Shown in pieces: positions 1 to 64,000 of a DNA stretch of 64,000 nt (position 1 is its first letter; each line of letters begins with the position of its first letter). The stretch spans positions 1 to 64,000 of IMG/VR virus record IMGVR_UViG_3300030329_001103. The stretch is one strand, 5' to 3'. Origin of the DNA: a virus. The notes under the pieces are model-generated. The model ran no database searches, was not told the origin of the DNA, and was given only the letters and a program-made list of their open reading frames with translations. Made by a program: the position numbers and the translations under genes.

Positions 1-84
1 CTAGACTCTATACCTCAAGATACTTTAGATTTTCTTGAGGATAAGTTAACAGATAGTTTACCATTTAAAAAGGAGGCAAGCTAA
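1..84 (+). CDS. C-terminal end of a gene entering from the left edge
   Basis: Frame 1 is open from base 1 to a TAA at 82-84 and encodes 27 residues, acidic then ending KKEAS. The next gene starts at the overlapping ATG at 84, and the AAGGAGG at 70-76 inside this end serves that start. In T7-like genomes a holin or the small terminase subunit often lies a few genes before the large terminase, but 27 residues do not allow an assignment. Confidence 0.6.
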   Translation, partial: LDSIPQDTLDFLEDKLTDSLPFKKEAS

Positions 85-263
85 TGCCACACTCAACAGT
101 AAAAACAACAGCACCTGGGGTACAAAACCCTTATGGTACATATGTACAGAAATATAATTCACATCGAATGGGAGAAATGTACGCTAATCCGTCTAATGAT
201 TTCTCAGTTCGTGGTGGTAGTAAGAAACAAGCTTCAGCTAAACCTAGCAAGAAAGGCTATTAA
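84..263 (+). CDS. Small basic protein, 59 aa, function unknown
   Basis: Starts at an ATG overlapping the preceding TAA (TAATG) with AAGGAGG just upstream, so translation is probably coupled. The protein is polar, rich in Ser, Asn and Gly, and ends in a Lys-rich tail (KPSKKGY). The next gene also ends in a basic tail followed by Tyr, so the pair may be related or share a DNA-binding or virion role. No family is recognised. Position between the tail-fibre cluster and the terminase points to a late gene. Confidence 0.6.
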   Translation: MPHSTVKTTAPGVQNPYGTYVQKYNSHRMGEMYANPSNDFSVRGGSKKQASAKPSKKGY

Positions 264-264
264 T

Positions 265-405
265 ATGACATACGGAAAATCAAAAGGCAGAGTACAACGA
301 GGTAAAAGAACTAGCAAACCTGGTGCTAGGGTTAATACTGTCCCTGGTGCTAGAACTAAAAAGAAAACTACCGCAAAGAAGCCTAAGAAAAAGAAAAGTT
401 ATTAA
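265..405 (+). CDS. Very basic 46-aa protein
   Basis: The ATG at 265 follows the previous stop by one base. An upstream in-frame ATG at 133 would lie inside the previous gene and is rejected. Nearly half of the residues are Lys or Arg, with a lysine run at the C-terminus ending KKSY. Such a composition suggests nucleic-acid binding, for example association with packaged DNA, but this is inference. It sits in the block of small genes directly before the large terminase. Confidence 0.6.
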   Translation: MTYGKSKGRVQRGKRTSKPGARVNTVPGARTKKKTTAKKPKKKKSY

Positions 406-407
406 CA

Positions 408-755
408 ATGAACTGTACATGCGACTGTCATAAGCAAGAAAACTTTAGTAAACTAAAAAAATGCGAAGATAAAAATAAACAAAAAGATAAAAAAATTAAA
501 GAACTAGAGAAAAAGCTCTTGACACTTACAGTGATTGCATGTATAATAGGTACTATAGTTGGCAAAGAAACTGTTGAATCTATCGCCGATTGGATCGATT
601 CAGTCAATACGATTAAAACAACTATAGACAATGTATCTTATATTGATAATAATAATAGTATTAATCACCCTGGATACTATGGTATAACTCCTGCCCCTAG
701 TACTTTAGCTATTGTAGGATTATTAGCGTTTATGCCAGTAAAGAGGAGAAGGTAA
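408..755 (+). CDS. Small membrane protein with coiled coil and PEP-CTERM-like tail
   Basis: 115 residues. The N-terminus is Cys-rich (CTCDCH) and leads into a Lys/Glu coiled-coil segment (about 14-37) and a hydrophobic stretch (about 38-52). The last 22 residues read as a proline-X-proline-Ser-Thr-Leu motif (P95, P97), a hydrophobic helix and a basic KRRR end, which closely resembles the PEP-CTERM sorting signal with Ala instead of Glu. It lies directly before the terminase, where T7 carries its spanin gene 18.5, so a lysis or envelope role (holin or spanin-like) is possible. No enzymatic motif is visible. Confidence 0.65.
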   Translation: MNCTCDCHKQENFSKLKKCEDKNKQKDKKIKELEKKLLTLTVIACIIGTIVGKETVESIADWIDSVNTIKTTIDNVSYIDNNNSINHPGYYGITPAPSTLAIVGLLAFMPVKRRR

Positions 756-2444
756 GTGAACATACCCGAAGAAATGATAGATGACTTTCGAAATCATCTA
801 TGGGCTTGCTTTAAATATCTAGGATTGGGAGAACCAACTGCGGCACAATACGCTATGGCGGATGCACTGCAGAATGGACCAGTAGATATGCAACTTCAAG
901 CAGGTCGTGGCTTTGGTAAATCTGTTATTACTGCTTGTCTAGCCTCTTGGTTTCTATTAAGAGATCCAAACTGTACTATAATGGTAGTTTCTGCTACAGG
1001 AAATAAAGCTACTGAGTTTATTTCTATGACCAGAAAAATCTTAGACTTAGTTCCTTACTGCGAACACATGAGACCTGGTGATCACACTACTGATAATGCC
1101 TTTGCGTTTGATGTTGAGAATAGGGATAGAATCGGTCAGGATAAATCATGCTTTGCTAGAGGTATTGGCTCTCAAATTACAGGTAGTCACGCCGATTTTG
1201 TTATAGCGGACGACGTAGAGATTGAGGGAAACTGTGAAACAGCTAACGCTAGAGAGAAATTATTGAACAAAGTATCTGAATTTGAGCAGATACGTAATGT
1301 TGGTGGAAGGGTTATCTTCTTAGGTACCCCTCAGATTAAGGATAGTATCTACAATCAGCTAGCTGGAGGTTATCCTGTAACTAAATTCCCTGCAGTTATG
1401 CCCGATAAGAATAACCCAACAGAAACAGAGAATGTAAACGAGTGGATAATGCAATTAAATATTGATGAGGGTCTGCCTACGCAACCCGAAAGATTCCCTT
1501 ATGACGTTCTAATGGAAAGGCAGGCTAAAATTGGACCGAAACTATTTGCGTTGCATTACAAGCTGGATACTTCCCTTGCAGACTTTGAGAAATACCCTCT
1601 TCGCTTATCTGATCTTATTGTAATCGATGTCCATCCAGAGATGTGTCCAGAGAAAATTATCTGGGCTAATGGCAAGCCAATGAAAGGCGTACCAAACTTT
1701 GGATTATCTGGAGATATGGTCTATGAACCCATGTGGGTAGCGGATACTTATATCCCATACTTACAGACTGTGATGTACGTTGACCCCTCAGGGCGCGGAG
1801 AGGACGAGACAGGCGTTTGCGTGGCTTCCTTTGCTAATGGCTATGTTTTTATACATGAGCTTATAGGCTATCCTGGGGGCTATGAGAAGAACATACTAAA
1901 GAAGATAGCTAGGATGGCTCATCAGTACAACGTAAGTATGATCCGAGTGGAGAGCAACTTTGGCGACGCTATGTATTGCCAGCTGCTTGCTCCAGTGGTG
2001 GCTGAGATGGATCATCATATCGCTATCGAAGATTATAGGGTCACAGGACGTAAAGAAGCTAGAATAATCGATGCTTTAGAGCCTGTTATGACAATGCATA
2101 GGCTTGTAATGGATCGACGTAGTGTGTGTCAAGAGGAAAATCAAAAGCAATTGACTAGAATCTGGGACAAGAAGGGCGCATTAGCCCACGATGATAGAGT
2201 AGATTGCTTAGCCGCTGCTGTTAGTCACTGGGAAGAAATGCTATCTACTGATGTGGATGTTATTATTGCCAGAAATAGAGAGAGAAGAGAGCAAGAAGTA
2301 GTTAAGACATGGCTTAATGACGATAGACGCATGGGTCTATGGGGTCACAAACTATCGGGAGCTGTAATTCATCGTAAAGAAGAAAAAGTTATAGACCCGA
2401 ATAAATCGAAATGGAGCTCACGCAATAAGCGTAGCTGGAAATAA
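756..2444 (+). CDS. terL: Terminase large subunit (T7 gp19-like)
   Basis: 562 residues, close to T7 gp19 (586). This is the packaging motor: an ATPase that pumps DNA into the procapsid and a nuclease that cuts concatemers. A Walker A GRGFGKS is at residues 50-56 (K55), a Walker B-like VIADDVE follows, and the RNase H-fold nuclease shows VDPSGRGEDE and a later DDRVDCLAAA. The start is GTG at 756, right after the previous TAA, with GGAGAAGG upstream. In T7 this gene is near the right end; here it precedes the core proteins. Confidence 0.97.
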   Translation: MNIPEEMIDDFRNHLWACFKYLGLGEPTAAQYAMADALQNGPVDMQLQAGRGFGKSVITACLASWFLLRDPNCTIMVVSATGNKATEFISMTRKILDLVPYCEHMRPGDHTTDNAFAFDVENRDRIGQDKSCFARGIGSQITGSHADFVIADDVEIEGNCETANAREKLLNKVSEFEQIRNVGGRVIFLGTPQIKDSIYNQLAGGYPVTKFPAVMPDKNNPTETENVNEWIMQLNIDEGLPTQPERFPYDVLMERQAKIGPKLFALHYKLDTSLADFEKYPLRLSDLIVIDVHPEMCPEKIIWANGKPMKGVPNFGLSGDMVYEPMWVADTYIPYLQTVMYVDPSGRGEDETGVCVASFANGYVFIHELIGYPGGYEKNILKKIARMAHQYNVSMIRVESNFGDAMYCQLLAPVVAEMDHHIAIEDYRVTGRKEARIIDALEPVMTMHRLVMDRRSVCQEENQKQLTRIWDKKGALAHDDRVDCLAAAVSHWEEMLSTDVDVIIARNRERREQEVVKTWLNDDRRMGLWGHKLSGAVIHRKEEKVIDPNKSKWSSRNKRSWK

Positions 2445-2455
2445 GGAGATATCAT

Positions 2456-3208
2456 ATGTTATCAATGTCTATGATGCTGCCTGGCCTTGCTATGGGCGGG
2501 CCTCAGGGTATAGGTATAGCTGCTGGGGCTGGGGCTGGCGGTCTTTCTAGTTTCGCTTCAGGGCCTTGGGGAATGATGCTTAACGCAGGTCTTCAAACAT
2601 TTATGGGTGCTAGGCAAGCTCAAGCTCAAGCTATGGCTCAACGATTACAATTCGAAGAACAGGAGTTTCAAAGAGAGTGGAATAATCAGGTAAGAAATCG
2701 CCAGATTGCGAAAGAAAATGCAAACAAATGGTTTCAAAATCAGAAGATAGCAGAAGCCGCTAATAAAAATAGGGCTGAAAGAGATTTTTATATAAGGTAT
2801 AACTTTGAAAATGAGACGGGAGAATTTTCTAGGCAGTCCCAAAGTATAAATGATTCATTATTATCTTCTTTAAGCGGACGAAATATAAGTGGAGATAGTG
2901 GTACAGCTAAGGCTTTATTAAGAATGGCTATAGATCAGCGAAACAAATCGGCTGTAGCTAGAAGCGTCACATACGAAAATGCTTTGCGAGGATCTGAAAG
3001 ACAACAAGAGGCTGCTCTTAATCAGCGAGACTTTAATTACAATGAACATATTCCATTTATGCCAGGACACGACGGTACTCCATCAGGAGGTGAGGCTTTC
3101 TCTGGTGCATTGTTAAGTGGTATTGGTAGCGTTTGGGGTGCATACGCACAAGGAAGCATGAACCAAGATATGTTAGGTGCTATTAATAGAGGAGCAGGTG
3201 TACTATAA
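2456..3208 (+). CDS. Internal virion protein (T7 gp14-like)
   Basis: 250 residues. The N-terminus is Gly/Ala-rich and hydrophobic (about 1-50), followed by an Ala/Gln-rich helical region (MGARQAQAQAMAQ) and a long amphipathic section, then a Gly-rich hydrophobic C-terminus. This composition, the length and the place at the head of the core-protein genes match gp14, the T7 core protein that forms the outer-membrane part of the ejection channel. AAGGAG lies about 8 bases before the ATG. The assignment rests on context and composition, not on a catalytic motif. Confidence 0.75.
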   Translation: MLSMSMMLPGLAMGGPQGIGIAAGAGAGGLSSFASGPWGMMLNAGLQTFMGARQAQAQAMAQRLQFEEQEFQREWNNQVRNRQIAKENANKWFQNQKIAEAANKNRAERDFYIRYNFENETGEFSRQSQSINDSLLSSLSGRNISGDSGTAKALLRMAIDQRNKSAVARSVTYENALRGSERQQEAALNQRDFNYNEHIPFMPGHDGTPSGGEAFSGALLSGIGSVWGAYAQGSMNQDMLGAINRGAGVL

Positions 3209-4221
3209 TGAAAGATATAAGATTATTAAAAGAGGTAGTATCAGGAGTTCCTGCTATTACTAAAAAAGATATCTCTGGTACAGATGCACGAGGTCAGAGG
3301 CATATTGATAAAAGCGAACAATGGTTGGCTAATAATAAAAATAAAGACAGTATGCTAACACTAAGAGGATGGCGAAGTAGTGTAGGCGATGGCTGGGAAT
3401 ATACCGATAACAACGTTGATTATAAAAACAAAACAGAACTAGATCTATTGGCTAAAGCTATTGGCTCGGAAGACAAAGCTAAAACCATGATGATTGAAGA
3501 CTACAGAAATAAACTAAATGCATTAGGAAATTCTTTAGCTCAAGAACATAAGATTCAAGACGATATAAAATATATGCCAGAGTGGATACGAGAAGATGTA
3601 ATACCATTCTATCTTAAAACTTCGGCAGGTATGACTGATAGGAATCTAAGAAATGCCCGATTAACAAAAAGAGAACAAGCATTTAAAACAGCTCGTTTAA
3701 CAGAGGGCATGCTAGCAGAAGATGTATCAAGAAGAATACATCGAGAGGATGCTGAAAAACTTGACGCTATGGGATTACCGATACACATAGATACAAAAAC
3801 GGGTCGATTTGCTACTGTTCAAGACGGTCAGTTAGTACCGGCATTTGCAATAGATATGCCAGAAATGTCGTTAACTGAAGAGTTCTTAATGCACGATACA
3901 AGAGATGTTTGGGAGAATAGAATAGATGAACTTTTATTTAAATCTAGACAACGAGAACAAGAAACGCATAAAAAACTAAACGATGCTCTATGGCATAAAC
4001 TAACAAGCTCCTCTATTCCTGAAGAATTTAAACCAGGTATTGTAGTAGATGCCGCTGAAAATAATGGGTGGGATATGCAGTATGTTTACGAAGGGGTTGA
4101 TAGATTAATGGATGATGCATTCCAAAAAGGTATGTTTAAAAGACCTGGGGATGCTGCAAGATATTATAGAGAGCAATTTAACAATATTGCTAATCACGCT
4201 AAAAGGAGAATGGAATCATGA
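3208..4221 (+). CDS. Putative internal virion protein, 337 aa
   Basis: The start ATG shares a base with the previous stop (TAATG), so the two are translationally coupled. The protein is hydrophilic and charged, with several predicted helical stretches and no membrane segment, cysteine cluster or catalytic motif that I recognise. It lies between the gp14-like gene and the very large core proteins, so a structural part of the ejection core is the best guess. It has no obvious T7 equivalent. Confidence 0.65.
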   Translation: MKDIRLLKEVVSGVPAITKKDISGTDARGQRHIDKSEQWLANNKNKDSMLTLRGWRSSVGDGWEYTDNNVDYKNKTELDLLAKAIGSEDKAKTMMIEDYRNKLNALGNSLAQEHKIQDDIKYMPEWIREDVIPFYLKTSAGMTDRNLRNARLTKREQAFKTARLTEGMLAEDVSRRIHREDAEKLDAMGLPIHIDTKTGRFATVQDGQLVPAFAIDMPEMSLTEEFLMHDTRDVWENRIDELLFKSRQREQETHKKLNDALWHKLTSSSIPEEFKPGIVVDAAENNGWDMQYVYEGVDRLMDDAFQKGMFKRPGDAARYYREQFNNIANHAKRRMES

Positions 4222-4583
4222 GTGATATACAAAGATATAATGTACTTCCCCCATCACAGGAAATACCTGTTGATGCTCCTCCTCAAACCCTACAACCATC
4301 GTTACCTGACTTTGGTTCTTACTCAAACTTAGATGGACGGGCTCAATTATTTTATGGAGCTATTCAAAAGAATTTAAGCGATGTTCAAGAGATGTTTCAA
4401 AAACAATGGGATTGGGAAATGAAACAAAGGCAAGCTGAAATAGAAAAAGAGAGAAAGAGAGAAGAGCAAGCAGCAGCGGCTAGACTGCAGCGAGAACTAC
4501 TAGAGAACCAATGGCAAAGAGAGTTTGATGCTCTTCCTGATTATTCAAGAAATATATATTCTGGAGGAGGATGGGCACTATGA
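4218..4583 (+). CDS. Small helical virion-associated protein, 121 aa
   Basis: ATGA overlap with the previous gene. The N-terminal part is Pro-rich (PPSQEIPVDAPPQ), followed by a long charged helix (about 60-105) rich in Glu, Lys, Arg, Gln and Ala that should form a coiled coil. It may be an adaptor between core proteins. Its 3' end carries GGAGGAGG, the ribosome-binding site of the next gene, again suggesting coupling. Confidence 0.6.
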   Translation: MSDIQRYNVLPPSQEIPVDAPPQTLQPSLPDFGSYSNLDGRAQLFYGAIQKNLSDVQEMFQKQWDWEMKQRQAEIEKERKREEQAAAARLQRELLENQWQREFDALPDYSRNIYSGGGWAL

Positions 4584-7500
4584 CAACACCGAAACCTCGT
4601 ATAATTGATCACTCTAAAACCGAAACCGGAGATATAATAAAATCGTTATTAAAAGCTGCATGGTATAAACGACCTATGGCTGCCTATCCTGGAGAAAGCC
4701 CATACGCTGGAGCACCTGGAACTACTAGGGGTCCTGTTGTTGACTATAAACATACAGGCGAAGCAAAGCATGGAGGTCCTGTATATTTGCCGGGTGGTAT
4801 GGAAGGCGATACCCCTGAAGAGGTAGAATCATGGTATAGGCAAAAGCCTGCTCCGCCTTCGGAACAAATAGTAGAAAATATTCCAGTACCTCCAGCTGTA
4901 AAACTTAATCAAGAAATGCTTAATCTAAAGCCTAGGGAGTATTGGCAGACAGAAGAAGGAATGAATGAATGGATGTCTTATGCTGTAACAGATGATATGT
5001 CTTGGCTAGAATCCGATGATGAAGCTATGAATCAATGGCGATGGACATTTGGTCATTACTTAGATACTAAAGAACCTACTACTCAGCAGGACTATATGGA
5101 AGAATATAGTAGAGCTAAAGTTAGAGAAGCTTTTTCTAATAGGCTACATAACTTTGGTTTGTTTGCTAATGATTGGGATGATTTAATGCTTCACATAGAT
5201 ACCGATGGAGCTTCTTTTCAAGAGGGAGATGATACAGATTTTCTTGATGACGCTATAGATCAAACATTAAACTTAGCAGTAAACGCAAGTCCTTGGTTAG
5301 AACACGCTCGTGAAGAAACGTATGGTAATGTCTTTAGTCTGGGTAGTACATTTAATCGTGTTCTCCAAGATTGGCATACTAACTCTCCTGTCTTTACAGC
5401 TAATGATCCTCAGGGCTATTATGCTGATTGGCAAACACCGGCAAGAAATCCAAACCAACATTCGGGAATGACACACGTAAGATCTTACGATCTTATGCCG
5501 CAAGAACAAAGACTGTTGATAAACGCAGCAATGAAGGACGTACCTATAATGATTCCTCATAGTGCTTTTTCATTAACAAAACAAGATGTAGCTTATTCAG
5601 ATCCGAATTATCCTTATCCCGCAAATCAACCAGAGATAGATAAGATAACAGAATATCAAGAAGCACTTACTAACGAACTTCAATCATTCCACGTTGATCC
5701 AAAGATGTCTCAATTCTTAACAGACTTAGAAGAAAGGAAGACTCAGCTTTCTGGTAGAGAAACACAGCCAGGAATAGGAGGGTGGGATCCCTATGCTGCA
5801 GCCGAAACACAAGACTTCTCTGATTTTTATTCTACATATAGAACATATCTACCTCAAGAAATTACAGATAAGTACGATGCTTTTGTAGAACCAGATCCTC
5901 AACTATCTGAAAGTCAACTATATGATTTAAAAAGTATGATTAAAAATAGAGTACTAAAACGACAGACACTACCAGCTAGAGTTGGAATGGAAAGTGAAAC
6001 TTTATCGGTATCTTTAAGAGAAGTTCTTAAACAACTAAAAAAAGAAAATCTATTGCCACCTGGTTTGCATTTTCCTGAAGAAGGAATCACAGATAAAGAA
6101 ATAGATACATTTGCTGAGTTAACAGTAGCAGCAAGCCAAGAAGGAAAACCCGAAACCTTTGCTGAAGAGTTAAAGTTAATGGCACAAAACTTTGTAGAAA
6201 GTCCGGTTGGAACATTCCTTACTGAAGGATTTACTGATGAGCAAGTAAAAGTAATGACAGACGTATCTAATCATGTGATGGATTTAGTAGGACAGCAAGA
6301 AATAGAAGCTGAGATGAATGAATTAGCAATGTTAGATAATAGAGAAGCTAACGAAAAAATTAATAAGAAGCTTGAAGAAAGAACCGCTAATGAAAGAAGG
6401 TACTGGGACAAAGTAGAAAGAGATACTGGTATGCAGTTAGGAATGTTTGGAGAAAATCATAAAGATATCTTTACATTTATTGCAGGACTAGGAGGACCTT
6501 TGTCTGCAGAATACGAAGGTAGAAGCGGACAGTTTATGACGATGCAAAGAATGCTTGTTGCTAACGCTACTTTAAAAGATAAAACCCCTGAACAAATAAA
6601 AGCTGTTGCCATGTACTATTTAAGTAATGGTATGCTCTCAGAGATTATGACTGAAGGTGTTGTCGACGGTGCAATAACAGTTAATCCTGATGGTACTTAT
6701 GATCTAGCATTACAGAAGGGAGCTTTCTTAGATAATGTAGAACAACTTACAAGTCATTTAATAGACATACAAACAAAAGCTGCATCTTATAATCATAAAA
6801 AAGCTGCTGAATTATTCGATGCAAAGAAATCTCCTGAAGACTTCGCTAACTGGGGTATTGTAAAATTTTGGCAAGAAGAAGTAAGCGCTGATATTAAGAG
6901 TTATGGCGATGTGGTAGATTTAGTTAATGATGCTTTATATGATAACGATGGCGCATTTACTAATGACCAAGCTATACGCATTTTAAAACTGTGGAATATA
7001 ACACAAGAACAAAAAGCTAATTTAATTAAGCAAGGAAACGATAGCGATAAATGGAGTAGACGTGCTAGTCACGGTATTAATAACCAAGGAGCAGCTGTTG
7101 CTGTACATTCTAATCCTTCTCATCTATGGATTAATGGTGACTCATCAACAGATGATGGATTAGGAACTCCAGGACATACGGCATTAATAGAAATGGGTAG
7201 AAATAAATTCCACAATTCTGTACGTCAGTATTATCAACAAGCATATGGAGATATGTATCATCCCGAAATGATACCCGATCTAGAACAGTTAGGGTTTGTA
7301 AGTCGAAATAATATTAACTGGGATGCATTAGATTCACCGCAGGCAATACTAGCTGAGAACGGTATACCGATACAACATATAGCCGGAGCTCTTTCGCATT
7401 ATCTATTAGATATACATTGGAGTAGCCCTACGCCAGAAATTGGACGGCAACAAAAGGCTTTAGTTAAACGTATTAACGAAGGAATGGCATTATTTAAACT

Positions 7501-9241
7501 TCCGGATTTATTTACAGAAGAAGTTACCCCAGAAAACATAGGAAGACTACGGTCTGCTACTATGGCTGTTAAAATGGGTATGTCTCTTTACAATGCTTCA
7601 AAGACAAACCCAGACATTCAAGCATCTTTACAAGGCATGTTAGGTTGGGATGCGGATAAATTTAGCGCATGGCAAAACAATATGAAATGGCTACAAAGTA
7701 ATCCAGAATTTAGTTCATTCATTGGTGATGAAACATTTGAAATGCTATACTCAGAGGATCCAGCTAAATGGGCTGAAGCTATGAGTACTATAAAAGGAGG
7801 AACTACAGAAATTACTGATAAGATGTTATACTTCCTTTCTAAAATGATAGCCGGTTCTGAAATGCCAAACACCGAACAATTGGATAGTTTATTTAAACCA
7901 CGTTCTAGTCTGAGAAATTTAGATTATAATATTACGTCTGATACTTTATGGGAAAAAACTTTCGGAGGCGGTGATACTTGGATAGGATCGGATATAATGG
8001 AAACTTTAGAAAACAATGGAATAGTAGTTACGATATATAATGCTGACGGTGAGGTAGATCGTGAGGCTAATGAAAATAATTTTAGACGGGCTGTAAAGAT
8101 AGACGGAACTATATATGGCGACGATTTTAAGAATAACGGCATATGGGGGGATGAGTTTATTATGCGAGATCGTTGGCGAAAAGGACTAGGAACTTCGCGC
8201 CCTGATATTGTTTACGATGAAGACGAAGTTAGTTATTGGACACAGATGCAAGTAGCAACCTTAGGTGCCTATCTTCAACATGATGAACTTAATGCTGCTG
8301 CTCGAAATATAGTATCTTCTTTAGGTCCGGGAGAAACAATAGATATACCGACACTTATAGATTTACTGGATACGGGAATGGATGTAACTAAAGGACTTAC
8401 TTTCCATGGCATAGAACAGGGATCTAATTTTATGGGCGACGGAAGAGCCGTTAAAGAAAATTATATATTCTCTCATAGAAGCCAGCAAGGTTTATTTAAA
8501 GTAGCTAAAAATAGTCCAAAAGAAAATATGACTACATCTCAACGAGCTTACGAAATTTGGCAAGATGCGCCACTACAAGTAAACAAAATTACTTCCCCGA
8601 GTTTTAAAGAACAGACAGTTAATAACTTTACTGAACACAATAGCTGGGGAACTGTATACACGCAAGCAGGAATAACCGAAGAGCAGTGGACTAAATCAAT
8701 AAACGATATTGTAACAGAAGTAATTGGGGATTATACAAAAGCAATTCCTGTTTTAAATCAAATGGATATTGTAGGACGAAGGCCTCGTACAATGGCTATG
8801 TACGGTTCTATTTTAGATAGGATTTTTGAAACTTACCCTAATATAGATAATATATTTGGACTAAATAGAAATACTTTGGTAGGATATGGATGGGAAGAAT
8901 TAACGAGGGGTACGCCACTAGAAAGTGAAAGACCTCCCCATCTTGAGCTATTAGATTTAAAGTGGTTATATACAAACCTATCGGTAGCTCCAGATGCTCA
9001 TGGATTTCCTAAAACTTTATTTGGCATAGAGCATGATAGATATGCTCCTGGTTGTAATTTACAATATGAAGATGGCTCAGGTAATAAAAATACATGGAAC
9101 TTTCCATGGGCTATTAGTGATTTATCGCTTGGCGCATCACGTATTGGTACTAGTGGAGATAAGATTATATATGACATGGATGGTACGATAATAGGTCAAA
9201 ACAACGAAACTATAATTCAAGGAGCAAGTATAAATGAGTAG
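4580..9241 (+). CDS. Large internal virion protein, 1,553 aa (gp15/gp16 position)
   Basis: The ATG at 4580 overlaps the preceding TGA (ATGA) and has GGAGGAGG at the right distance; the ATG at 4571 lies directly on that site and is unlikely to be used. The protein is hydrophilic, acidic and mostly helical in appearance, without transmembrane segments or a recognisable enzymatic motif; no lytic transglycosylase signature as in T7 gp16 is seen. By position it replaces T7 gp15 (747 aa) and is twice as long. It overlaps the giant gene that follows by 8 bases, so both are probably made together. Confidence 0.75.
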   Translation: MTTPKPRIIDHSKTETGDIIKSLLKAAWYKRPMAAYPGESPYAGAPGTTRGPVVDYKHTGEAKHGGPVYLPGGMEGDTPEEVESWYRQKPAPPSEQIVENIPVPPAVKLNQEMLNLKPREYWQTEEGMNEWMSYAVTDDMSWLESDDEAMNQWRWTFGHYLDTKEPTTQQDYMEEYSRAKVREAFSNRLHNFGLFANDWDDLMLHIDTDGASFQEGDDTDFLDDAIDQTLNLAVNASPWLEHAREETYGNVFSLGSTFNRVLQDWHTNSPVFTANDPQGYYADWQTPARNPNQHSGMTHVRSYDLMPQEQRLLINAAMKDVPIMIPHSAFSLTKQDVAYSDPNYPYPANQPEIDKITEYQEALTNELQSFHVDPKMSQFLTDLEERKTQLSGRETQPGIGGWDPYAAAETQDFSDFYSTYRTYLPQEITDKYDAFVEPDPQLSESQLYDLKSMIKNRVLKRQTLPARVGMESETLSVSLREVLKQLKKENLLPPGLHFPEEGITDKEIDTFAELTVAASQEGKPETFAEELKLMAQNFVESPVGTFLTEGFTDEQVKVMTDVSNHVMDLVGQQEIEAEMNELAMLDNREANEKINKKLEERTANERRYWDKVERDTGMQLGMFGENHKDIFTFIAGLGGPLSAEYEGRSGQFMTMQRMLVANATLKDKTPEQIKAVAMYYLSNGMLSEIMTEGVVDGAITVNPDGTYDLALQKGAFLDNVEQLTSHLIDIQTKAASYNHKKAAELFDAKKSPEDFANWGIVKFWQEEVSADIKSYGDVVDLVNDALYDNDGAFTNDQAIRILKLWNITQEQKANLIKQGNDSDKWSRRASHGINNQGAAVAVHSNPSHLWINGDSSTDDGLGTPGHTALIEMGRNKFHNSVRQYYQQAYGDMYHPEMIPDLEQLGFVSRNNINWDALDSPQAILAENGIPIQHIAGALSHYLLDIHWSSPTPEIGRQQKALVKRINEGMALFKLPDLFTEEVTPENIGRLRSATMAVKMGMSLYNASKTNPDIQASLQGMLGWDADKFSAWQNNMKWLQSNPEFSSFIGDETFEMLYSEDPAKWAEAMSTIKGGTTEITDKMLYFLSKMIAGSEMPNTEQLDSLFKPRSSLRNLDYNITSDTLWEKTFGGGDTWIGSDIMETLENNGIVVTIYNADGEVDREANENNFRRAVKIDGTIYGDDFKNNGIWGDEFIMRDRWRKGLGTSRPDIVYDEDEVSYWTQMQVATLGAYLQHDELNAAARNIVSSLGPGETIDIPTLIDLLDTGMDVTKGLTFHGIEQGSNFMGDGRAVKENYIFSHRSQQGLFKVAKNSPKENMTTSQRAYEIWQDAPLQVNKITSPSFKEQTVNNFTEHNSWGTVYTQAGITEEQWTKSINDIVTEVIGDYTKAIPVLNQMDIVGRRPRTMAMYGSILDRIFETYPNIDNIFGLNRNTLVGYGWEELTRGTPLESERPPHLELLDLKWLYTNLSVAPDAHGFPKTLFGIEHDRYAPGCNLQYEDGSGNKNTWNFPWAISDLSLGASRIGTSGDKIIYDMDGTIIGQNNETIIQGASINE

Positions 9242-12200
9242 AGAGTGGGCAATCAAACCAATTCCTTTAAGCTTTGGACAAAAAGCATTTAATGAATATA
9301 CAGGGGAACAAATACAAAAACGAGAAAACGTGTTGTCTAATTTCCCTTTGTATGCAAAGGATAGGAAAGATATACAATACGGTACTCCTTTTAAACCTGA
9401 AGATTCCCAACAATGGGCTTGGGGTATGATGAATGTTCATACTGCTGTATGGGAAAATATGGCTAACTCATATCCTTCAGGGTATATTGCAGATAATATC
9501 GCATCACATAAACAAAGAGCTAGTGTAATGCAACCTATTACCGGGTATCAAAACCGAAAAGGTTATGAGATGTTTGATGACTCTATGATGGCATTCAAAC
9601 CTGAAGCACAAAAACTAATTGATGGATATGCTGAAGGCACGGCATGGAACATGCTAAGGTTAGGGAACGATTATGGTAGAAACCCCATAGCATTTAATAC
9701 AGGTACTGATCGTAGAGAAGCATTGGGTGGTACGCTTACAAACGAAACTCCAGAAGATTTATTTTTGGATGAACCACCACCAGGATGGAATATTAAAGAA
9801 GCTTTAGAACAACTAAGCGAAATTAATCCAGTTGCATGGGATACTTATAAATTAGTAATGGGTAGTGAAGAAAAAATACATGAGATAGCCGAAGGCAGTA
9901 AGACTCCAGGAGAAGTATTATATAAATTAAATAACTACGTACAAAGCGCCGCAATAATGAACAGCTTAGACAAGAACTTTGAGCAAATGAGCTGGGGCGA
10001 AGAAATGTGGGCACTATATGGTAGGGGTTTAATTGTCAATGGTATTATTAATGATCCCGATATGCCTGCATCGTTAACGGTAAGTTTAGGACTTGCTCCC
10101 TTTACTTGGGGTGGTAGTCTTTTACTTGGACTAGGTGCTAAGTTACTTAAAGCATCAGTATCCTCTATTAAATGGGGCAAAAGATTAAGCAGATTAGCAA
10201 AAATTGCAGGGGGAACAGGAGCTGTTGTATCCCATCTAGCTAAAGTTAGGCATGTCTTGCCCGAAACAGTTGGTCCTACTGTTATGAAGAAGATGTTTAA
10301 GAACTATGATAAATGGAAGGGTGCAGATGAATTCTGGTCATGGAGACAGTTCTCTGTAAATAGATTAGGTGACGCAACAGAAGGTAGTATTACAGGCGGC
10401 TTTGCTGAATACAGTACACAAAGATATGATAAGCATTATGGATTAAGAGATGATATAGATATGAAAGGTGTACTAAAGGAATCTTTAGTTGAAGCGGCAT
10501 TGTCTCCGATTATAAACCCAGCAGTAGGCGGCGTACATCGAGCAATTTTGGGCGGTCCTTTGTATGTAGCTAATAAAACTATGATAGAATATATACCAGA
10601 AACTTTTAGTAAGGGTCTTACAGAAAATTTTAAATCTTTAATGCAAAACTTTGATCCTGATCAAACAGCGAAAATGTGGACTACAACCAAAAAGTTTGTG
10701 CAGCTAGGTGAAGATATTTCAGAATTAACAATGGATGATGTAGACCCTGCGGCACTACAAGACTCTAGTCATATGCTTAACCTTGTCTTAGAAGGTGTTA
10801 TGAATCATACAAACGTAGATCGCGTAGAGGTCATGAACACTTTATCAACTGTGGTTGGAAAAATTAAAGCGGGAGTAAATACAGGAGACGTAGCTAAAGA
10901 TTCATTGTTAGGAGCTATGATAGAATCTAATAAAGAAAACTTTGGAGGAGAAGGAAAACTTTCTCTTGATCAAATGGCTTTCTTATTAGCTGATGAACTG
11001 TCAAGAAAGAAAGGTAAAAACGGTCAACCCAATCCCTATGGAATAAACAATACTAAATTCTTATTAGAGCTAGAAGAAAAACTTGCACACTTTAAGAATT
11101 TATCAGCCTTTGCAAAAGAAAATGGTTTGTCCATAGAAGAAGCTAAGAAAAAGATAGAAGATGAGGGGCTTTTTATAGAAGTATATCCTGGTTTAAAGGA
11201 AGAAATCGTCGAACAAATTGGCGTAGACGAATACGAAAGACTTAAAGAAACAGACGAAGGTAAGTTAAAGCTAAGCGGAATTGCTCTTGATATCTTTAAA
11301 GAAAAGGAAAAACAATTTCAGGAAACAGTTAAAGCTAAAAGAGAACGAGTTGCAGAAGCTCAGGTAGAAGCAGAAGATGCAGTTGCTGAAAATGAAAACA
11401 TATATCTAGATGACGAAGATATTCCTGAAGATGTATCTCTCAAAGAGTTGGAACAATTAAAGGAATGGGTAGAAAATCCTGGGGATGCTACTGTTACGCA
11501 GATAGATGTAAATATTAACACCTACCTTGAGCAAGGCTTGATTAACGAGGTGCAAGCAAACATGCTTAAAAAAATGACTCTTGAGGTATCACAAGGTAAA
11601 AGGGAGATACAGACGTTAACTGCCTTCGAAAACCAAATATACGAAGCATTACCTGCCGACGCGTATGTTGTAACTCTTATAGAGTGGCCTTCCAAGAATT
11701 GGCTTAATGCTGCATATAAATTATCTAAAGCAGGCGTTCCTTTCCACAATAGATTAGCAGAATTACGAGGCGAAGCTCAAGCTACAACTAGCGAAAGAAA
11801 AACTCACGAGATTATTTCTGTAGACGAACACGATAATGGGGCTGATATTAAGTTTAGAAATGACGCAGGGGATATTTTAAACCTATCAATAGAAGTATTC
11901 GACCACGCAGTAATGATTGATGGTGTGCCGGAATATGGGAAGATGATAGAAGGTCATTTTTCAGCAGAAGATCAGACGAAGATAGACACTATGTCTGGTG
12001 ATCCATTTACGGTTCTTAATACCGTAGGAGAGCAGTTGTTACTTTATGCTAAAAAGTTTGATGTGGATTTTGTTAGAATTATGTCTCAACAAGGTGAAAC
12101 AGAAACTAGAAAACCAGGTGGGCCAAGTGCAAGGGCTAGAATATACCAAAGAATGTTAAATAGAATTGTTGGCGAAGTTAAGCCAATTTCTTCAGACGAA

Positions 12201-15200
12201 GCTACTGGAACTTTTGTATATCGTTACTCTGATATCTTAGAAGCACAAAAGCGTACAGCTGGAGAAGGGGAATCAAAAGACAAGGAAGAAGTCCCAGAAA
12301 TTATTATACCTGCGTCACGACAAGAAGCTATTGCTAAAATAGAAGATTATATAAAAGACTTTCGAGAAAATTTCAGCCTTTCAGAAGATGGTTCTGAATA
12401 TATAGACAACGCAGGCAATATTTTCGAGAGAGTTTCTTCTGTTATCGAAGAACAAATAGGAGAAATAGATCCAGAAGCTGCCGCATTAAAAATGGGTACT
12501 CTTATAGATGATGTTGCTAGAGATTATATTACTAATCCAGATGAAGCAACAAAACCAGAAGGATGGAGCGACGAAGCATGGGAACAGTTTAAAGACGTAT
12601 GGGATCCGATTATCCAGCAATGGAAAGACGAGGGACGTTGGTATACAGCAGAAGAAACAACCTTTGGTTCACTAGATGCAGGTGGCAGCGGAAGAAGTAT
12701 TGCTGGCACTACTGACATTTTAACTATCACTGAAGATGGTAAAGTTGAAATCTTTGATATCAAAACAAGTAAATACGATACTTCTGAGTGGGATACAGAA
12801 TTTGGTGATAGGCTATCTAAATCCGAACGATATAGTAAACAATTATCTCTTTATGCTACATTAGTAGAAGAAGCTTTAGGACTTGAAGTAGCAGAAATTA
12901 CTGCTATTCCGCTAGAACTAAATTATAACGAGACTGATCTGATTCCTATTAGCATTACTAAGAATAATAATGTAGGACTACGGTTATTAAATAATATTAG
13001 AATTACTAATGGAGGTCTTGTTAGTAGAGGAACGGATGCAAGGAAATCTCCGCTATCTACTCCAGCTCCTGAAGAAACTGAAGAAGATGCGCCAACTGAT
13101 TTCCAAAAATGGCAAGACAGGTTAGATACTAGTATAACTAAAACTCAAAAAACTATTCATGATTTAACAGAAGAAAATAAAAGTGAAGATATTCCTGAAG
13201 AAAAGAAAGAAAAGAATATTGATATAATTAAGAAACTAAAAGAATCTTTAAAGAGATTGGATAGTGCGAGACGTAAGTATAAAAAAGAAATTGCTGAGTG
13301 GGAAGCACTGGATGAAATTACTCCAAGGATAAAAGACTTGCATAAAAAGATGCTAACTTTTGAAAAAGAATTAAAAGATGCAGAACGAATTCTTTATAAT
13401 AATCCTGAGTATATCTATATAGTAGAACTACACAAAGCGTTAGGATCTGGACAGACACATATACAAGGATTAATACGCCATACTTGGGATAAAGAAGCAG
13501 CAGATAATTTAACTAGAAACCAGTGGATAAAACAACGACGAGAAGCCTTAATAGCAGAACAAGAAACAGAAGAAACGAAAAAAACAGATGATGAAATAGA
13601 GACACAGATTAAAGAAGAAGCTAAAGAATTTGAAAGAGAAGTTACTTTAGATGCTATAATTGAGGAAGGGTTTAGACCATCCCTCGCTTTAATGTTAGAC
13701 AATATTCCAGAAGAAAGTTTAATTAATGTAGACGACGAAGGCAATCCGGTTTCTAATAAAAATATTATAACCCAACTACAATCACTTTTAGCAATAGAAA
13801 AAGATCCCGATCCTTCTGAATTCAGTAACATGACAAAGCTTAAAGAAGCTATACTAAGTTTGCCTGATGTAGAAGTAACTAAAACTGAGTTAAATAAAAT
13901 GAACCGCGGTGAGTTAAATGAACTCTATATTAAACTAAAAAAGAAAGCAGACAGAAGCGGTAAAGTAATTTCCCGTACCGTGTTATTACAAGCTCACCAA
14001 GAAGCGGATGCTAAGTTAACACAAATGGGTTTAGACATTCAAGGTACTGAGGCGTTTATAAATCTATTAGAAGCTAAAGATAAATTAGAACAAGCTAGTA
14101 CAGAATATAATATTACAAAATCTGCTTTACAGGACGAAGCTACTAAAACTAGAGGCATGGCATTAAGATCTATAGGAGATTGGCAAGAACTTCTAGCGGT
14201 TCAAGCGGTTTTAAAAAGATATATAGATTCATCAATTGCTTTAGTTGAAAATGGAGAAGTACAAACAGCTAGAGATATAAGAGATATCGCACCTGCTGGA
14301 TCAAGGTTAAGAAAAGAAATCAATAAAATTATTCTTGAGATGGAAAACGATGAAGGTCCTACTAATAACGATTTAGATGCCGCTAGAGAAAAAGCAAAAA
14401 CTCTGGAGGATGTATCATGGGAAGATGCAATAAACGGTATACTGCATAAATTACCATGGTCGTTTATAACAGATAGAGCTGTGTCTATACTGGATTCTGA
14501 TTTAGAGACCGGCGCAGAAACAAAACGAAAAAATTGGATTTTAAATGGACTCGAACAAGAAAGAACTAGAATCAGTAATCTATCTCCTGAGCAAATGTGG
14601 AGAACACAAGTTCCAAGAAACTTACAATACTTAGCTAAAACTAAACTACATCAAATGTCAGAACAAGATTGGCTTACTGTAGAAGCTGCGGATATTACCG
14701 GTCGTGATATTGAGTTATATGATAAAAAAATATTCGGCGCTGAAGCAGCGGCTAAAGAATTAGAAGCTTTAGAAATTATTAGTAATCATTTAAACGATAG
14801 ACGTAGTGGATTAAATCCAGATCAACCAATTAGATCAGCAGAAATTCGTAAGTGGGCTGAGAATACAGCATATGGAGAATGGGCAGTTTCACCTTCCGTC
14901 TTATTTAAACAAGCAATAAGCAAAGAACATGAGATAGATTTAAATAAAATAACTGACGACGAGCTAGCGAATTTGGAAGTTGAAATAACTTTTGATGCAG
15001 ATCTATTAGTTGATGTTATTCGAAATCTTCTAGAAGAATCTTTAGTATATAATTCTTACTTTGGTCGTAAAATTCCATCAAGGTTAAGAAAAGCAACCGT
15101 CGGCGAAACTCTTAAATCTTTAAGCTTAAAGCGAAACAAGGATGGATACTTCCCAGCGAAAGAAGCTAGAAGACATATTAAAGATATGTATGATGCTGTA

Positions 15201-18200
15201 TTGCCTATACTAAGAGAAAGGGCAGATGAGTTTGGGTTTGTATATGAAGTCAATGAAAACACGCTATGGCCTAGTGAATCTTCAGGTCCGCTGGAAGGAT
15301 TAAGTCCAGCGGATAGAGGTAAGGCAGAAGCTAAATATGAAAACGTAGCTAGAAATGCTATGATTAAACGTATACTTAAATACTTATCTAAAACAGGAAC
15401 AAGAACTTTAGTTGATAATATAATGGAAGAAGTCGGTTACATAAAAGAAAAAGATGTAACTAATCAACAGTTGGCTATGATACTAGCTGATAAAATACTT
15501 TTAGCTATTCCTAGTATAACTGAAGATAACTGGACAATCAGTAGCTTTGGTGATGGTACTGTAGATTGGCAACCCGCTAAGGATGCAGGAGAAGGATTAG
15601 TAGATTACTTTAGTATGAAATCTCTTGTTACTAAACGCCATAAAGTAAGTATCATTCAATATGATGATGGAAGATTTGGTATTGAAGTAAACGGTATACT
15701 AGATACAGATGAACACGAAAGTACAGCGATCTTAGCTTTGACTAAAGGTCAGGGCAATATGCTTGCGCTTATTCCACTATACGAAAGATTAAGCATAGCT
15801 GAAAATAGTAGAACTAGATTTAGAATAGAAAAGATTACCAATATCATTAATGCTCCAGAAGAAGTACAAGCGCAGTATAGAAAAGAGTGGGAAGAAAAAA
15901 TTAGAAACACCAAAGTTGAGGCAGCTCTTCCTGAGGGAGCAGGGGTAATGATAAGAATACCAGATAAAAGAAATCCTATTTATTCTGGCGCTATACCTAC
16001 CGAAGATAAACTTGCAGCCCACTTCTTCCCCAACCTATTATTACAAACTACAGAAGAAGAGTTCTTAACAAGAGAAGAAATATTAGATGCCGGTATGTAT
16101 TATATGCTTGACCTGCCTAACTTAAGTCGTGCATACATCCAAGACTCTGTTACCTATTCAGCAAAAGCTAAAAAGAATAGACGGCTAAGTGCTGAGGTTC
16201 CGACTCATGTTCAAATAACTGAAGAAGTAATTACTAAAGATGGTATAGAACGTAAGAAAGTAACAGGCATATCAATGGGATCTGACTTTATTTTACCTCC
16301 GCATGAGATCCTTGTAAACGCTATCTGGGAAAATATTGGAGGATCTTATCAAAATGTATTTGATCTAGCTATGGAAAGTTACGAAATAACTCGAAACCAT
16401 TTAATAGAAAAACACGGCGAAGAAGCATTTACAAAAGGTAAGATGTGGAATAGAGATGTCATGCATGATGATAGAAAGAGTAGTGTATGGTGGGAATTCA
16501 TGATGATGGCAGGTGCTTTAAATCCTAAGGTACAGAAAACCATTGATACTATTAGACAACAGCTAGCCAATAAAACATATGGTGGAGAAAACTTTAAACA
16601 AAACTTAGACGATCTCTATATTGAAAGTGGTATATATGTTGTCGGTAGTATATTCGATGCGCCTCAACATAAAGACAGATCTTTAAGTATTCCATCCTTT
16701 ATGTCTATCTTTAACAATCTACAAAACATTAAAGATAGAACTGATTGGGATAGAATATATGAAGCTGCAGATACAGACCAACAAAAACAAATGGATGTTA
16801 TTAGAGACTTCTTTAAAATACCTGCACTACGAACTATGTATACAGGCGGCATGAAAGCTTTCTTAAGTACCTTTGAAGGCGAAAAAGAAGAAGGAACTAA
16901 GTGGCTGCAGTCAGCTTCGGAAGTATTCGGTATTAATATTAAAGATCTTAGAGCTGAATTAGAAAACCTAAGTAAAATTCTTTATGAGAATAGTTACATT
17001 GAGACGGGTATTTTAATGGAGAATGCGCTAGGTATGGATGAAGAAATCCGTTCAGAGGTGCTAAAGTTCATGGAAACAAAACAAGATGAATCCGAATTGA
17101 TTAAAAAATCAAAAGACATCTTGCAAGCTGTAAGTAGAGATCCTGAAAATATAAATAATATTATTGGATTAAACGGTATCCTTGAAGTTATGGAAGCTAG
17201 TGTAGCACATTGGGTAGAACTTGCTTATCCAGAAGGAGCTACACCTGCCAATATGAAGAAAGCAAAGAAAAGATTAGTTAATGATCCTTTAGAAAAGAGT
17301 AAGAGATATTTAACAAAACTTAAAGCAAAGGGTATTGCAATACCTTCTGGAATGAAAGATGAGCATTGGCAATTCCTTCATGAGCTATGGCTACCAAAAG
17401 AATTTAAATCCTGGCAACATATGGATTTATTTAAAATGTGGAATATCATGTTATCTGGTGCTTGGCAAATCAACGCAAAGAACATAAGTCAAGTAGCTAA
17501 GACCTATGGTATTATGGATTATAAATTAGAACATCTAATGGGATTACCAGAACAAAATATATATCTAAGGCAACGTCCTCAAGATACTGCTCAACGTGCC
17601 TTTGATGAGTATGGTATCTTACCAAACAATAAAGGTATTAGGTTTGATAGAGCAGAAGTAGATGCTGACAAGTTAGCTATCTATGTAGAAGAACGCAAGC
17701 AAAGCATGAATCAAGCTGAGTTTAAAAAAGATCCTGAGTATTACTTTAATCAATTTATATTAGAATATATGGAACAAGATAAAGATCATCGTGCCGCCTT
17801 AGGTGCTTTCGATCTAGTCGATAGTCCTATGCATAAGATATATCGAGATGCTAAAAAAGAAGGAGCTACAGATAAACAAGCATGGGATAAAGTTAGAGCC
17901 GAATTGGATAAGATGCTTTGGTATGAAGAAATGTTAACATGGTCAGAAAAGTATCCATTACCTTTTGAAGATTATACTATTGAAGATTCAAATGCAGAAT
18001 TCTATAGTCACTTTATGAATTCTTGGAATCAAAGCTGGGAAGAAAGGGCAGGTACTCTACCTGCAGAATTGCAGCAGGAAAAACAAGCTAGAAAAGAAAT
18101 GAATGATAAGCCATGGAGAAAAGAGTTTATTGAGGGTAGAGTTAAAATGGGACGTTCTCTTGTAGTTGATCCTAAGAGACCTCACATTAATCCTTATGCT

Positions 18201-21200
18201 GTTGTTGAATATGACGATGCAGTCGCTAGCAAATATGATCATCCACTAACTGTAGATAGTGAAAACAGTAAAGGTCCTATATCATTTATTCCTAAGATGA
18301 ATAACTATTCATTTGCTAATAGAGGTATGATGGGATTGGAACTAGCATTGAGAACGAGAAAATTAAACGAAAGAATGGACCCAATTGAACAAGTTTTAGC
18401 CAATACAAATGAAACATTGTCTACTAAAGAAGGAGCAGAAGAAGTTATAAAGCCTTACTTAGAAGGACGAAAACCATCTATCGCTGCTCCAGAATCCGCA
18501 CTAGGTCGTATAAGTCCTTGGAATCTTAATACTATTCCAGAACCACTGCCACCAATTCCGCAGTATATAGTAGAAGAAGCTTTGGAGTTAGACGATACAC
18601 GTCTGGGACAAGAGGTTGGTAGGTTCTATCAAAGAATAACTGAGTATGCTAGAAGTATTGGAATGGAAGATGAACTAGATAATCCCGAAGCATGGCCTTT
18701 CTTAAACTATATGTTACGAACTCAGAACGTAATAAAACGAAATCTTCAGTTTACTAAACGAGGCGCAAGTAAAACACTAGGAGAAACTCTAGCTATACGT
18801 TCTAGATTTAAAGAAGACTTCTTAGAAATCTCTCAACTATCAAGAGACTTACGAGAAGAGACAAGAGATGTTATGGATTTAGAAACACCAGGGAAACCTT
18901 TAGGGATTCATAAGCCGCCTGTCGATATGACACTCGGTGAATTCTTAGGCAGTAAACCTACGAGTATGACAGATCCTACTCCATTGATTGATCACACTCT
19001 TCTATGGGATCAACTTGACTTTACAGTACCCGAAGAAAGTGTAGTTGATCAAGCTACTTTAATTGATGAGCAAGGTAATGAACATCCAATTGAATCTAAG
19101 ACATCACAATTCTTAACTAATATTAACTTTAATAAAGACTTTATTAAGTACGCTGTTTCATCCCTATTAACAGAAGCTTATGGTGTAGAAGAAATCAGAA
19201 AATTCAAAGATGGTAAATATGCAAGCTTAGTAGAACCAGGTTCAGAAAATCTAGACAACTACTTTGATATCATAGATCAATTTAGTTTAGAAGATCTTCG
19301 GGAATTGTTATATAATATTAAAAACGGTGCTAAAGAAAGTCCTGTATACTTACATATGGACTTACGTTTGATTCGTGAACTAGGTGAAGCATCCCCAGAA
19401 AAACGAAAAGAAATGGCAGATCATTTATTTGTAGGTATTGAAAACGCAGAGTTGGCAACTACGAATGAAAAGACTGGTATTAGGCATAAGTTTAAGCATA
19501 GAGAAGGTGGTATCTATTCTGGTATGCATGCATGGTTAGCTGTACCTTCTAGAGTTAAAGGCGATACAGCTAGACTAAGAATAACACCAGAAGGTTTAAT
19601 ACGTATGGTTATGACATTAACTAACTCTGATTTACTTTGGAGAGCACAGATGTCTGCCATTAGTGGAAGATCTCTTGGCGTTGATGTAGACTTTGATGGC
19701 GCACCTATTAGTACTGTTGCCACTTCTAGATTGGTAAGAGAAAACGAAGGAGCTAATAATGTTCGTCGTATTCGAAAACGATCTATCCAAGAAACTACTG
19801 CTTTAGATATTATCATGGGTAAAACCGAAACAGGAAAACCACAACTTAGAACTGTAACGTCTGGTCGTAGTACTATCCGTTCAGCGGCAGTACGTCACGT
19901 AAATTACGGAGACTATCATCATCCTCGACATAAAGGAAGACTACAAAACTTTGTGATTGATGAAGTGTATTACGGTATTGCTAATGGGTTAGTGACGCAG
20001 ATTAATACATTAGGTAATGGCGATTTAAATACCGCAGTAGATAAAGTACAAGAGTATATACATAAAGCTAGAATGGGAGAAGCTCATGAAAAGAATGTTA
20101 TTGATATACTTGCATTAACAGTACTCGCTAATTCAGACGGAAATAATTTCCATCAAATCGATGTAGATACTCTTACCGCTTTCTTATATAATGAAGAGAT
20201 TGGTAATCCAGATTCTACGAAAGTTATTACAGCAGCTCGTAATGAAGCATATGAGTTATATAGAAACTTACAGTCTTTAATCTCTAAAGACGAACATGTC
20301 TGGTCTGGTAATGATTACGATGCACTTGCGGCTGACTTTGTTTATAAACTCGCTGCAAAAGAATATCAATACCCAGATAATCCTAAACTTAATATGACAG
20401 CCGAAGAAATGGTAGATCAAATGTATGAAGATTTCTTTAAGAGAGTAGACCAAGAAGCTCCTTTAAGAATAGACGCTACTGAAGTAATTGTAGATGTAAT
20501 GCAAAATCTTGGTATGTCTCAAGAAGATGCTCTTAAAATGCCTGAGGTAGTAAATTACCAAGAATGGTTAGCTGATACTAATAAGACATATCAACTAGAT
20601 ATTGAAACTGACCATACTAATGAAAATATTATTTCTATTGGTATTAAAGAAGGATCTAAAGAAACTAGATATGTAGGAAACAGTAGTGAATTCTTAAGTC
20701 AGAAACAAGCTCTAGCTATACTTAAAGCTATAGAAAAGAATCAGCAAGACGGTTATAAGGTTTCTGCCTATAACGGTGTTAGCTTTGACTGGAGAATACT
20801 TGGAAAGGTAGCTGGAGATCATAACTTAGCGGCACGAATTGCACTAAGAAGTATAGATCCGTTTGAAAACTTAAGGTCATTTAAGAGTAGGAATAAAGGA
20901 GTGGGATACCATGCATGGCATGGATTAGAAGCGGTAGCCGAAAGACTAGCTAAGAAACCATGGGAAAAGAGTATGGATGGTCTTGAAGCTTATCTCTATT
21001 GGCTAAGAGGGCAAGGTATTGAAATAAATAAAGAGTCTGTTATGAAATATAACATAGACTTAGATAAAATAAAGAACTTAAAAGAACATAAAGGTAAAGG
21101 TAATAGTGCTGTCTTTAAATACTACAATGACATTGAACCTTCTGACGCTACGACAAAACTAAAGAAGTATACTAAGGAAGACGTAGACATACTAAATGAA

Positions 21201-24200
21201 GTCTATCACGCATTAAACAAGAAGACTAATCAACAAGATAGAACTTCTCACATTGGAGAATACAGTGTTACTATTGATCAGATGTATCCTACTTGGTTCT
21301 TAGATGCTAGAAGAGATCTTGAGTATAAAGGACTAGGAGAAGAAAAACTTTTCTTTGCAGAATGGGATTCAACTATCAAAGAACAAATACTTGAACTCTC
21401 AGGCAATATGAGAAAATCTAATTTCAGTAATGTTATTGCTAATGGAGATATCCGTAAGAATAAAGATCTAGCTTTAGCGGCTTTACATAAAGCTATTGGA
21501 CGCGAAGAAGAAGCAGAAATAAATTCTGTTAGTGAATGGATTGACTCTAAAGTAAAGCACGAGTTTAAAGATATTGCTACTGCTTCTGCTGCTAATGATC
21601 ATTTATATAAATACGAAGAAATCCATAGAGGACAGTTAAGAGATATCTTTGATCACATAAACGAATTAGTTACAACACATGAGGCATTAACAGAACATGA
21701 TGCTATGTTAATGCGGGATCTTGTATTACGTATTTATCATGTCAATCCGTTTAACATCCTAGATCTTCACATAGTTAATCAGATTAACGAAGAGAAAGGT
21801 GTACCTGTATCTGGCGCTATGAAAACAGAAGAGGGTAAGTTTGAAATCAGGATTGGTAAAGGCTTTGTAGATATCCAAGAAATTGGTGGCGGACGAGCAC
21901 CCCTTATCTTTGCACACGAACTAGGTCACGTAGGTAGATTAAAATGGATAGAGTCTAACCGAAAAGAATGGAGACAGTATCGTGATATAATGCATAGTGA
22001 CGGTGGTAAAGAATTTATCAAAGCCATGGTACAAGCATTCAATGAAGGTCGATGGGATGCAAAAGCTGAAAAAGAATACGAAAGATATACAACTGATGTT
22101 GAAGAATTTATGGCTGCAATGTATGGATACTATATGCTAGAAGGGCAGCTACCTGCTTATACGGAATACTTAGATTCTACTAAAGGTAAGAAAGCTTTAC
22201 CGCCAGGATACCATGACGCAGAAGATAAAAGTTGGAGTATCCTAAGAAGAATCTTTGACTTTGTTTTAAATAGATTACAACGAGTTGCTAATGTCTTTAG
22301 AGTATTTAGACACCAACATCCAGAAGCAGCCGAAGTTTCAGAAAAGCTTATTCAAAGAATGTTAGGATGGTCAGCAGACAATACTGCTCTTATACAATAT
22401 GCTAGCGATGTTCCAACTGGTGAACTGATGTTCATGGAACCTCGATTCCCTCAGGTTGAAGAAAAAGCTCCTGTATATGATGATGCATTTATCATTGAAG
22501 CATGGCAACGAATGAAAACACTAGAAGCAAAAGCAGCTACAACTACAGGATTAACCAAAGAAGAAAATCATGAATATGGAGAAATTGTTAGACTAATAAA
22601 CTCCGATGAAATGTCAACACCCGATGAACTAAATACTACTAGGTGGGAACGTGTGACTGTAATGAGCGATATAATGGACAGAGATATGTTAGATCCTGAA
22701 TCTAAATCTATGTTCGGAACCGATGCTGCTATGAGTCTTCCTGATTTGTTTTATGTGCTACATACTGTAAACGAAGAAACGCTAACCCCAGCTACAGCAC
22801 TTGAGCGAAGGGTTCTTGCTTCTCATATATTAAGAACCACAAAGAAAGAATTTGGCTATCAAGTAAATAATTCTGCTGGTGAAGCTATGAGAGCTGCAGG
22901 TAAATTCTTAAGCAAGATGGGACAAAAACTTGGAATTGCTGACAGCGAAGAGGCTATCAGTCAGCTAATGACTGACGTACTCGTAGGTAATACTGGAGCT
23001 AACTATACCTTTAATTCTCTATTCACAATTCCTATTATGCTAACATCCTTATTAGAAAGTAAGGTTGCAGGAATGAGTGGCAACTATACTAACATATTTG
23101 GACAAAGAGATATTTCAGGAAGTCTGCGACAATTAGAAACTTGGAGTAGTGCAATCGGTGCTATTACGAACGAAATAATAATAGAAGTCGGTGGAACTAT
23201 AGATAAGATTGCAGGTAAAATAGTAAGTGAAGGCAATAAGAATATCATGGCTGATATTTCATTTAAAATTCTACAGGCTGTTCAAGGCGAAATGGATACG
23301 AAAGATTATCTTAAGACGTGGGAATTAGATATTCCTGAATTAGCTGATACTGAAGTTCCTGCTAAAGCTTTAGAAATAGCTAGACTTTTACATAACCAAT
23401 TGACTTTCTTCCAAGCAGAAGGTACAGCATTGGGTATGTTTAGTAAATTTATGCATGCTATTCCTATGCAGTTACAAAATAGTATCTGGACTGAAGGCGA
23501 AGTAGGGAAAGGTTATACTACTCTTAGAACTGAAATGCGTAACGAAGTTCAGAAACGTATTGAAGACCCAATAAACTCATCACTTGTTGAGCCTACTTTA
23601 GTTTATGCTGCTAACTTCTTACCAGACTTAGATCAAGAAGGTATGGCTGATTGGTTTGAAAGTATAGCTATAAATAATCCTAGTCAATTACTTATGGGAG
23701 ATCTAGTGGCTACTAGAGCACTACAATATCTTAAACAAATAGGTACAAAGGATTGGGTAACTCGAGATCAAGTTACTGCACTTACAGCTAGAATAAGAGC
23801 TGGTGAACATAAGGTTGTAGCTGCTGTGCGAGTTGCTACAAAAAGTATTATGGATGGCTTTGGAGAAAAAAGAATTGACTGGGAATTCTTAAAGAGACAG
23901 CAAGATAGAAGCGCAGATTATGCCGGTGCTTATAAAGGTTTAAAGGATAGATACAGTGCAATACTAGATTCAGAAAACTATTCTACTGAAACCGCTTTGT
24001 CAGTAAAAAGAAAGCTAGCTCAACTTAGTTCACATTCTCTTGGGCTAGGTTTAGAAAAGTATTACTTTAAATCTAGAAAGGGTAGTAGTGTTCTTCCTAT
24101 GAATAGTGATACTCCTATTGATTTAATTACTAGTACTATGTTAAGTCGAGCAGCGGCAGGTATGTACTTTGTTAATGATCTATGGGTTGTACCTAATCCA

Positions 24201-26318
24201 GTTAAGATAGCTGAAAACAATCCAGTAATCCGAGAACACTTAGTACTCGATCCTGTTCAATTGACTGAAGGTATGAGAAGAGGTGTCGGTAATAAGATCT
24301 TTGAACAACAATTAGTTCAAGATATGTTCGGAGTAAAGGGAGACTTCCCGCTTATCCTCGACTTATTTGAGAAGGTATTTGAAGATGGTGTACAACTCCT
24401 GAATGCTGACGGTACGGTCATTGATAGAGCTGGCTCAGATACAATAGCTAAAAGTATTGAAGAGCTAAGAGGCAAACACGACTTTGTTCAAGGGCTGCAA
24501 GAAACTCCAACTACTAGTAGTAGAGTTGAAGAGTTTATATATAATATTGCTCCCTCATTAACTAAGATAGCTTTTGCTGTAAACATGCCTATTGCTTCTT
24601 ATACCTTCGAAGGTTTAATGTCATCCTTTATTGAATTAGTAGGTAAAAGAAACTTTACAGGACTTATAAGAGGAATCTTATCTCCTGCTTGGTGGGCAAC
24701 CCAAAGTAAAGCACAGAAAGCTTCTAAGCTTAGGGATATTATTCGATATACTCAAGCGTTTAATAGAGCGTGGATTCCTGAATGGGATCGACCAGCGACT
24801 CAACCCAATCCTGGAGCACTCGAAGGATTTATCCAAGGATGGGGAGAACAGATGATGCGACCGGCTCAGTGGATGCACGAAGCAATTGCTGCCACTAGAA
24901 GTGAAGACTATAGAAATCATCTTAGAGGTTTACTAGAAAATGGTAATAATTCTAAGCTAGCTCGACTAGTAACTGCTATTGAGAATGCACAAAGATCAGG
25001 CGCAGTAATTGATTACCGAACTCAACAAATGGTTGAAGGAGCAACAGCTGAATTAGAAACTCCAGATACTTTAGACGAGCTAATGAAAAGCAGAGAAGTC
25101 AATATACCAGAAGGTATGAGAGGTATAGTTAGATCTCTGTTTAACAGCGGAATGCTTGTAAGAGAGAACTTTACTCTATTGCAAAAAATGATTGAAGATT
25201 CGAGAAAACATTTCCGTAGTCAAAATATTGATACCTTCTCGCCAGCAGAAATGCTAAGCCATGCTTCTGCTCTATATGACCTACGTAATTCTACTGGTTC
25301 TAGTAAGGGTGACTCACAGCTTGATAAATTTAAGAATCGTTTGTTAATTATCCAAGCTCTTTCCAGTGCGGAACAAGATTACATCCAAGAAGTTATGGTA
25401 TCCCCTAACGCCTTTGATGTGACTACAAGACGAGGCATAGGTCTTGGTGGCTTCTTATACGAGATCTTTAGACGATTCCCTGTGCTATTCATATGTCAGC
25501 ATATCTTAAGAAAAGCTAAACACAACTCGCTTGCTAGATTAGGTCTGATGGTCGTTGGTATGCTCATATTAGATACTATATATATGATAGCACTTAGAGC
25601 AGCTATGGGTATGCCTCTTGAAGATCTATTAGAAGAATTTGAAAAAAATCCTGCATCATTCCTAGGTAAACTAGCAGCTCGCTGGCCAATCTGGGGACGC
25701 TATGGACAGATAATAGCTGAAGTCATAAGCCAAATATCAGGCAATATCTCATCTTCACCGGGATCAATGATTCCTGCAGGTGCTTTAGCTACTACATTAA
25801 ACCAAGCATTGAAAGCACTTAAGAGTGGTATCATCGCTCCCGCTAGTGGAGAAGATGTAAACTGGCAGGATATAGTGAACTCTACACGATTGATACCGTT
25901 GGTTGGTGATACCTTCCTAAGACTAATCTTCTATCAGACACTAGGACAAGGTATAGAGCGTAAGAAGATGGGAGGGGGCACAAGGTCATCTCGAGAGGCA
26001 GAACCTAATACAGAGCACGTAGGGGCTACTGTAGGCTCTCTCATGTATAACTGGGAAGCTATTACAGAAGCACTGCTTGAGGAAGTAGCTGTAGAAGAAC
26101 CATTAGGGTTGCCTTATTACCCTGGAAACCCTTCGATGAACATGTTCCAACCTGATCCAACTCCGGTTAAACAGCCGTTAGATTCCCAGCCTCCGTTACC
26201 ACCTCAGACTGACATGCCGATATCGCAACCAGAACCGGTAGCTCCTATAATGGACAGGCTTGAGGAAGCAGCGGGTGCAGCAGGAGGTACTGAACTAGCA
26301 GATCGACTAGGGGGTTGA
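9234..26318 (+). CDS. Giant 5,694-aa polyvalent internal virion protein with two nuclease domains and a metallopeptidase motif
   Basis: One uninterrupted 17.1-kb frame, over four times the length of T7 gp16 (1,318 aa) whose place it occupies. Visible parts: a hydrophobic segment (about 278-310); a RecB/Cas4-like PD-(D/E)XK nuclease (about 1085-1245) with D1161 in GTTD, D1175/K1177 in FDIK and Q1203/Y1207 in QLSLY; a coiled coil (about 1285-1400); an aspartate-rich DVDFDG at 3484-3489; a DEDDy 3'-5' exonuclease (about 3783-3990) with D3789/E3791, D3852 and Y3979/D3983; an HELGH zinc-peptidase motif at 4228-4232 with candidate third ligand E4290 or E4291; a transmembrane region (about 5430-5460); and a Pro-rich tail. 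It would be packaged in the head and injected. Combined nuclease and peptidase modules fit the polyvalent-protein concept. The ATG has AAGGAG upstream. Confidence 0.9.
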   Translation: MSREWAIKPIPLSFGQKAFNEYTGEQIQKRENVLSNFPLYAKDRKDIQYGTPFKPEDSQQWAWGMMNVHTAVWENMANSYPSGYIADNIASHKQRASVMQPITGYQNRKGYEMFDDSMMAFKPEAQKLIDGYAEGTAWNMLRLGNDYGRNPIAFNTGTDRREALGGTLTNETPEDLFLDEPPPGWNIKEALEQLSEINPVAWDTYKLVMGSEEKIHEIAEGSKTPGEVLYKLNNYVQSAAIMNSLDKNFEQMSWGEEMWALYGRGLIVNGIINDPDMPASLTVSLGLAPFTWGGSLLLGLGAKLLKASVSSIKWGKRLSRLAKIAGGTGAVVSHLAKVRHVLPETVGPTVMKKMFKNYDKWKGADEFWSWRQFSVNRLGDATEGSITGGFAEYSTQRYDKHYGLRDDIDMKGVLKESLVEAALSPIINPAVGGVHRAILGGPLYVANKTMIEYIPETFSKGLTENFKSLMQNFDPDQTAKMWTTTKKFVQLGEDISELTMDDVDPAALQDSSHMLNLVLEGVMNHTNVDRVEVMNTLSTVVGKIKAGVNTGDVAKDSLLGAMIESNKENFGGEGKLSLDQMAFLLADELSRKKGKNGQPNPYGINNTKFLLELEEKLAHFKNLSAFAKENGLSIEEAKKKIEDEGLFIEVYPGLKEEIVEQIGVDEYERLKETDEGKLKLSGIALDIFKEKEKQFQETVKAKRERVAEAQVEAEDAVAENENIYLDDEDIPEDVSLKELEQLKEWVENPGDATVTQIDVNINTYLEQGLINEVQANMLKKMTLEVSQGKREIQTLTAFENQIYEALPADAYVVTLIEWPSKNWLNAAYKLSKAGVPFHNRLAELRGEAQATTSERKTHEIISVDEHDNGADIKFRNDAGDILNLSIEVFDHAVMIDGVPEYGKMIEGHFSAEDQTKIDTMSGDPFTVLNTVGEQLLLYAKKFDVDFVRIMSQQGETETRKPGGPSARARIYQRMLNRIVGEVKPISSDEATGTFVYRYSDILEAQKRTAGEGESKDKEEVPEIIIPASRQEAIAKIEDYIKDFRENFSLSEDGSEYIDNAGNIFERVSSVIEEQIGEIDPEAAALKMGTLIDDVARDYITNPDEATKPEGWSDEAWEQFKDVWDPIIQQWKDEGRWYTAEETTFGSLDAGGSGRSIAGTTDILTITEDGKVEIFDIKTSKYDTSEWDTEFGDRLSKSERYSKQLSLYATLVEEALGLEVAEITAIPLELNYNETDLIPISITKNNNVGLRLLNNIRITNGGLVSRGTDARKSPLSTPAPEETEEDAPTDFQKWQDRLDTSITKTQKTIHDLTEENKSEDIPEEKKEKNIDIIKKLKESLKRLDSARRKYKKEIAEWEALDEITPRIKDLHKKMLTFEKELKDAERILYNNPEYIYIVELHKALGSGQTHIQGLIRHTWDKEAADNLTRNQWIKQRREALIAEQETEETKKTDDEIETQIKEEAKEFEREVTLDAIIEEGFRPSLALMLDNIPEESLINVDDEGNPVSNKNIITQLQSLLAIEKDPDPSEFSNMTKLKEAILSLPDVEVTKTELNKMNRGELNELYIKLKKKADRSGKVISRTVLLQAHQEADAKLTQMGLDIQGTEAFINLLEAKDKLEQASTEYNITKSALQDEATKTRGMALRSIGDWQELLAVQAVLKRYIDSSIALVENGEVQTARDIRDIAPAGSRLRKEINKIILEMENDEGPTNNDLDAAREKAKTLEDVSWEDAINGILHKLPWSFITDRAVSILDSDLETGAETKRKNWILNGLEQERTRISNLSPEQMWRTQVPRNLQYLAKTKLHQMSEQDWLTVEAADITGRDIELYDKKIFGAEAAAKELEALEIISNHLNDRRSGLNPDQPIRSAEIRKWAENTAYGEWAVSPSVLFKQAISKEHEIDLNKITDDELANLEVEITFDADLLVDVIRNLLEESLVYNSYFGRKIPSRLRKATVGETLKSLSLKRNKDGYFPAKEARRHIKDMYDAVLPILRERADEFGFVYEVNENTLWPSESSGPLEGLSPADRGKAEAKYENVARNAMIKRILKYLSKTGTRTLVDNIMEEVGYIKEKDVTNQQLAMILADKILLAIPSITEDNWTISSFGDGTVDWQPAKDAGEGLVDYFSMKSLVTKRHKVSIIQYDDGRFGIEVNGILDTDEHESTAILALTKGQGNMLALIPLYERLSIAENSRTRFRIEKITNIINAPEEVQAQYRKEWEEKIRNTKVEAALPEGAGVMIRIPDKRNPIYSGAIPTEDKLAAHFFPNLLLQTTEEEFLTREEILDAGMYYMLDLPNLSRAYIQDSVTYSAKAKKNRRLSAEVPTHVQITEEVITKDGIERKKVTGISMGSDFILPPHEILVNAIWENIGGSYQNVFDLAMESYEITRNHLIEKHGEEAFTKGKMWNRDVMHDDRKSSVWWEFMMMAGALNPKVQKTIDTIRQQLANKTYGGENFKQNLDDLYIESGIYVVGSIFDAPQHKDRSLSIPSFMSIFNNLQNIKDRTDWDRIYEAADTDQQKQMDVIRDFFKIPALRTMYTGGMKAFLSTFEGEKEEGTKWLQSASEVFGINIKDLRAELENLSKILYENSYIETGILMENALGMDEEIRSEVLKFMETKQDESELIKKSKDILQAVSRDPENINNIIGLNGILEVMEASVAHWVELAYPEGATPANMKKAKKRLVNDPLEKSKRYLTKLKAKGIAIPSGMKDEHWQFLHELWLPKEFKSWQHMDLFKMWNIMLSGAWQINAKNISQVAKTYGIMDYKLEHLMGLPEQNIYLRQRPQDTAQRAFDEYGILPNNKGIRFDRAEVDADKLAIYVEERKQSMNQAEFKKDPEYYFNQFILEYMEQDKDHRAALGAFDLVDSPMHKIYRDAKKEGATDKQAWDKVRAELDKMLWYEEMLTWSEKYPLPFEDYTIEDSNAEFYSHFMNSWNQSWEERAGTLPAELQQEKQARKEMNDKPWRKEFIEGRVKMGRSLVVDPKRPHINPYAVVEYDDAVASKYDHPLTVDSENSKGPISFIPKMNNYSFANRGMMGLELALRTRKLNERMDPIEQVLANTNETLSTKEGAEEVIKPYLEGRKPSIAAPESALGRISPWNLNTIPEPLPPIPQYIVEEALELDDTRLGQEVGRFYQRITEYARSIGMEDELDNPEAWPFLNYMLRTQNVIKRNLQFTKRGASKTLGETLAIRSRFKEDFLEISQLSRDLREETRDVMDLETPGKPLGIHKPPVDMTLGEFLGSKPTSMTDPTPLIDHTLLWDQLDFTVPEESVVDQATLIDEQGNEHPIESKTSQFLTNINFNKDFIKYAVSSLLTEAYGVEEIRKFKDGKYASLVEPGSENLDNYFDIIDQFSLEDLRELLYNIKNGAKESPVYLHMDLRLIRELGEASPEKRKEMADHLFVGIENAELATTNEKTGIRHKFKHREGGIYSGMHAWLAVPSRVKGDTARLRITPEGLIRMVMTLTNSDLLWRAQMSAISGRSLGVDVDFDGAPISTVATSRLVRENEGANNVRRIRKRSIQETTALDIIMGKTETGKPQLRTVTSGRSTIRSAAVRHVNYGDYHHPRHKGRLQNFVIDEVYYGIANGLVTQINTLGNGDLNTAVDKVQEYIHKARMGEAHEKNVIDILALTVLANSDGNNFHQIDVDTLTAFLYNEEIGNPDSTKVITAARNEAYELYRNLQSLISKDEHVWSGNDYDALAADFVYKLAAKEYQYPDNPKLNMTAEEMVDQMYEDFFKRVDQEAPLRIDATEVIVDVMQNLGMSQEDALKMPEVVNYQEWLADTNKTYQLDIETDHTNENIISIGIKEGSKETRYVGNSSEFLSQKQALAILKAIEKNQQDGYKVSAYNGVSFDWRILGKVAGDHNLAARIALRSIDPFENLRSFKSRNKGVGYHAWHGLEAVAERLAKKPWEKSMDGLEAYLYWLRGQGIEINKESVMKYNIDLDKIKNLKEHKGKGNSAVFKYYNDIEPSDATTKLKKYTKEDVDILNEVYHALNKKTNQQDRTSHIGEYSVTIDQMYPTWFLDARRDLEYKGLGEEKLFFAEWDSTIKEQILELSGNMRKSNFSNVIANGDIRKNKDLALAALHKAIGREEEAEINSVSEWIDSKVKHEFKDIATASAANDHLYKYEEIHRGQLRDIFDHINELVTTHEALTEHDAMLMRDLVLRIYHVNPFNILDLHIVNQINEEKGVPVSGAMKTEEGKFEIRIGKGFVDIQEIGGGRAPLIFAHELGHVGRLKWIESNRKEWRQYRDIMHSDGGKEFIKAMVQAFNEGRWDAKAEKEYERYTTDVEEFMAAMYGYYMLEGQLPAYTEYLDSTKGKKALPPGYHDAEDKSWSILRRIFDFVLNRLQRVANVFRVFRHQHPEAAEVSEKLIQRMLGWSADNTALIQYASDVPTGELMFMEPRFPQVEEKAPVYDDAFIIEAWQRMKTLEAKAATTTGLTKEENHEYGEIVRLINSDEMSTPDELNTTRWERVTVMSDIMDRDMLDPESKSMFGTDAAMSLPDLFYVLHTVNEETLTPATALERRVLASHILRTTKKEFGYQVNNSAGEAMRAAGKFLSKMGQKLGIADSEEAISQLMTDVLVGNTGANYTFNSLFTIPIMLTSLLESKVAGMSGNYTNIFGQRDISGSLRQLETWSSAIGAITNEIIIEVGGTIDKIAGKIVSEGNKNIMADISFKILQAVQGEMDTKDYLKTWELDIPELADTEVPAKALEIARLLHNQLTFFQAEGTALGMFSKFMHAIPMQLQNSIWTEGEVGKGYTTLRTEMRNEVQKRIEDPINSSLVEPTLVYAANFLPDLDQEGMADWFESIAINNPSQLLMGDLVATRALQYLKQIGTKDWVTRDQVTALTARIRAGEHKVVAAVRVATKSIMDGFGEKRIDWEFLKRQQDRSADYAGAYKGLKDRYSAILDSENYSTETALSVKRKLAQLSSHSLGLGLEKYYFKSRKGSSVLPMNSDTPIDLITSTMLSRAAAGMYFVNDLWVVPNPVKIAENNPVIREHLVLDPVQLTEGMRRGVGNKIFEQQLVQDMFGVKGDFPLILDLFEKVFEDGVQLLNADGTVIDRAGSDTIAKSIEELRGKHDFVQGLQETPTTSSRVEEFIYNIAPSLTKIAFAVNMPIASYTFEGLMSSFIELVGKRNFTGLIRGILSPAWWATQSKAQKASKLRDIIRYTQAFNRAWIPEWDRPATQPNPGALEGFIQGWGEQMMRPAQWMHEAIAATRSEDYRNHLRGLLENGNNSKLARLVTAIENAQRSGAVIDYRTQQMVEGATAELETPDTLDELMKSREVNIPEGMRGIVRSLFNSGMLVRENFTLLQKMIEDSRKHFRSQNIDTFSPAEMLSHASALYDLRNSTGSSKGDSQLDKFKNRLLIIQALSSAEQDYIQEVMVSPNAFDVTTRRGIGLGGFLYEIFRRFPVLFICQHILRKAKHNSLARLGLMVVGMLILDTIYMIALRAAMGMPLEDLLEEFEKNPASFLGKLAARWPIWGRYGQIIAEVISQISGNISSSPGSMIPAGALATTLNQALKALKSGIIAPASGEDVNWQDIVNSTRLIPLVGDTFLRLIFYQTLGQGIERKKMGGGTRSSREAEPNTEHVGATVGSLMYNWEAITEALLEEVAVEEPLGLPYYPGNPSMNMFQPDPTPVKQPLDSQPPLPPQTDMPISQPEPVAPIMDRLEEAAGAAGGTELADRLGG

Positions 26319-26442
26319 GAATTTACACGGGCATAGGGTAGTACGAACTGGATTCGTTTCCCCCCCGTACCCCCTTATGATGGTATTCTCCATCAAGCTA
26401 TGAGTTCCAGCTTAAAGGACTCAATTCAAAGGCATAAGCGCT
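26319..26442 (+). promoter_or_regulatory. Leader between the giant gene and the first early gene
   Basis: This 124-base gap holds a hairpin ACGAA/TTCGT (26343-26357) inside a GTACG/CGTAC pairing (26341-26345 with 26366-26370), a run of seven C followed by GTAC and five C, the leader hairpin listed separately, and a further stem TGAGTTC/GGACTCA (26401-26407 with 26417-26423). It marks the switch from virion genes to early genes, so the genome end and a host-type promoter may lie near here, although I see no good -35/-10 pair. Confidence 0.5.
26378..26395 (+). repeat. Leader hairpin, copy 1 (TGATGG stem)
   Basis: A 6-bp perfect stem TGATGG/CCATCA with loop TATTCT. The same stem with loop TATCCT recurs at 26663-26680 and 27038-27055. 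Each copy lies upstream of one of the first three early genes, here 47 bases before the ATG at 26443. It is probably an RNA element controlling translation, stability or processing of early messages. Confidence 0.7.
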
Positions 26443-26616
26443 ATGAACTACGACACCAGTTTTGTCATTGCGTGTATGTCCATCTGTCTATCAATGTATT
26501 CATTATGGACATGTTGGAATACTTCGGCTGATAGCAGCAAATTAAACGAAGTATATAGGAAAGATTTACAAAGTCTCATGAAGAAACTAAATGAGATGAA
26601 TAAAGATCTTTCCTAA
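26443..26616 (+). CDS. Small membrane protein, 57 aa
   Basis: A short gene with one N-terminal hydrophobic helix (about 7-25, rich in Cys, Ser and Leu) followed by a charged cytoplasmic-type tail with helical character (KLNEVYRKDLQSLMKKLNEM). A terminator follows 8 bases after the stop, so it forms its own unit with the hairpin leader upstream. The upstream SD is weak (AAAGG at 26428-26432). As a first early gene it may act on the host membrane, but no family is recognised. Confidence 0.55.
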   Translation: MNYDTSFVIACMSICLSMYSLWTCWNTSADSSKLNEVYRKDLQSLMKKLNEMNKDLS

Positions 26617-26623
26617 CACACTC

Positions 26624-26657
26624 GATTTCTTAGGTCGAAAGGCCTAAGAGATTTTTT
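26624..26657 (+). terminator. Rho-independent terminator after the first early gene
   Basis: GATTTCTTAGGTC, a GAAA loop and GGCCTAAGAGATT form a 13-bp stem with three G-T pairs, running into TTTTTT. It is a diverged copy of the terminator at 30726-30755: loop and core are the same and a C-G pair there is a T-A pair here. Confidence 0.8.
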
Positions 26658-26661
26658 AAGA

Positions 26662-26707
26662 ATGATGGTATCCTCCATCAACCCTGCGCTTGGGTAAAGC
26701 GTGTTAC
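26662..26707 (+). repeat. 46-bp direct repeat, copy A: structured leader of the 73-aa gene
   Basis: Bases 26662-26707 are identical to 27037-27082. The unit contains the TGATGG/CCATCA hairpin followed by ACCC-TGCGCTT-GGGT-AAAGCG. Here ACCC can pair with GGGT while CGCTT in the loop pairs with the downstream AAGCG, an H-type pseudoknot, or CGCTT/AAGCG can form a simple hairpin instead. It ends 13 bases before the ATG at 26721, the place expected for a translational control element. Confidence 0.8.
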
Positions 26708-26720
26708 AGAGAGCAAACCA

Positions 26721-26942
26721 ATGAGATATTGCTTAGTGCAATGCATCATGGGTCTGTCGATCGCTGCGTTTATGATCCTTGGACGGATATGCATGGATGC
26801 TGCAAGAGCTGTTGTCTCCGACGATGCAATCATGGTACTTTGGATAGTACTTGGTTTCATGTGTTGGGGTATAGCAGTCGCTTGTGGAATCTATTGTATT
26901 ATGCTGGCCATAGATGAATGGAACGCACGAATGGGCAGATAA
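26721..26942 (+). CDS. Two-helix membrane protein, 73 aa
   Basis: Two hydrophobic helices (about 4-24 and 38-63) separated by a short charged loop (DAARAVVSDDA), with a polar C-terminus. The small size, two helices and early position suggest a protein that alters the host inner membrane, or a holin- or antiholin-like factor. The ATG at 26721 is chosen because the 46-bp structured leader ends just before it. The stop is followed by a cluster of three hairpins. No family is recognised. Confidence 0.6.
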   Translation: MRYCLVQCIMGLSIAAFMILGRICMDAARAVVSDDAIMVLWIVLGFMCWGIAVACGIYCIMLAIDEWNARMGR

Positions 26943-26956
26943 CCTCGATGTACAAC

Positions 26957-27035
26957 GGAGCTTCGGCTCCCCTCCCCTGTCTGCAGCACAGGGGACGAAT
27001 ACAGATACATTCCTTCGGGCGTGTGTCTGTATTCG
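26957..27035 (+). ncRNA. Triple-hairpin RNA module, copy 1
   Basis: Three hairpins in a row start 15 bases after a stop codon: GGAGC-TTCG-GCTCC (26957-26970); CCCCTGT-CTGCAGC-ACAGGGG (26974-26994); and a long stem CGAATACAGATACA with its partner, capped by a CTTCGG loop (26996-27035). Copy 2 at 27390-27467 has the same order and loops but different stem bases that still pair. The covarying stems show that the RNA fold is conserved. The role is unknown: 3'-end protection, processing by RNase III or RNA-RNA pairing are possible. Confidence 0.75.
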
Positions 27036-27036
27036 T

Positions 27037-27082
27037 ATGATGGTATCCTCCATCAACCCTGCGCTTGGGTAAAGCGTGTTAC
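27037..27082 (+). repeat. 46-bp direct repeat, copy B: structured leader of the 91-aa gene
   Basis: Identical to 26662-26707: the TGATGG/CCATCA hairpin followed by the ACCC/GGGT and CGCTT/AAGCG pairings. It ends 19 bases before the ATG at 27102. Exact conservation over 46 bp, while the genes that follow are unrelated, indicates selection on the element or a recent duplication. Confidence 0.8.
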
Positions 27083-27101
27083 TAGATGATAGGATTTTCT
27101 G

Positions 27102-27377
27102 ATGAAGAAGATTTTTATTGTTGATGTATGTGGTGAAGCTCCTGTGCCTTACACTGACATGATGGACGCTTTCAATGCGGCTATTAACGCCGTACTGAAA
27201 GAAGGTTATCATGCACATGTGTACCTTGACGGAAGACAAGTTCTTTATGTCAAGAACAGAGACAACCATGTTGAAGTATGCCAAACTATCTTCATCTGCA
27301 AGGATGATGTAAAGAATGGTCGCTACAACTGTCGCTACGACACTGGTGATAAGCGCCACGTACATCTGGTAGTATAA
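27102..27377 (+). CDS. Early protein of unknown function, 91 aa
   Basis: A soluble protein with alternating hydrophobic residues at the start (KKIFIVDVCGEAPV), then a helix (DAFNAAINAVLKEGYHAHVYLDGRQVLYV) and a further strand-rich part, suggesting a small alpha/beta fold. It lies between two copies of the triple-hairpin module and behind copy B of the leader, so it is a self-contained early unit. The SD before the ATG is weak (AGGA), which fits control by the structured leader. No family is recognised. Confidence 0.65.
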   Translation: MKKIFIVDVCGEAPVPYTDMMDAFNAAINAVLKEGYHAHVYLDGRQVLYVKNRDNHVEVCQTIFICKDDVKNGRYNCRYDTGDKRHVHLVV

Positions 27378-27389
27378 CTACCATCCAAT

Positions 27390-27467
27390 GGCGTTAGCGC
27401 CCCGCCCTCACCTGCAGCGTGAGGGCCTAATACAGATACATTCCTTCGGGCGTGTGTCTGTATTAGG
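27390..27467 (+). ncRNA. Triple-hairpin RNA module, copy 2
   Basis: Begins 13 bases after the stop of the 91-aa gene. GGCG-TTAG-CGCC (27390-27401), GCCCTCAC-CTGCAGC-GTGAGGGC (27404-27426) and the long CTTCGG-capped stem (27427-27466) match copy 1 hairpin by hairpin. The middle stem differs at most positions but stays fully paired, and its seven-base loop is unchanged. The base of the third stem also changes with compensation (G-C becomes T-A). Confidence 0.75.
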
Positions 27468-27484
27468 TTGCGCGAGAAAGAAAT

Positions 27485-27518
27485 ACAACTCTTCACAAGG
27501 AGGTGAAGCCAAAGTTGT
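27485..27518 (+). promoter_or_regulatory. Hairpin presenting a perfect Shine-Dalgarno sequence
   Basis: ACAACT/AGTTGT (27485-27490 with 27513-27518) encloses CTTCAC-AAGGAG-GTGAAG (27491-27508). The loop and first stem base spell AAGGAGG (27497-27503), a complete anti-16S match, yet no good-sized gene starts at a normal distance. The only candidates are GTG at 27505 (5 codons, too close) and GTG at 27517 (10 codons, spacing 13). It could be a leader-peptide site, a ribosome standby site or a decoy. Confidence 0.55.
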
Positions 27519-27551
27519 GAGAGTGTATTGCCTTCGGGCAGCCTACTAGGG

Positions 27552-27594
27552 CATACTCGCCGTGAGTATGTTCGCCGTTAATGCGAACTTTTTT
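27552..27594 (+). terminator. Tandem hairpins ending in a T run, upstream of the 75-aa gene
   Basis: CATACTC-GCCGT-GAGTATG (27552-27570) is followed directly by TTCGC-CGTTAAT-GCGAA (27571-27587), a C and six T. This has the form of an intrinsic terminator or attenuator placed 12 bases before the next start codon. It could limit read-through into the downstream gene. Confidence 0.6.
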
Positions 27595-27606
27595 GAAAGG
27601 TTTGTC

Positions 27607-27834
27607 ATGGGTTATTTACTGGGCCCTTTCCGCGAAGCTCAACCACAAAATCGCGGAGCATATTGTCGTACGCCAGGAGATCTTAAGCTTCTCAGCAAGT
27701 GGAAAAAAGATATGGAAGCAAGAAAATCTGGTGCTAAAGTCAAAGGACAATGTCCAAAGTGCAAGAAGTACTATTATAGTGATAAAGTTCTTTATTGTGC
27801 TGTTGGTCATGCTACAGAAGCTATTGTACGATAA
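27607..27834 (+). CDS. Small zinc-ribbon protein, 75 aa
   Basis: CPKCKKYYYSDKVLYCAVGH near the C-terminus supplies two Cys two residues apart and a later Cys and His, a likely zinc site; the first half is basic. The ATG at 27607 is chosen because a T-ending hairpin occupies the bases before it and GAAAGG lies at 27595-27600; a GTG at 27562 would place that hairpin inside the gene. Zinc-ribbon proteins of this size often bind nucleic acid or host polymerase, but this is inference. Confidence 0.6.
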   Translation: MGYLLGPFREAQPQNRGAYCRTPGDLKLLSKWKKDMEARKSGAKVKGQCPKCKKYYYSDKVLYCAVGHATEAIVR

Positions 27835-27856
27835 GTCACCGTTCCGGTGGAGTGTG

Positions 27857-27889
27857 TGCTATCCCTTAGCGGGGATGGCATAACTTTTT
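27857..27889 (+). terminator. Probable intrinsic terminator after the 75-aa gene
   Basis: TGCTATCCC (27857-27865) pairs with GGGATGGCA (27872-27880) through one G-T pair, a 9-bp stem followed by TAACTTTTTG. A smaller hairpin CACCG-TTC-CGGTG (27837-27849) precedes it. Confidence 0.6.
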
Positions 27890-27953
27890 GTTCAGCTCTA
27901 CCCTAGCCAACAGGGTTAAAGAGTGTAGTATCTATTTGTTGGTGAGTTTTTTA

Positions 27954-27987
27954 TGGAGGCATTCTCTTCGGAGAATGTACTATTATG
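27954..27987 (+). promoter_or_regulatory. Shine-Dalgarno plus UUCG hairpin before the 676-aa gene
   Basis: TGGAGG (27954-27959) is separated from the ATG at 27985 by 25 bases, but 16 of these form ATTCTC-TTCG-GAGAAT (27961-27976). Folding would bring the SD to an effective 9 bases from the start, the arrangement known from T4 gene 38. A second SD-like GGAGA (27970-27974) lies inside the hairpin and would be free only when it opens. Confidence 0.6.
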
Positions 27988-30015
27988 AAAAACCTAACAG
28001 GTTTAAAATCCAGCTTGAAAAAGCTGGTGGCAGATTCCGTTTTTCACGGGCCTATTCCTCGACTTGCGAGGTGGGTGTGGGACGAAAGATCGCTTGAATC
28101 GATCGTTGATCGTTCGGTGAATCCCACTAAATGTGCCTTAGATACCTTAGCCGAAGGCAAGGAATTGTCGGAGGTTTACCAAGGATTCTTGGATTATCTT
28201 GAAGAAGAAAATCCTGGATTCTTGGCAGAAGTAAAATCACTTGACCAAGTTAAACTGGTTGAAGTGATTCAAGATGCAGTGGCACAAGCCCACCGTGATG
28301 AATGCCAGGAAGATAGCTTCCACTACCTACCTACCAGAGATGGTAGAATCTTCTTCACTACCGCAGAAATGCGAGAAATGAAAATAGAAGAAGGTAGTAT
28401 GCATGACATCGAAGTCTCACGTCACTGGGACAGCGACCATGTTGTTTCAGAAAACATGCGTGAAAGGGCTCGCCGTGACTTTGAAGCACCTAGTGTGCTT
28501 CTCTTGGATGATATTGAACTGCTTGTTCAAGCTAACGAAGCTATCGAAGGCGACAACGCGCTGTTCCATCCAGATTTCTACGACAATGTGAACAACATTG
28601 GTAGCGCAGACTTTCATGTACTACCCAACATGATTACTCAAGTTGGTCGTGAAATGTATAACACGAAGAGTAAAGGATTTATCCAAGCTTCAAAGCATCT
28701 TCGTTACTGTTACGGTACCCCTGAGGACATTCCGTCCACTCCTGAGAACACGAAATTTATCTTTGATAGTTTCGATAAACTTGGGTTGAGTCCTACGAAA
28801 GTAGATCATATCCTTAGTAATCCTTCGGGTTATGTTAGAAGTTTAGTGGATGGTAAGAAAACCCTTCGTAATTTGAACTACGCACACATTGCTAATGATT
28901 TGCTAACCAAAGGCGCAACTAATCGTTGTGTAACGTTGGACGGTAATTCAATGGCGATCGTTACTAAAGCAGTAGTGTGGGGCCAAGACGTTATTCAGAA
29001 ACTCTTTGGTCGTAGTGTTGCAAGTTTGGTTGATGCAAATCATCCTGACTATGTTCACCCTCGAGCCGGCGTTTATAACGGCATGATGGTACGAGGTAAT
29101 AGGGTTGACGGATTTGGTTCCTTCCCAGAACTAGCAAGAGTTCCATTCGATTCGTTTGATGCAGATGGAGGGTCAACGTACTTTGTACAGACTGTCTATG
29201 GTGCTCAAGCTAAGCGTAATGCTTTAACAATGCTAGGTCTAAAAAGTAGGATCCTACCTCAAGACTTAGAAGACGCAACCGATGTTGACGAACTTGATCT
29301 ACTAATGAGTATTATCGGAGACGAAACAACAAACTCCGCTTCTATTCCAGATTGGGCTCTGCAACTATGGATTAACTGGTGTGCTAGCAAAGGCGCTGAT
29401 CCCGATACTTCAAATGATCTTATCCTACAAGATTTTGCAGATAGTATCATGGGTGAGTGGGTAGATACTGTTCATGCGAACCTACCAATTCTTGGTGTTT
29501 CTAGTAAATTGTGTAACTACATTTATACTAAAACCAAGAAAGAAACTGGTGCACCACCTCGTGTTCAATTCACTGACGATTACGGTTTTAGTATCCGAGA
29601 CGTAGTGAGACATCCAAGCAAGTACCGCAGACTTAACATAACAGTCGGCAAAGACTTGTATACCTTGGGTGTACGCGGTAAGGTCCGAAGGTTTCATTTC
29701 AAAGAACATGGTACTATGCTAGATCCTTTAGCGGAACATGGTACAGAAGTTATTTGGATGTGGGATTGGAAAGACCGCTTCCGTGAAGCTATTAGTCATA
29801 TTACCAAACATCACGGCAACATTGAACTTCGTTCTTTGTTTGACGGTGGCATGGTTCCTGCATCACTAGCTTTAATAGCTAGTCAAACAGCAACCCAAGC
29901 TATGAATGGTTTACCAGATAAAATTAGTTCGTTACCAGAACAGTACGGACTACCTCATCCAGGTAAAGGTGGTAATCTATTGGACGATAACGCAATAATT
30001 GTGAGTATGGAATAA
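27985..30015 (+). CDS. Large early protein of unknown function, 676 aa
   Basis: By far the largest gene of the early region. The protein is soluble, mixed in charge and without membrane segments or Cys clusters; I recognise no catalytic motif. It is read from ATG 27985 behind the UUCG-hairpin SD element and followed by a terminator, so it is a monocistronic unit. Base composition is less AT-rich than the virion genes. Its size and position make it a candidate for host take-over or defence evasion, or a virion component expressed early. A longer frame from 27888 on another phase is a shadow. Confidence 0.85.
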   Translation: MKNLTGLKSSLKKLVADSVFHGPIPRLARWVWDERSLESIVDRSVNPTKCALDTLAEGKELSEVYQGFLDYLEEENPGFLAEVKSLDQVKLVEVIQDAVAQAHRDECQEDSFHYLPTRDGRIFFTTAEMREMKIEEGSMHDIEVSRHWDSDHVVSENMRERARRDFEAPSVLLLDDIELLVQANEAIEGDNALFHPDFYDNVNNIGSADFHVLPNMITQVGREMYNTKSKGFIQASKHLRYCYGTPEDIPSTPENTKFIFDSFDKLGLSPTKVDHILSNPSGYVRSLVDGKKTLRNLNYAHIANDLLTKGATNRCVTLDGNSMAIVTKAVVWGQDVIQKLFGRSVASLVDANHPDYVHPRAGVYNGMMVRGNRVDGFGSFPELARVPFDSFDADGGSTYFVQTVYGAQAKRNALTMLGLKSRILPQDLEDATDVDELDLLMSIIGDETTNSASIPDWALQLWINWCASKGADPDTSNDLILQDFADSIMGEWVDTVHANLPILGVSSKLCNYIYTKTKKETGAPPRVQFTDDYGFSIRDVVRHPSKYRRLNITVGKDLYTLGVRGKVRRFHFKEHGTMLDPLAEHGTEVIWMWDWKDRFREAISHITKHHGNIELRSLFDGGMVPASLALIASQTATQAMNGLPDKISSLPEQYGLPHPGKGGNLLDDNAIIVSME

Positions 30016-30038
30016 GGAGAATCTGCTCGGGGGAATGC

Positions 30039-30073
30039 GCTATCAGGTGTAGAAATATGCCTGATAGCTTTTG
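30039..30073 (+). terminator. Terminator after the 676-aa gene
   Basis: GCTATCAGG (30039-30047) and CCTGATAGC (30060-30068) form a perfect 9-bp stem followed by TTTTG. Directly downstream GTAGAGGAC/GTTCTCTAC (30076-30098) forms a second 9-bp hairpin with one G-T pair, part of the leader of the next gene. Confidence 0.7.
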
Positions 30074-30133
30074 AGGTAGAGGACAACGTGTTCTCTACAT
30101 TCACACTGTTTTGTTAACTGGAAGGAAAATCCA

Positions 30134-30709
30134 ATGAGCGAAAAAACTCACAACACATGGACTCACACAGTCTTCAATGCGACGGGTGTAAGAGCCTCGT
30201 CTACACCTTGGTTAGTAGCTATCACACTCTATCGACCTAAAGAAGCTGAACACACAGTAACTGTCAGAGCATGGAGAGCCGACAAGCCTCAAGCTCCTGA
30301 TACTACGTGGTACTCTGGCATCATGCCTGTTCAAGCCTTCAAAGGTAAGTCAATTTTAGATGGTGCTTGCGATGTTGCTAGGAAACATGGCAAAGTAAAA
30401 GTAGGTACAAAGATCTCAGGTCTAGGAAAGAAAGGCATGAGACTATTCTCATGGAATCTTGCCGCACCCCTCTCTTTCGAAAAGAATAGTACAGGCAAGA
30501 GACTACGCTGTACTATGAGTCTTACACATGCCTTCAAAAGTACGATAACCCTAACTTATGAAGGACCATGGATCGCTGGAGATGTTAATGGCGCTGCTCA
30601 AGGTGCTATGTGGGATGCATGGAATAAGGATATGGAAGGCTTCGCTAATATCAATGATTGTATTGGTGAAGAAGAAGCCATGGATTACATGACTCAAACT
30701 GTATCCTAA
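30134..30709 (+). CDS. Early protein of unknown function, 191 aa
   Basis: A soluble protein rich in beta-forming stretches (TPWLVAITLYRP, HTVTVRAWRA, STITLTYEG) with a Trp-rich acidic C-terminus. The start is preceded by TTAACTGGAAGGAAAATCCA, in which TGGA and TCCA can pair around the SD; the same arrangement precedes the gene at 31110. A strong terminator follows the stop, so it is monocistronic. No family is recognised. Confidence 0.75.
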   Translation: MSEKTHNTWTHTVFNATGVRASSTPWLVAITLYRPKEAEHTVTVRAWRADKPQAPDTTWYSGIMPVQAFKGKSILDGACDVARKHGKVKVGTKISGLGKKGMRLFSWNLAAPLSFEKNSTGKRLRCTMSLTHAFKSTITLTYEGPWIAGDVNGAAQGAMWDAWNKDMEGFANINDCIGEEEAMDYMTQTVS

Positions 30710-30725
30710 TACCGGAGGAACACGC

Positions 30726-30768
30726 GATTCCTTAGGTCGAAAGACCTAAGGAATCTTTTATTATTATT
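30726..30768 (+). terminator. Strong intrinsic terminator after the 191-aa gene
   Basis: GATTCCTTAGGTC, loop GAAA, GACCTAAGGAATC: a perfect 13-bp stem (30726-30755) followed by TTTTATTATTATTTTTTT. It is homologous to the terminator at 26624-26657. Confidence 0.9.
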
Positions 30769-31109
30769 TTTTTACTACTCTTATGAGGGAGAGTGGACTG
30801 CCTACAGGTCAGAAGGTATGGGGTCGGTATTCTGACCTCTGAAGAGTCTGATGGTGTCTGAAGTCGGAACTATTTTTGTAAGAAATAAAAAAGTATGCCC
30901 TATAGTTGGGTCTAAAAGATAAGAACATAAGGTGTCTGTCTATTTGTTATATAATAATCTAATATAAGAAGGAGTCTGAAGCAATGGGCTTCGCCTACTC
31001 AGAAGGTTCAGCGGACCGGCTTCGCCTAACCCGCTGACCCCAATCGTTCCCGAACATGTCGGGAATGCGTACACCACTTGTGTGCGCGGTCTTAACTGGA
31101 GACAGTCCA
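30769..31109 (+). promoter_or_regulatory. Structured intergenic leader of the 82-aa gene
   Basis: No gene of useful length is seen in this 340-base stretch. It holds AGGTCAGAA/TTCTGACCT (30806-30814 with 30830-30838), the promoter-like repeat (30896-30925), an AT-rich TATAAT with a good extension but no -35 (30950-30955), TCAGCGG/CCGCTGA with an inner GGC-TTCG-CC (31008-31037), and TTCCCGA/TCGGGAA (31047-31065). The last hairpin contains the ATG at 31056, which argues against that codon as a start. Confidence 0.6.
30896..30925 (+). promoter_or_regulatory. Candidate phage RNA polymerase promoter, copy 1
   Basis: Thirty bases beginning TGCCCTATAGTTGGGTC match 49046-49075 at 27 positions without gaps, and both are preceded by an A-rich tract. 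One copy is intergenic and the other sits just before the ribonucleotide reductase gene. Length, + orientation and placement ahead of genes fit a T7-type promoter, but only two copies were found by eye. Confidence 0.45.
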
Positions 31110-31358
31110 ATGGCTAAATCCTTAGCTGAACTTGGATTCGGAACCGGTGGCAAGAACTACGGTTCACCCTCTGACCTCGATGCTGTGACATTGACGATGA
31201 GAGCGAACAACGTACCTTCTTTGTTCAATGACGACCTCAGTCTGAAGACCCATGTGGCTGCAAGCCCTGGGTGGACAGCTTGGGCGAACCATTGTCTGGC
31301 TTGTGCAAGGCTTATCGCTGAGCGCAAGACTGCTACCGCAGCCAAAGCCAAGGCGTGA
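31110..31358 (+). CDS. Early protein of unknown function, 82 aa
   Basis: The ATG at 31110 is preceded by TTAACTGGAGACAGTCCA, where GGAG is the SD and TGGA/TCCA can pair around it. An ATG at 31056 lies in a stable hairpin and is rejected. The N-terminal half is Gly/Ser-rich and polar, and the C-terminal half is an Ala-rich basic helix (CARLIAERKTATAAKAKA). A terminator follows 60 bases after the stop. No family is recognised. Confidence 0.6.
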   Translation: MAKSLAELGFGTGGKNYGSPSDLDAVTLTMRANNVPSLFNDDLSLKTHVAASPGWTAWANHCLACARLIAERKTATAAKAKA

Positions 31359-31417
31359 GTTAGTGCTCGCATTCAACGGCATCCCGAAGTGGGTGCCTTT
31401 ATATGCGGACATTAGCC

Positions 31418-31450
31418 GACCCCCTCGCATATGTTGGGGTCTGCTTTTTT
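31418..31450 (+). terminator. Intrinsic terminator before the long structured RNA
   Basis: GACCCC (31418-31423) and GGGGTC (31436-31441) pair around a 12-base loop and are followed by TGCTTTTTT. It separates the 82-aa gene from the noncoding stretch that follows. Confidence 0.75.
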
Positions 31451-31454
31451 CCTC

Positions 31455-32050
31455 AGGTTAGGAAAGGGTGAGCGTATACATGCAGCCCTGGGTGAGTGTG
31501 ACTGTGATTGACAGCCCGAAGTGCGGTGGAAGAAACTCACAGGAGATGCGGCAACTGTATCTATAAACCGAGAAGAGTTGCGAACCTAACCTAAGTGATA
31601 GTGGTAGGTGTGCAATGCTATTCGCAAGCAACCTACTGCTATCACTAACGATTAACCCGGAGTCTAAATCCAAGACTCAGTAAACTGGATACCAGAGCAC
31701 AACTGGTACATCAAAGCCTACGGTATAACGCTGGGATACAGGTATGTAAAGCGACGGCTTCGATTCGTCTGTAATACCTGCCAGCTTCCGCCGTAGTAGA
31801 CAAACTATTTATAGGCACGACGGTGCCGTCCGTGGCTGAATAAGCTCTGTGATAAGGAGCTAAGGCACACACTAGACTGTGGTGGTCTGACTGATGCACA
31901 TAATGTGTGAGGTCATCCTCGTGACTGAGGATATGGTGGTAGGTGGTTGTAATACAAGAGTATTATCCCTCTGCCTTGCAGGTATACCTGAATCCTGCCG
32001 GACACTAATCTACTATACAGTCAAGCGTATGGCTGTAGTTACACTGGTCC
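31455..32050 (+). ncRNA. Candidate large structured noncoding RNA, about 600 bases
   Basis: No gene fits here, but the + strand is full of long pairings: AGGTTAGG/CCTAACCT closing a 138-base domain (31455-31462 with 31585-31592); GCAACT/AGTTGC (31551 and 31576); a 16-bp helix with two G-T pairs (31594-31609 with 31631-31646); GAGTCT/AGACTC (31660); a three-part helix CTACGG, GCTGG, CAGGTAT with their partners (31718-31745 with 31774-31796); AGCTC/GAGCT (31843); ATCCTC/GAGGAT (31915-31932); GTAATAC/GTATTAT (31949-31966); TACAGTC/GGCTGTA (32016-32037). It looks like an ornate phage RNA of the GOLLD/ROOL size class, but membership is not shown. A terminator lies before it and the next gene starts 19 bases after it. 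Confidence 0.65.
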
Positions 32051-32069
32051 TAGTAAGAGGAATTTAATA

Positions 32070-32267
32070 ATGATACATTGCCCTGAATGCAATTCACCAG
32101 AGGTACACCCAACTGAAGAAGGTAAGATTCTTATCAGAGGTTGTAAGGTATATGATGAAGATAATAATGCATGGTCACACTGTATGGTGTGCTCAGGTAA
32201 CTATAACAAGGAACTTGAGTGGCTTAACTTGCCTCTTAACAGAGACGAAGGATGGTTTATGTCATGA
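32070..32267 (+). CDS. Zinc-ribbon protein, 65 aa
   Basis: CPEC at residues 4-7 and HCMVC near residues 37-41 give a four-Cys zinc site; the sequence between includes KILIRGCKVYDEDNN. The ATG at 32070 has AAGAGG upstream and directly follows the large noncoding RNA. It is the first of a run of small overlapping genes that ends at 37512. The likely role is nucleic-acid or protein binding; the target is unknown. Confidence 0.75.
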   Translation: MIHCPECNSPEVHPTEEGKILIRGCKVYDEDNNAWSHCMVCSGNYNKELEWLNLPLNRDEGWFMS

Positions 32268-32629
32268 ATAAACATAAGAAATCAGTACCCTTTGAGGGTC
32301 CTATTAACCTGAAGCAATGGGCTAAAGAGCATCCAGCTTCGACCTTTACACATAAAGGTGTAGAGCATAAGATAACCGGGAAAAGGTATTGCTGTCAGGA
32401 AGACGACAATCTTAACAGCATTCAGAAGCTTCATCAGCGGAAGATACTTAATGTATACGAGCCGATTGAAGCTTACAATGAGAAGTGGGAGCATCACTTT
32501 ATTAAAAGCGGTAAAGACTTTGGTAAGTATGTGAGTGCTAACCCCATTCCTGGGACTAAAGTACGGAATGACTTACCTCCCTTGTATCTACAATGGAAGG
32601 AAGCTTTCAGGAATGATCGTAAGAAATGA
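32264..32629 (+). CDS. Small basic protein, 121 aa, unknown
   Basis: The ATG at 32264 overlaps the previous stop (ATGA) and is preferred to an ATG 12 bases upstream. The protein is basic, rich in Lys, His and Tyr, with no membrane segment; KQWAKEHPASTFTHKGVEHKI looks like a small folded segment and RYCCQEDDN carries adjacent cysteines. It overlaps the next gene by 17 bases, part of the translationally coupled block of early accessory genes. Confidence 0.65.
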   Translation: MNKHKKSVPFEGPINLKQWAKEHPASTFTHKGVEHKITGKRYCCQEDDNLNSIQKLHQRKILNVYEPIEAYNEKWEHHFIKSGKDFGKYVSANPIPGTKVRNDLPPLYLQWKEAFRNDRKK

Positions 32630-32789
32630 GAAAAGGAAGCAGGCTATCAAACGATACACTGCTATAGCTCACAGAGTGGGCTTACCTTTTGATAAGTATA
32701 TAGATTTATTAGATAGTAGCGTGGTATATATTAATATGCATGCTCAAAAGTTAGAGAAACAATATGAACGAAAAAGAATTAGAGATTAG
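32613..32789 (+). CDS. Small basic helical protein, 58 aa
   Basis: The ATG at 32613 has GGAAGGAAG eight bases upstream; an earlier in-frame ATG at 32535 lacks a site and would sit deep inside the previous gene. The protein is mostly helical and basic at both ends (NEKRKQAIKRY and KLEKQYERKRIRD). It overlaps its neighbours on both sides in other frames, as usual in this block. No family is recognised. Confidence 0.5.
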   Translation: MIVRNEKRKQAIKRYTAIAHRVGLPFDKYIDLLDSSVVYINMHAQKLEKQYERKRIRD

Positions 32790-33153
32790 TGGATGGCATG
32801 AACTCCGTGAAGATGGTATAATGTATGCCTGCGTTAATTTAATTGACATTAATGGACAAGAAATACCTACACTATGGCAAATAGAAGCCGAAGAAGAAGG
32901 TATTTATGTAAGGTTAACAGGCCCTGGTAATGCTTATGCTATTGCCCTTGTTACCGATAAGATAGAAGCAAAGGTAGAGATTGCCTGTATTGTGAGAGAG
33001 CTTGATATGTTCTCTGAAAAAATGATTGATACTTTTAAAGAAATGATAGACGATGTATGGTCTACATTCTTATCTGATTATGAATCAAACTTTGGAACTA
33101 TGCGTAATCAGTTACGCGAATTAATGCAAGAGAGGATTGACCAATGGGATTAG
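32764..33153 (+). CDS. Acidic protein of unknown function, 129 aa
   Basis: A soluble acidic protein with a beta-rich first half (GIMYACVNLIDINGQEIPTLWQIEAE) and a helical second half that includes a long acidic helix (FSEKMIDTFKEMIDDVWSTFL). It overlaps the preceding gene by 26 bases and the following one by 10. Its 3' end carries the GAGAGGA SD of the next gene. No family is recognised. Confidence 0.7.
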   Translation: MNEKELEISGWHELREDGIMYACVNLIDINGQEIPTLWQIEAEEEGIYVRLTGPGNAYAIALVTDKIEAKVEIACIVRELDMFSEKMIDTFKEMIDDVWSTFLSDYESNFGTMRNQLRELMQERIDQWD

Positions 33154-33485
33154 ATCAATATGCACTAAGTAGAACACCTGCCGAACCTGAGTTCAGATGG
33201 CGTAAACATCCTAACCTACAAGGCTGGATGGAAAGACTATGGGAATCACGAGGTGGCGAAGGTTGCTTCAACTGTGTAGAGTTACGTCTCTATCAAGAGG
33301 ACATCCAACAACTAGCAACTGACATCATGTCAGGCAACCTGAATGGTGGTGATGAGGATACTGAAGGATTCTTCTTCGGTAATAATTCTGATGAGCACTA
33401 CAGAGATCAGGACTTAGAGTTCTGTAAATGGGCACTCAAGGAACTAGCCAAAGGAAACGAGGTGATATATGACAGCTGGTGGTAA
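33144..33485 (+). CDS. Conserved phage protein of the MGLDxYA family, 113 aa
   Basis: The start MGLDQYAL, the central WRKHPNLQGWMERLW, CFNCVELRL, the TEGFFFG motif and the end VIYDSWW match a small protein widespread in phages and prophages, sometimes mislabelled phosphoglycerate kinase. Its function is unknown to me. The conserved aromatic and Cys positions suggest a compact single domain. It is coupled to its neighbours by overlaps of 10 and 17 bases. Confidence 0.8.
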   Translation: MGLDQYALSRTPAEPEFRWRKHPNLQGWMERLWESRGGEGCFNCVELRLYQEDIQQLATDIMSGNLNGGDEDTEGFFFGNNSDEHYRDQDLEFCKWALKELAKGNEVIYDSWW

Positions 33486-33708
33486 AGAAGATGCAAACCT
33501 GTGTCACGATGACCCAGGACTAGACGACCCTAACTTTGGGGTGTCATCACACGGTGGATTCTGTGTCGTTAGAGTACATGACTCACTGTCTGTAGTGGTC
33601 ATCAATGAACCAAGCTTTGTAACAGTAGAAGTTTATGAAAGAACTGAAGATGATGCACCTATCGATTCAATGGTATTTCATAAAAAGGATTATAATAATG
33701 ATGAATGA
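33469..33708 (+). CDS. Small acidic protein, 79 aa
   Basis: The ATG at 33469 has GAGG six bases upstream and overlaps the previous gene by 17 bases. The N-terminus is polar (CHDDPGLDDPN), the middle is beta-rich (GGFCVVRVHDSLSVVVINEPSFVTVEVYE), and the end is acidic. It may be a small beta-barrel-like domain. No family is recognised. Confidence 0.6.
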   Translation: MTAGGKEDANLCHDDPGLDDPNFGVSSHGGFCVVRVHDSLSVVVINEPSFVTVEVYERTEDDAPIDSMVFHKKDYNNDE

Positions 33709-33919
33709 TGAACTCTGTTGCACCTACTGCGGTGCTACTGAAGGTGTCTATGAGTACCATATGGCAGGATACGATATAAACAGAGATGACAATGACGATC
33801 TACCAGTATATGGTGGATTAGATTACCCTGTAGAATATTACTGGTGTTATAACTGTGACCAAGAAACTGATGTAGAAATGCACGAGAACTGGTGCGAAAG
33901 GACAACCAATGAAGACTAG
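33698..33919 (+). CDS. Acidic zinc-ribbon protein, 73 aa
   Basis: Two Cys pairs, CTYC at residues 8-11 and CYNC in the second half, form a probable four-Cys zinc ribbon; the rest is very acidic and Tyr-rich. The ATG at 33698 has AAAAGG upstream at a good distance. It is one of several small zinc-ribbon proteins in this block, which suggests expansion of one fold, possibly DNA mimics or host-protein binders (inference). Confidence 0.65.
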   Translation: MMNDELCCTYCGATEGVYEYHMAGYDINRDDNDDLPVYGGLDYPVEYYWCYNCDQETDVEMHENWCERTTNED

Positions 33920-34175
33920 AACTGAAATCATCGGTGAGACTAACTGGTATGAGGTAGCACAACAATGCTACTATGGATATATGAGTGGTGATATAGATGC
34001 CCTTCATATCCTAGAATACTATGCTGAAGTTCTTACTGACTATGAATGCTGTAGTTGTTTAGGAACTAGCCAAAGACAACACGAAGAATTAAGATGGATA
34101 CCTGAACTTGGAGAGGGTGGGGTATTCTACTGTGAAGAATGTGCAGAAGCAGAAGGAGTATTTGACCATGCCTAA
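33909..34175 (+). CDS. Acidic Cys-rich protein, 88 aa
   Basis: CCSC and CEEC pairs in the second half make a likely zinc site; the first half is helical and acidic (TNWYEVAQQCYYGYMSGDIDALHILEYYAEVL). AAGGACAACC precedes the ATG. It overlaps the previous gene by 11 bases and the next by 8. No family is recognised. Confidence 0.65.
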   Translation: MKTRTEIIGETNWYEVAQQCYYGYMSGDIDALHILEYYAEVLTDYECCSCLGTSQRQHEELRWIPELGEGGVFYCEECAEAEGVFDHA

Positions 34176-34440
34176 CTGGTGTTATAATAGAGTAAGTATT
34201 ACATGCGAAACTGAAGAGATGGCTGAAGAAGTTCTTGAATTTCTAAAGGATCATGAGCAAGTATGCGAAATCTTTGATGCGCATACCCATGATATTGATG
34301 TATGGCTAGAGTTTGAAAGCCGATGGGAACCTGCTGAAGATGCTTGGATAGACCTACAAGAAAAGTGGGGTGATGAGATTTCTATTAGCTGGTTCTATGA
34401 TGAACCTGGAATGCAACTAGCTGGATACTTAGGAGCTTGA
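34168..34440 (+). CDS. Api92-like / MPNWC-family phage protein, 90 aa
   Basis: The N-terminus MPNWCYNRVSITCETEEMAEEVLEF and the later WGDEISISWFYDEPG are typical of the DUF1281/Api92-like family with a ferredoxin-like fold, common in phages and plasmids and of unknown function. The ATG at 34168 is chosen because the family begins exactly there and AAGGAG lies upstream. It overlaps the preceding gene by 8 bases. Confidence 0.8.
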   Translation: MPNWCYNRVSITCETEEMAEEVLEFLKDHEQVCEIFDAHTHDIDVWLEFESRWEPAEDAWIDLQEKWGDEISISWFYDEPGMQLAGYLGA

Positions 34441-34442
34441 CA

Positions 34443-34733
34443 ATGAACATGAGTGATGTTGAACCTAACTATATACCTAAGTGGCACTGCAGCGAATGCG
34501 GTAGCTATAATGTAGAATCAATAGAGAATGCTAGGTTTGATCCTAACAATAACTATGCATTCGTAGAAGCATGTGATATACATATCCTTGACTGGTGTAA
34601 TGATTGCGATAAGGAGACAACCTTAGATGAATGCTATATGACTTGGGCAGATTGGGCAGATCGTAATAATATTCCATACAAGGATTGGACATCCCGTCAT
34701 AATATAATGATGAGGGAGCCTGATAACGAATGA
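34443..34733 (+). CDS. Acidic zinc-ribbon protein, 96 aa
   Basis: CSECG near residue 16 and CNDC near residue 52 form a probable zinc ribbon; the remainder is acidic with several Trp (MTWADWADRNN, YKDWTSRHN). AGGAG lies seven bases before the ATG at 34443; a TTG two codons upstream is less likely. ATGA overlap with the next gene. Confidence 0.65.
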   Translation: MNMSDVEPNYIPKWHCSECGSYNVESIENARFDPNNNYAFVEACDIHILDWCNDCDKETTLDECYMTWADWADRNNIPYKDWTSRHNIMMREPDNE

Positions 34734-34954
34734 AGAAACGAATACACATTAATCAACATGTAATAAGAAGAAACAAAAAGACTGGTGAACGAGAGCCTGT
34801 GATTACCTGTAAAACATACAAGGATAACACATACTGTCATACATTAGTTATCAATGAACACACTAAAGTAATCTATAGTCCTGACAAACCACTACCATGT
34901 GGTGCTCAGGTGTGGATTGAAACTACTGAGGAGGTAGAATGTTTAAATATATAG
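34730..34954 (+). CDS. Small basic protein, 74 aa
   Basis: Coupled to the previous gene by ATGA. The first half is basic (KKRIHINQHVIRRNKKTGEREPVITC) and the second contains beta-type stretches ending in an acidic tail. Its 3' end carries GAGGAGGT, the SD of the next gene. No family is recognised. Confidence 0.6.
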   Translation: MKKRIHINQHVIRRNKKTGEREPVITCKTYKDNTYCHTLVINEHTKVIYSPDKPLPCGAQVWIETTEEVECLNI

Positions 34955-35214
34955 CAATTCTAGCAATAATACCACTTGCCTGTTTAGGTGCAGCAATGAT
35001 AGCACCACCTAGTAAAGCCATGATGCCCAGAATTATGTGGTATGATGTGCTAAATGCACCGGAGTTTGACGCTGGTGGCTGGGCTAATACTATTATAATT
35101 AGAGCTTGGTCTGATGGTGTCATTGAAGCTCGAGGAGTTAGATGGAATGCTGCAAGTAATTGCATAGCACCTATCGATATGTGCGATGATGATTGGAGAA
35201 TTATTAATGACTGA
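34939..35214 (+). CDS. Exported or membrane-anchored protein, 91 aa
   Basis: The N-terminus (MFKYIAILAIIPLACLGAAMIA) is a signal peptide or membrane anchor; the following soluble part includes paired cysteines (ASNCIAPIDMC) suited to a periplasmic disulphide. A strong AGGAGG lies before the ATG. Placement outside the cytoplasm suggests action on the envelope, for example superinfection exclusion, but that is inference. Confidence 0.65.
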   Translation: MFKYIAILAIIPLACLGAAMIAPPSKAMMPRIMWYDVLNAPEFDAGGWANTIIIRAWSDGVIEARGVRWNAASNCIAPIDMCDDDWRIIND

Positions 35215-35533
35215 AAAGATATTTGAAACAGACAGGAAGTTCTGGTCTGTACCTGTTACTATTGTAAGTAATGTATGGGAGAGTGGTTATCATATCTATG
35301 AAGCTGACTCAGCAGAGGAAGCACTAGAAATGTATGAGTCTGAGAAAGAAACTCCCCATGAAATAGAGTATACTGGATGGGTAGATCAAGAGTATAAGTA
35401 TGATGAAATAGCCATTGAAGCTTACTCTGATATTGAAGAGCTAAACAACAATTGCGCAGATGTTCAAGCTATACTCTGGGCAGAGGAACGCAGAGAAGAA
35501 TGGTTAGCTCAACAGGAAGGTAAGAAACAATGA
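35207..35533 (+). CDS. Acidic protein of unknown function, 108 aa
   Basis: The ATG at 35207 has GGAGAA upstream; an in-frame ATG 21 bases earlier lacks a site. The protein is strongly acidic, with a possible N-terminal beta part (FWSVPVTIVSNVWESGYHIYEADSAEEAL) resembling small phage domains, and a helical C-terminus (AEERREEWLAQQEGKKQ). It overlaps both neighbours. Confidence 0.65.
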   Translation: MTEKIFETDRKFWSVPVTIVSNVWESGYHIYEADSAEEALEMYESEKETPHEIEYTGWVDQEYKYDEIAIEAYSDIEELNNNCADVQAILWAEERREEWLAQQEGKKQ

Positions 35534-35694
35534 AGAAATGGGGCATTAGAATACATAAAAAATGGTGGGTAGAACATGACAACAAACCTAGCATTTACTA
35601 CCTTAAGCGTGAAGCTGAGGAAGATGCTGCGGATTTCAATTCAATGCGTAAGAAGGGTGATAACCCGTATACTGTAGAGGAGTATAAGAAATGA
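35530..35694 (+). CDS. Small basic protein, 54 aa
   Basis: The frame opens at an ATGA overlap with the previous gene and closes in another ATGA-type overlap with the next. The protein is basic and Trp/Tyr-rich (MKKWGIRIHKKWWVEH, SIYYLKREAEEDAADFN). GGAAGG lies upstream. The tight coupling on both sides supports it as a real gene despite its size. Confidence 0.6.
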   Translation: MKKWGIRIHKKWWVEHDNKPSIYYLKREAEEDAADFNSMRKKGDNPYTVEEYKK

Positions 35695-35825
35695 CAGAAT
35701 CTATGGTTGAGATACCTCACCAAGACTACCGTAACCTAATGTATATCTCAGGATTCTTAATGGGACTGATACTAGGAGGTGGGATAATGACTATGATTAT
35801 ACACATTAAAGGAGAATATAAGTAA
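35691..35825 (+). CDS. Small single-helix membrane protein, 44 aa
   Basis: An ATG overlapping the previous stop opens a frame whose centre (YISGFLMGLILGGGIMTMII) is one transmembrane helix with a short polar N-terminus and a basic end. GAGGAG precedes the start, and the stop overlaps the next ATG (TAATG). It is probably a membrane-acting early accessory protein; no family is recognised. Confidence 0.6.
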   Translation: MTESMVEIPHQDYRNLMYISGFLMGLILGGGIMTMIIHIKGEYK

Positions 35826-36139
35826 TGGATGCACTATTAGAAGAAGAAGTCGCTGATATTATCGTTGATAAGCTAGAAGTAGAGTATTTAGATCAGGGTT
35901 TAGGGTACTATGAGTACGGTGATGGAAATTATTATCATGAAAATTGGAATAATTGCTTGACACCACAGAAAATTATGGTACAATATCCCTTAGATACAGA
36001 CAGTGCGATCTATACTAGGCTATATGGCTACTATGAAGATGATAATGGTGAACTTGAATGGCTTGCTGAATTAGATAATGTTATTTGGAATAAAGAATTA
36101 AAGTTATATGAAGCAACCTATGAGGTATATGAACCGTGA
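35825..36139 (+). CDS. Acidic Tyr-rich protein, 104 aa
   Basis: Very acidic and rich in Tyr and Trp (LEVEYLDQGLGYYEYGDGNYYHENW, RLYGYYEDDNGELEWLAELDNV). AAAGGAG lies upstream of the ATG. Such a composition is often seen in phage proteins that mimic DNA or block host enzymes, but no family or motif is recognised, so this is only a suggestion. Confidence 0.65.
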   Translation: MDALLEEEVADIIVDKLEVEYLDQGLGYYEYGDGNYYHENWNNCLTPQKIMVQYPLDTDSAIYTRLYGYYEDDNGELEWLAELDNVIWNKELKLYEATYEVYEP

Positions 36140-36216
36140 TTAAATGGAATCCCTTAGTATGGAACAGGATCATAGTTATCTATGGTCTATATAATTTTAT
36201 AGTAGGAGTTTGTTAA
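36136..36216 (+). CDS. Possible 26-aa hydrophobic peptide
   Basis: A GTG overlapping the previous TGA (GTGA) opens 26 codons that encode a basic start and a hydrophobic helix (IIVIYGLYNFIVGVC). The stop is directly followed by the ATG of the next gene. The exact tiling between two genes and GAGG about 10 bases upstream support translation, but the length leaves real doubt. Confidence 0.4.
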   Translation: MIKWNPLVWNRIIVIYGLYNFIVGVC

Positions 36217-36426
36217 ATGCAAATTGAACTATCAGAAACTTGTTTAGATACTATGCTTAAGTGTGGTATAATTCATGACTACACAGACGATGGATACGTC
36301 TTACATGGACAGGGTGGCTGGGTTCCAGCTGGTGATGTCATTGAATTCTATCTAGGCATGGAGGAATTTGAGCTTGAAGAAGCGAAAAGAAAAGTGGCAG
36401 AAGCAACAACAAGAGCCGAAGCCTAA
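36217..36426 (+). CDS. Small acidic protein, 69 aa
   Basis: TAGGAG lies about 8 bases before the ATG. The N-terminal part is a compact acidic segment with two Cys (ETCLDTMLKCGIIHDYTDDGYVLHGQGGW), and the C-terminal third is a charged helix (EEFELEEAKRKVAEATTRAEA). The gene after it begins inside this helix-coding part in another frame. No family is recognised. Confidence 0.65.
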   Translation: MQIELSETCLDTMLKCGIIHDYTDDGYVLHGQGGWVPAGDVIEFYLGMEEFELEEAKRKVAEATTRAEA

Positions 36427-36517
36427 GAAAAAAACTAAAAGACCCAAGAGACAAGCAATAAAATCTGATCTCAAGCGTTGGGATGAAGTTAATTGGGAAA
36501 AATACAGTGATGAATAG
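36374..36517 (+). CDS. Small Lys-rich basic protein, 47 aa (TTG start)
   Basis: GGAGG at 36360-36364 is followed nine bases later by TTG, opening a frame of 47 codons that overlaps the previous gene in another phase. The product is dominated by Lys, Arg and Gln (QQQEPKPKKKTKRPKRQ) with a short acidic end. TTG starts are also used by the phage RNA polymerase gene here, which makes this one more credible. It ends nine bases before the DUF932 gene. Confidence 0.45.
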   Translation: MKKRKEKWQKQQQEPKPKKKTKRPKRQAIKSDLKRWDEVNWEKYSDE

Positions 36518-36525
36518 GAGCTAAT

Positions 36526-37512
36526 ATGAGTCACGAAATGTATGAACATGATCACGCACTTTATGTAGGTGAGCCAGCGTGGCATGGACTGGGAACAGTC
36601 GTAGAGAATGCGCCTACAACTATGGATGCTATGCGTCTGGCAAGGATGGACTTTGATGTAGTAAAATCAAACCCTATCATTGCTCAGTTTAGAGATCCTA
36701 ATGAGTACTATCAGAATAATACTAAAGCTAGTAAGTTCTATGCTACAGTACGCTGCGATACTAATGAAGTATTAGGTGTAGTAAGCGAGAACTATAAGGT
36801 AGTACAGAATGAAGAACTGTTTAAGATAGCAGACTCACTACCTGAAGCTAAGGTTGAGACAGCGGGTACTCTATTCAATGGAGCACAGTCTTATATCTTA
36901 ATGAAGGATGATGAGTGGGCTGTCAATGGTAACGATGAGATGCATGAGTATCTCTGTCTTATGAACAGTCATGATGGTACGCTAAGTCTATCAGCACTAC
37001 CTACCTCAATCAGAGTTGTCTGTAACAACACATTGAGCTGGGCAATCAGTGAAGGTAAACAACGTATGATTAGACTGAAGCACACAGGCGATATCGATAG
37101 TAAGATTCACAGCCTGACTGAAGCATTAGCTGAATGGCATCATGCTAAGGATAGGTTTAGATCTTCTGTTCGTACCCTAGCTAATAGACGCTGGGATAGA
37201 AATCAAATCCAAACTTTCTGGATGGAAATGTATCAAATGTTCGAAGGTGATGTGCCTCGAGAATCAGATACGGATAAGAATCATAGGCTTCGCAAGAAAG
37301 CTTTGACTACATTCCATACACTATCTGAAACATTCGATAAAGAAGTTCAACAGTTTGGGCAAGACAATGCATGGATTGCTGCTAACGCAGTAACCAACTG
37401 GCTGCAACACAAGAAACGCAGAACTACCGAAGCTACTGTTGCCAATAAACTTATTGGTGATGCTAGCCGAGACTCTGCTAAAGTGATGCGTCATGCATTG
37501 CAATTAGTCTAA
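36526..37512 (+). CDS. DUF932 phage/plasmid-like protein, 328 aa
   Basis: EPAWHGLGTVVENAPTTMDAM at the start, ARMDFDVVKSNP and later KASKFYATVRCDTNEVLGVVSENYKVVQNEE are typical of the DUF932 (phage/plasmid-like TIGR03299) family. Its biochemical role is unknown; it is often found next to anti-restriction or anti-host genes. The second half is helical and basic, with a Trp/His-rich stretch. TAGGAG precedes the ATG. It closes the block of small early genes. Confidence 0.9.
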   Translation: MSHEMYEHDHALYVGEPAWHGLGTVVENAPTTMDAMRLARMDFDVVKSNPIIAQFRDPNEYYQNNTKASKFYATVRCDTNEVLGVVSENYKVVQNEELFKIADSLPEAKVETAGTLFNGAQSYILMKDDEWAVNGNDEMHEYLCLMNSHDGTLSLSALPTSIRVVCNNTLSWAISEGKQRMIRLKHTGDIDSKIHSLTEALAEWHHAKDRFRSSVRTLANRRWDRNQIQTFWMEMYQMFEGDVPRESDTDKNHRLRKKALTTFHTLSETFDKEVQQFGQDNAWIAANAVTNWLQHKKRRTTEATVANKLIGDASRDSAKVMRHALQLV

Positions 37513-37519
37513 GCCCACG

Positions 37520-37995
37520 CCTCTGTTGATACCCAGGATACGCTTGTTTAAAGCGTTAGGTACAGGATACAGAGTGGCAAAGTAGGACGAAGACTGACTC
37601 AGTATGATACTATTGGTGAGTATAAACAGTATCTAGACAGTTAGTGGTAGTCGATAAACATGGCAAGTACAGCCAACCACTCTTAGTAATGTGCCGAGTG
37701 ATGGGCGTAACCCATCGACAATCTAAGACTCTGCCGAGTACAAAGCCTTTGGTGATGCATGGTCAGCAAATAAGACTGCCTGTAAGGCGTGAAGAGGATG
37801 TAAGATTCCTTACGGTTTAAGACACGGTGGCTTGTGTCCAGAGTCAACAATCTAATGGGGCAGGGCAGTAGTCCTCCTTAAGCCTAGTCCTCGGAGACTA
37901 CCGCATATGCAGGGACTAGGTTGCCCCAACAATTTAATGGGGTGGGCAGCTGGAGCTAGCAGTTAAATAACTATAAACAGCTAACCCACCCCGAC
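37520..37995 (+). ncRNA. Second candidate large structured noncoding RNA, about 480 bases
   Basis: No gene fits. The + strand shows CTCTGT/ACAGAG (37521 with 37569) around ACGCTT-GTTTA-AAGCGT (37540-37556); ACTGACT/AGTTAGT (37593 with 37639) and GATACT/AGTATC; GATGGG/CCCATC (37700-37716); GACTCTG/CAGAGTC (37727-37733 with 37839-37845) enclosing GCCT/AGGC, GTAAG/CTTAC and GACAC/GTGTC; TGGGGCA/TGCCCCA (37856 with 37922) enclosing a pseudoknot; and GGGGTGGG/CCCACCCC (37939-37946 with 37985-37992). The pseudoknot is GTAGTC/GACTAC (37868 with 37896) crossing CCTAGTCC/GGACTAGG (37883 with 37913). It lies between the DUF932 gene and the gene before RNA polymerase. Confidence 0.65.
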
Positions 37996-38011
37996 AATTA
38001 TAGGAGATTTT

Positions 38012-38305
38012 ATGCGACAAGATCATGATCAAAAATTCGGAGGCACTTTTAATGCTCACAAGAACTGGAAGAAGTTACGAGAGAAGCATAAGAAAAGTGA
38101 TGAGCATAAAGCTAGGACTGGTAAGAAGAATTGGAAGCCTGAAGTGTATGAACCTAGAGATGGTGGTGCAGGTAAAGGTGATGCTGAAAGAGAAAGAACT
38201 GTACCCGATGAAATCTATGGATACAATTATGACTTAGCCTTTGGTAAAATTACTAAGGAAGAACATAAAAAATTAGTTGAAAAATTCTGGGAGGATAACT
38301 CTTGA
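38012..38305 (+). CDS. Basic protein preceding RNA polymerase, 97 aa
   Basis: A basic protein rich in Lys, His and Glu with no hydrophobic core apart from a short C-terminal helix (YDLAFGKITKEEHKKLVEKFWEDN); much of the N-terminal half may be disordered (KKLREKHKKSDEHKARTGKKN). TAGGAG lies before the ATG. Its end overlaps the TTG start of the polymerase, so it may control polymerase synthesis by translational coupling. No family is recognised. Confidence 0.7.
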   Translation: MRQDHDQKFGGTFNAHKNWKKLREKHKKSDEHKARTGKKNWKPEVYEPRDGGAGKGDAERERTVPDEIYGYNYDLAFGKITKEEHKKLVEKFWEDNS

Positions 38306-40743
38306 TTTGGGATACATTAAATAAAGAAGAACAGTTAGAGAGAAACCGTGCTCAAATATTATATGAACAAGAAATATTAGAATACGGTAGGCAAAAATAT
38401 TGGGACGATTATGATAGAGCTCCCGATGAAGGTTTACCTGAACAAGAACTAATAGACTCTTCTGTTAATGCATTAAGAGATGAGTATCAAACATGGATTG
38501 ATAAAGTATGCGCATCGCCCAAGTCTCCTAATTGGATATACCCTTTACTAGAACTAGGTGCACAGAAGATGGCTGATATAACTATACGTGCAGTCATACG
38601 CTCATGGTTTTCTAGTAATTTCTGGGGACAAAAGTTTACTGAACAAGAACATGTACCGCCCTTAGCACAAACTGTTGCTACATTAATAGCTCAAGATGCT
38701 TGTGATGTTATAGGCTTTCAAAGATCTAAAGAGAATCATAAAGATGAATGGCTTAAGCAATCTAAGTTTATTAAAAACTGGACACCTAAAAGATGTAAAG
38801 CATTTACAAAAAAGGTACAAGAAAATATAAAGCTAACAGTAAAACAAAAGCATGACTTCGGTCATCACATGTTACGTATAGCTGCTTCTTCTAATATAAT
38901 ATTACTAGAAGGTAGATCTATTAAACGAGGTAAGTCTCTTAGAAGTTATTTGTTTGTAGAGTTTCATCCTGATGTATTACGAGAGTTACATGAACGACAT
39001 GACTTATTAAAGGAAAGTAAATTAGTTTATAGACCAATGTTATGTCCGCCTGTTGAACATTCTTTAATTGAATCGGGAGGTTATGTACATACTACATTAA
39101 GAAAACCTATTGTTCAGAAATATAAATCTAATTTCTTTGGCGATAAACCTATAGAACAAAAGTTTTCTGAACCTTCTCAGTTAGTTATTGATGGGTTAAA
39201 TGGTATGATGCAGACTGAGTGGAGCGTTAACGAAAAGATTTATGACGTTATGAAAACTCTATTTGAAAATAATACAGGGCTAGCTAACTTACCTGTGTTT
39301 GAGTTCGAATCTTTTATGTATAACGCACCTTACCCTAAAGGTGGGTCTAAAGAAGAAAAGGCAATATGGTGCCAACAAAGAGAACAGTCTTGGAGTGACT
39401 GGTACAAATCGGAACAAGCTAGAGGTAGAATGCTAGTTCGTTTAGCGTTGGCTAAGGAGATGATAGGCAAAGGATTTTTCTATCATGTATACACGCTAGA
39501 TTTCAGAGGCAGGGCTTATACTATATGTGAGTTACTTTCGCCGCAGTCGTCAGACTTTGATAAGGGTCTGATTCAATTTGCTAATGGCGTAGAATTAACT
39601 GATGAGGGTAGGTACTGGCAGAAAATTAATCTAGCAAACCAATTCGATCAAGACCACTTATCATTCGATGATCGAATTAAATGGGTTGATAAAAACTGGG
39701 AGATGATAGAGAGGATAGCTAATGATCCTTACGAAAATAAAGAATGGGTTGATGATTCTATCAAAAAGAATAAGTCCTTTCAGAGGCTGGCTGCTTGCTT
39801 TGATATTACTAGAGATGATAATCTTACTTTTATCCCGATACAGGTAGACGGCAAATGTAATGGCAACCAACACTGGTCTGCAATTATGGGAGATCCTACG
39901 ATAGCAGACTTAACTAGTGTAACTCCGAACGATGAACCTCAGGATTTATATCAGTACGTTGCTGATATAACTACACAATTCCTTAATGAGCATAAGAATA
40001 ATAACACATGGTTTGATACTTTCTTATCTCATTGGGATGGGCGTATAGATAGGAAGGTAACTAAACGTTCTACTATGTGTGAACCATACGGTTTAACTTT
40101 CTATGGTATTCAAAAATATATTAAGACTGAAAGACATCTTGATTGGATACCTAATGAACGGAGAGGTGGAGCTATTGTAGAATTATCTAGAGCTATTAAA
40201 GCATCTTTAGATAGGGCATTAGCTGAGCCTAATAAAGGTAAGCTTTACCTAAAAGAATTAGTTACTGTAGCTAATGATTTGAATAAGCACGTTGAATGGG
40301 TAACGCCAAGTGGATTTAAAGTAGTGCATCATTATAATAAGATTACTACACGAAGATCTTTAGCTAAACTATTTAACAATAAGGAACTAACATTCTTTGT
40401 TAGAACCGACGATGTAGATACTAGGTCTGCATTGCAAGCGATTGCACCAAACTTTATACATAGTTTGGATGCAGCGCATATGTTTCTGTGTATTTATTCC
40501 TTACTTTGGAATGGTATAAAAGATTTATGTATGATACATGATTCTTTTGGATGCCATGCAAACTATGTAGGGTTAATGAATACAATTATAAGACGAGAGT
40601 TCTTAGTAATGCATAAGGATAATCAATTAGAATTGTTTAAGAAAAGTTTGGAAAACTTACTAGGTACTAAATTACCAAATGGTCCTGAAAGAGGAGACTT
40701 AGATCTGGAACAAGTTCTAAAATCTTTGTACTTCTTTGCATAG
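38302..40743 (+). CDS. T7-type single-subunit RNA polymerase, 813 aa
   Basis: Transcribes the middle and late phage genes. Catalytic elements are all present: DFRGR (D400-R404, the T/DxxGR motif), motif A VDGKCNGNQH (D516), motif B R584-x3-K588-x7-Y596-G597, and motif C MIHDS (H746, D747). Length is 813 against 883 for T7. The start is TTG at 38302, with GGAGG eight bases upstream and a 4-base overlap with the previous gene; the rare start could keep its level low. It marks the border between early and replication genes. Confidence 0.98.
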   Translation: MIWDTLNKEEQLERNRAQILYEQEILEYGRQKYWDDYDRAPDEGLPEQELIDSSVNALRDEYQTWIDKVCASPKSPNWIYPLLELGAQKMADITIRAVIRSWFSSNFWGQKFTEQEHVPPLAQTVATLIAQDACDVIGFQRSKENHKDEWLKQSKFIKNWTPKRCKAFTKKVQENIKLTVKQKHDFGHHMLRIAASSNIILLEGRSIKRGKSLRSYLFVEFHPDVLRELHERHDLLKESKLVYRPMLCPPVEHSLIESGGYVHTTLRKPIVQKYKSNFFGDKPIEQKFSEPSQLVIDGLNGMMQTEWSVNEKIYDVMKTLFENNTGLANLPVFEFESFMYNAPYPKGGSKEEKAIWCQQREQSWSDWYKSEQARGRMLVRLALAKEMIGKGFFYHVYTLDFRGRAYTICELLSPQSSDFDKGLIQFANGVELTDEGRYWQKINLANQFDQDHLSFDDRIKWVDKNWEMIERIANDPYENKEWVDDSIKKNKSFQRLAACFDITRDDNLTFIPIQVDGKCNGNQHWSAIMGDPTIADLTSVTPNDEPQDLYQYVADITTQFLNEHKNNNTWFDTFLSHWDGRIDRKVTKRSTMCEPYGLTFYGIQKYIKTERHLDWIPNERRGGAIVELSRAIKASLDRALAEPNKGKLYLKELVTVANDLNKHVEWVTPSGFKVVHHYNKITTRRSLAKLFNNKELTFFVRTDDVDTRSALQAIAPNFIHSLDAAHMFLCIYSLLWNGIKDLCMIHDSFGCHANYVGLMNTIIRREFLVMHKDNQLELFKKSLENLLGTKLPNGPERGDLDLEQVLKSLYFFA

Positions 40744-40754
40744 GGGGGAACTAT

Positions 40755-40997
40755 ATGACACACTTATTAGTACAATGTGAGAAACAAGTAGAAGATAGCA
40801 TTAATGTAGCTACTATGTTAGCGGTACAAGATAAAGATAAGTTTAAAGAATTAGAAATTTCTTTTTCAAGTAAATTATTAATGGAAGTTTTTGTAAATAA
40901 CTTGATAGTGCATTGGTATAGTGAAGATATAAATCCCCTTAATGGTGTGAAGATGAGCTTGTATATTCCAGGCAATGATGATGAAGCTGATTATTAA
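40755..40997 (+). CDS. Small acidic protein, 80 aa
   Basis: AGGGGGG lies just before the ATG. An alpha/beta-looking protein (VEDSINVATMLAVQDKDKFKELEISFSSKLLMEVFVNNLIV) with an acidic end. The next gene product shares a similar pattern (SLDFSSFMMSVVFDDLLLETF against EISFSSKLLMEVFVNNLIV), so the two may be distant duplicates. No family is recognised. Confidence 0.65.
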   Translation: MTHLLVQCEKQVEDSINVATMLAVQDKDKFKELEISFSSKLLMEVFVNNLIVHWYSEDINPLNGVKMSLYIPGNDDEADY

Positions 40998-41190
40998 TAG
41001 TGAAGCCGATATAGAAAGGGCAGTAAAAGATATAGTAGATATCTCTAGCTTGCCCGATGAAAAGAAAGTCTCGTTAGACTTTTCTAGTTTTATGATGAGC
41101 GTTGTGTTTGATGATTTATTATTAGAAACATTCAATAAGAATGGGATTGATAATGTAAACATAGATGTACGACGCATAGTAAGGAGTTAG
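40975..41190 (+). CDS. Small acidic protein, 71 aa, possible paralogue of its neighbour
   Basis: Three successive ATG codons (40975, 40978, 40981) could start translation; no clear SD is seen, so coupling with the previous gene, which it overlaps, is likely. KKVSLDFSSFMMSVVFDDLLL resembles a segment of the preceding protein. Function unknown. Confidence 0.6.
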   Translation: MMMKLIINSEADIERAVKDIVDISSLPDEKKVSLDFSSFMMSVVFDDLLLETFNKNGIDNVNIDVRRIVRS

Positions 41191-41191
41191 T

Positions 41192-41854
41192 ATGACAAAT
41201 GTTTTAGTCATAGGAGACCTTCACTTTCCTGCTGAGCGACCAGACTATTTAAAGTTCTGTCGTGACATGCGAAGAAAGTATAAGGCTAAAGAGGTGGTGT
41301 TTATAGGTGATGTGTTAGATCATCATGCTATATCCTTCCACCAAAAGAATCCAGATAGTGACAACGCTGTCGCTGAATATGAGAAAGCTATGAAGTCTCT
41401 CAAACAATGGTACAAAGCCTTTCCTGATGCTAGTGTTTGCATTGGTAATCATGATGAGAGAGTACACAGATTAGCTGCAGCTAGTGGTATACCCGCTATG
41501 TACTTGAAAGAGTATAGCGATATATATGAAACGCCTAATTGGGACTGGGCTTACGAACACTGTATTGATGATGTATATTATTATCATGGTACAGGCAGTA
41601 GTGCTGGTCTATGTCCTGCGTTTAATACTGCAAAAGCTAGACTACAAAGCTCTGTTTGTGGGCACATCCACTCAACTGCTGCTGTTCTCTATACATGCGG
41701 ACCAACTGGAGAAAAAATATTTGGTATGAATGTACCAAATGGGGTTGACAAAGATCACCCTTTAATGTATTATAGTAGAAATTTCCTACGCAAACCTGTT
41801 AATGGCGTAGGTATAGTAGTAAACGGACAACCATATATGGAGATAATGGATTGA
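41192..41854 (+). CDS. Calcineurin-like metallophosphoesterase, 220 aa
   Basis: The five metal-binding blocks of the family are visible in order: GDLHFP (D9, H11), GDVLDHH, GNHDE, YYHGTG and GHIHS. These bind two metal ions and hydrolyse phosphomono- or diesters; the phage substrate may be nucleic-acid ends, cyclic or linear nucleotides, or phosphoproteins. It lies between RNA polymerase and SSB, which favours a nucleic-acid or nucleotide substrate (inference). Start ATG 41192 with AAGGAG upstream. Confidence 0.9.
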   Translation: MTNVLVIGDLHFPAERPDYLKFCRDMRRKYKAKEVVFIGDVLDHHAISFHQKNPDSDNAVAEYEKAMKSLKQWYKAFPDASVCIGNHDERVHRLAAASGIPAMYLKEYSDIYETPNWDWAYEHCIDDVYYYHGTGSSAGLCPAFNTAKARLQSSVCGHIHSTAAVLYTCGPTGEKIFGMNVPNGVDKDHPLMYYSRNFLRKPVNGVGIVVNGQPYMEIMD

Positions 41855-42069
41855 GCGAACAAGAAACAAAAGAAGAACCGATCGCGGTTAAAGCAGAAGA
41901 TGATAAGGTATGGCTAGATTTAAATGAAGTCGAAGGCTTTATTAACCATATCACAAATAGTTTACATTCACTTGCGGTAAGCATCTCTAGTTCAATGGAA
42001 CAAGTTAGAGGTCATATTGCAAACAACGATTCAGAAAATAAAGGAGAATCAAAAGATGGCGAAGAATAA
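41851..42069 (+). CDS. Small acidic protein, 72 aa (TTG start)
   Basis: A TTG overlapping the preceding TGA opens the frame, with GGAGAT upstream. The protein is acidic at both ends (EQETKEEP and NDSENKGESKDGEE) with a central helix (VEGFINHITNSLHSLAVSISSSMEQVRGHI) that may form a coiled coil. The following SSB gene begins inside its last codons. It could be a partner of SSB; no family is recognised. Confidence 0.6.
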   Translation: MSEQETKEEPIAVKAEDDKVWLDLNEVEGFINHITNSLHSLAVSISSSMEQVRGHIANNDSENKGESKDGEE

Positions 42070-42568
42070 TTCTTTCACAACAGAAACCCTAGACGTAGCA
42101 TGGGCTCACTTACATGCACCAGATGATAAGTTCGGTGCAGACTCAGCTAATCACAACATAACTGTGATCGTAGATGATGAGCTTCAGTCGAAACTAGATG
42201 AAGTCCAAAAAGATTTAGGGGCTAAGAAAATTAATGGCATGCGTGTTGATGACGATGGTCGAACTTTACTTAAAGTTAAAACCAAAACGTTTGTAAAACG
42301 AGAAGAGAAAACTTTCCCTTGTCGTGACGCAGCTGCTAAAGTAACAACAGCTACTCCGTTTGGAGGAGACAAGGTACGGCTAAGACTTGCACCAGCAAAA
42401 CTTACTCGTGATGACTCTATGAGTTTGTACCTTAATGGTGTTCAAATTATTGAGAAGACTGTTGCTGATACAGGTGGATTCGAAGCAACAGATGGATTCG
42501 ATGGATCATCGTTTATTCCCCCAGTGGAAAAACATGATGAGTCAGACGACCAAGATCTACCTGTCTAA
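42056..42568 (+). CDS. Single-stranded DNA-binding protein (T7 gp2.5-like), 170 aa
   Basis: Coats ssDNA during replication and recombination. An OB-fold-type beta-rich body (TVIVDDELQ, LLKVKTKTFVKR, KVRLRLAPAKL, LYLNGVQII) ends in an acidic tail (KHDESDDQDLPV), the hallmark that contacts polymerase and helicase. ATG 42056 is chosen over an in-frame ATG at 42017 because AAAGGAG lies at the right distance. Shorter than gp2.5 (232 aa). Confidence 0.85.
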   Translation: MAKNNSFTTETLDVAWAHLHAPDDKFGADSANHNITVIVDDELQSKLDEVQKDLGAKKINGMRVDDDGRTLLKVKTKTFVKREEKTFPCRDAAAKVTTATPFGGDKVRLRLAPAKLTRDDSMSLYLNGVQIIEKTVADTGGFEATDGFDGSSFIPPVEKHDESDDQDLPV

Positions 42569-42951
42569 TGCCTGAGTGGCTGTTTCCAATAAGCCCAGTA
42601 GCAGCTAGTAGGCCTCGTGTATCAAGGCACGGGGCTTACTACTCTGGACCTTATAAAAAATTTAGAAAAGAAATGGCAGGGTTAGTTCCAATTATATTAG
42701 GAGAATCTTTCATACCTATAGAAGGACCTCTTAAAGTAGACGTAGAATTCTATGTGACAAGACCTAAGAAAACAAAACTGTTTGCACCTAAAGCTGATAT
42801 CGATAATTTTTTAAAAGCATGTTTCGATGTAATGAATCAAAGATTGTGGGTAGATGATACACAAATAAGAGAGCTATACGCTGTCAAAGAATGGGCTGAT
42901 CCTAAGAAGGATGGGTACTTTATTTTAGGAGTAGATAAACTTGATAATTAA
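42568..42951 (+). CDS. RusA-like Holliday-junction resolvase, 127 aa
   Basis: Cleaves four-way junctions during recombination and before packaging. The RusA signature is clear: ASRPRV near the start and KADIDNFLKACFDVMNQRLWVDDTQI, with acidic residues D77, D79 and D96/D97 and K83 for metal binding and catalysis. It replaces the unrelated endonuclease I (gp3) of T7. TAATG overlap with the SSB gene suggests coupling. Confidence 0.93.
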   Translation: MPEWLFPISPVAASRPRVSRHGAYYSGPYKKFRKEMAGLVPIILGESFIPIEGPLKVDVEFYVTRPKKTKLFAPKADIDNFLKACFDVMNQRLWVDDTQIRELYAVKEWADPKKDGYFILGVDKLDN

Positions 42952-42965
42952 AATAATAGATAAGG

Positions 42966-43277
42966 ATGAAGGAGAAACTATCATTGATGATGGCGACTCA
43001 GAATAAAGAATACAGATTAATTAAAATACGGTGGATGGATATCATTAGACCTGATGCAACATGGATGTTTCCAGAAGAACTAAAAACTCTGGAACCTGCT
43101 AAGATTACTACGGTAGGTTGGCTAGTAGATGAAAACTCTGAACAGATAACTATAGCAAGTTCATTAGGAGATGATAGACAATTAGGAGATATCAACTGTA
43201 TACCTAAGTCTGTTGTTCAAACTATAGAAAATTTAGGAGAAACCTATGAAGACACTATTGACGTGCCTCTTATTTAG
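42966..43277 (+). CDS. Protein of unknown function, 103 aa
   Basis: Alternating beta-type segments (YRLIKIRWMDIIRPDATW, KITTVGWLVDENSEQITIASSLGDD) and the end TIDVPLI suggest a small beta-rich domain. The start is uncertain: ATG at 42966 has ATAAGG upstream, and ATG at 42987 has GAAGGAG at a good distance. It overlaps the following lipoprotein gene by 32 bases. Confidence 0.65.
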   Translation: MKEKLSLMMATQNKEYRLIKIRWMDIIRPDATWMFPEELKTLEPAKITTVGWLVDENSEQITIASSLGDDRQLGDINCIPKSVVQTIENLGETYEDTIDVPLI

Positions 43278-43641
43278 TGGTATAATATTAGGATGTTCAA
43301 CAAATACAGGATGGTTCCCTGCTTCACCAACCCAGATCGGAGTACCGAGTGAAGCGGTTTCTGCGCCGGTCTCTACTTGTAGCCCTATGCTTAGCTGGCT
43401 TGGTGGTATTTGCACTTTGTGTGGTATGGCTTTGCTTGTGCTCACTGGTGGCAAAATGGGTTGGCGACCCTTACTCGGAGGTGTAGTATTTGTAGTAATA
43501 AATTATGCGCTAGCTATGTATGCTAGCTGGATATTTCTTCCTGTAGTTATAGCGACTGGTGGTATTTCACTAGCGTGGGCAGGAAAGATTGTATGGAAGA
43601 TCGTCAACGATGACGACATAAAGATTAAGGAGATCTTATGA
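43246..43641 (+). CDS. Lipoprotein with three membrane helices, 131 aa
   Basis: MKTLLTCLLFSGIILGCS carries a lipobox (ILGC, Cys17), so it should be lipid-modified in the envelope. Three further hydrophobic helices follow (about 48-68, 74-90 and 95-115). AGGAG lies seven bases before the ATG. A membrane lipoprotein inside the replication block could serve superinfection exclusion or lysis control; neither is shown by the sequence. Confidence 0.75.
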   Translation: MKTLLTCLLFSGIILGCSTNTGWFPASPTQIGVPSEAVSAPVSTCSPMLSWLGGICTLCGMALLVLTGGKMGWRPLLGGVVFVVINYALAMYASWIFLPVVIATGGISLAWAGKIVWKIVNDDDIKIKEIL

Positions 43642-43781
43642 TGAACGAAATGTTGAGTTCAGGGTTAGGAACGGTATTTTATTCCGTGTGTGTATTTATG
43701 GCAGGTGCTTTAATTGGTAAACCTATGTGGTGCTGGATGTGTAAGTCAATGCCATGGAGTGAATGCAACAGAGATAAATAA
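43638..43781 (+). CDS. Small membrane protein with Cys motif, 47 aa
   Basis: ATGA overlap with the lipoprotein gene and AAGGAG upstream support this short frame. It has one hydrophobic helix (SGLGTVFYSVCVFMAGALIG) followed by a Trp/Cys-rich end (MWCWMCKSMPWSECNRDK). The two genes probably act together in the membrane. No family is recognised. Confidence 0.6.
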   Translation: MMNEMLSSGLGTVFYSVCVFMAGALIGKPMWCWMCKSMPWSECNRDK

Positions 43782-43789
43782 GGAATAAA

Positions 43790-45502
43790 ATGTCAAAGGT
43801 AATTGAAAGAGAACAATGTCCTGCCTGTGCTAGTCACGGGCGGGACAATTCTCAAGATAACTTAGCCGTCTATGATGACGGACATAAATATTGTTTTGCG
43901 TGTGAATATTATGAAGGTGGTAACATGAAACCAACAACTGAAACAGTCGCTAGTAACGGATTGAAATTTATAAATGGAAGTATAACTTCAATCGGTGAAC
44001 GAAAGATTAACGAAAAGACTGCTCGGATGTATAACTATGCTTCGGTCCAGAAAGATGGAAAGAAAGTAGACATAGCATCATACTATAGAGATGGAGTAAT
44101 CGTTGCTCAGAAATTAAGAGGACCTAACAAGTCATTCCAATGGAGAGGCGAAAATTCTAACATCCCTTTGTATGGTCAACATCTTTGGGCAAATACTAAA
44201 GGTAAGAGGATAGTGATAACTGAAGGCGAGATTGATTGCCTTACTGTATCACAATTACTAGATAACAAATGGCCTGTCGTTAGCTTGCCTAATGGAGCAG
44301 CAGGTGCAGCTAGATCTGTTAAAGATAACTTAGAGTTTCTTAACGGTTACGAAGAAATTATCTTAATGTTTGATCAAGATGATCCAGGTCAAGAAGCTGT
44401 ACAGAAAGTAGCTGAGATTCTACCACCAGGAAAATGTAAGGTGGCAAGTCTTCCGTATAAAGATGCTAACGAATGTCTAATGAACAATGAGGGTAAGGCT
44501 GTTGTCCAAGCCATGTGGCAAGCACAGCAATACTCACCAGATGAAATTCTACATGTGTCTAATGTTATACGAGATTCATCAGAGGAAGAAGTTAAGGTAT
44601 ATCCTTTCCCCTTCGATGGCTTGTCTGAGTTTCTATTAGGTCAACGAAGTGGCGAAGTAACACTGTGGGCTTCAGGTACAGGATCAGGAAAGTCTACAAT
44701 CTTACGAGAGATTATACACCACCACCTTGAAGAAGGCAGGAGTGTCGGTGCAATTATGCTAGAGGAATCGCCTCAAGAAACTGTAGATGATATGATATCT
44801 CTTATCCTTAATAAACCTATCCGTGCTATCCGCGCTAAGAAAATCATGAATGATCTTAGAATTAAATTAGGAAAGCAACCAATCGATATAGATATTATAG
44901 ATGATTACACTGATGAAGAATATGCTGATGCTAAAGGTAGCTTAGAAGCATCTAACTTGTATATCTATGATCACTTAGGTAACAACGGTTTAAGAAATCT
45001 GTGTGCAAGAATTGAATTCATGGCTGTATCGCTTGGCGTAGATGTGATTGTACTAGATCATATTACTGCAGCTGCAACTGGCTTAATGACTAATGATAAT
45101 GATTATGATGGCGGTGCATCAGAACGTTTGTTAATCGATAACATTATGAAAGAACTTCGTTCGCTTGTAAGTAGAACCGGTGTTCGTATTGATGTAGTAT
45201 CTCAGCTTAAGAAAACCAATAAGGCTTATGAAGAAGGCGATAGAATAACTCTACAAGACTTGAGAGGTTCTGGTTCTCTATCTTCTGTGCCTAATGTTGT
45301 TATTGCACTTGAAAGAGATAGACAAAATCCTGATACTCGTATTGCTAATACAACAACAGTTAGAGTACTAAAGAATAGATTGACAGGTAGATCTGGAGTA
45401 GCGTCATGTTTATACTATGATCATACTTGCGGTCGCCTTAAAGAATTAGACTTTGGTATAGATGATGAAGGTAATGTAATAAGTGATTGGGATAGTGTAT
45501 GA
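43790..45502 (+). CDS. Primase-helicase (T7 gp4-like), 570 aa
   Basis: Unwinds DNA at the fork and lays down primers. It has an N-terminal zinc site (CPAC and CFAC), a TOPRIM primase core (ITEGEIDCLTV and LMFDQDDPGQEA) and a RecA/DnaB-type helicase with Walker A GTGSGKST (K301), DVIVLDHI as Walker B and a downstream VVSQLKK motif. The length is almost the same as gp4A (566). AAGGAAT precedes the ATG, and the stop overlaps the polymerase start. Confidence 0.97.
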   Translation: MSKVIEREQCPACASHGRDNSQDNLAVYDDGHKYCFACEYYEGGNMKPTTETVASNGLKFINGSITSIGERKINEKTARMYNYASVQKDGKKVDIASYYRDGVIVAQKLRGPNKSFQWRGENSNIPLYGQHLWANTKGKRIVITEGEIDCLTVSQLLDNKWPVVSLPNGAAGAARSVKDNLEFLNGYEEIILMFDQDDPGQEAVQKVAEILPPGKCKVASLPYKDANECLMNNEGKAVVQAMWQAQQYSPDEILHVSNVIRDSSEEEVKVYPFPFDGLSEFLLGQRSGEVTLWASGTGSGKSTILREIIHHHLEEGRSVGAIMLEESPQETVDDMISLILNKPIRAIRAKKIMNDLRIKLGKQPIDIDIIDDYTDEEYADAKGSLEASNLYIYDHLGNNGLRNLCARIEFMAVSLGVDVIVLDHITAAATGLMTNDNDYDGGASERLLIDNIMKELRSLVSRTGVRIDVVSQLKKTNKAYEEGDRITLQDLRGSGSLSSVPNVVIALERDRQNPDTRIANTTTVRVLKNRLTGRSGVASCLYYDHTCGRLKELDFGIDDEGNVISDWDSV

Positions 45503-47205
45503 GAAAACTAGCATTTGATATTGAGGCTAATGGTTTAAATGAATTAACTGTTAACTCAAAAGGTAATCCGATACCAGAAGCAACTAAAGTTTGGTGCTTG
45601 TGTGTAAGGGATGTAGATACAGGAGAGTCTTGGAGTTTTACTCCTGACTCTATCAGTGATGGGGTAGAACTACTCCGTGAAGCTGATATATTAATAGGAC
45701 ATAATATAATCTTTTATGATATACCTTTACTAGAAAGAATCTATGGTCCTATCGATGCACGAGCTTACGATAGTCTTGTTGTTTCTAGGTTAATGTATCC
45801 CGATAGAAAGAATCATCCGTTCAAAGGTAACTCTCTTGAGTGTTGGGGTAAACACTTAGGATGTGCTAAGACTGATTACACGGGAGGTTGGGATGCTTAT
45901 AGTCAAGAGATGTTAGACTATTGCAAGCAAGATGTTATTCTATCTTGTGAAATATTCAAAGCTCAACAAGACTTTGTATCTAAGAATAGATTCCCAGTTA
46001 AGATCGAGCATGATGTTGCTAATATAATTAGTAAACAAATACAAAATGGTATTAACTTTGATAGTCTTGCTGCTGATGAATTAGAAATGGATCTATTAAT
46101 GGAAAAGGTTTTGATTGAAGACAACATGCAAACAATCTTTCCGCCTATAGTTGAAGAGAGGTATTCGGATAAGACTGGTAAAAGATTAAAGGATAAGGTA
46201 ACTCACTTTAATCCCGGCTCAAGAAAACAAATAGCTGAAAGGCTACATGATAAGTACGGTTGGATTCCTCCTAAGACAGATAAAGGTAATCCAAAAGTAG
46301 ATGCTGCAGTCTTAAAGGAACTACATTTCGAAGAAGCAAAGACTCTAGTAAAATACTTTGATGTTGTTAAGCTTCTAGGTATGGTATCTGATTGGATTCT
46401 ACGAGCATCTAACTCTAGGGATAATAGGATACACGGTAATGTTAATACACATGGGACTGTAACAGGAAGGATGACGGCTTCTCAACCTAACTTACAACAA
46501 GTAAGCGGGGACAAAAGAGCTAGGTCTTTGTTCATACCTAAAGATGGATGGGTTCAAGTTGGTATTGACGCTAGTGGATTAGAAGCTAGGTTGTTAGCAA
46601 ACCGCATGTTTAAATGGGACGGCGGTGAGTATGGTGATGTAGTTATTAATGGTGATATTCATACTACAAATCAACAAGCGGCTGGCTTACAGTCTAGAGA
46701 TCAAGCTAAGACATTCTTCTATGCGCTTATCTACGGTGCGGGTGATGCTAAGATTGGAAAGATAATAGATAGATCTGCCCATCACGGCAAACAAATTAAA
46801 GAAAGATTCTTTGATAACATGCCTGCACTAAAGAAGTTAATAGAGAAGTGTCAGTTTCAAGTAGCAAAGAAGGGGACTATAACCTTACTTGACGGTAGAG
46901 AAGTTCCTTGTAGGTCTAAACACTCTAGTCTTAACGTACAATTACAAGGCGATGGTGCAATTATAATGAAGCTAGCACAAATAAAATTAAATAATGCTAT
47001 TGAAAATAATCCCAAACTAAAAGATAACGTAAGATTCATGGCTACTGTACACGACGAATGGCAACTTGAGTGCGAACCAAGTATTGCACAAGAGGTTGGT
47101 CAGCTAGGTGTTCGTTGTATAGAAGAGGCAGGTGAGGAATTAGGTTGTGATGTTAGTATGGATGGAGACTTTAGAGTTGGAAGGAACTGGGCTGAATGTC
47201 ATTAG
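45499..47205 (+). CDS. A-family DNA polymerase with 3'-5' exonuclease, 568 aa
   Basis: Replicative polymerase. The proofreading domain shows FDIEANG (D7, E9), GHNIIFYDIPLL and YCKQDV. The polymerase domain has motif A VGIDASGLEARLL, the O-helix RDQAKTFFYALIYGAG (R400, K404, Y408, Y412) and motif C VHDEW. Y408 aligns with E. coli Pol I F762 and T7 Y526. It is shorter than T7 gp5 (704). ATGA overlap with the helicase gene. Confidence 0.97.
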   Translation: MRKLAFDIEANGLNELTVNSKGNPIPEATKVWCLCVRDVDTGESWSFTPDSISDGVELLREADILIGHNIIFYDIPLLERIYGPIDARAYDSLVVSRLMYPDRKNHPFKGNSLECWGKHLGCAKTDYTGGWDAYSQEMLDYCKQDVILSCEIFKAQQDFVSKNRFPVKIEHDVANIISKQIQNGINFDSLAADELEMDLLMEKVLIEDNMQTIFPPIVEERYSDKTGKRLKDKVTHFNPGSRKQIAERLHDKYGWIPPKTDKGNPKVDAAVLKELHFEEAKTLVKYFDVVKLLGMVSDWILRASNSRDNRIHGNVNTHGTVTGRMTASQPNLQQVSGDKRARSLFIPKDGWVQVGIDASGLEARLLANRMFKWDGGEYGDVVINGDIHTTNQQAAGLQSRDQAKTFFYALIYGAGDAKIGKIIDRSAHHGKQIKERFFDNMPALKKLIEKCQFQVAKKGTITLLDGREVPCRSKHSSLNVQLQGDGAIIMKLAQIKLNNAIENNPKLKDNVRFMATVHDEWQLECEPSIAQEVGQLGVRCIEEAGEELGCDVSMDGDFRVGRNWAECH

Positions 47206-47738
47206 CACTTACACCGGCTAAGGTAGGCGTAGCTTTTTATACTAGACCTGATTGGGTAACTGGAGCTAGGAAGTTACAATCGTCGTTAGTTAAAATATTT
47301 TGTCGTACTGACTTGCATCACTGCGGTCTATTAATAACTAGAGGAGATTCTTCTGTAGTTTTAGCTGCTGATAAATACCATAGAACTAGATTTATAGATC
47401 AAGAATGTTACCACGAAAAAGTTATGAAACCTTGCCGAGTGGTAGAATTAGGAGAAGCTAATGTTTCTCTAGAACAAATGATGGCATTTCTTAGAGAACC
47501 ATACATGGGAGATGCTAGAAGCTTAATCTTCTGGTACTTTATCGGAAGGTTTTGGTTTCCCAGAATGTTACCGCCATCGTGTGCTTTGATAACCTGTCAA
47601 TTACTTAGGTTATCTGGCTTTAATGTACCTAATATTATAGCACCAGTAAAATTATATAAGGAGTTAACTAATGCAACTAATAGTTATAGCGGGACAAGCA
47701 AGAGTTGGGAAGACTACGTTAGCGAAAATTATAGCTGA
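47196..47738 (+). CDS. Possible permuted papain-like (NlpC/P60-type) hydrolase, 180 aa
   Basis: KVGVAFYTRP, then DLHHCGLLITRGDSSVVLAAD with the His before the Cys, and later PPSCALITCQLLRLSGF fit the circularly permuted papain-like fold of the YiiX/LRAT type, where His precedes the catalytic Cys. Such enzymes cut amide or ester bonds in peptidoglycan or lipids. A lysis or envelope role is possible, as T7 places its amidase in the replication block, but the assignment rests on pattern only. It overlaps the genes on both sides. Confidence 0.55.
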   Translation: MSLALTPAKVGVAFYTRPDWVTGARKLQSSLVKIFCRTDLHHCGLLITRGDSSVVLAADKYHRTRFIDQECYHEKVMKPCRVVELGEANVSLEQMMAFLREPYMGDARSLIFWYFIGRFWFPRMLPPSCALITCQLLRLSGFNVPNIIAPVKLYKELTNATNSYSGTSKSWEDYVSENYS

Positions 47739-48336
47739 AGAGTCTTTTAACATGGGTATGATACCTGAACTTCTTTCTTTTGCTGGTCCTTTGAAAAGGA
47801 TGGCTGAAGAAAAGGGGTATACAAAAGAGAAAGATAAGCATAAGTATAGAGAATTCTGTCAACAGTACGGCGAAATGAAACGAGAGATTGATCCTGATTA
47901 CTGGGTTAATCTGTTTGACGAAGAAGTAAATAAGATTTGTATTAAGGAAGCGGAAGATATAAGAGAAGAGAAAAAGTTTTGGGAAAGATGTATTATAGTT
48001 GATGACTGTAGATATCTAAACGAGATTGGTCTAGCCGCTAACTACAATGCTACAATTCTTTTCCTATCCTTTGGTGATAGAGACAAAGAAGATCCAAATG
48101 GATTGTGGAGAAATCACAACTCCGAATCTCTTGCCAATCAGGTAGAGGAAAATAAAGAATATAGAGAAATGTTTACTCATTATATTATTAATAACAAAAC
48201 TACAGAAGATTTACAGCGTTTAGTTAAGACAATGTTACCTCTGTGGTGTGGTGTGGATATAGACACTGATGACTGCGATGATACGTGGTGGGAAGATGTC
48301 TTGTTTATGGATGGTATAGACGATGACGAAGCCTAA
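47671..48336 (+). CDS. Deoxynucleoside monophosphate kinase-like protein, 221 aa
   Basis: GQARVGKTTLA (residues 8-18) is a Walker A loop, followed by LLSFAGPLKRMAEEKGY and RCIIVDDCRYLNE, typical of phage dNMP kinases (T4 gp1-like). It would phosphorylate dNMPs released from host DNA and supply polymerase. The C-terminus is very acidic (DIDTDDCDDTWWEDV). It overlaps the previous gene by 68 bases, longer than usual, yet both frames look real. Confidence 0.85.
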   Translation: MQLIVIAGQARVGKTTLAKIIAEESFNMGMIPELLSFAGPLKRMAEEKGYTKEKDKHKYREFCQQYGEMKREIDPDYWVNLFDEEVNKICIKEAEDIREEKKFWERCIIVDDCRYLNEIGLAANYNATILFLSFGDRDKEDPNGLWRNHNSESLANQVEENKEYREMFTHYIINNKTTEDLQRLVKTMLPLWCGVDIDTDDCDDTWWEDVLFMDGIDDDEA

Positions 48337-49066
48337 AACTGCGTGTCTCGATGGAGATATACTTGTATACAAAGCAGCATTCCTAGCGGAGATAGAGGGA
48401 GTGGATGTTTTAGGAGATAAAATAGAGCATGATGTTAAGAAGTGGAGACCAAAAGGTACTAAAGATTTTGTGGTCGCTCTATCCTGTGGCAAGTCAGATA
48501 ATTTCCGCAAGAAAATCTGGCCCCTATACAAAAGCAATAGAGATAATATGCATAGACCTGAGTATCTATCTGATGCTTATGAGTATATGGAGAATAATTT
48601 CGAGGTGGTTCGAGGAAGTAATGTGGAAGCAGACGATATACTGGGACTATATGCATCCTCACACACGGGTATAGCCGTGACAATTGACAAGGATTTACGG
48701 GGAGTAGATGGTTGGCACTATAATCCAGACAAAGAAAAGAAACCTGTATGTATTACAGAAGAGGAAGCGGAAGATTTCTTTTTCAAGCAATGGATGACAG
48801 GAGATTCTACTGATGGAATCCCTGGATTGTGGAGAGTTGGACCGAAAAAAGCAGAAAAGTTCCTAGATGAATGGGAAAGAGAAGAGTGGATCGACAATAT
48901 TCTAGAAATGTACGAGACTGATAAGTATATTCCTAGAGAATTGGCAGGCGTAGCCCCAGAATCCATAGGATTAGTTATGGCACGGTGTGTAAAGATATTA
49001 GACACAAGGACTTATGACTATGATGAAGATAAAATAACAATGTGGTGCCCTAAAGTTGGGTCATAA
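48323..49066 (+). CDS. 5'-3' exonuclease / flap nuclease (T7 gp6-like), 247 aa
   Basis: Removes RNA primers and degrades host DNA. PIN/FEN motifs are present: LDGDILVY near the start, VEADDILGLYA, VTIDKDLRGVDG and the helix-3-turn-helix GDSTDGIPGLWRVGPKKAEKFL. The conserved Asp residues in these blocks bind two metals. Slightly shorter than gp6 (300 aa). The last codons overlap the promoter-like repeat at 49046. Confidence 0.93.
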   Translation: MTKPKTACLDGDILVYKAAFLAEIEGVDVLGDKIEHDVKKWRPKGTKDFVVALSCGKSDNFRKKIWPLYKSNRDNMHRPEYLSDAYEYMENNFEVVRGSNVEADDILGLYASSHTGIAVTIDKDLRGVDGWHYNPDKEKKPVCITEEEAEDFFFKQWMTGDSTDGIPGLWRVGPKKAEKFLDEWEREEWIDNILEMYETDKYIPRELAGVAPESIGLVMARCVKILDTRTYDYDEDKITMWCPKVGS

Positions 49067-49075
49067 AGATAAGAA
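49046..49075 (+). promoter_or_regulatory. Candidate phage RNA polymerase promoter, copy 2
   Basis: Matches the repeat at 30896-30925 at 27 of 30 positions, starting TGCCCTAAAGTTGGGTC. It overlaps the end of the exonuclease gene and lies 11 bases before the reductase start, with an A-rich stretch upstream. The similarity runs across the stop codon, so it is not explained by protein coding. Confidence 0.45.
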
Positions 49076-49085
49076 GGAGATATAC

Positions 49086-50972
49086 ATGGATGATTTTCAA
49101 CAATTCATCGTTACAAGTCGATACTGTCGGTGGCTAGAAGACGAGCAACGCCGTGAGACTTGGGATGAATGTGTAAATAGATATATAAATTATATGCAGG
49201 ATCGCTTTGAGGTAGCAATACCTGAGGTTAGAGACGCTGTATTAAACAGAGAGGTCTTTCCCTCTATGCGAGCTTTGATGACAGCTGGTCCTGCAGCAGA
49301 AGTCGATGACACCTGTCTTTATAACTGTTCTTATATAGCTATTGAAAATATTAGATCCTTTAGTGATATTATGTATATCCTTTGTTGTGGCACTGGTGTG
49401 GGATTTTCCTGTGAAAGTTATCACACTGATATGCTACCCGTAATCCCAGAGAATATTGTTAGGGATGAAAAGGATATTATTAAAGTCCCTGACTCAAGGA
49501 CAGGCTGGGCAGATTCGTTTAGATTATTATTAACTAAACTATACAACGGCATTCACCCTACGTGGGATACGTCGTTAGTTAGGCCTGCTGGAGAAAGGCT
49601 AAAGACATTTGGAGGCAGAGCTAGTGGTGCTGAGCCTCTCGAGAGATTGTTTAGATATGTGGTAAACGTATTTAATAAGGCGGCTGGTAGAAAACTAAAA
49701 CCTATAGAGGTGCATGATATCGTGTGTCTTACAGGTGAAATAGTTATTGCCGGTGCTGTAAGAAGAAGTGCTTTAATCTCTTTATCTGATCTGCATGATA
49801 ATGAAATGGCTATGGCTAAGTCAGGCGCATGGTGGGAAACAAGTGGACATAGGAGTTTAGCTAATAACTCAGCTGTTTATGATAAGAAGCCTACCATGAG
49901 CGAGTTCTTGCATGAATGGTTAACAATGTATAACTCTAAATCTGGAGAGCGAGGGATTTGTAATAGAGAATCTCTTAATATGCTAGCCGAAAGAACCAAT
50001 AGAAACTTTGAGGATTACAAACTAGGGACTAATCCCTGCAGTGAAATTATATTAAGACCTAAACAATTCTGTAACTTAACAGAAATAGTAATAACCCCTG
50101 GCGATGACCTAGTTTCTCTAAAGAAGAAGGTTGAATGTGCGACCATCATGGGAACAATTCAATCAGCCTGTACCTCATTCCCTTACTTAGACAGTGACTG
50201 GAAAAGTAATTGCGAAGAGGAGAGGCTACTAGGACTATCGTTTACTGGTATTTACGACAGCTTGTTAATGTCTAAACCAAGTATTATGTTAGAAGAAATG
50301 CTTGGAATTCTTAAGGAATACGCAGTTAAAGTAAATAAGGAATGGGCAGAGATTTTAAATATTAATCCAAGTAAAGCAATAACATGCTGCAAGCCTAGCG
50401 GTACAACATCTTGTGTTGCAGGTACATCATCAGGCTTACACCCTCGATATAGTCCTTATTATATTAGAAGAGTTAGAGTGGATACTAAAGATCCTATCTG
50501 TCAGTTTATGATAGATAATAATATCCCGCACGAAAAATGTGTATCAAGACCTGAGTCTACTGCTGTCTTTAGCTTTCCAATGAAAGCACCAGATGGATGT
50601 ACTACTCAACAAAGTCTTGATCCTATCGAACATTTAAATCTTTGGTTAACTTATCAAAAGGTTTGGTGCGATCATAAACCTAGTGTAACTATTTCCTATA
50701 CAGATGACTCTATTCAAAAGATAGGACAATGGGTTTGGGATAACTGGGACTGGGTATCTGGTATATCTTTCTTACCTATTGACGATAATGTATACGAACA
50801 AGCACCGTTTGAATCTATTACAGAGGAAGATTACTGGTGTTTGGTAGATAATATGCCACACGCTATTGATTGGACTAAACTAGAATTATATGAAAACGAT
50901 AACCGTGTGGAAGTAACGCAGACATTAGCATGTACCGGTGGTGCATGTGAAGTCGTAGATTTAGTGGAGTAA
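49086..50972 (+). CDS. nrdJ: Class II (B12-dependent) ribonucleoside-triphosphate reductase, 628 aa
   Basis: Makes deoxynucleotides using adenosylcobalamin. Residues match Lactobacillus RTPR: NPCSE gives N316, C318 (radical Cys) and E320; C329 lies 11 residues on, as Cys419 does from Cys408; C77 in DTCLYNC corresponds to the first redox Cys; and C616/C621 at the end (CTGGAC) match the C-terminal shuttle pair. No R2 subunit gene is seen, consistent with class II. ATG 49086 is preceded by AAGGAGATATAC; an ATG 30 bases earlier has no site. Confidence 0.93.
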   Translation: MDDFQQFIVTSRYCRWLEDEQRRETWDECVNRYINYMQDRFEVAIPEVRDAVLNREVFPSMRALMTAGPAAEVDDTCLYNCSYIAIENIRSFSDIMYILCCGTGVGFSCESYHTDMLPVIPENIVRDEKDIIKVPDSRTGWADSFRLLLTKLYNGIHPTWDTSLVRPAGERLKTFGGRASGAEPLERLFRYVVNVFNKAAGRKLKPIEVHDIVCLTGEIVIAGAVRRSALISLSDLHDNEMAMAKSGAWWETSGHRSLANNSAVYDKKPTMSEFLHEWLTMYNSKSGERGICNRESLNMLAERTNRNFEDYKLGTNPCSEIILRPKQFCNLTEIVITPGDDLVSLKKKVECATIMGTIQSACTSFPYLDSDWKSNCEEERLLGLSFTGIYDSLLMSKPSIMLEEMLGILKEYAVKVNKEWAEILNINPSKAITCCKPSGTTSCVAGTSSGLHPRYSPYYIRRVRVDTKDPICQFMIDNNIPHEKCVSRPESTAVFSFPMKAPDGCTTQQSLDPIEHLNLWLTYQKVWCDHKPSVTISYTDDSIQKIGQWVWDNWDWVSGISFLPIDDNVYEQAPFESITEEDYWCLVDNMPHAIDWTKLELYENDNRVEVTQTLACTGGACEVVDLVE

Positions 50973-50974
50973 CT

Positions 50975-51175
50975 ATGCAACATAGAAAAGATACAGTTTA
51001 TAGAAAGATGCGAATGAACGCAACAATCTTACCAGCTGAATTAGTAATGATCGTAAAAGATTTAGATCAAAGACTTTTGGAATTAGAAGGAAAAGATTCT
51101 GATGGAGTTGAAAAACCTAGCCCTAGTAGACAGAAGTCTAGTAGAGTTCCTAAAGAAAAAGTATCCTCCGATTGA
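50975..51175 (+). CDS. Small basic protein, 66 aa
   Basis: Begins two bases after the reductase stop. The first part is basic and helical (MQHRKDTVYRKMRM, AELVMIVKDLDQRLLELEGK) and the end is disordered and Lys/Ser-rich (PSPSRQKSSRVPKEK). No strong SD is seen, so coupling is likely. Function unknown; it sits at the border between replication and virion genes. Confidence 0.55.
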   Translation: MQHRKDTVYRKMRMNATILPAELVMIVKDLDQRLLELEGKDSDGVEKPSPSRQKSSRVPKEKVSSD

Positions 51176-51299
51176 ATGGGATCCTTCCGACAACGATAAT
51201 TTTATTTCCGATGCTATCTATAGAGCAGGTCAAAGAGACATTATCTCTAAAATAGAACACATCATATCTCTTCAAAAGAAAGGAAAAGTAAATGGCTGA
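51102..51299 (+). CDS. Small protein, 65 aa
   Basis: Overlaps the previous gene by 74 bases in another frame. A leucine-rich start (MELKNLALVDRSLVEFLKKKYP) is followed by an acidic middle and a basic helix (DIISKIEHIISLQKKGK). GGAAAAG lies upstream of the ATG. The following gene starts 8 bases before its end. No family is recognised. Confidence 0.55.
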   Translation: MELKNLALVDRSLVEFLKKKYPPIEWDPSDNDNFISDAIYRAGQRDIISKIEHIISLQKKGKVNG

Positions 51300-52044
51300 A
51301 GTACCTGAAGGACCAAAGGAATGGCATTTAAAAGATAGACTAAATCCTTTTGAAGAAGGTATTTCTAATAAAGAAAGACACAAGAGGCTTAATCAATTCG
51401 GGGTGTGGGAAATCATGAGCCATAAGGCTGCTTACATACCATTAAAACATGGCGGTAAATACTACGTTGCTAACCGAGCTGGTAAGATGTGGGAAATGGA
51501 GCCATACATGGTTAAGGGGAGAAATATCTATGAAGAAGAACGAATCGGAGGATATCGGGCAGACCTGACTGGAACAGGAAGATACTATGGCTGGGGAGGA
51601 AAAAATTGGATTTGGAATTTTGATGAAGCCGTTGACTACGCTCCAGGTATGAAGGGTGGTGGTTATGTGCCGATAGATAGGGCAGGGATGGGACCAAAAC
51701 CTAGACCTAATTATAAATACGAACGTGGAAGAAAACAAAGACTTATAGATGCATATGGTAAATATCAAAAGGTAGAGGAAGCAAGGCGGAAAGAAGAACG
51801 TAAGCAACAGCTTGAAGAACAACGGCGTTTGTTAAGTTTAGAAGAGGGAAGGGTTCGGGCAAAAGGATTGCTTGCTTCCCGAAGAGAGCAACAGGCTTTG
51901 TTAGCCTTAACTAGAAGTGAGATGGATACACCTAATGTTACTGCAGATCCTCAACCTAGACAAGTTGCTAAAAAAATCTCTTCACGAAGAAGAAAACAAA
52001 GTAAAACTCTATATCAGAGTTCATCATTAAGGAGACCAATCTAA
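51292..52044 (+). CDS. Virion-associated or assembly protein, 250 aa
   Basis: The first 150 residues form an aromatic and Gly-rich domain (GKYYVANRAGKMWEMEPYMVKGRN, GTGRYYGWGGKNWIWNF), and the rest is a long basic coiled coil (KVEEARRKEERKQQLEEQRRLLSLEEGRVRAKGLL) with a Lys/Arg-rich tail. GAAAGGA precedes the ATG. It stands directly before the portal cluster, so a minor head or assembly protein is likely. No family is recognised. Confidence 0.7.
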   Translation: MAEVPEGPKEWHLKDRLNPFEEGISNKERHKRLNQFGVWEIMSHKAAYIPLKHGGKYYVANRAGKMWEMEPYMVKGRNIYEEERIGGYRADLTGTGRYYGWGGKNWIWNFDEAVDYAPGMKGGGYVPIDRAGMGPKPRPNYKYERGRKQRLIDAYGKYQKVEEARRKEERKQQLEEQRRLLSLEEGRVRAKGLLASRREQQALLALTRSEMDTPNVTADPQPRQVAKKISSRRRKQSKTLYQSSSLRRPI

Positions 52045-52370
52045 TGGGCGGACCTAAAATAGACGGCGGAATGTCTTATGAAGAAAGACAGGCTCTCTTA
52101 AGAGACGAGCAAAGAATGGCAGAAGAACGTGAAGAACATCAACGAGAAATATTAGCTCTTGAAGAAGCACAAAGAGAAGCTAGGGATAGAGCTCAGAGAT
52201 TAATGAGAGAACAAGAAGAATCCCAAAGACTGGCGGAGATAGAAAGATTAGAGCAAGAAGGTGCTGAAGTTTCTGAGGATATAGCAGAAGCTGTTGATGA
52301 GGACACGGCTGCTGCAGATATGTGGACTTCATTAGCTATGGGTACGCAGACCGAAGAGAGGCCTGAATGA
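52044..52370 (+). CDS. Coiled-coil protein before the portal, 108 aa
   Basis: TAATG overlap with the previous gene. Almost the whole protein is one Glu/Arg-rich coiled coil (about 8-80), ending in an acidic Ala-rich helix. It may assist portal or core assembly; proteins of this size and composition often lie before the portal gene in T7-like phages. It overlaps the portal start (ATGA). Confidence 0.7.
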   Translation: MGGPKIDGGMSYEERQALLRDEQRMAEEREEHQREILALEEAQREARDRAQRLMREQEESQRLAEIERLEQEGAEVSEDIAEAVDEDTAAADMWTSLAMGTQTEERPE

Positions 52371-53962
52371 CTAGCGTAGTATCAGAAAGATTTAAAATTT
52401 TAGATAGCTTAAGAATTAATAAGCTAGAAAGAGCAAGGTATTGTTCGTCGTTAACTATACCATCACTTCTTCCTCCTGAGGGATGGAACGAACAAATGCA
52501 ATTAACTCAGCCATATAGCTCTGTTGCAGCTAGAGGTGTAACTGCTATGGCTAGTCGTATGCTTAGTGCTCTATTACCATTAAACGATATGCCTTTCTTT
52601 AAATTTGAACTATCTTCTGGTATAGATCCTGATACAGATATCTCACGGTATCTTGAAGAGTTAAGTTATCAGGTATATAATAAACTATCAAGTGGTAACT
52701 TAAGAGAAAGTATTTACCAAGCACTTCAACATCTAATTGTTATAGGCGACACTATGCTTGTTATGGAAGATAACATGAACTTCCGAATCATTAGGCTAGA
52801 TAGATATGTCTGTCGTCGTGATGTGTATGGGGATATTGAAGAAGTTATTTATATAGAATACGAGGGTCTTTCTGAAGCACAGTATAATGATGTAGCACTA
52901 ACAACCTCCAGCTTAGACATGGAAAATAAGCAAGGGTATAGGGCTATTTATAATAGACTAACTGTAAAAGATAATGTATGGACACTACAGAAACAAGATG
53001 CTGAAGGCAATAGTTTAGGTGGCGGTGAATATACAAACCCACCATTTGTATTCCTTAAGTGGTCTTCTATTCCCGGAGAAAATTACGGTCGTAGTCATTG
53101 TGAAGATATTATCGGTGATATCAAAGCGCTTGAGGCATTTACTGAAGGGCTAATTCAAGGCGTAGCTGCATCCTCTTTATTCTGGATGGGTGTAGATCCT
53201 GCTGGAATGACAGAAGTAGATGACCTAGCTGGTACTGCATCAGGTGGATTCGTTGCTTCTAGACCTAATGAAGTATTCACAATCTCACCAGCAGTAACAA
53301 TGAATCCTCAATTACAATCTACCCAAGCAGGTGTAGATATTTTAAGAAATGAAATAGGCAAAGCGTTCCTTCTCGACTCGGCTAGTATACCTAGAGGAGA
53401 GCGAGTAACTGCAACTGCTGTTAGAATGATTGGTCAAGAGCTAGAGAATGTTCTTGGTGGAGCATTCTCCGCTATTGCTAGAGATTTAATGAGACCTATT
53501 GTAAGAAGAACAGTATTTCTTATGATTACTAATGGCGAAATAGACGAACGTCTTGCTACTATGTTTAACTCTGAGGGTTTATTAGATATTGAAATAGTCA
53601 CAGGGTTACAAGCATTAAGCAGAGATTCAGATCTTCAAAAGCTTATGCAGATGGGTGAGATGGTTAGAAACTTACCAGAACCAGCCGCTGCTATGTTTAG
53701 GTGGGATGAATATGGTAGAGCATTGGTTACTTCGCTAGGCTTTACTGCAAACAAATGGATCAAAACAGAAGAAGAAGTACAACAAGAGCAGCTAGCTATG
53801 GCTCAATCACAAGCTAGTATTGAAGGCGCTGCTCAAAGTCAATTAGCAGCTAACCAAGCTGTATCTCAAGGCGTGACTCAAGCCGCTTTACAGGATTTAC
53901 AAAACAATGAAGGCGCAGGACTTGAGCAAGTGATGCAACAAGCAATGCAACAAGGAGCATAA
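52367..53962 (+). CDS. Head-tail connector / portal protein (T7 gp8-like), 531 aa
   Basis: The ring at the head vertex through which DNA passes. The length is nearly that of gp8 (536). Typical features are the N-terminal SLTIPSLLPPEGWNEQMQLTQPYSSVAARGVTAMASRMLSALLP block, FVFLKWSSIPGENYGRSHCEDI, and AFLLDSASIPRGERVTATAVRMIGQELEN in the crown region; the tail is Gln/Ala-rich. ATGA overlap with the coiled-coil gene. Confidence 0.95.
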   Translation: MTSVVSERFKILDSLRINKLERARYCSSLTIPSLLPPEGWNEQMQLTQPYSSVAARGVTAMASRMLSALLPLNDMPFFKFELSSGIDPDTDISRYLEELSYQVYNKLSSGNLRESIYQALQHLIVIGDTMLVMEDNMNFRIIRLDRYVCRRDVYGDIEEVIYIEYEGLSEAQYNDVALTTSSLDMENKQGYRAIYNRLTVKDNVWTLQKQDAEGNSLGGGEYTNPPFVFLKWSSIPGENYGRSHCEDIIGDIKALEAFTEGLIQGVAASSLFWMGVDPAGMTEVDDLAGTASGGFVASRPNEVFTISPAVTMNPQLQSTQAGVDILRNEIGKAFLLDSASIPRGERVTATAVRMIGQELENVLGGAFSAIARDLMRPIVRRTVFLMITNGEIDERLATMFNSEGLLDIEIVTGLQALSRDSDLQKLMQMGEMVRNLPEPAAAMFRWDEYGRALVTSLGFTANKWIKTEEEVQQEQLAMAQSQASIEGAAQSQLAANQAVSQGVTQAALQDLQNNEGAGLEQVMQQAMQQGA

Positions 53963-53965
53963 CAC

Positions 53966-54403
53966 ATGGCTACAAGAACATCAGGGGTATTTGCCTCAGC
54001 AACAGTTAACGGGTATACTGTTAAAACTACCCCTACTACCACAGCATTGGCTGGAGCAACAGACGAAACTGTAAGTGTTAACATTGAAACCGATAGTGAT
54101 GCAATTGAAAATAAAAAGATTGTAGCGGGAGTAGACATAAAGGTTGCATATTCTGATGTAGCTGCTTACTTAATCTTTGAGGTATCCCATAATGGTACAG
54201 ACTGGGCAACAGCTGTGGATATGTCTACAGATCTTACTCCTAATGTTACTGGTGTAAAATCATTCCTCCTCGATCTTACAGATATTTTTGCGCCTTATAT
54301 GCGTTTCCGTGTTAATGGCGGAACTACTACAGCTAAGGCTGCAATATCCGCTACATCAATGGGAACATCCGGTACTATGCAATTTTTCTTTGCGTATAAA
54401 TAA
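53966..54403 (+). CDS. Putative head or tail structural protein, 145 aa
   Basis: A beta-rich, Thr/Ala-rich protein (SVNIETDSDAI, VAYLIFEVSHNGTDWATAVDM, MRFRVNGGTTTAKAAI) without Cys or charged clusters, as seen in head-decoration and fibre-associated proteins. CAAGGAG lies before the ATG. Location between portal and scaffold supports a virion role, but no family is recognised. Confidence 0.65.
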   Translation: MATRTSGVFASATVNGYTVKTTPTTTALAGATDETVSVNIETDSDAIENKKIVAGVDIKVAYSDVAAYLIFEVSHNGTDWATAVDMSTDLTPNVTGVKSFLLDLTDIFAPYMRFRVNGGTTTAKAAISATSMGTSGTMQFFFAYK

Positions 54404-54413
54404 GGGGGAATAG

Positions 54414-54677
54414 ATGTATAAAAAATATGTTAAAGCTAAGGCTGTTACTGCTCACGATACTAATGAGCTTACAGGCTTTAGTGGATCGCAATGGGACGCA
54501 TTGTATGTAGGTGTAGCAGGTAATGCTAACCTAGTATTCCAAGGTGATTCAGATGCTGTCCTTTTTAAGAACCTAATTGCAGGCACTGTATATCCCTTTG
54601 GTTTAAAGCTAGTCAAATCAACTAGTACAACTGCTACTGATATGGTAGTATTAGATAGTGGAAGATACGTGTCATGA
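54414..54677 (+). CDS. Small structural protein, 87 aa, related to the next gene
   Basis: The start KKYVKAKAVTAHDTNEL matches KKYTKAFSITPHDTNAL of the following gene product, and GSQWDALYVG parallels DPRPDAYYVG. The domain is small and beta-rich. AGGGGGAA precedes the ATG. The pair probably arose by duplication, the second copy having gained a lectin-like insert. A virion location is inferred from context. Confidence 0.7.
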   Translation: MYKKYVKAKAVTAHDTNELTGFSGSQWDALYVGVAGNANLVFQGDSDAVLFKNLIAGTVYPFGLKLVKSTSTTATDMVVLDSGRYVS

Positions 54678-55648
54678 AAAAATATACTAAAGCATTTTCT
54701 ATTACACCCCACGATACTAATGCTTTAGATCCTAGACCAGATGCATATTATGTAGGTGATGGTAATTTTACAGACGAACACGATACATCCGATTTTTATT
54801 CTCCTAAAGTATGGTATAGAGGCGGAGAACAAACTAAGATGGGCGGTGCTGTTACTGGCTGGGATAATAAAGTTAATAACAGAGAAAGTTCAATGACTGG
54901 CTCTAGTGTTGACAATACAGATGGTGATGCCTCTACAAACTATATTGATTACGTTACTTTTAATGCTAATAATGATCACCTAAAGACTACCGATACCGAT
55001 ACTAACTATGATATAGGTACAGGTGGGTTTGAAATGATGGCTGTTGTTAGGTTTGCGGATAATGGAAATAAATATCAACATATAGCAGCTAGAGATTCTG
55101 GCGGATCAAATGAGAACTGGGGGTGGTTGAGAAGATCCGATGCTGCTGGTTCTAACGCTGGCAAGATTTCATTCTCTATTATCGGTTCTGATCCTGTATC
55201 AGCTACTACAGTAGCATATGATACTTGGTATATATTAGGAGTGTCTAGGGATGTCTCAAATAATATACAGTTATGGAGAGATGGTGCTACAGATGGATCT
55301 TCTGCTACTAACTCTCGAGATTTAAATAATGAAACAGGAGACCCCCTTGTTTTAGGAGCTAAAGATAATGGAAGTGGAACCTTAGTTCAATCTCTTTTAG
55401 GTGACATGGCTGAGTTCATTCTCTGGGAAAAAATACTGGATACAGACGAACGAGCTGCTGTTGTTGCTAATCTTCAAGATAGATATTTTAATGATAGAAG
55501 AGGTAAGATAGTAACATGTTCAGATCCTAATGATGCTGATACTTATTCAATTGAATATCCTAAGATTGGAACTGTTATACCTGAGAGTCCACAGTATATA
55601 AGAAACAGTGGGAAATATGCAGAAGACATTGTAGGTCTACAGAAATAA
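54674..55648 (+). CDS. LamG/concanavalin-like lectin structural protein, 324 aa
   Basis: An N-terminal segment shared with the preceding protein is followed by a jelly-roll lectin domain (about 75-275), recognisable from FEMMAVVRFADNG, KISFSIIGSD, TWYILGVSRDVSNNIQLWRDG and LLGDMAEFILWEKILDTDERAAV. Such domains bind carbohydrates on virion surfaces. The C-terminal 50 residues form another small beta unit. ATGA overlap with the previous gene. It may decorate the head and bind host polysaccharide or mucus. Confidence 0.8.
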   Translation: MKKYTKAFSITPHDTNALDPRPDAYYVGDGNFTDEHDTSDFYSPKVWYRGGEQTKMGGAVTGWDNKVNNRESSMTGSSVDNTDGDASTNYIDYVTFNANNDHLKTTDTDTNYDIGTGGFEMMAVVRFADNGNKYQHIAARDSGGSNENWGWLRRSDAAGSNAGKISFSIIGSDPVSATTVAYDTWYILGVSRDVSNNIQLWRDGATDGSSATNSRDLNNETGDPLVLGAKDNGSGTLVQSLLGDMAEFILWEKILDTDERAAVVANLQDRYFNDRRGKIVTCSDPNDADTYSIEYPKIGTVIPESPQYIRNSGKYAEDIVGLQK

Positions 55649-55660
55649 AAGGGGAACACT

Positions 55661-55894
55661 ATGTCAGAAGATCCATGGAAAACATCACAAGGAGATACAA
55701 ATGGTTGGCCAGAATATAAAAGACTGGTAATAAATGAACTTGATAGAGCAAACAATAGGTTAAATATTATGGACAAAAGACTAGCAAATCTAGAAAAGAA
55801 CATAACTGTATTACAAACAAAAGCAACAACGTGGGCTGCGGCATTAGCGGTCTTTATTTCAGCAGGTGTAAGCCTGTTATTAAAACTCTTTTGA
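55661..55894 (+). CDS. Coiled-coil membrane protein, XhlA/holin-like, 77 aa
   Basis: A polar N-terminus, a helical coil (LVINELDRANNRLNIMDKRLANLEKNITVLQTKA) and a C-terminal membrane helix (AAALAVFISAGVSLLLKLF) give the architecture of XhlA-type haemolysin or holin-associated proteins. AAAGGGG precedes the ATG. It could take part in lysis; the sequence alone cannot separate this from another membrane role. Confidence 0.65.
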   Translation: MSEDPWKTSQGDTNGWPEYKRLVINELDRANNRLNIMDKRLANLEKNITVLQTKATTWAAALAVFISAGVSLLLKLF

Positions 55895-55928
55895 CTCAGG
55901 GGTTAACTGAATTATCTAAGGAGATAGT

Positions 55929-56798
55929 ATGTCGAATGAAAACATAGAGGGTGTACAAGGTGAGACTCCGTTGGAACAATCTCATACAAAAACACCAGAA
56001 CAAGTACAATACGAACACGAGCGATCAGCATTTGAAACACACATAAATACAAGTGAAGAAAAAATTCCAGATAATTTTAAGGATGCTGGCGCATGGTTTG
56101 ATAGTTTAAAAGAATCACAAAAAAACTTTACACAAGCTAGGCAAGAGATCTCAGATTTGCAGGCACAGCTGGAAAAAACACCAGAGCCTGTAGTAGAGCC
56201 TTTGACAGACCAGTTACGTATTCCACCAAAAGAAGAAACACCAGCAGAACCTGTAGCTGGAAGTAGTGGTGTAGATGAAGCAACGTATGATATGTGGTCT
56301 ATTGAGTTTGCCACTAATGGAAAATTCTCAGATGAAACTAGAAACGAAATTAAAGCAAAGACTGGTTTCTCTGATAAAATGCTTAATGATTATGTCGACG
56401 CGCAGCAAGCAAAGCTTCGTGAAGGCTATCGTCAAGCAGGTGATGTTGTTGGAGGTCATGAAAATCTAGATCGGATCTTCAAATGGGCTTCTAATAATTT
56501 ATCCGAAGCAGAAATGCACGATGTAAATTTAGGATTGTCTTCACCGTCGTATGAAATTACATTACGAGGACTGGAGTCAATGTATAACAAGGCAGTACAA
56601 AGCGAGAGAGCTAAAGAACCTGCGACTAATCCCAACTTAACGCAAGTAGCGGCTAGTCAAACAGGTGTATTGCCTTATAAAAATCAAAGAGAATTTAAAG
56701 CAGAGCGTAACGATCCGAAGTTTCAGCTTGAACCTAATTATCGCGACATGGTTCAAAAGCGTATGGCAATGACGGATTGGAATACTTTGCCAAGATAG
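55929..56798 (+). CDS. Capsid assembly scaffold protein (T7 gp9-like), 289 aa
   Basis: An acidic protein with a disordered N-terminus (EGVQGETPLEQSHTKTPEQVQYE), a coiled coil (KNFTQARQEISDLQAQLEKTPEP), a Pro/Glu-rich linker, and a helical C-terminus ending QLEPNYRDMVQKRMAMTDWNTLP. Length (gp9: 307) and the position before the major capsid gene fit the internal scaffold that leaves the procapsid on maturation. AAGGAG lies upstream. Confidence 0.88.
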   Translation: MSNENIEGVQGETPLEQSHTKTPEQVQYEHERSAFETHINTSEEKIPDNFKDAGAWFDSLKESQKNFTQARQEISDLQAQLEKTPEPVVEPLTDQLRIPPKEETPAEPVAGSSGVDEATYDMWSIEFATNGKFSDETRNEIKAKTGFSDKMLNDYVDAQQAKLREGYRQAGDVVGGHENLDRIFKWASNNLSEAEMHDVNLGLSSPSYEITLRGLESMYNKAVQSERAKEPATNPNLTQVAASQTGVLPYKNQREFKAERNDPKFQLEPNYRDMVQKRMAMTDWNTLPR

Positions 56799-56981
56799 GG
56801 GCTGCGGGACCCCGAACTATGGAAACTAATTAACTTTAGTGATTCCCCCTCTTGGAATGAGAGCTGGATAAGTTATAATCAATTAGTTTCGCTATAAGAA
56901 AGACTCCGAAAGGAAATATCTGGGCTGTAGTATTAGAAGTAAACCGCATTATTTTTTTACTTTAATATAAGGAGAATCACA
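56799..56981 (+). promoter_or_regulatory. Structured leader of the major capsid gene
   Basis: Within this gap GAAACTAATT (56822-56831) pairs with AATTAGTTTC (56881-56890), enclosing AACTT/AAGTT and ATTCC/GGAAT stems, a nested fold of about 69 bases. It is followed by a small CC-GAAA-GG hairpin, a T7 run, and AAGGAG before the ATG at 56982. It may hold the strong late promoter and a stabilising 5' hairpin for capsid mRNA. It is not a tRNA. Confidence 0.55.
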
Positions 56982-58217
56982 ATGGCTGGAGATCATTTAG
57001 TACATGGTGATATTGCCTATAGAAGTAGCACAACCGGTGCTACCAGTGGGCTAAATACAGAAGCGGGTAAGCTGTGGCTACCCATTTGGTCGGGCGAAGT
57101 AATTAACGCTTACGACGAATATAATGTTTTCGAAAGTTTAACAACTACACGAGTAATTCCTAGCGGTACAACAGTTGAAATTCCAATCACTGGAACAGTA
57201 GACTTGAATCCTGCTTGGGATGCTGGTGAAGAATTGGTTGGCGGTATGGCTTCAACAGCTACTACATTCCAGATCAAACTGGACAAGCGACCAATGGCTG
57301 CTCACTTCGAAATCGATAACGTTGACTTGATGTTGACACAATGGGAATTCAGAAACGAGCTCGCGCGTCAAGCTGCGATGACTCTTGCAAACACACGAGA
57401 TAAGCAACTTTATTCTTATCTTTGTCGTGCTGCTATGACTTCCCAAATTTCTAGCGATCCTCGTCCATCTCTAAATCTTGATTCTGCACTTTATGGTTCA
57501 GGCGATAGTGATGGTGACGGTCTTCTAAGCTGGGGCAATGCTAGTGCAACTGCCGCTAACCGTGCTCTTGGTGCTCTTACTGCACTTGAGCAAGTAGAAA
57601 AGTATATTGTATTCCTACAAGAAAACAATATCCCATACGATAAACTGTACATGGCTGTAAGCCCACAGTGCTTCATGGATATTCGTGCTCTTGGTGTCGC
57701 TCGTCTTGCTACAGACTTTGACGACGGTGGTATGCAACCTTACTTTGGTGGTGTTGCCAACGGTCTTGGTGGTCCATTGACTAATGCTTATGGACAACTA
57801 CATGATACTCTCGAGTACATGGGTTGTACAATCATTAAGACTAACCACGGTGCTGATAACCTTGGCGATACATACGGTGACGGTACTCCTCGTACACTTG
57901 GTGAAGATAAGTACTGTCTTGACTTCAAACTAGGTGATACTGATACTTCAGATACAACTCGTGGTATCCGTGCCATTATGTTTACACCAGAAGCAATTGC
58001 AGGTATTCGCTTGCAAGGACTAAAGGTTGATAATGTTGATGACATCCGTCGTAACACATCATTCACAGTCGCTTCAATGATGAGTGGTACTGGCGTTCTA
58101 CGTCCAGAATGTGCTGCCTTGATTACATCCAAGGATATTTCACATTCGGATTGGAACACTCGTGCTGAAATGGCTACAGCTGCTCATATGGCTGCTGATG
58201 GCTACGCACAAGCGTAA
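56982..58217 (+). CDS. Major capsid protein (T7 gp10-like), 411 aa
   Basis: The HK97-fold shell protein. Typical segments are LWSGEVINAYDEYNVF near the start, STATTFQIKLDKRPMAAHFEIDNVDLMLTQWEFRNELARQAAMTLANTRDKQLYSYL in the core, and AIMFTPEAIAGIRLQGLKVDNVDDIRRNTSFTVASMMSGTGVLRPE near the end. Codon choice shifts to C- and T-ending codons as expected for the most strongly expressed gene. Longer than gp10A (345). A structured leader precedes it and a terminator follows. Confidence 0.95.
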   Translation: MAGDHLVHGDIAYRSSTTGATSGLNTEAGKLWLPIWSGEVINAYDEYNVFESLTTTRVIPSGTTVEIPITGTVDLNPAWDAGEELVGGMASTATTFQIKLDKRPMAAHFEIDNVDLMLTQWEFRNELARQAAMTLANTRDKQLYSYLCRAAMTSQISSDPRPSLNLDSALYGSGDSDGDGLLSWGNASATAANRALGALTALEQVEKYIVFLQENNIPYDKLYMAVSPQCFMDIRALGVARLATDFDDGGMQPYFGGVANGLGGPLTNAYGQLHDTLEYMGCTIIKTNHGADNLGDTYGDGTPRTLGEDKYCLDFKLGDTDTSDTTRGIRAIMFTPEAIAGIRLQGLKVDNVDDIRRNTSFTVASMMSGTGVLRPECAALITSKDISHSDWNTRAEMATAAHMAADGYAQA

Positions 58218-58257
58218 CTTACTATAGTGTAACCTTCGTTACTCTATTCATACACGC

Positions 58258-58292
58258 GCCCCTTGTCTCTTTCGAGAGGCAAGGGGCTTTTT
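58258..58292 (+). terminator. Terminator after the major capsid gene
   Basis: GCCCCTTGTCTCT, loop TTCG, AGAGGCAAGGGGC: a 13-bp stem with one T-G pair, followed by TTTTT. It stands where T7 has T-phi and should lower expression of the tail genes relative to capsid. Confidence 0.9.
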
Positions 58293-58305
58293 AAAGGAGA
58301 ATCTT

Positions 58306-58962
58306 ATGGGTGTTATATCTAAACTAGATGCAGTTAATCACATGCTGTTACTGGCGGGAGAATCTATGGTATCAGACCTAGATAATAATAGTGGTCTTGA
58401 TACAGAGACGGCTGAATTTTGTTTAGATCAATTCATAAGGGATTTCCAGATGCGGGGATTAGCTAGCAATAGATATCTTAAGAAGTATACTCTTACTTCT
58501 AAGGGTAAAATTAATTTGCCTAATGATTGTATCTCTGCTGAGCTAATTTCTCATCACGATAATGATGATAATTATAGAATCCTTGGGATTATAAAAGGCG
58601 ATACTAGTAAATATCTTTGGAATGTTACTGACCAAACAGATCAGTGGGATAAAGATATAGAATACAGGGTTGAATTAATTGTAACTGTAACGTGGGAAAA
58701 TATGGATACTCCTATTCAACGAGCTATCCTATCCTCAGCAGCAAGACAGTATCAGTTTGTAACACAAGGCGATGCTGACACTGACTCATACCTGTTAGGA
58801 CTAGAAGCAATGTATATGGCTAAGGGTAAGGGCGCTGACTTAGATGATAGACGCAGGAATGTATTTGATGCGGCTAGTCCTAAGCTTTTAGATGCTCTAA
58901 GTAGAAGAGGTCCTTTGCAGGACGCAACAGTATTAAAGTTCTGGAGGACAACTAATGGCTAA
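58306..58962 (+). CDS. Tail tubular protein A (T7 gp11-like), 218 aa
   Basis: The adaptor ring joining portal and nozzle. The start ISKLDAVNHMLLLAGESMVSDLDNNSGLDTETAEFCLDQF and the end AASPKLLDALSRRGPLQDATVLKFWR are typical of the gatekeeper family. Length is close to gp11 (196). AAAGGAG lies before the ATG, directly after the terminator. It overlaps the next gene by 8 bases. Confidence 0.93.
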   Translation: MGVISKLDAVNHMLLLAGESMVSDLDNNSGLDTETAEFCLDQFIRDFQMRGLASNRYLKKYTLTSKGKINLPNDCISAELISHHDNDDNYRILGIIKGDTSKYLWNVTDQTDQWDKDIEYRVELIVTVTWENMDTPIQRAILSSAARQYQFVTQGDADTDSYLLGLEAMYMAKGKGADLDDRRRNVFDAASPKLLDALSRRGPLQDATVLKFWRTTNG

Positions 58963-61588
58963 GCGTAGTTATTTTCCAGTTAAAATTCCTATCAATACTT
59001 TGTCTGGAGGTGTTGGTAGAAACGCACCTACCAAAAGACTTCCTTCAGAGGTACAGGATATGACTAATATGTTTTGTACTACAGAAAGGTCTATTGATAA
59101 ACGAAATGGCTTTTATGCATTAGAAGGGGGTGGTCTAGATCTAGGTTTTACTGATGTTGAGGAAAAGGATATTTGGTTTAATTGGTTTTTTGTAGGAGAT
59201 ACTCAAAGATATCTAGTTGCAATAGATAGTGCTGCTAGCCGTGAGGAATTTTTAAAAGTATATAAAATAAATACTGCAAACAATACCCTAGAACACCAAG
59301 CCGTTGATACAAATATACCTTCAGCAATAAGAAACTACATTAAGCATGGAGGCAATAGTAGATCTTCTTTAAGAGCAGTATCAGTAGGAACTTCTTTGTT
59401 AATTTTAAATACGGAAGTTAAAGCAGGATTCACATCCGATGGAATTGATGATTTAATGTTTGGTTTAGACGGGATAAAAAAAGATCAGTCTGATCCAACT
59501 GCTTTAGACGTAAAAGGACGTAAAATAGAATATCAAACTTCTATAACAGTAGACGCTGAGAACCAAGCAGAGATATGGACTGCCAGTACTGATTATGTAT
59601 GGGGACAGACTGCTATAGATACAACTGATGTTAACTCAAGTGATTCTACTAGATACGGTATATATAAAGTTAAGCAAAGTCTTGCTGCTGATGCGCTGCC
59701 AGGACCTACTTACGCTACCGGCACACCTACAGCACCTTCTGCCGATACAGCCAAATGGGAAAAGGACAAAGACGATGATAATAATCACCGTTACTCGTCG
59801 TATATTCCTGCAGAAGACTATGTTTATCCTGATCCTACTAAAAAATATCTTGGACAAGCGATTACTAAGTTTTCTGATTTAAGGTTTCCTCCTGATTCTA
59901 CGGATGTTACTGCTTGGAATGGAGATTCTAGAGTAACTTCAGCAATAAAAAACCTTTACCCTACATCAGGAGATTCTATAGGAAGAGGTAAGATAATTTA
60001 TCTAAGTCAAGCGTACTTGGGTAGTGCACCTGGCTGGTATAGAATGATAAATACTACAGATAAGCCATATCTTGAACATATTAGAACCCCAGATGAAATG
60101 AATCTTATCGATCAAAAACGAATGCCAGTACAATTATATTTAGATGAAACTGAAAATCATTGGTCTATTCGTTTTATTGATTGGGAGCCGAGAAAATCTG
60201 GAACAAAAGTAACAAACCCAGGTCCCTCGTTCTTTCAGGATAAAGATGGTAACGCACAGCAAAAAGAAATTAAAGCGATCTCATTTTATAGGGACAGGCT
60301 ATTCCTTGCAACAGATGATACATTAGTTTCATCACGGCTAGGTAAGTTTGATGATTTATTTATAAGTGATCCAGCTAATATTACAGTAATAGATCCTATC
60401 GATTTAAACGTATCTTCTAATATTTATACGCCGATTACTTTCTTGCAGCCATTTAAAGATTTCTTATTCTTAGGAACGTCTGGAGACACGCAATATGAGC
60501 TTATGGGTTCAGAGAATCAGATCTCCCCACTGACTGCAGAAATTGCACCAACTTCATTCTTTCCAATGACAAGCGATATCGAACCTATTACTATGAATAA
60601 TAATTTGTTCTTCTTTTCTAAAAACAGATTGTATATCTATTTCGGTTCGGATACATCAGATCAGCAGCAAGCATTTGAATTATCAAGACATGCTCCTGAT
60701 TATCTACCATCTTCTTATTGGGCAGTTACTGTATCCTCTGCACACAACTCAATCTTTGTAGTATCGGGAAATAGCCCAGGTTCAGAAATCTTTTGTTATA
60801 GAAATCAAGTAGCCAATCAAGAAATTATTCAAAATGCTTTCTTTAAGTTTAATTTAAACGGCAATGTACATGCAATCAAAGCTATTGAAGATGATTTATA
60901 TATAGTAAAAGAAACAGATGAAACAAGTGATAGAGGAAAGATACTTCAATTACAGAAAATGTCTTTAATTCCTGACGATATAGATGTCGCAAGATTAGAT
61001 AATAGAATTTCTACTGGCATTTCTGCTACATATGATGCTAGCACAGACAAATCTACTTTTACTGTAGATGGTGATATTAAAGCTGCAGGTATTAATCAAG
61101 CTATTATTACTTCGCCGACTGCAATGGAAGGAATAATTATAGATATTACAACAGAAGACGGTATTCTCACTGCTCCAGGTAATTACTCCGGTATTATATC
61201 TGCTGTAGTAGGAACTAAATATAATGCCTCTATTACATTATCAGATATATTCCTTAGAGAAGAAGAAAACAATGTGATACCTGGCACTTTAAATCTTAGG
61301 TATGGCATAGCTAGACACCACAAGACAGGGTTCTATGATATTAGTGTTACTAGAAAGAAAAGGACAGCTAATACATATACCTTTGAGCCTCCGATTATTG
61401 GCTCTGCTTATTCAACAGCAGGAGACGCAACAATAAACGATACTGATGGCGTATTTAAATTTCCCATCATGGGTTTTACAGATGATATAGATATAACAAT
61501 AGAATCATCTTACCCATATCCAATGAATATTACTAATATCGAAATAACTGGAAAGTTCAAACGACTTCCGCATTTCTTAACAACATAG
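58955..61588 (+). CDS. Tail tubular protein B / nozzle (T7 gp12-like), 877 aa
   Basis: Forms the tail nozzle to which fibres attach. NTLSGGVGRNAPTKRLPSEVQDMTNMFCTTERSIDKRNGF at the start is typical, as are AISFYRDRLFLATDDTLVSSRLGKFDDLF and FKDFLFLGTSGDTQYELMGSENQISPLTAEI. Length is somewhat above gp12 (794). GGAGGA precedes the ATG within the previous gene. Confidence 0.95.
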   Translation: MAKRSYFPVKIPINTLSGGVGRNAPTKRLPSEVQDMTNMFCTTERSIDKRNGFYALEGGGLDLGFTDVEEKDIWFNWFFVGDTQRYLVAIDSAASREEFLKVYKINTANNTLEHQAVDTNIPSAIRNYIKHGGNSRSSLRAVSVGTSLLILNTEVKAGFTSDGIDDLMFGLDGIKKDQSDPTALDVKGRKIEYQTSITVDAENQAEIWTASTDYVWGQTAIDTTDVNSSDSTRYGIYKVKQSLAADALPGPTYATGTPTAPSADTAKWEKDKDDDNNHRYSSYIPAEDYVYPDPTKKYLGQAITKFSDLRFPPDSTDVTAWNGDSRVTSAIKNLYPTSGDSIGRGKIIYLSQAYLGSAPGWYRMINTTDKPYLEHIRTPDEMNLIDQKRMPVQLYLDETENHWSIRFIDWEPRKSGTKVTNPGPSFFQDKDGNAQQKEIKAISFYRDRLFLATDDTLVSSRLGKFDDLFISDPANITVIDPIDLNVSSNIYTPITFLQPFKDFLFLGTSGDTQYELMGSENQISPLTAEIAPTSFFPMTSDIEPITMNNNLFFFSKNRLYIYFGSDTSDQQQAFELSRHAPDYLPSSYWAVTVSSAHNSIFVVSGNSPGSEIFCYRNQVANQEIIQNAFFKFNLNGNVHAIKAIEDDLYIVKETDETSDRGKILQLQKMSLIPDDIDVARLDNRISTGISATYDASTDKSTFTVDGDIKAAGINQAIITSPTAMEGIIIDITTEDGILTAPGNYSGIISAVVGTKYNASITLSDIFLREEENNVIPGTLNLRYGIARHHKTGFYDISVTRKKRTANTYTFEPPIIGSAYSTAGDATINDTDGVFKFPIMGFTDDIDITIESSYPYPMNITNIEITGKFKRLPHFLTT

Positions 61589-61598
61589 GAGACAAGCC

Positions 61599-64000
61599 GT
61601 GACATATGACAATCATACAGATAAAACTACCTATATAAAAAAGACAGGTAGTGAAATCATTACTGGAGGATCTGATGGTGCTTATACAGTAGATGTTAGC
61701 ACTCTATTAGATTCAACAAAAGAATTAAGTGCAACTTTAGCAGATCAAGACGAACTAATAGTCGTTCGGAAATTCGATGCTAGTACTATTAGCGACTCTG
61801 ACTACACGCATTCATCCTCGCCAATCACGGCTGACGAGGCATGGTCTGCTTGGACTCTTCCTGCTAGTAATGATAGCGGCAGTACAATGTACAGTATTTC
61901 AGAAGGTGTTATAACTTTCTCAACTACAGCTACAGACTACACGTGGACTACGGCTATGAGTGGGAGAACGGCTGATATTAGTTTGCCTGTTATTGCATCA
62001 GGCGACACAATCTATATTATGAGAAAGACTTACAATCTATCTAAGTTTGTACAATGGACAACAGGTTCTAAGATAACTGCGGCTAACTTAAACCAAGCTA
62101 CTGAGCAGCTTTTATTTATCTCTCAAGAACTTATGCAAATGGTTCAAAACTTGCACAACTTTAACCCTGCCGTAGGACAACCTAATGGTATTTGTCCTCT
62201 CGATGCTAATGGAGAAGTTGCTTCAGCTTATCTAGGAGCAACAGTTAGTGTAGGCGATGGGCTAACTGGAACTGGCTCAGCTAGCAGTCCTGTTGCTATA
62301 GATATATCAGGAGATAGCCTTGCTTTCTCTAGTGGTAATATCTTTGTAGACGTGGTTACTAACACGACAACTTCCTCTACTACCAAAGCTTTATCAGCAA
62401 GTGCTGGTAAAGCCTTACAAGACTCTATTAATACACTAGGTACTGGTGTTGCTTATAAAGGTGCTGGTAATATGGTAGATGATGCTACCTTTTACAATAG
62501 TATCTACGGATCTGCATCTAAGGTTACAGGCGATACGGTAGTTAACACAAAGGCAGGTAGCAACTCAGCTGATTCAAGTTGGGGATCTTTAGGGACGATT
62601 ACACAATACGATACAATTCGATGGAGCGGAAGTGCTTGGCAGATTGTAGATACTAATTCTTACATTAAAACAGATGGCAGTACGGCTTTACATGCCGATC
62701 AAGCAGCAACTACTCAAGCTAACACAGACAGTTCAACTAAGCTTGCTACTACAGCATGGGTACGTACACATACTGGAGCAGCTAGTGGGAACATGATTCT
62801 AACTAGCATAGCCGATGTTGAAGCCGACGCAGATGATACTGGCGGTAATATGCTAGTCTGGGATACTAACTCGTGGGAACCTATCCGATTAGAATCAGTC
62901 GATTATACAAAACAAATTATTACTACAGGCAGTAGCTTAGCTGCCCTATCTGACGTAGGTGCAGCAGCCTCAGGATCTGGTGACAATGGTAAAGCACTGA
63001 TCTGGGACGGCGACTCATGGGAACCAACGGCTTTATCTAGCCAATCACCTACAGTTGTAGTCTGCGGTGGTAATGGCGATGGATCGGCTAACGAATCTTC
63101 TAATGTAGACACGGCATTTAATGACTCAAACTTAGGACACACGGGATCGCCTGGTGCTTCTACTCTACGTGTATTAGAAATGCGTGGACGAAGACATAGG
63201 TGCGGATCAGGTACTGCAGTTACAGCAATTGATATACCATGGAAGCAAGAAATTACTATTCAAAATGGTCACTTGGAATTTGACTTAGGCGATACTGCTT
63301 CAGAAACAATGGTAACTTCAGACACAGGAGCTAGAACTACCTTAGCTACAACAGCTGCTCATGCAAGAATACCTGGGCGACACGTACTGCAAGTAGCTAG
63401 TGTATCTGGCTTTGCAGTAGGTGATCGTGTAGTATTAGCCGCAGGTAATACAGACTCAACAACTACAGCTTTGAATTATATTGGCGGTACTAGGTTTCAC
63501 GGTTCTCAAATCTTAGAAATTGCTGATATTAATTCAACAGATAATGTATTAACATTCTCAGAACCTATTGTAATTTCAGTGGATACAAGCTCAACCCTTA
63601 CACGATACGGTGGAGGAACTAACGGAGTAAATCAAAGGAAAGATATTCTACTTGAGAACATGAAGTTTAGCGATAAGCTTTCCCAAAAGATTGAACTTCA
63701 GGATAACCCCATTACTAAGGCTTCTAGTACTACAGGAACTCTTGCATTTCCTGCTAGCCACGGCATGGCAATTAGTGGTAAGTTTTCTTTAAGAGATGTA
63801 CATACTAATGGAGCAATAGGTATTAATAATTATAGTGGTTCTTTAAATCAACTACAAACTATTACAGGTGTCTCCACAAATACAATTACTTTCACACTAG
63901 GTAACTCATCGCAATGGGGATCTACAGGCGGAACTATGGGTGGTACAACAAGCACTTTATTTATTAGCCATCAGTCTGGTGTATCGCTAGAAGATACTCA
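61599..64000 (+). CDS. Tail fibre protein, N-terminal part (runs off the right edge)
   Basis: A GTG at 61599 with AGGAG seven bases upstream opens a frame that stays open to the window end (about 800 codons). The N-terminal part contains MRKTYNLSKFVQWTTGSKITAANLNQATEQLLFISQEL, matching the T7 gp17 attachment domain; beyond it are Ser/Thr/Gly-rich repeats with duplicated motifs (GGNMLVWDTNSWEPIRL and NGKALIWDGDSWEPTAL) and a beta-rich region suggesting a long helical fibre. The receptor-binding tip lies outside the window. Confidence 0.88.
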   Translation, partial: MTYDNHTDKTTYIKKTGSEIITGGSDGAYTVDVSTLLDSTKELSATLADQDELIVVRKFDASTISDSDYTHSSSPITADEAWSAWTLPASNDSGSTMYSISEGVITFSTTATDYTWTTAMSGRTADISLPVIASGDTIYIMRKTYNLSKFVQWTTGSKITAANLNQATEQLLFISQELMQMVQNLHNFNPAVGQPNGICPLDANGEVASAYLGATVSVGDGLTGTGSASSPVAIDISGDSLAFSSGNIFVDVVTNTTTSSTTKALSASAGKALQDSINTLGTGVAYKGAGNMVDDATFYNSIYGSASKVTGDTVVNTKAGSNSADSSWGSLGTITQYDTIRWSGSAWQIVDTNSYIKTDGSTALHADQAATTQANTDSSTKLATTAWVRTHTGAASGNMILTSIADVEADADDTGGNMLVWDTNSWEPIRLESVDYTKQIITTGSSLAALSDVGAAASGSGDNGKALIWDGDSWEPTALSSQSPTVVVCGGNGDGSANESSNVDTAFNDSNLGHTGSPGASTLRVLEMRGRRHRCGSGTAVTAIDIPWKQEITIQNGHLEFDLGDTASETMVTSDTGARTTLATTAAHARIPGRHVLQVASVSGFAVGDRVVLAAGNTDSTTTALNYIGGTRFHGSQILEIADINSTDNVLTFSEPIVISVDTSSTLTRYGGGTNGVNQRKDILLENMKFSDKLSQKIELQDNPITKASSTTGTLAFPASHGMAISGKFSLRDVHTNGAIGINNYSGSLNQLQTITGVSTNTITFTLGNSSQWGSTGGTMGGTTSTLFISHQSGVSLEDT

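Follow-up and report, generated by a model that had tools for sequence, protein, structure and literature searches.

The window, that is, the whole stretch of 64,000 bases analysed here out of the 65,854 bases (65.9 kb) of an uncultured-virus record, contains a gene at 9234..26318 (+ strand) for a protein of 5,694 aa (644.8 kDa, pI 5.1, 1 cysteine). This giant is probably a virion protein of the polyvalent kind that takes the place of gp16 in an ejection apparatus of the T7 type; it would be packed into the particle, threaded into the host and refolded there. Ejected multi-domain giants are already a known kind; as far as tested, the novelty appears to consist in such a size for a T7-type phage, in a conserved layout with two ports and a measured turnover of the cassettes in them, and in the clade itself.

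A single intact gene at the end of the internal-virion block

The gene consists of one open frame with an ATG start and zero internal stops, in a window without any N, and its codon-position composition is of the coding type along the whole frame. An AGGAG precedes the ATG by 10 nt, and the start overlaps the preceding gene (4571-9241) by 8 nt. Since chance cannot yield a frame of such length, the 17-kb frame is real. An assembly artefact, or missed stops fusing separate genes, might be suspected from the extreme length and the single metagenomic record, but this explanation, to which we assign a probability close to nil, is refuted by the coding composition throughout and by 14 further giants that are intact on other uncultured-virus contigs and show the same block order, which excludes a sequencing or assembly join. 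The uninterrupted 17.1-kb frame given in a preliminary description of this DNA is hence confirmed, and the sequencing error considered there can be dismissed. A comparison of lengths among relatives, also proposed there, gave 4,559-5,825 aa for 15 distinct giants, the window's included.

The phage is T7-type. Its genes include an 813-aa T7 RNAP, primase-helicase, PolA, portal, scaffold, capsid, gp11, nozzle, a T7 tail-fibre N-domain and TerL, the latter being ~40% identical to named phages and no closer. The gene order (nozzle, fibre, terminase, internal proteins) differs from that of T7, with terminase and fibre preceding the internal block. In this altered T7-like order, the terminase large subunit (756..2444, +) comes first in the block and is followed by a 250-aa protein in the gp14 position (2456..3208, +; N-terminus Gly/Ala-rich, zero Cys), by a 337-aa (3208..4221, +) and a 121-aa protein (4218..4583, +) of the internal-virion block, both with zero Cys, by a protein in the gp15 position (4571..9241, +; 1 Cys) and, as final member and in the gp16 position, by the giant. 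A large gene thus does precede the giant, as had been described, but its product has 1,556 aa when counted from the first ATG and not the stated 1,553 aa of a core protein; no profile match to T7 gp15 was obtained for it. Counterparts of this protein in the relatives have 1,256-1,631 aa and 0-2 Cys.

Relatives of the giant

A search of IMG/VR with TerL yielded 22 contigs at 69-78% identity, and the 15 distinct giants result from this search together with searches using the C and N blocks defined below. When the giant itself was used as a single-protein query, the IMG/VR scan found no relative, whereas the terminase query succeeded. Likewise, comparing the whole giant with 50,697 phages by megablast and tblastn gave no match beyond the nuclease domain. 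Identity to the window giant was 18-23% over ~4,300-4,800 aligned residues for the 12 giants first measured. Searches for C-block relatives in bacterial genomes found none, in keeping with a clade of lytic phages. All relative records with a length of 57 kb or more encode a T7-type RNA polymerase of their own. This polymerase is split across two frames in the 82,250-bp record G005, which may join two phages; G005 also contains, at L044:1-3846 (-), a 1,282-aa frame with zero cysteine that is related neither to the giants nor to the 1,300-1,600-aa proteins.

Constant blocks and two variable ports

All giants have three constant blocks in common, namely N (~490 aa), core (~1,800 aa) and C (~1,540 aa), which add up to ~3,850 aa; block and port lengths were taken from the alignment to the window giant. 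The N block (9234..10703, +; aa 1-490) measures 450-551 aa in the 15 giants and contains, in several relatives, an NDPDxxAS motif and a hydrophobic stretch, so that it is possibly a membrane part. The core block (14919..20375, +; aa 1896-3714) varies between 1,751 and 1,966 aa across all giants. The C block (22524..26315, +; aa 4431-5694), which is all-helical in its model and has a hydrophobic segment at aa 5432-5460, is the best conserved part of the giants (1,499-1,590 aa when aligned to the window). An RNA-polymerase-like 'DFDG' motif near aa 3470 was dropped because relatives do not keep it, and Pfam matches to PAS_7, BREX_BrxC_helical, Ntox11 and XkdW, all weak and below cut-off, were disregarded.

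Port A (10704..14918, +; aa 491-1895) lies between the N and core blocks and is of variable length, with 704-1,912 aa among relatives. Port B (20376..21620, +; aa 3715-4129) follows the core block and is filled in the window giant (415 aa); it is filled (335-432 aa) in 5/15 giants and empty (81-137 aa) in the other 10. In a tree built from the constant blocks, where the window giant sits on a long branch and is placed unsurely, the state of port B changed at least four times and clustered no more than in shuffles. Even two giants that are ~51% identical overall differ in this respect, port B being empty in L038 and filled in L075.

Enzymes in the ports

A PD-(D/E)XK nuclease domain is located at 12294..12941 (+; aa 1021-1236). 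In tblastn searches it was 22-28% identical to crAss-like phage proteins of the gp47 type (best E 1e-7), and the metal-binding D, D-x-K and Q residues are common to the window giant and these proteins. The nuclease occupies port A in the window giant and in L039, and port B in L072 and L036. Port B of the window giant holds a DnaQ/RNase_H_2-type DEDDy 3'-5' exonuclease domain (20541..21263, +; aa 3770-4010; RNase_H_2 match with E 9e-8) with the motifs DIET (3789), NGVSFD and YTKED (3979), and this exonuclease is also present in L075 and L039. Giants of relatives carry ART-PolyVal domains (PF18760, 3e-26), two in L038 and also in L075, in port A by position; PF18760 scored above cut-off in three relative records from two lineages and not in the window giant, and no LPD domain reached threshold.

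Given that most of the giant is helical with no known domains and that port B may be empty, the protein could be seen as a purely structural component of the ejection tunnel, with the enzyme-like ports being inactive spacers or relics. Distinct enzyme families in the same ports speak against this, as does the fact that the nuclease, the exonuclease and the peptidase all have intact catalytic residues, and we regard it as improbable. The several enzymatic modules that had been described for the giant can accordingly be named as a nuclease, an exonuclease and a metallopeptidase.

The metallopeptidase

A zincin-type metallopeptidase (21621..22523, +; aa 4130-4430) with HELGH at aa 4228 and an invariant E4291 follows port B and precedes the helical C block. 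HExxH...E is kept in 12/13 giants, with H, E, E and A being invariant and the E..A pair situated about 62 residues past HExxH. The sole exception is L039, in which the second histidine is missing (HELSE); the peptidase is hence not required in every giant. The best PDB fold for its model (pLDDT 70.6) was the lethal-factor zincin (prob 0.99, E 3e-3, which is above E 1e-3), so that, with moderate confidence, the domain would be a zincin of the lethal-factor type. This assignment agrees with the zincin superfamily named for the metallopeptidases of polyvalent proteins and N4 vRNAP (PMC5512222).

The conserved metallopeptidase between the ports and the C block would also suit a polyprotein which the zincin cuts during assembly, the virion then holding separate core proteins. 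Phage P1 DdrB, which is cleaved prior to packaging, offers a precedent for this (PMC5512222). Against it, N4 vRNAP with its comparable metallopeptidase is packaged unprocessed (PMC5512222), but N4 is a lone precedent. We consider a polyprotein unlikely, although less so than a purely structural role.

Relation to T7 gp15 and gp16 and to N4 vRNAP

The preliminary description placed the giant where T7 has gp16. This holds for its position as last internal-virion gene and does not extend to homology: hhalign gave probabilities <1% against five gp16 proteins, and no Pfam lysozyme/SLT match, that is, no transglycosylase, was found in the window's giant or in those of its relatives. The label 'gp16' is thus positional only. 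Profile searches revealed no homology of the giant to T7 gp15 or to the C-terminal domain of N4 vRNAP either, and no RNA_pol match, which would indicate a single-subunit RNA polymerase domain, lies inside the giants, the PF00940 matches falling on separate ORFs. The giant's HExxH does align with that of N4 vRNAP, at an hhalign probability of 5%.

Comparison of the giant with PDB sequence profiles gave no match, nor did a PDB fold search with the C block model (pLDDT 61, all-helical). Among viral models (BFVD), the best matches of the C block were fragments of two uncharacterised long proteins of uncultured phages (E 2e-10 and 4e-6); more weakly matched were an internal core protein of the T7 type (prob 0.97, E 4e-3, TM 0.23) and an SLT transglycosylase protein of phages. 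The model thus hints at a faint resemblance of the C block to the T7-type internal core protein fold. Because homology to the N4 and T7 proteins is not demonstrable, we claim that the giant works like N4 vRNAP and the T7 ejected proteins and is polyvalent by its domains, and make no claim that it is T7 gp16.

Comparison with known systems

The best functional parallel of the giants is the N4-type vRNAP (gp50, Schitoviridae), which is likewise huge (3,500 aa) and free of cysteine and which, in N4, is packaged and ejected and is believed to become unfolded in the tail (PMC12633501). Its order of N-terminal membrane domain, enzyme, HExxH zincin and ~1,100-aa helical C domain is similar to that of the giants, which have port enzymes and the core where N4 vRNAP has its polymerase. 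In contrast to N4 vRNAP, the giant contains no RNA polymerase, its phage having the separate 813-aa T7-type enzyme, and possesses two ports and 5,694 aa. The size, called unusual in the preliminary description, does exceed what is known, yet with the ejected N4 vRNAP it is not without parallel. T7 gp16 and its relatives in P-SSP7 and LUZ100 are also the last and largest internal-virion genes with zero or one cysteine, but have 1,200-1,320 aa and, in T7 gp16, the transglycosylase missing from the giant.

The gp47 of phiCrAss001, a 262.5-kDa cargo that mass spectrometry detected in virions (PMC10172136), is large and helical and carries the homologous PD-(D/E)XK nuclease. It differs in its size of 2,341 aa and belongs to a different phage order, and sequence sharing is limited to the nuclease, as no homology to the giant was found outside this domain. 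Polyvalent proteins (Iyer et al., 2017, PMC5512222) are also long and multi-domain with a zincin and exchangeable effectors, and share ART-PolyVal with the relatives' giants, whereas the giant is larger and sits on a T7-type virion; DnaQ is not mentioned in the text of that paper. The idea of a polyvalent protein, raised on first inspection of the DNA, gains support from ART-PolyVal in relatives, the zincin, the swappable nucleases and the nuclease in common with a proven crAss virion cargo.

Cysteine scarcity of ejected proteins

From its own base composition the window giant would be expected to contain ~71 cysteines, while only one is present (P 1e-29). All 15 giants together have 6 cysteines in 76,455 residues, and the window's five internal-block genes 2 in 7,958 residues. 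Most of the remaining annotated genes of the window encode 0.5-3.8% cysteine, some shorter structural proteins having zero too. The same scarcity is seen in proteins that are ejected according to the literature: cysteine is completely absent from T7 gp15 (688 aa read) and gp16 (0/1318), N4 gp50 (vRNAP, 0/3500), gp51 and gp52, and P22 gp7, gp16 and gp20, and the crAss virion cargoes gp46, gp47, gp49 and gp50 contain 0-3 cysteines (gp47 1/2341). Ten N4-type C-terminal domains and the proteins of P-SSP7, HTVC200P, LUZ100 and CRP-227 that correspond to gp15 and gp16 have zero as well, whereas tail fibres, terminases and replication proteins show normal counts.

Enzymes of the polyvalent kind would also suit host takeover by a cytoplasmic early anti-defence protein that never enters the virion. 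The late structural gene position beside terminase and internal proteins, and a scarcity of cysteine as in proven ejected proteins and unlike in the phage's cytoplasmic enzymes, render such a protein very improbable.

The reason for the scarcity might be passage of the unfolded chain through the oxidising periplasm. We tentatively suggest, with slightly less than even confidence, that proteins ejected by short-tailed phages into periplasm-bearing hosts obey a general cysteine ban, imposed by the oxidising space that they cross unfolded, with the giants as its extreme form, in which exchangeable cassettes for nuclease, exonuclease and ADP-ribosyltransferase, nearly all of them cysteine-free, occupy the two ports of a chain of 5,000 residues. 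Near-absence of cysteine, as displayed by the giant, is proposed here as a criterion for ejected proteins and is not an established one. A partial literature search found no paper stating such a rule, although isolated instances may be on record; the structure papers on N4 (PMC12633501) and crAss (PMC10172136) do not use the word 'cysteine'. As a feature common to T7, N4, P22, crAss and the giants, cysteine scarcity offers a mark of ejection that is simple and can be tested and, if the ban is true, absence of cysteine would serve as a sequence-only test for ejected virion proteins.

Proposed role

That the giant is present in the virion and is ejected, which targets its enzymes have and that it may cleave itself are points that we infer. 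As a polyvalent virion protein, the giant would be packed in the capsid, threaded mostly unfolded through tail and envelope alongside the other internal proteins, and refolded in the host. Packaging, passage across membranes and assembly of the ejectosome would fall to its constant blocks N, core and C (~3,850 aa). The exchangeable port enzymes, here the PD-(D/E)XK nuclease and the DEDDy exonuclease and in relatives ADP-ribosyltransferases, would hit host DNA or host factors within the first minutes, possibly acting against host defences. The zincin beside port B would most likely cleave the giant polypeptide, or a host protein, after delivery.

T7 gp16 is present in about four copies per particle. 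If T7 copy numbers apply, the giant would add ~2.6 MDa to the core, which is within the 5.5 MDa at which the phiCrAss001 cargo was estimated (PMC10172136). Ejected whole, it would be a 645-kDa chain passing through a T7-type tail, compared with 383 kDa for N4 vRNAP, and this would lend more weight to the question of how proteins of this kind unfold and then refold. With their filled and empty variants, the two ports provide a natural series for probing what the early injected enzymes do.

Further features of the phage genome

Several features outside the internal-virion block were observed in addition. At the ends of the 65,854-bp record a 62-bp exact repeat is found (1-62 and 65528-65589); a clean terminal direct repeat was rejected, as the sequence diverges past these 62 bp. 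A manA RNA motif (RF01745, 78.8 bits vs. a cut-off of 55.2) is located at 31814-32008 (+), in a GC-richer stretch ahead of the early genes. Among the latter, 36526-37512 (+) encodes a DUF932 protein (PF06067, E 2e-41; phrog_1221), and a gene resembling class II (B12-dependent) ribonucleotide reductases is present at 49056-50972 (+).
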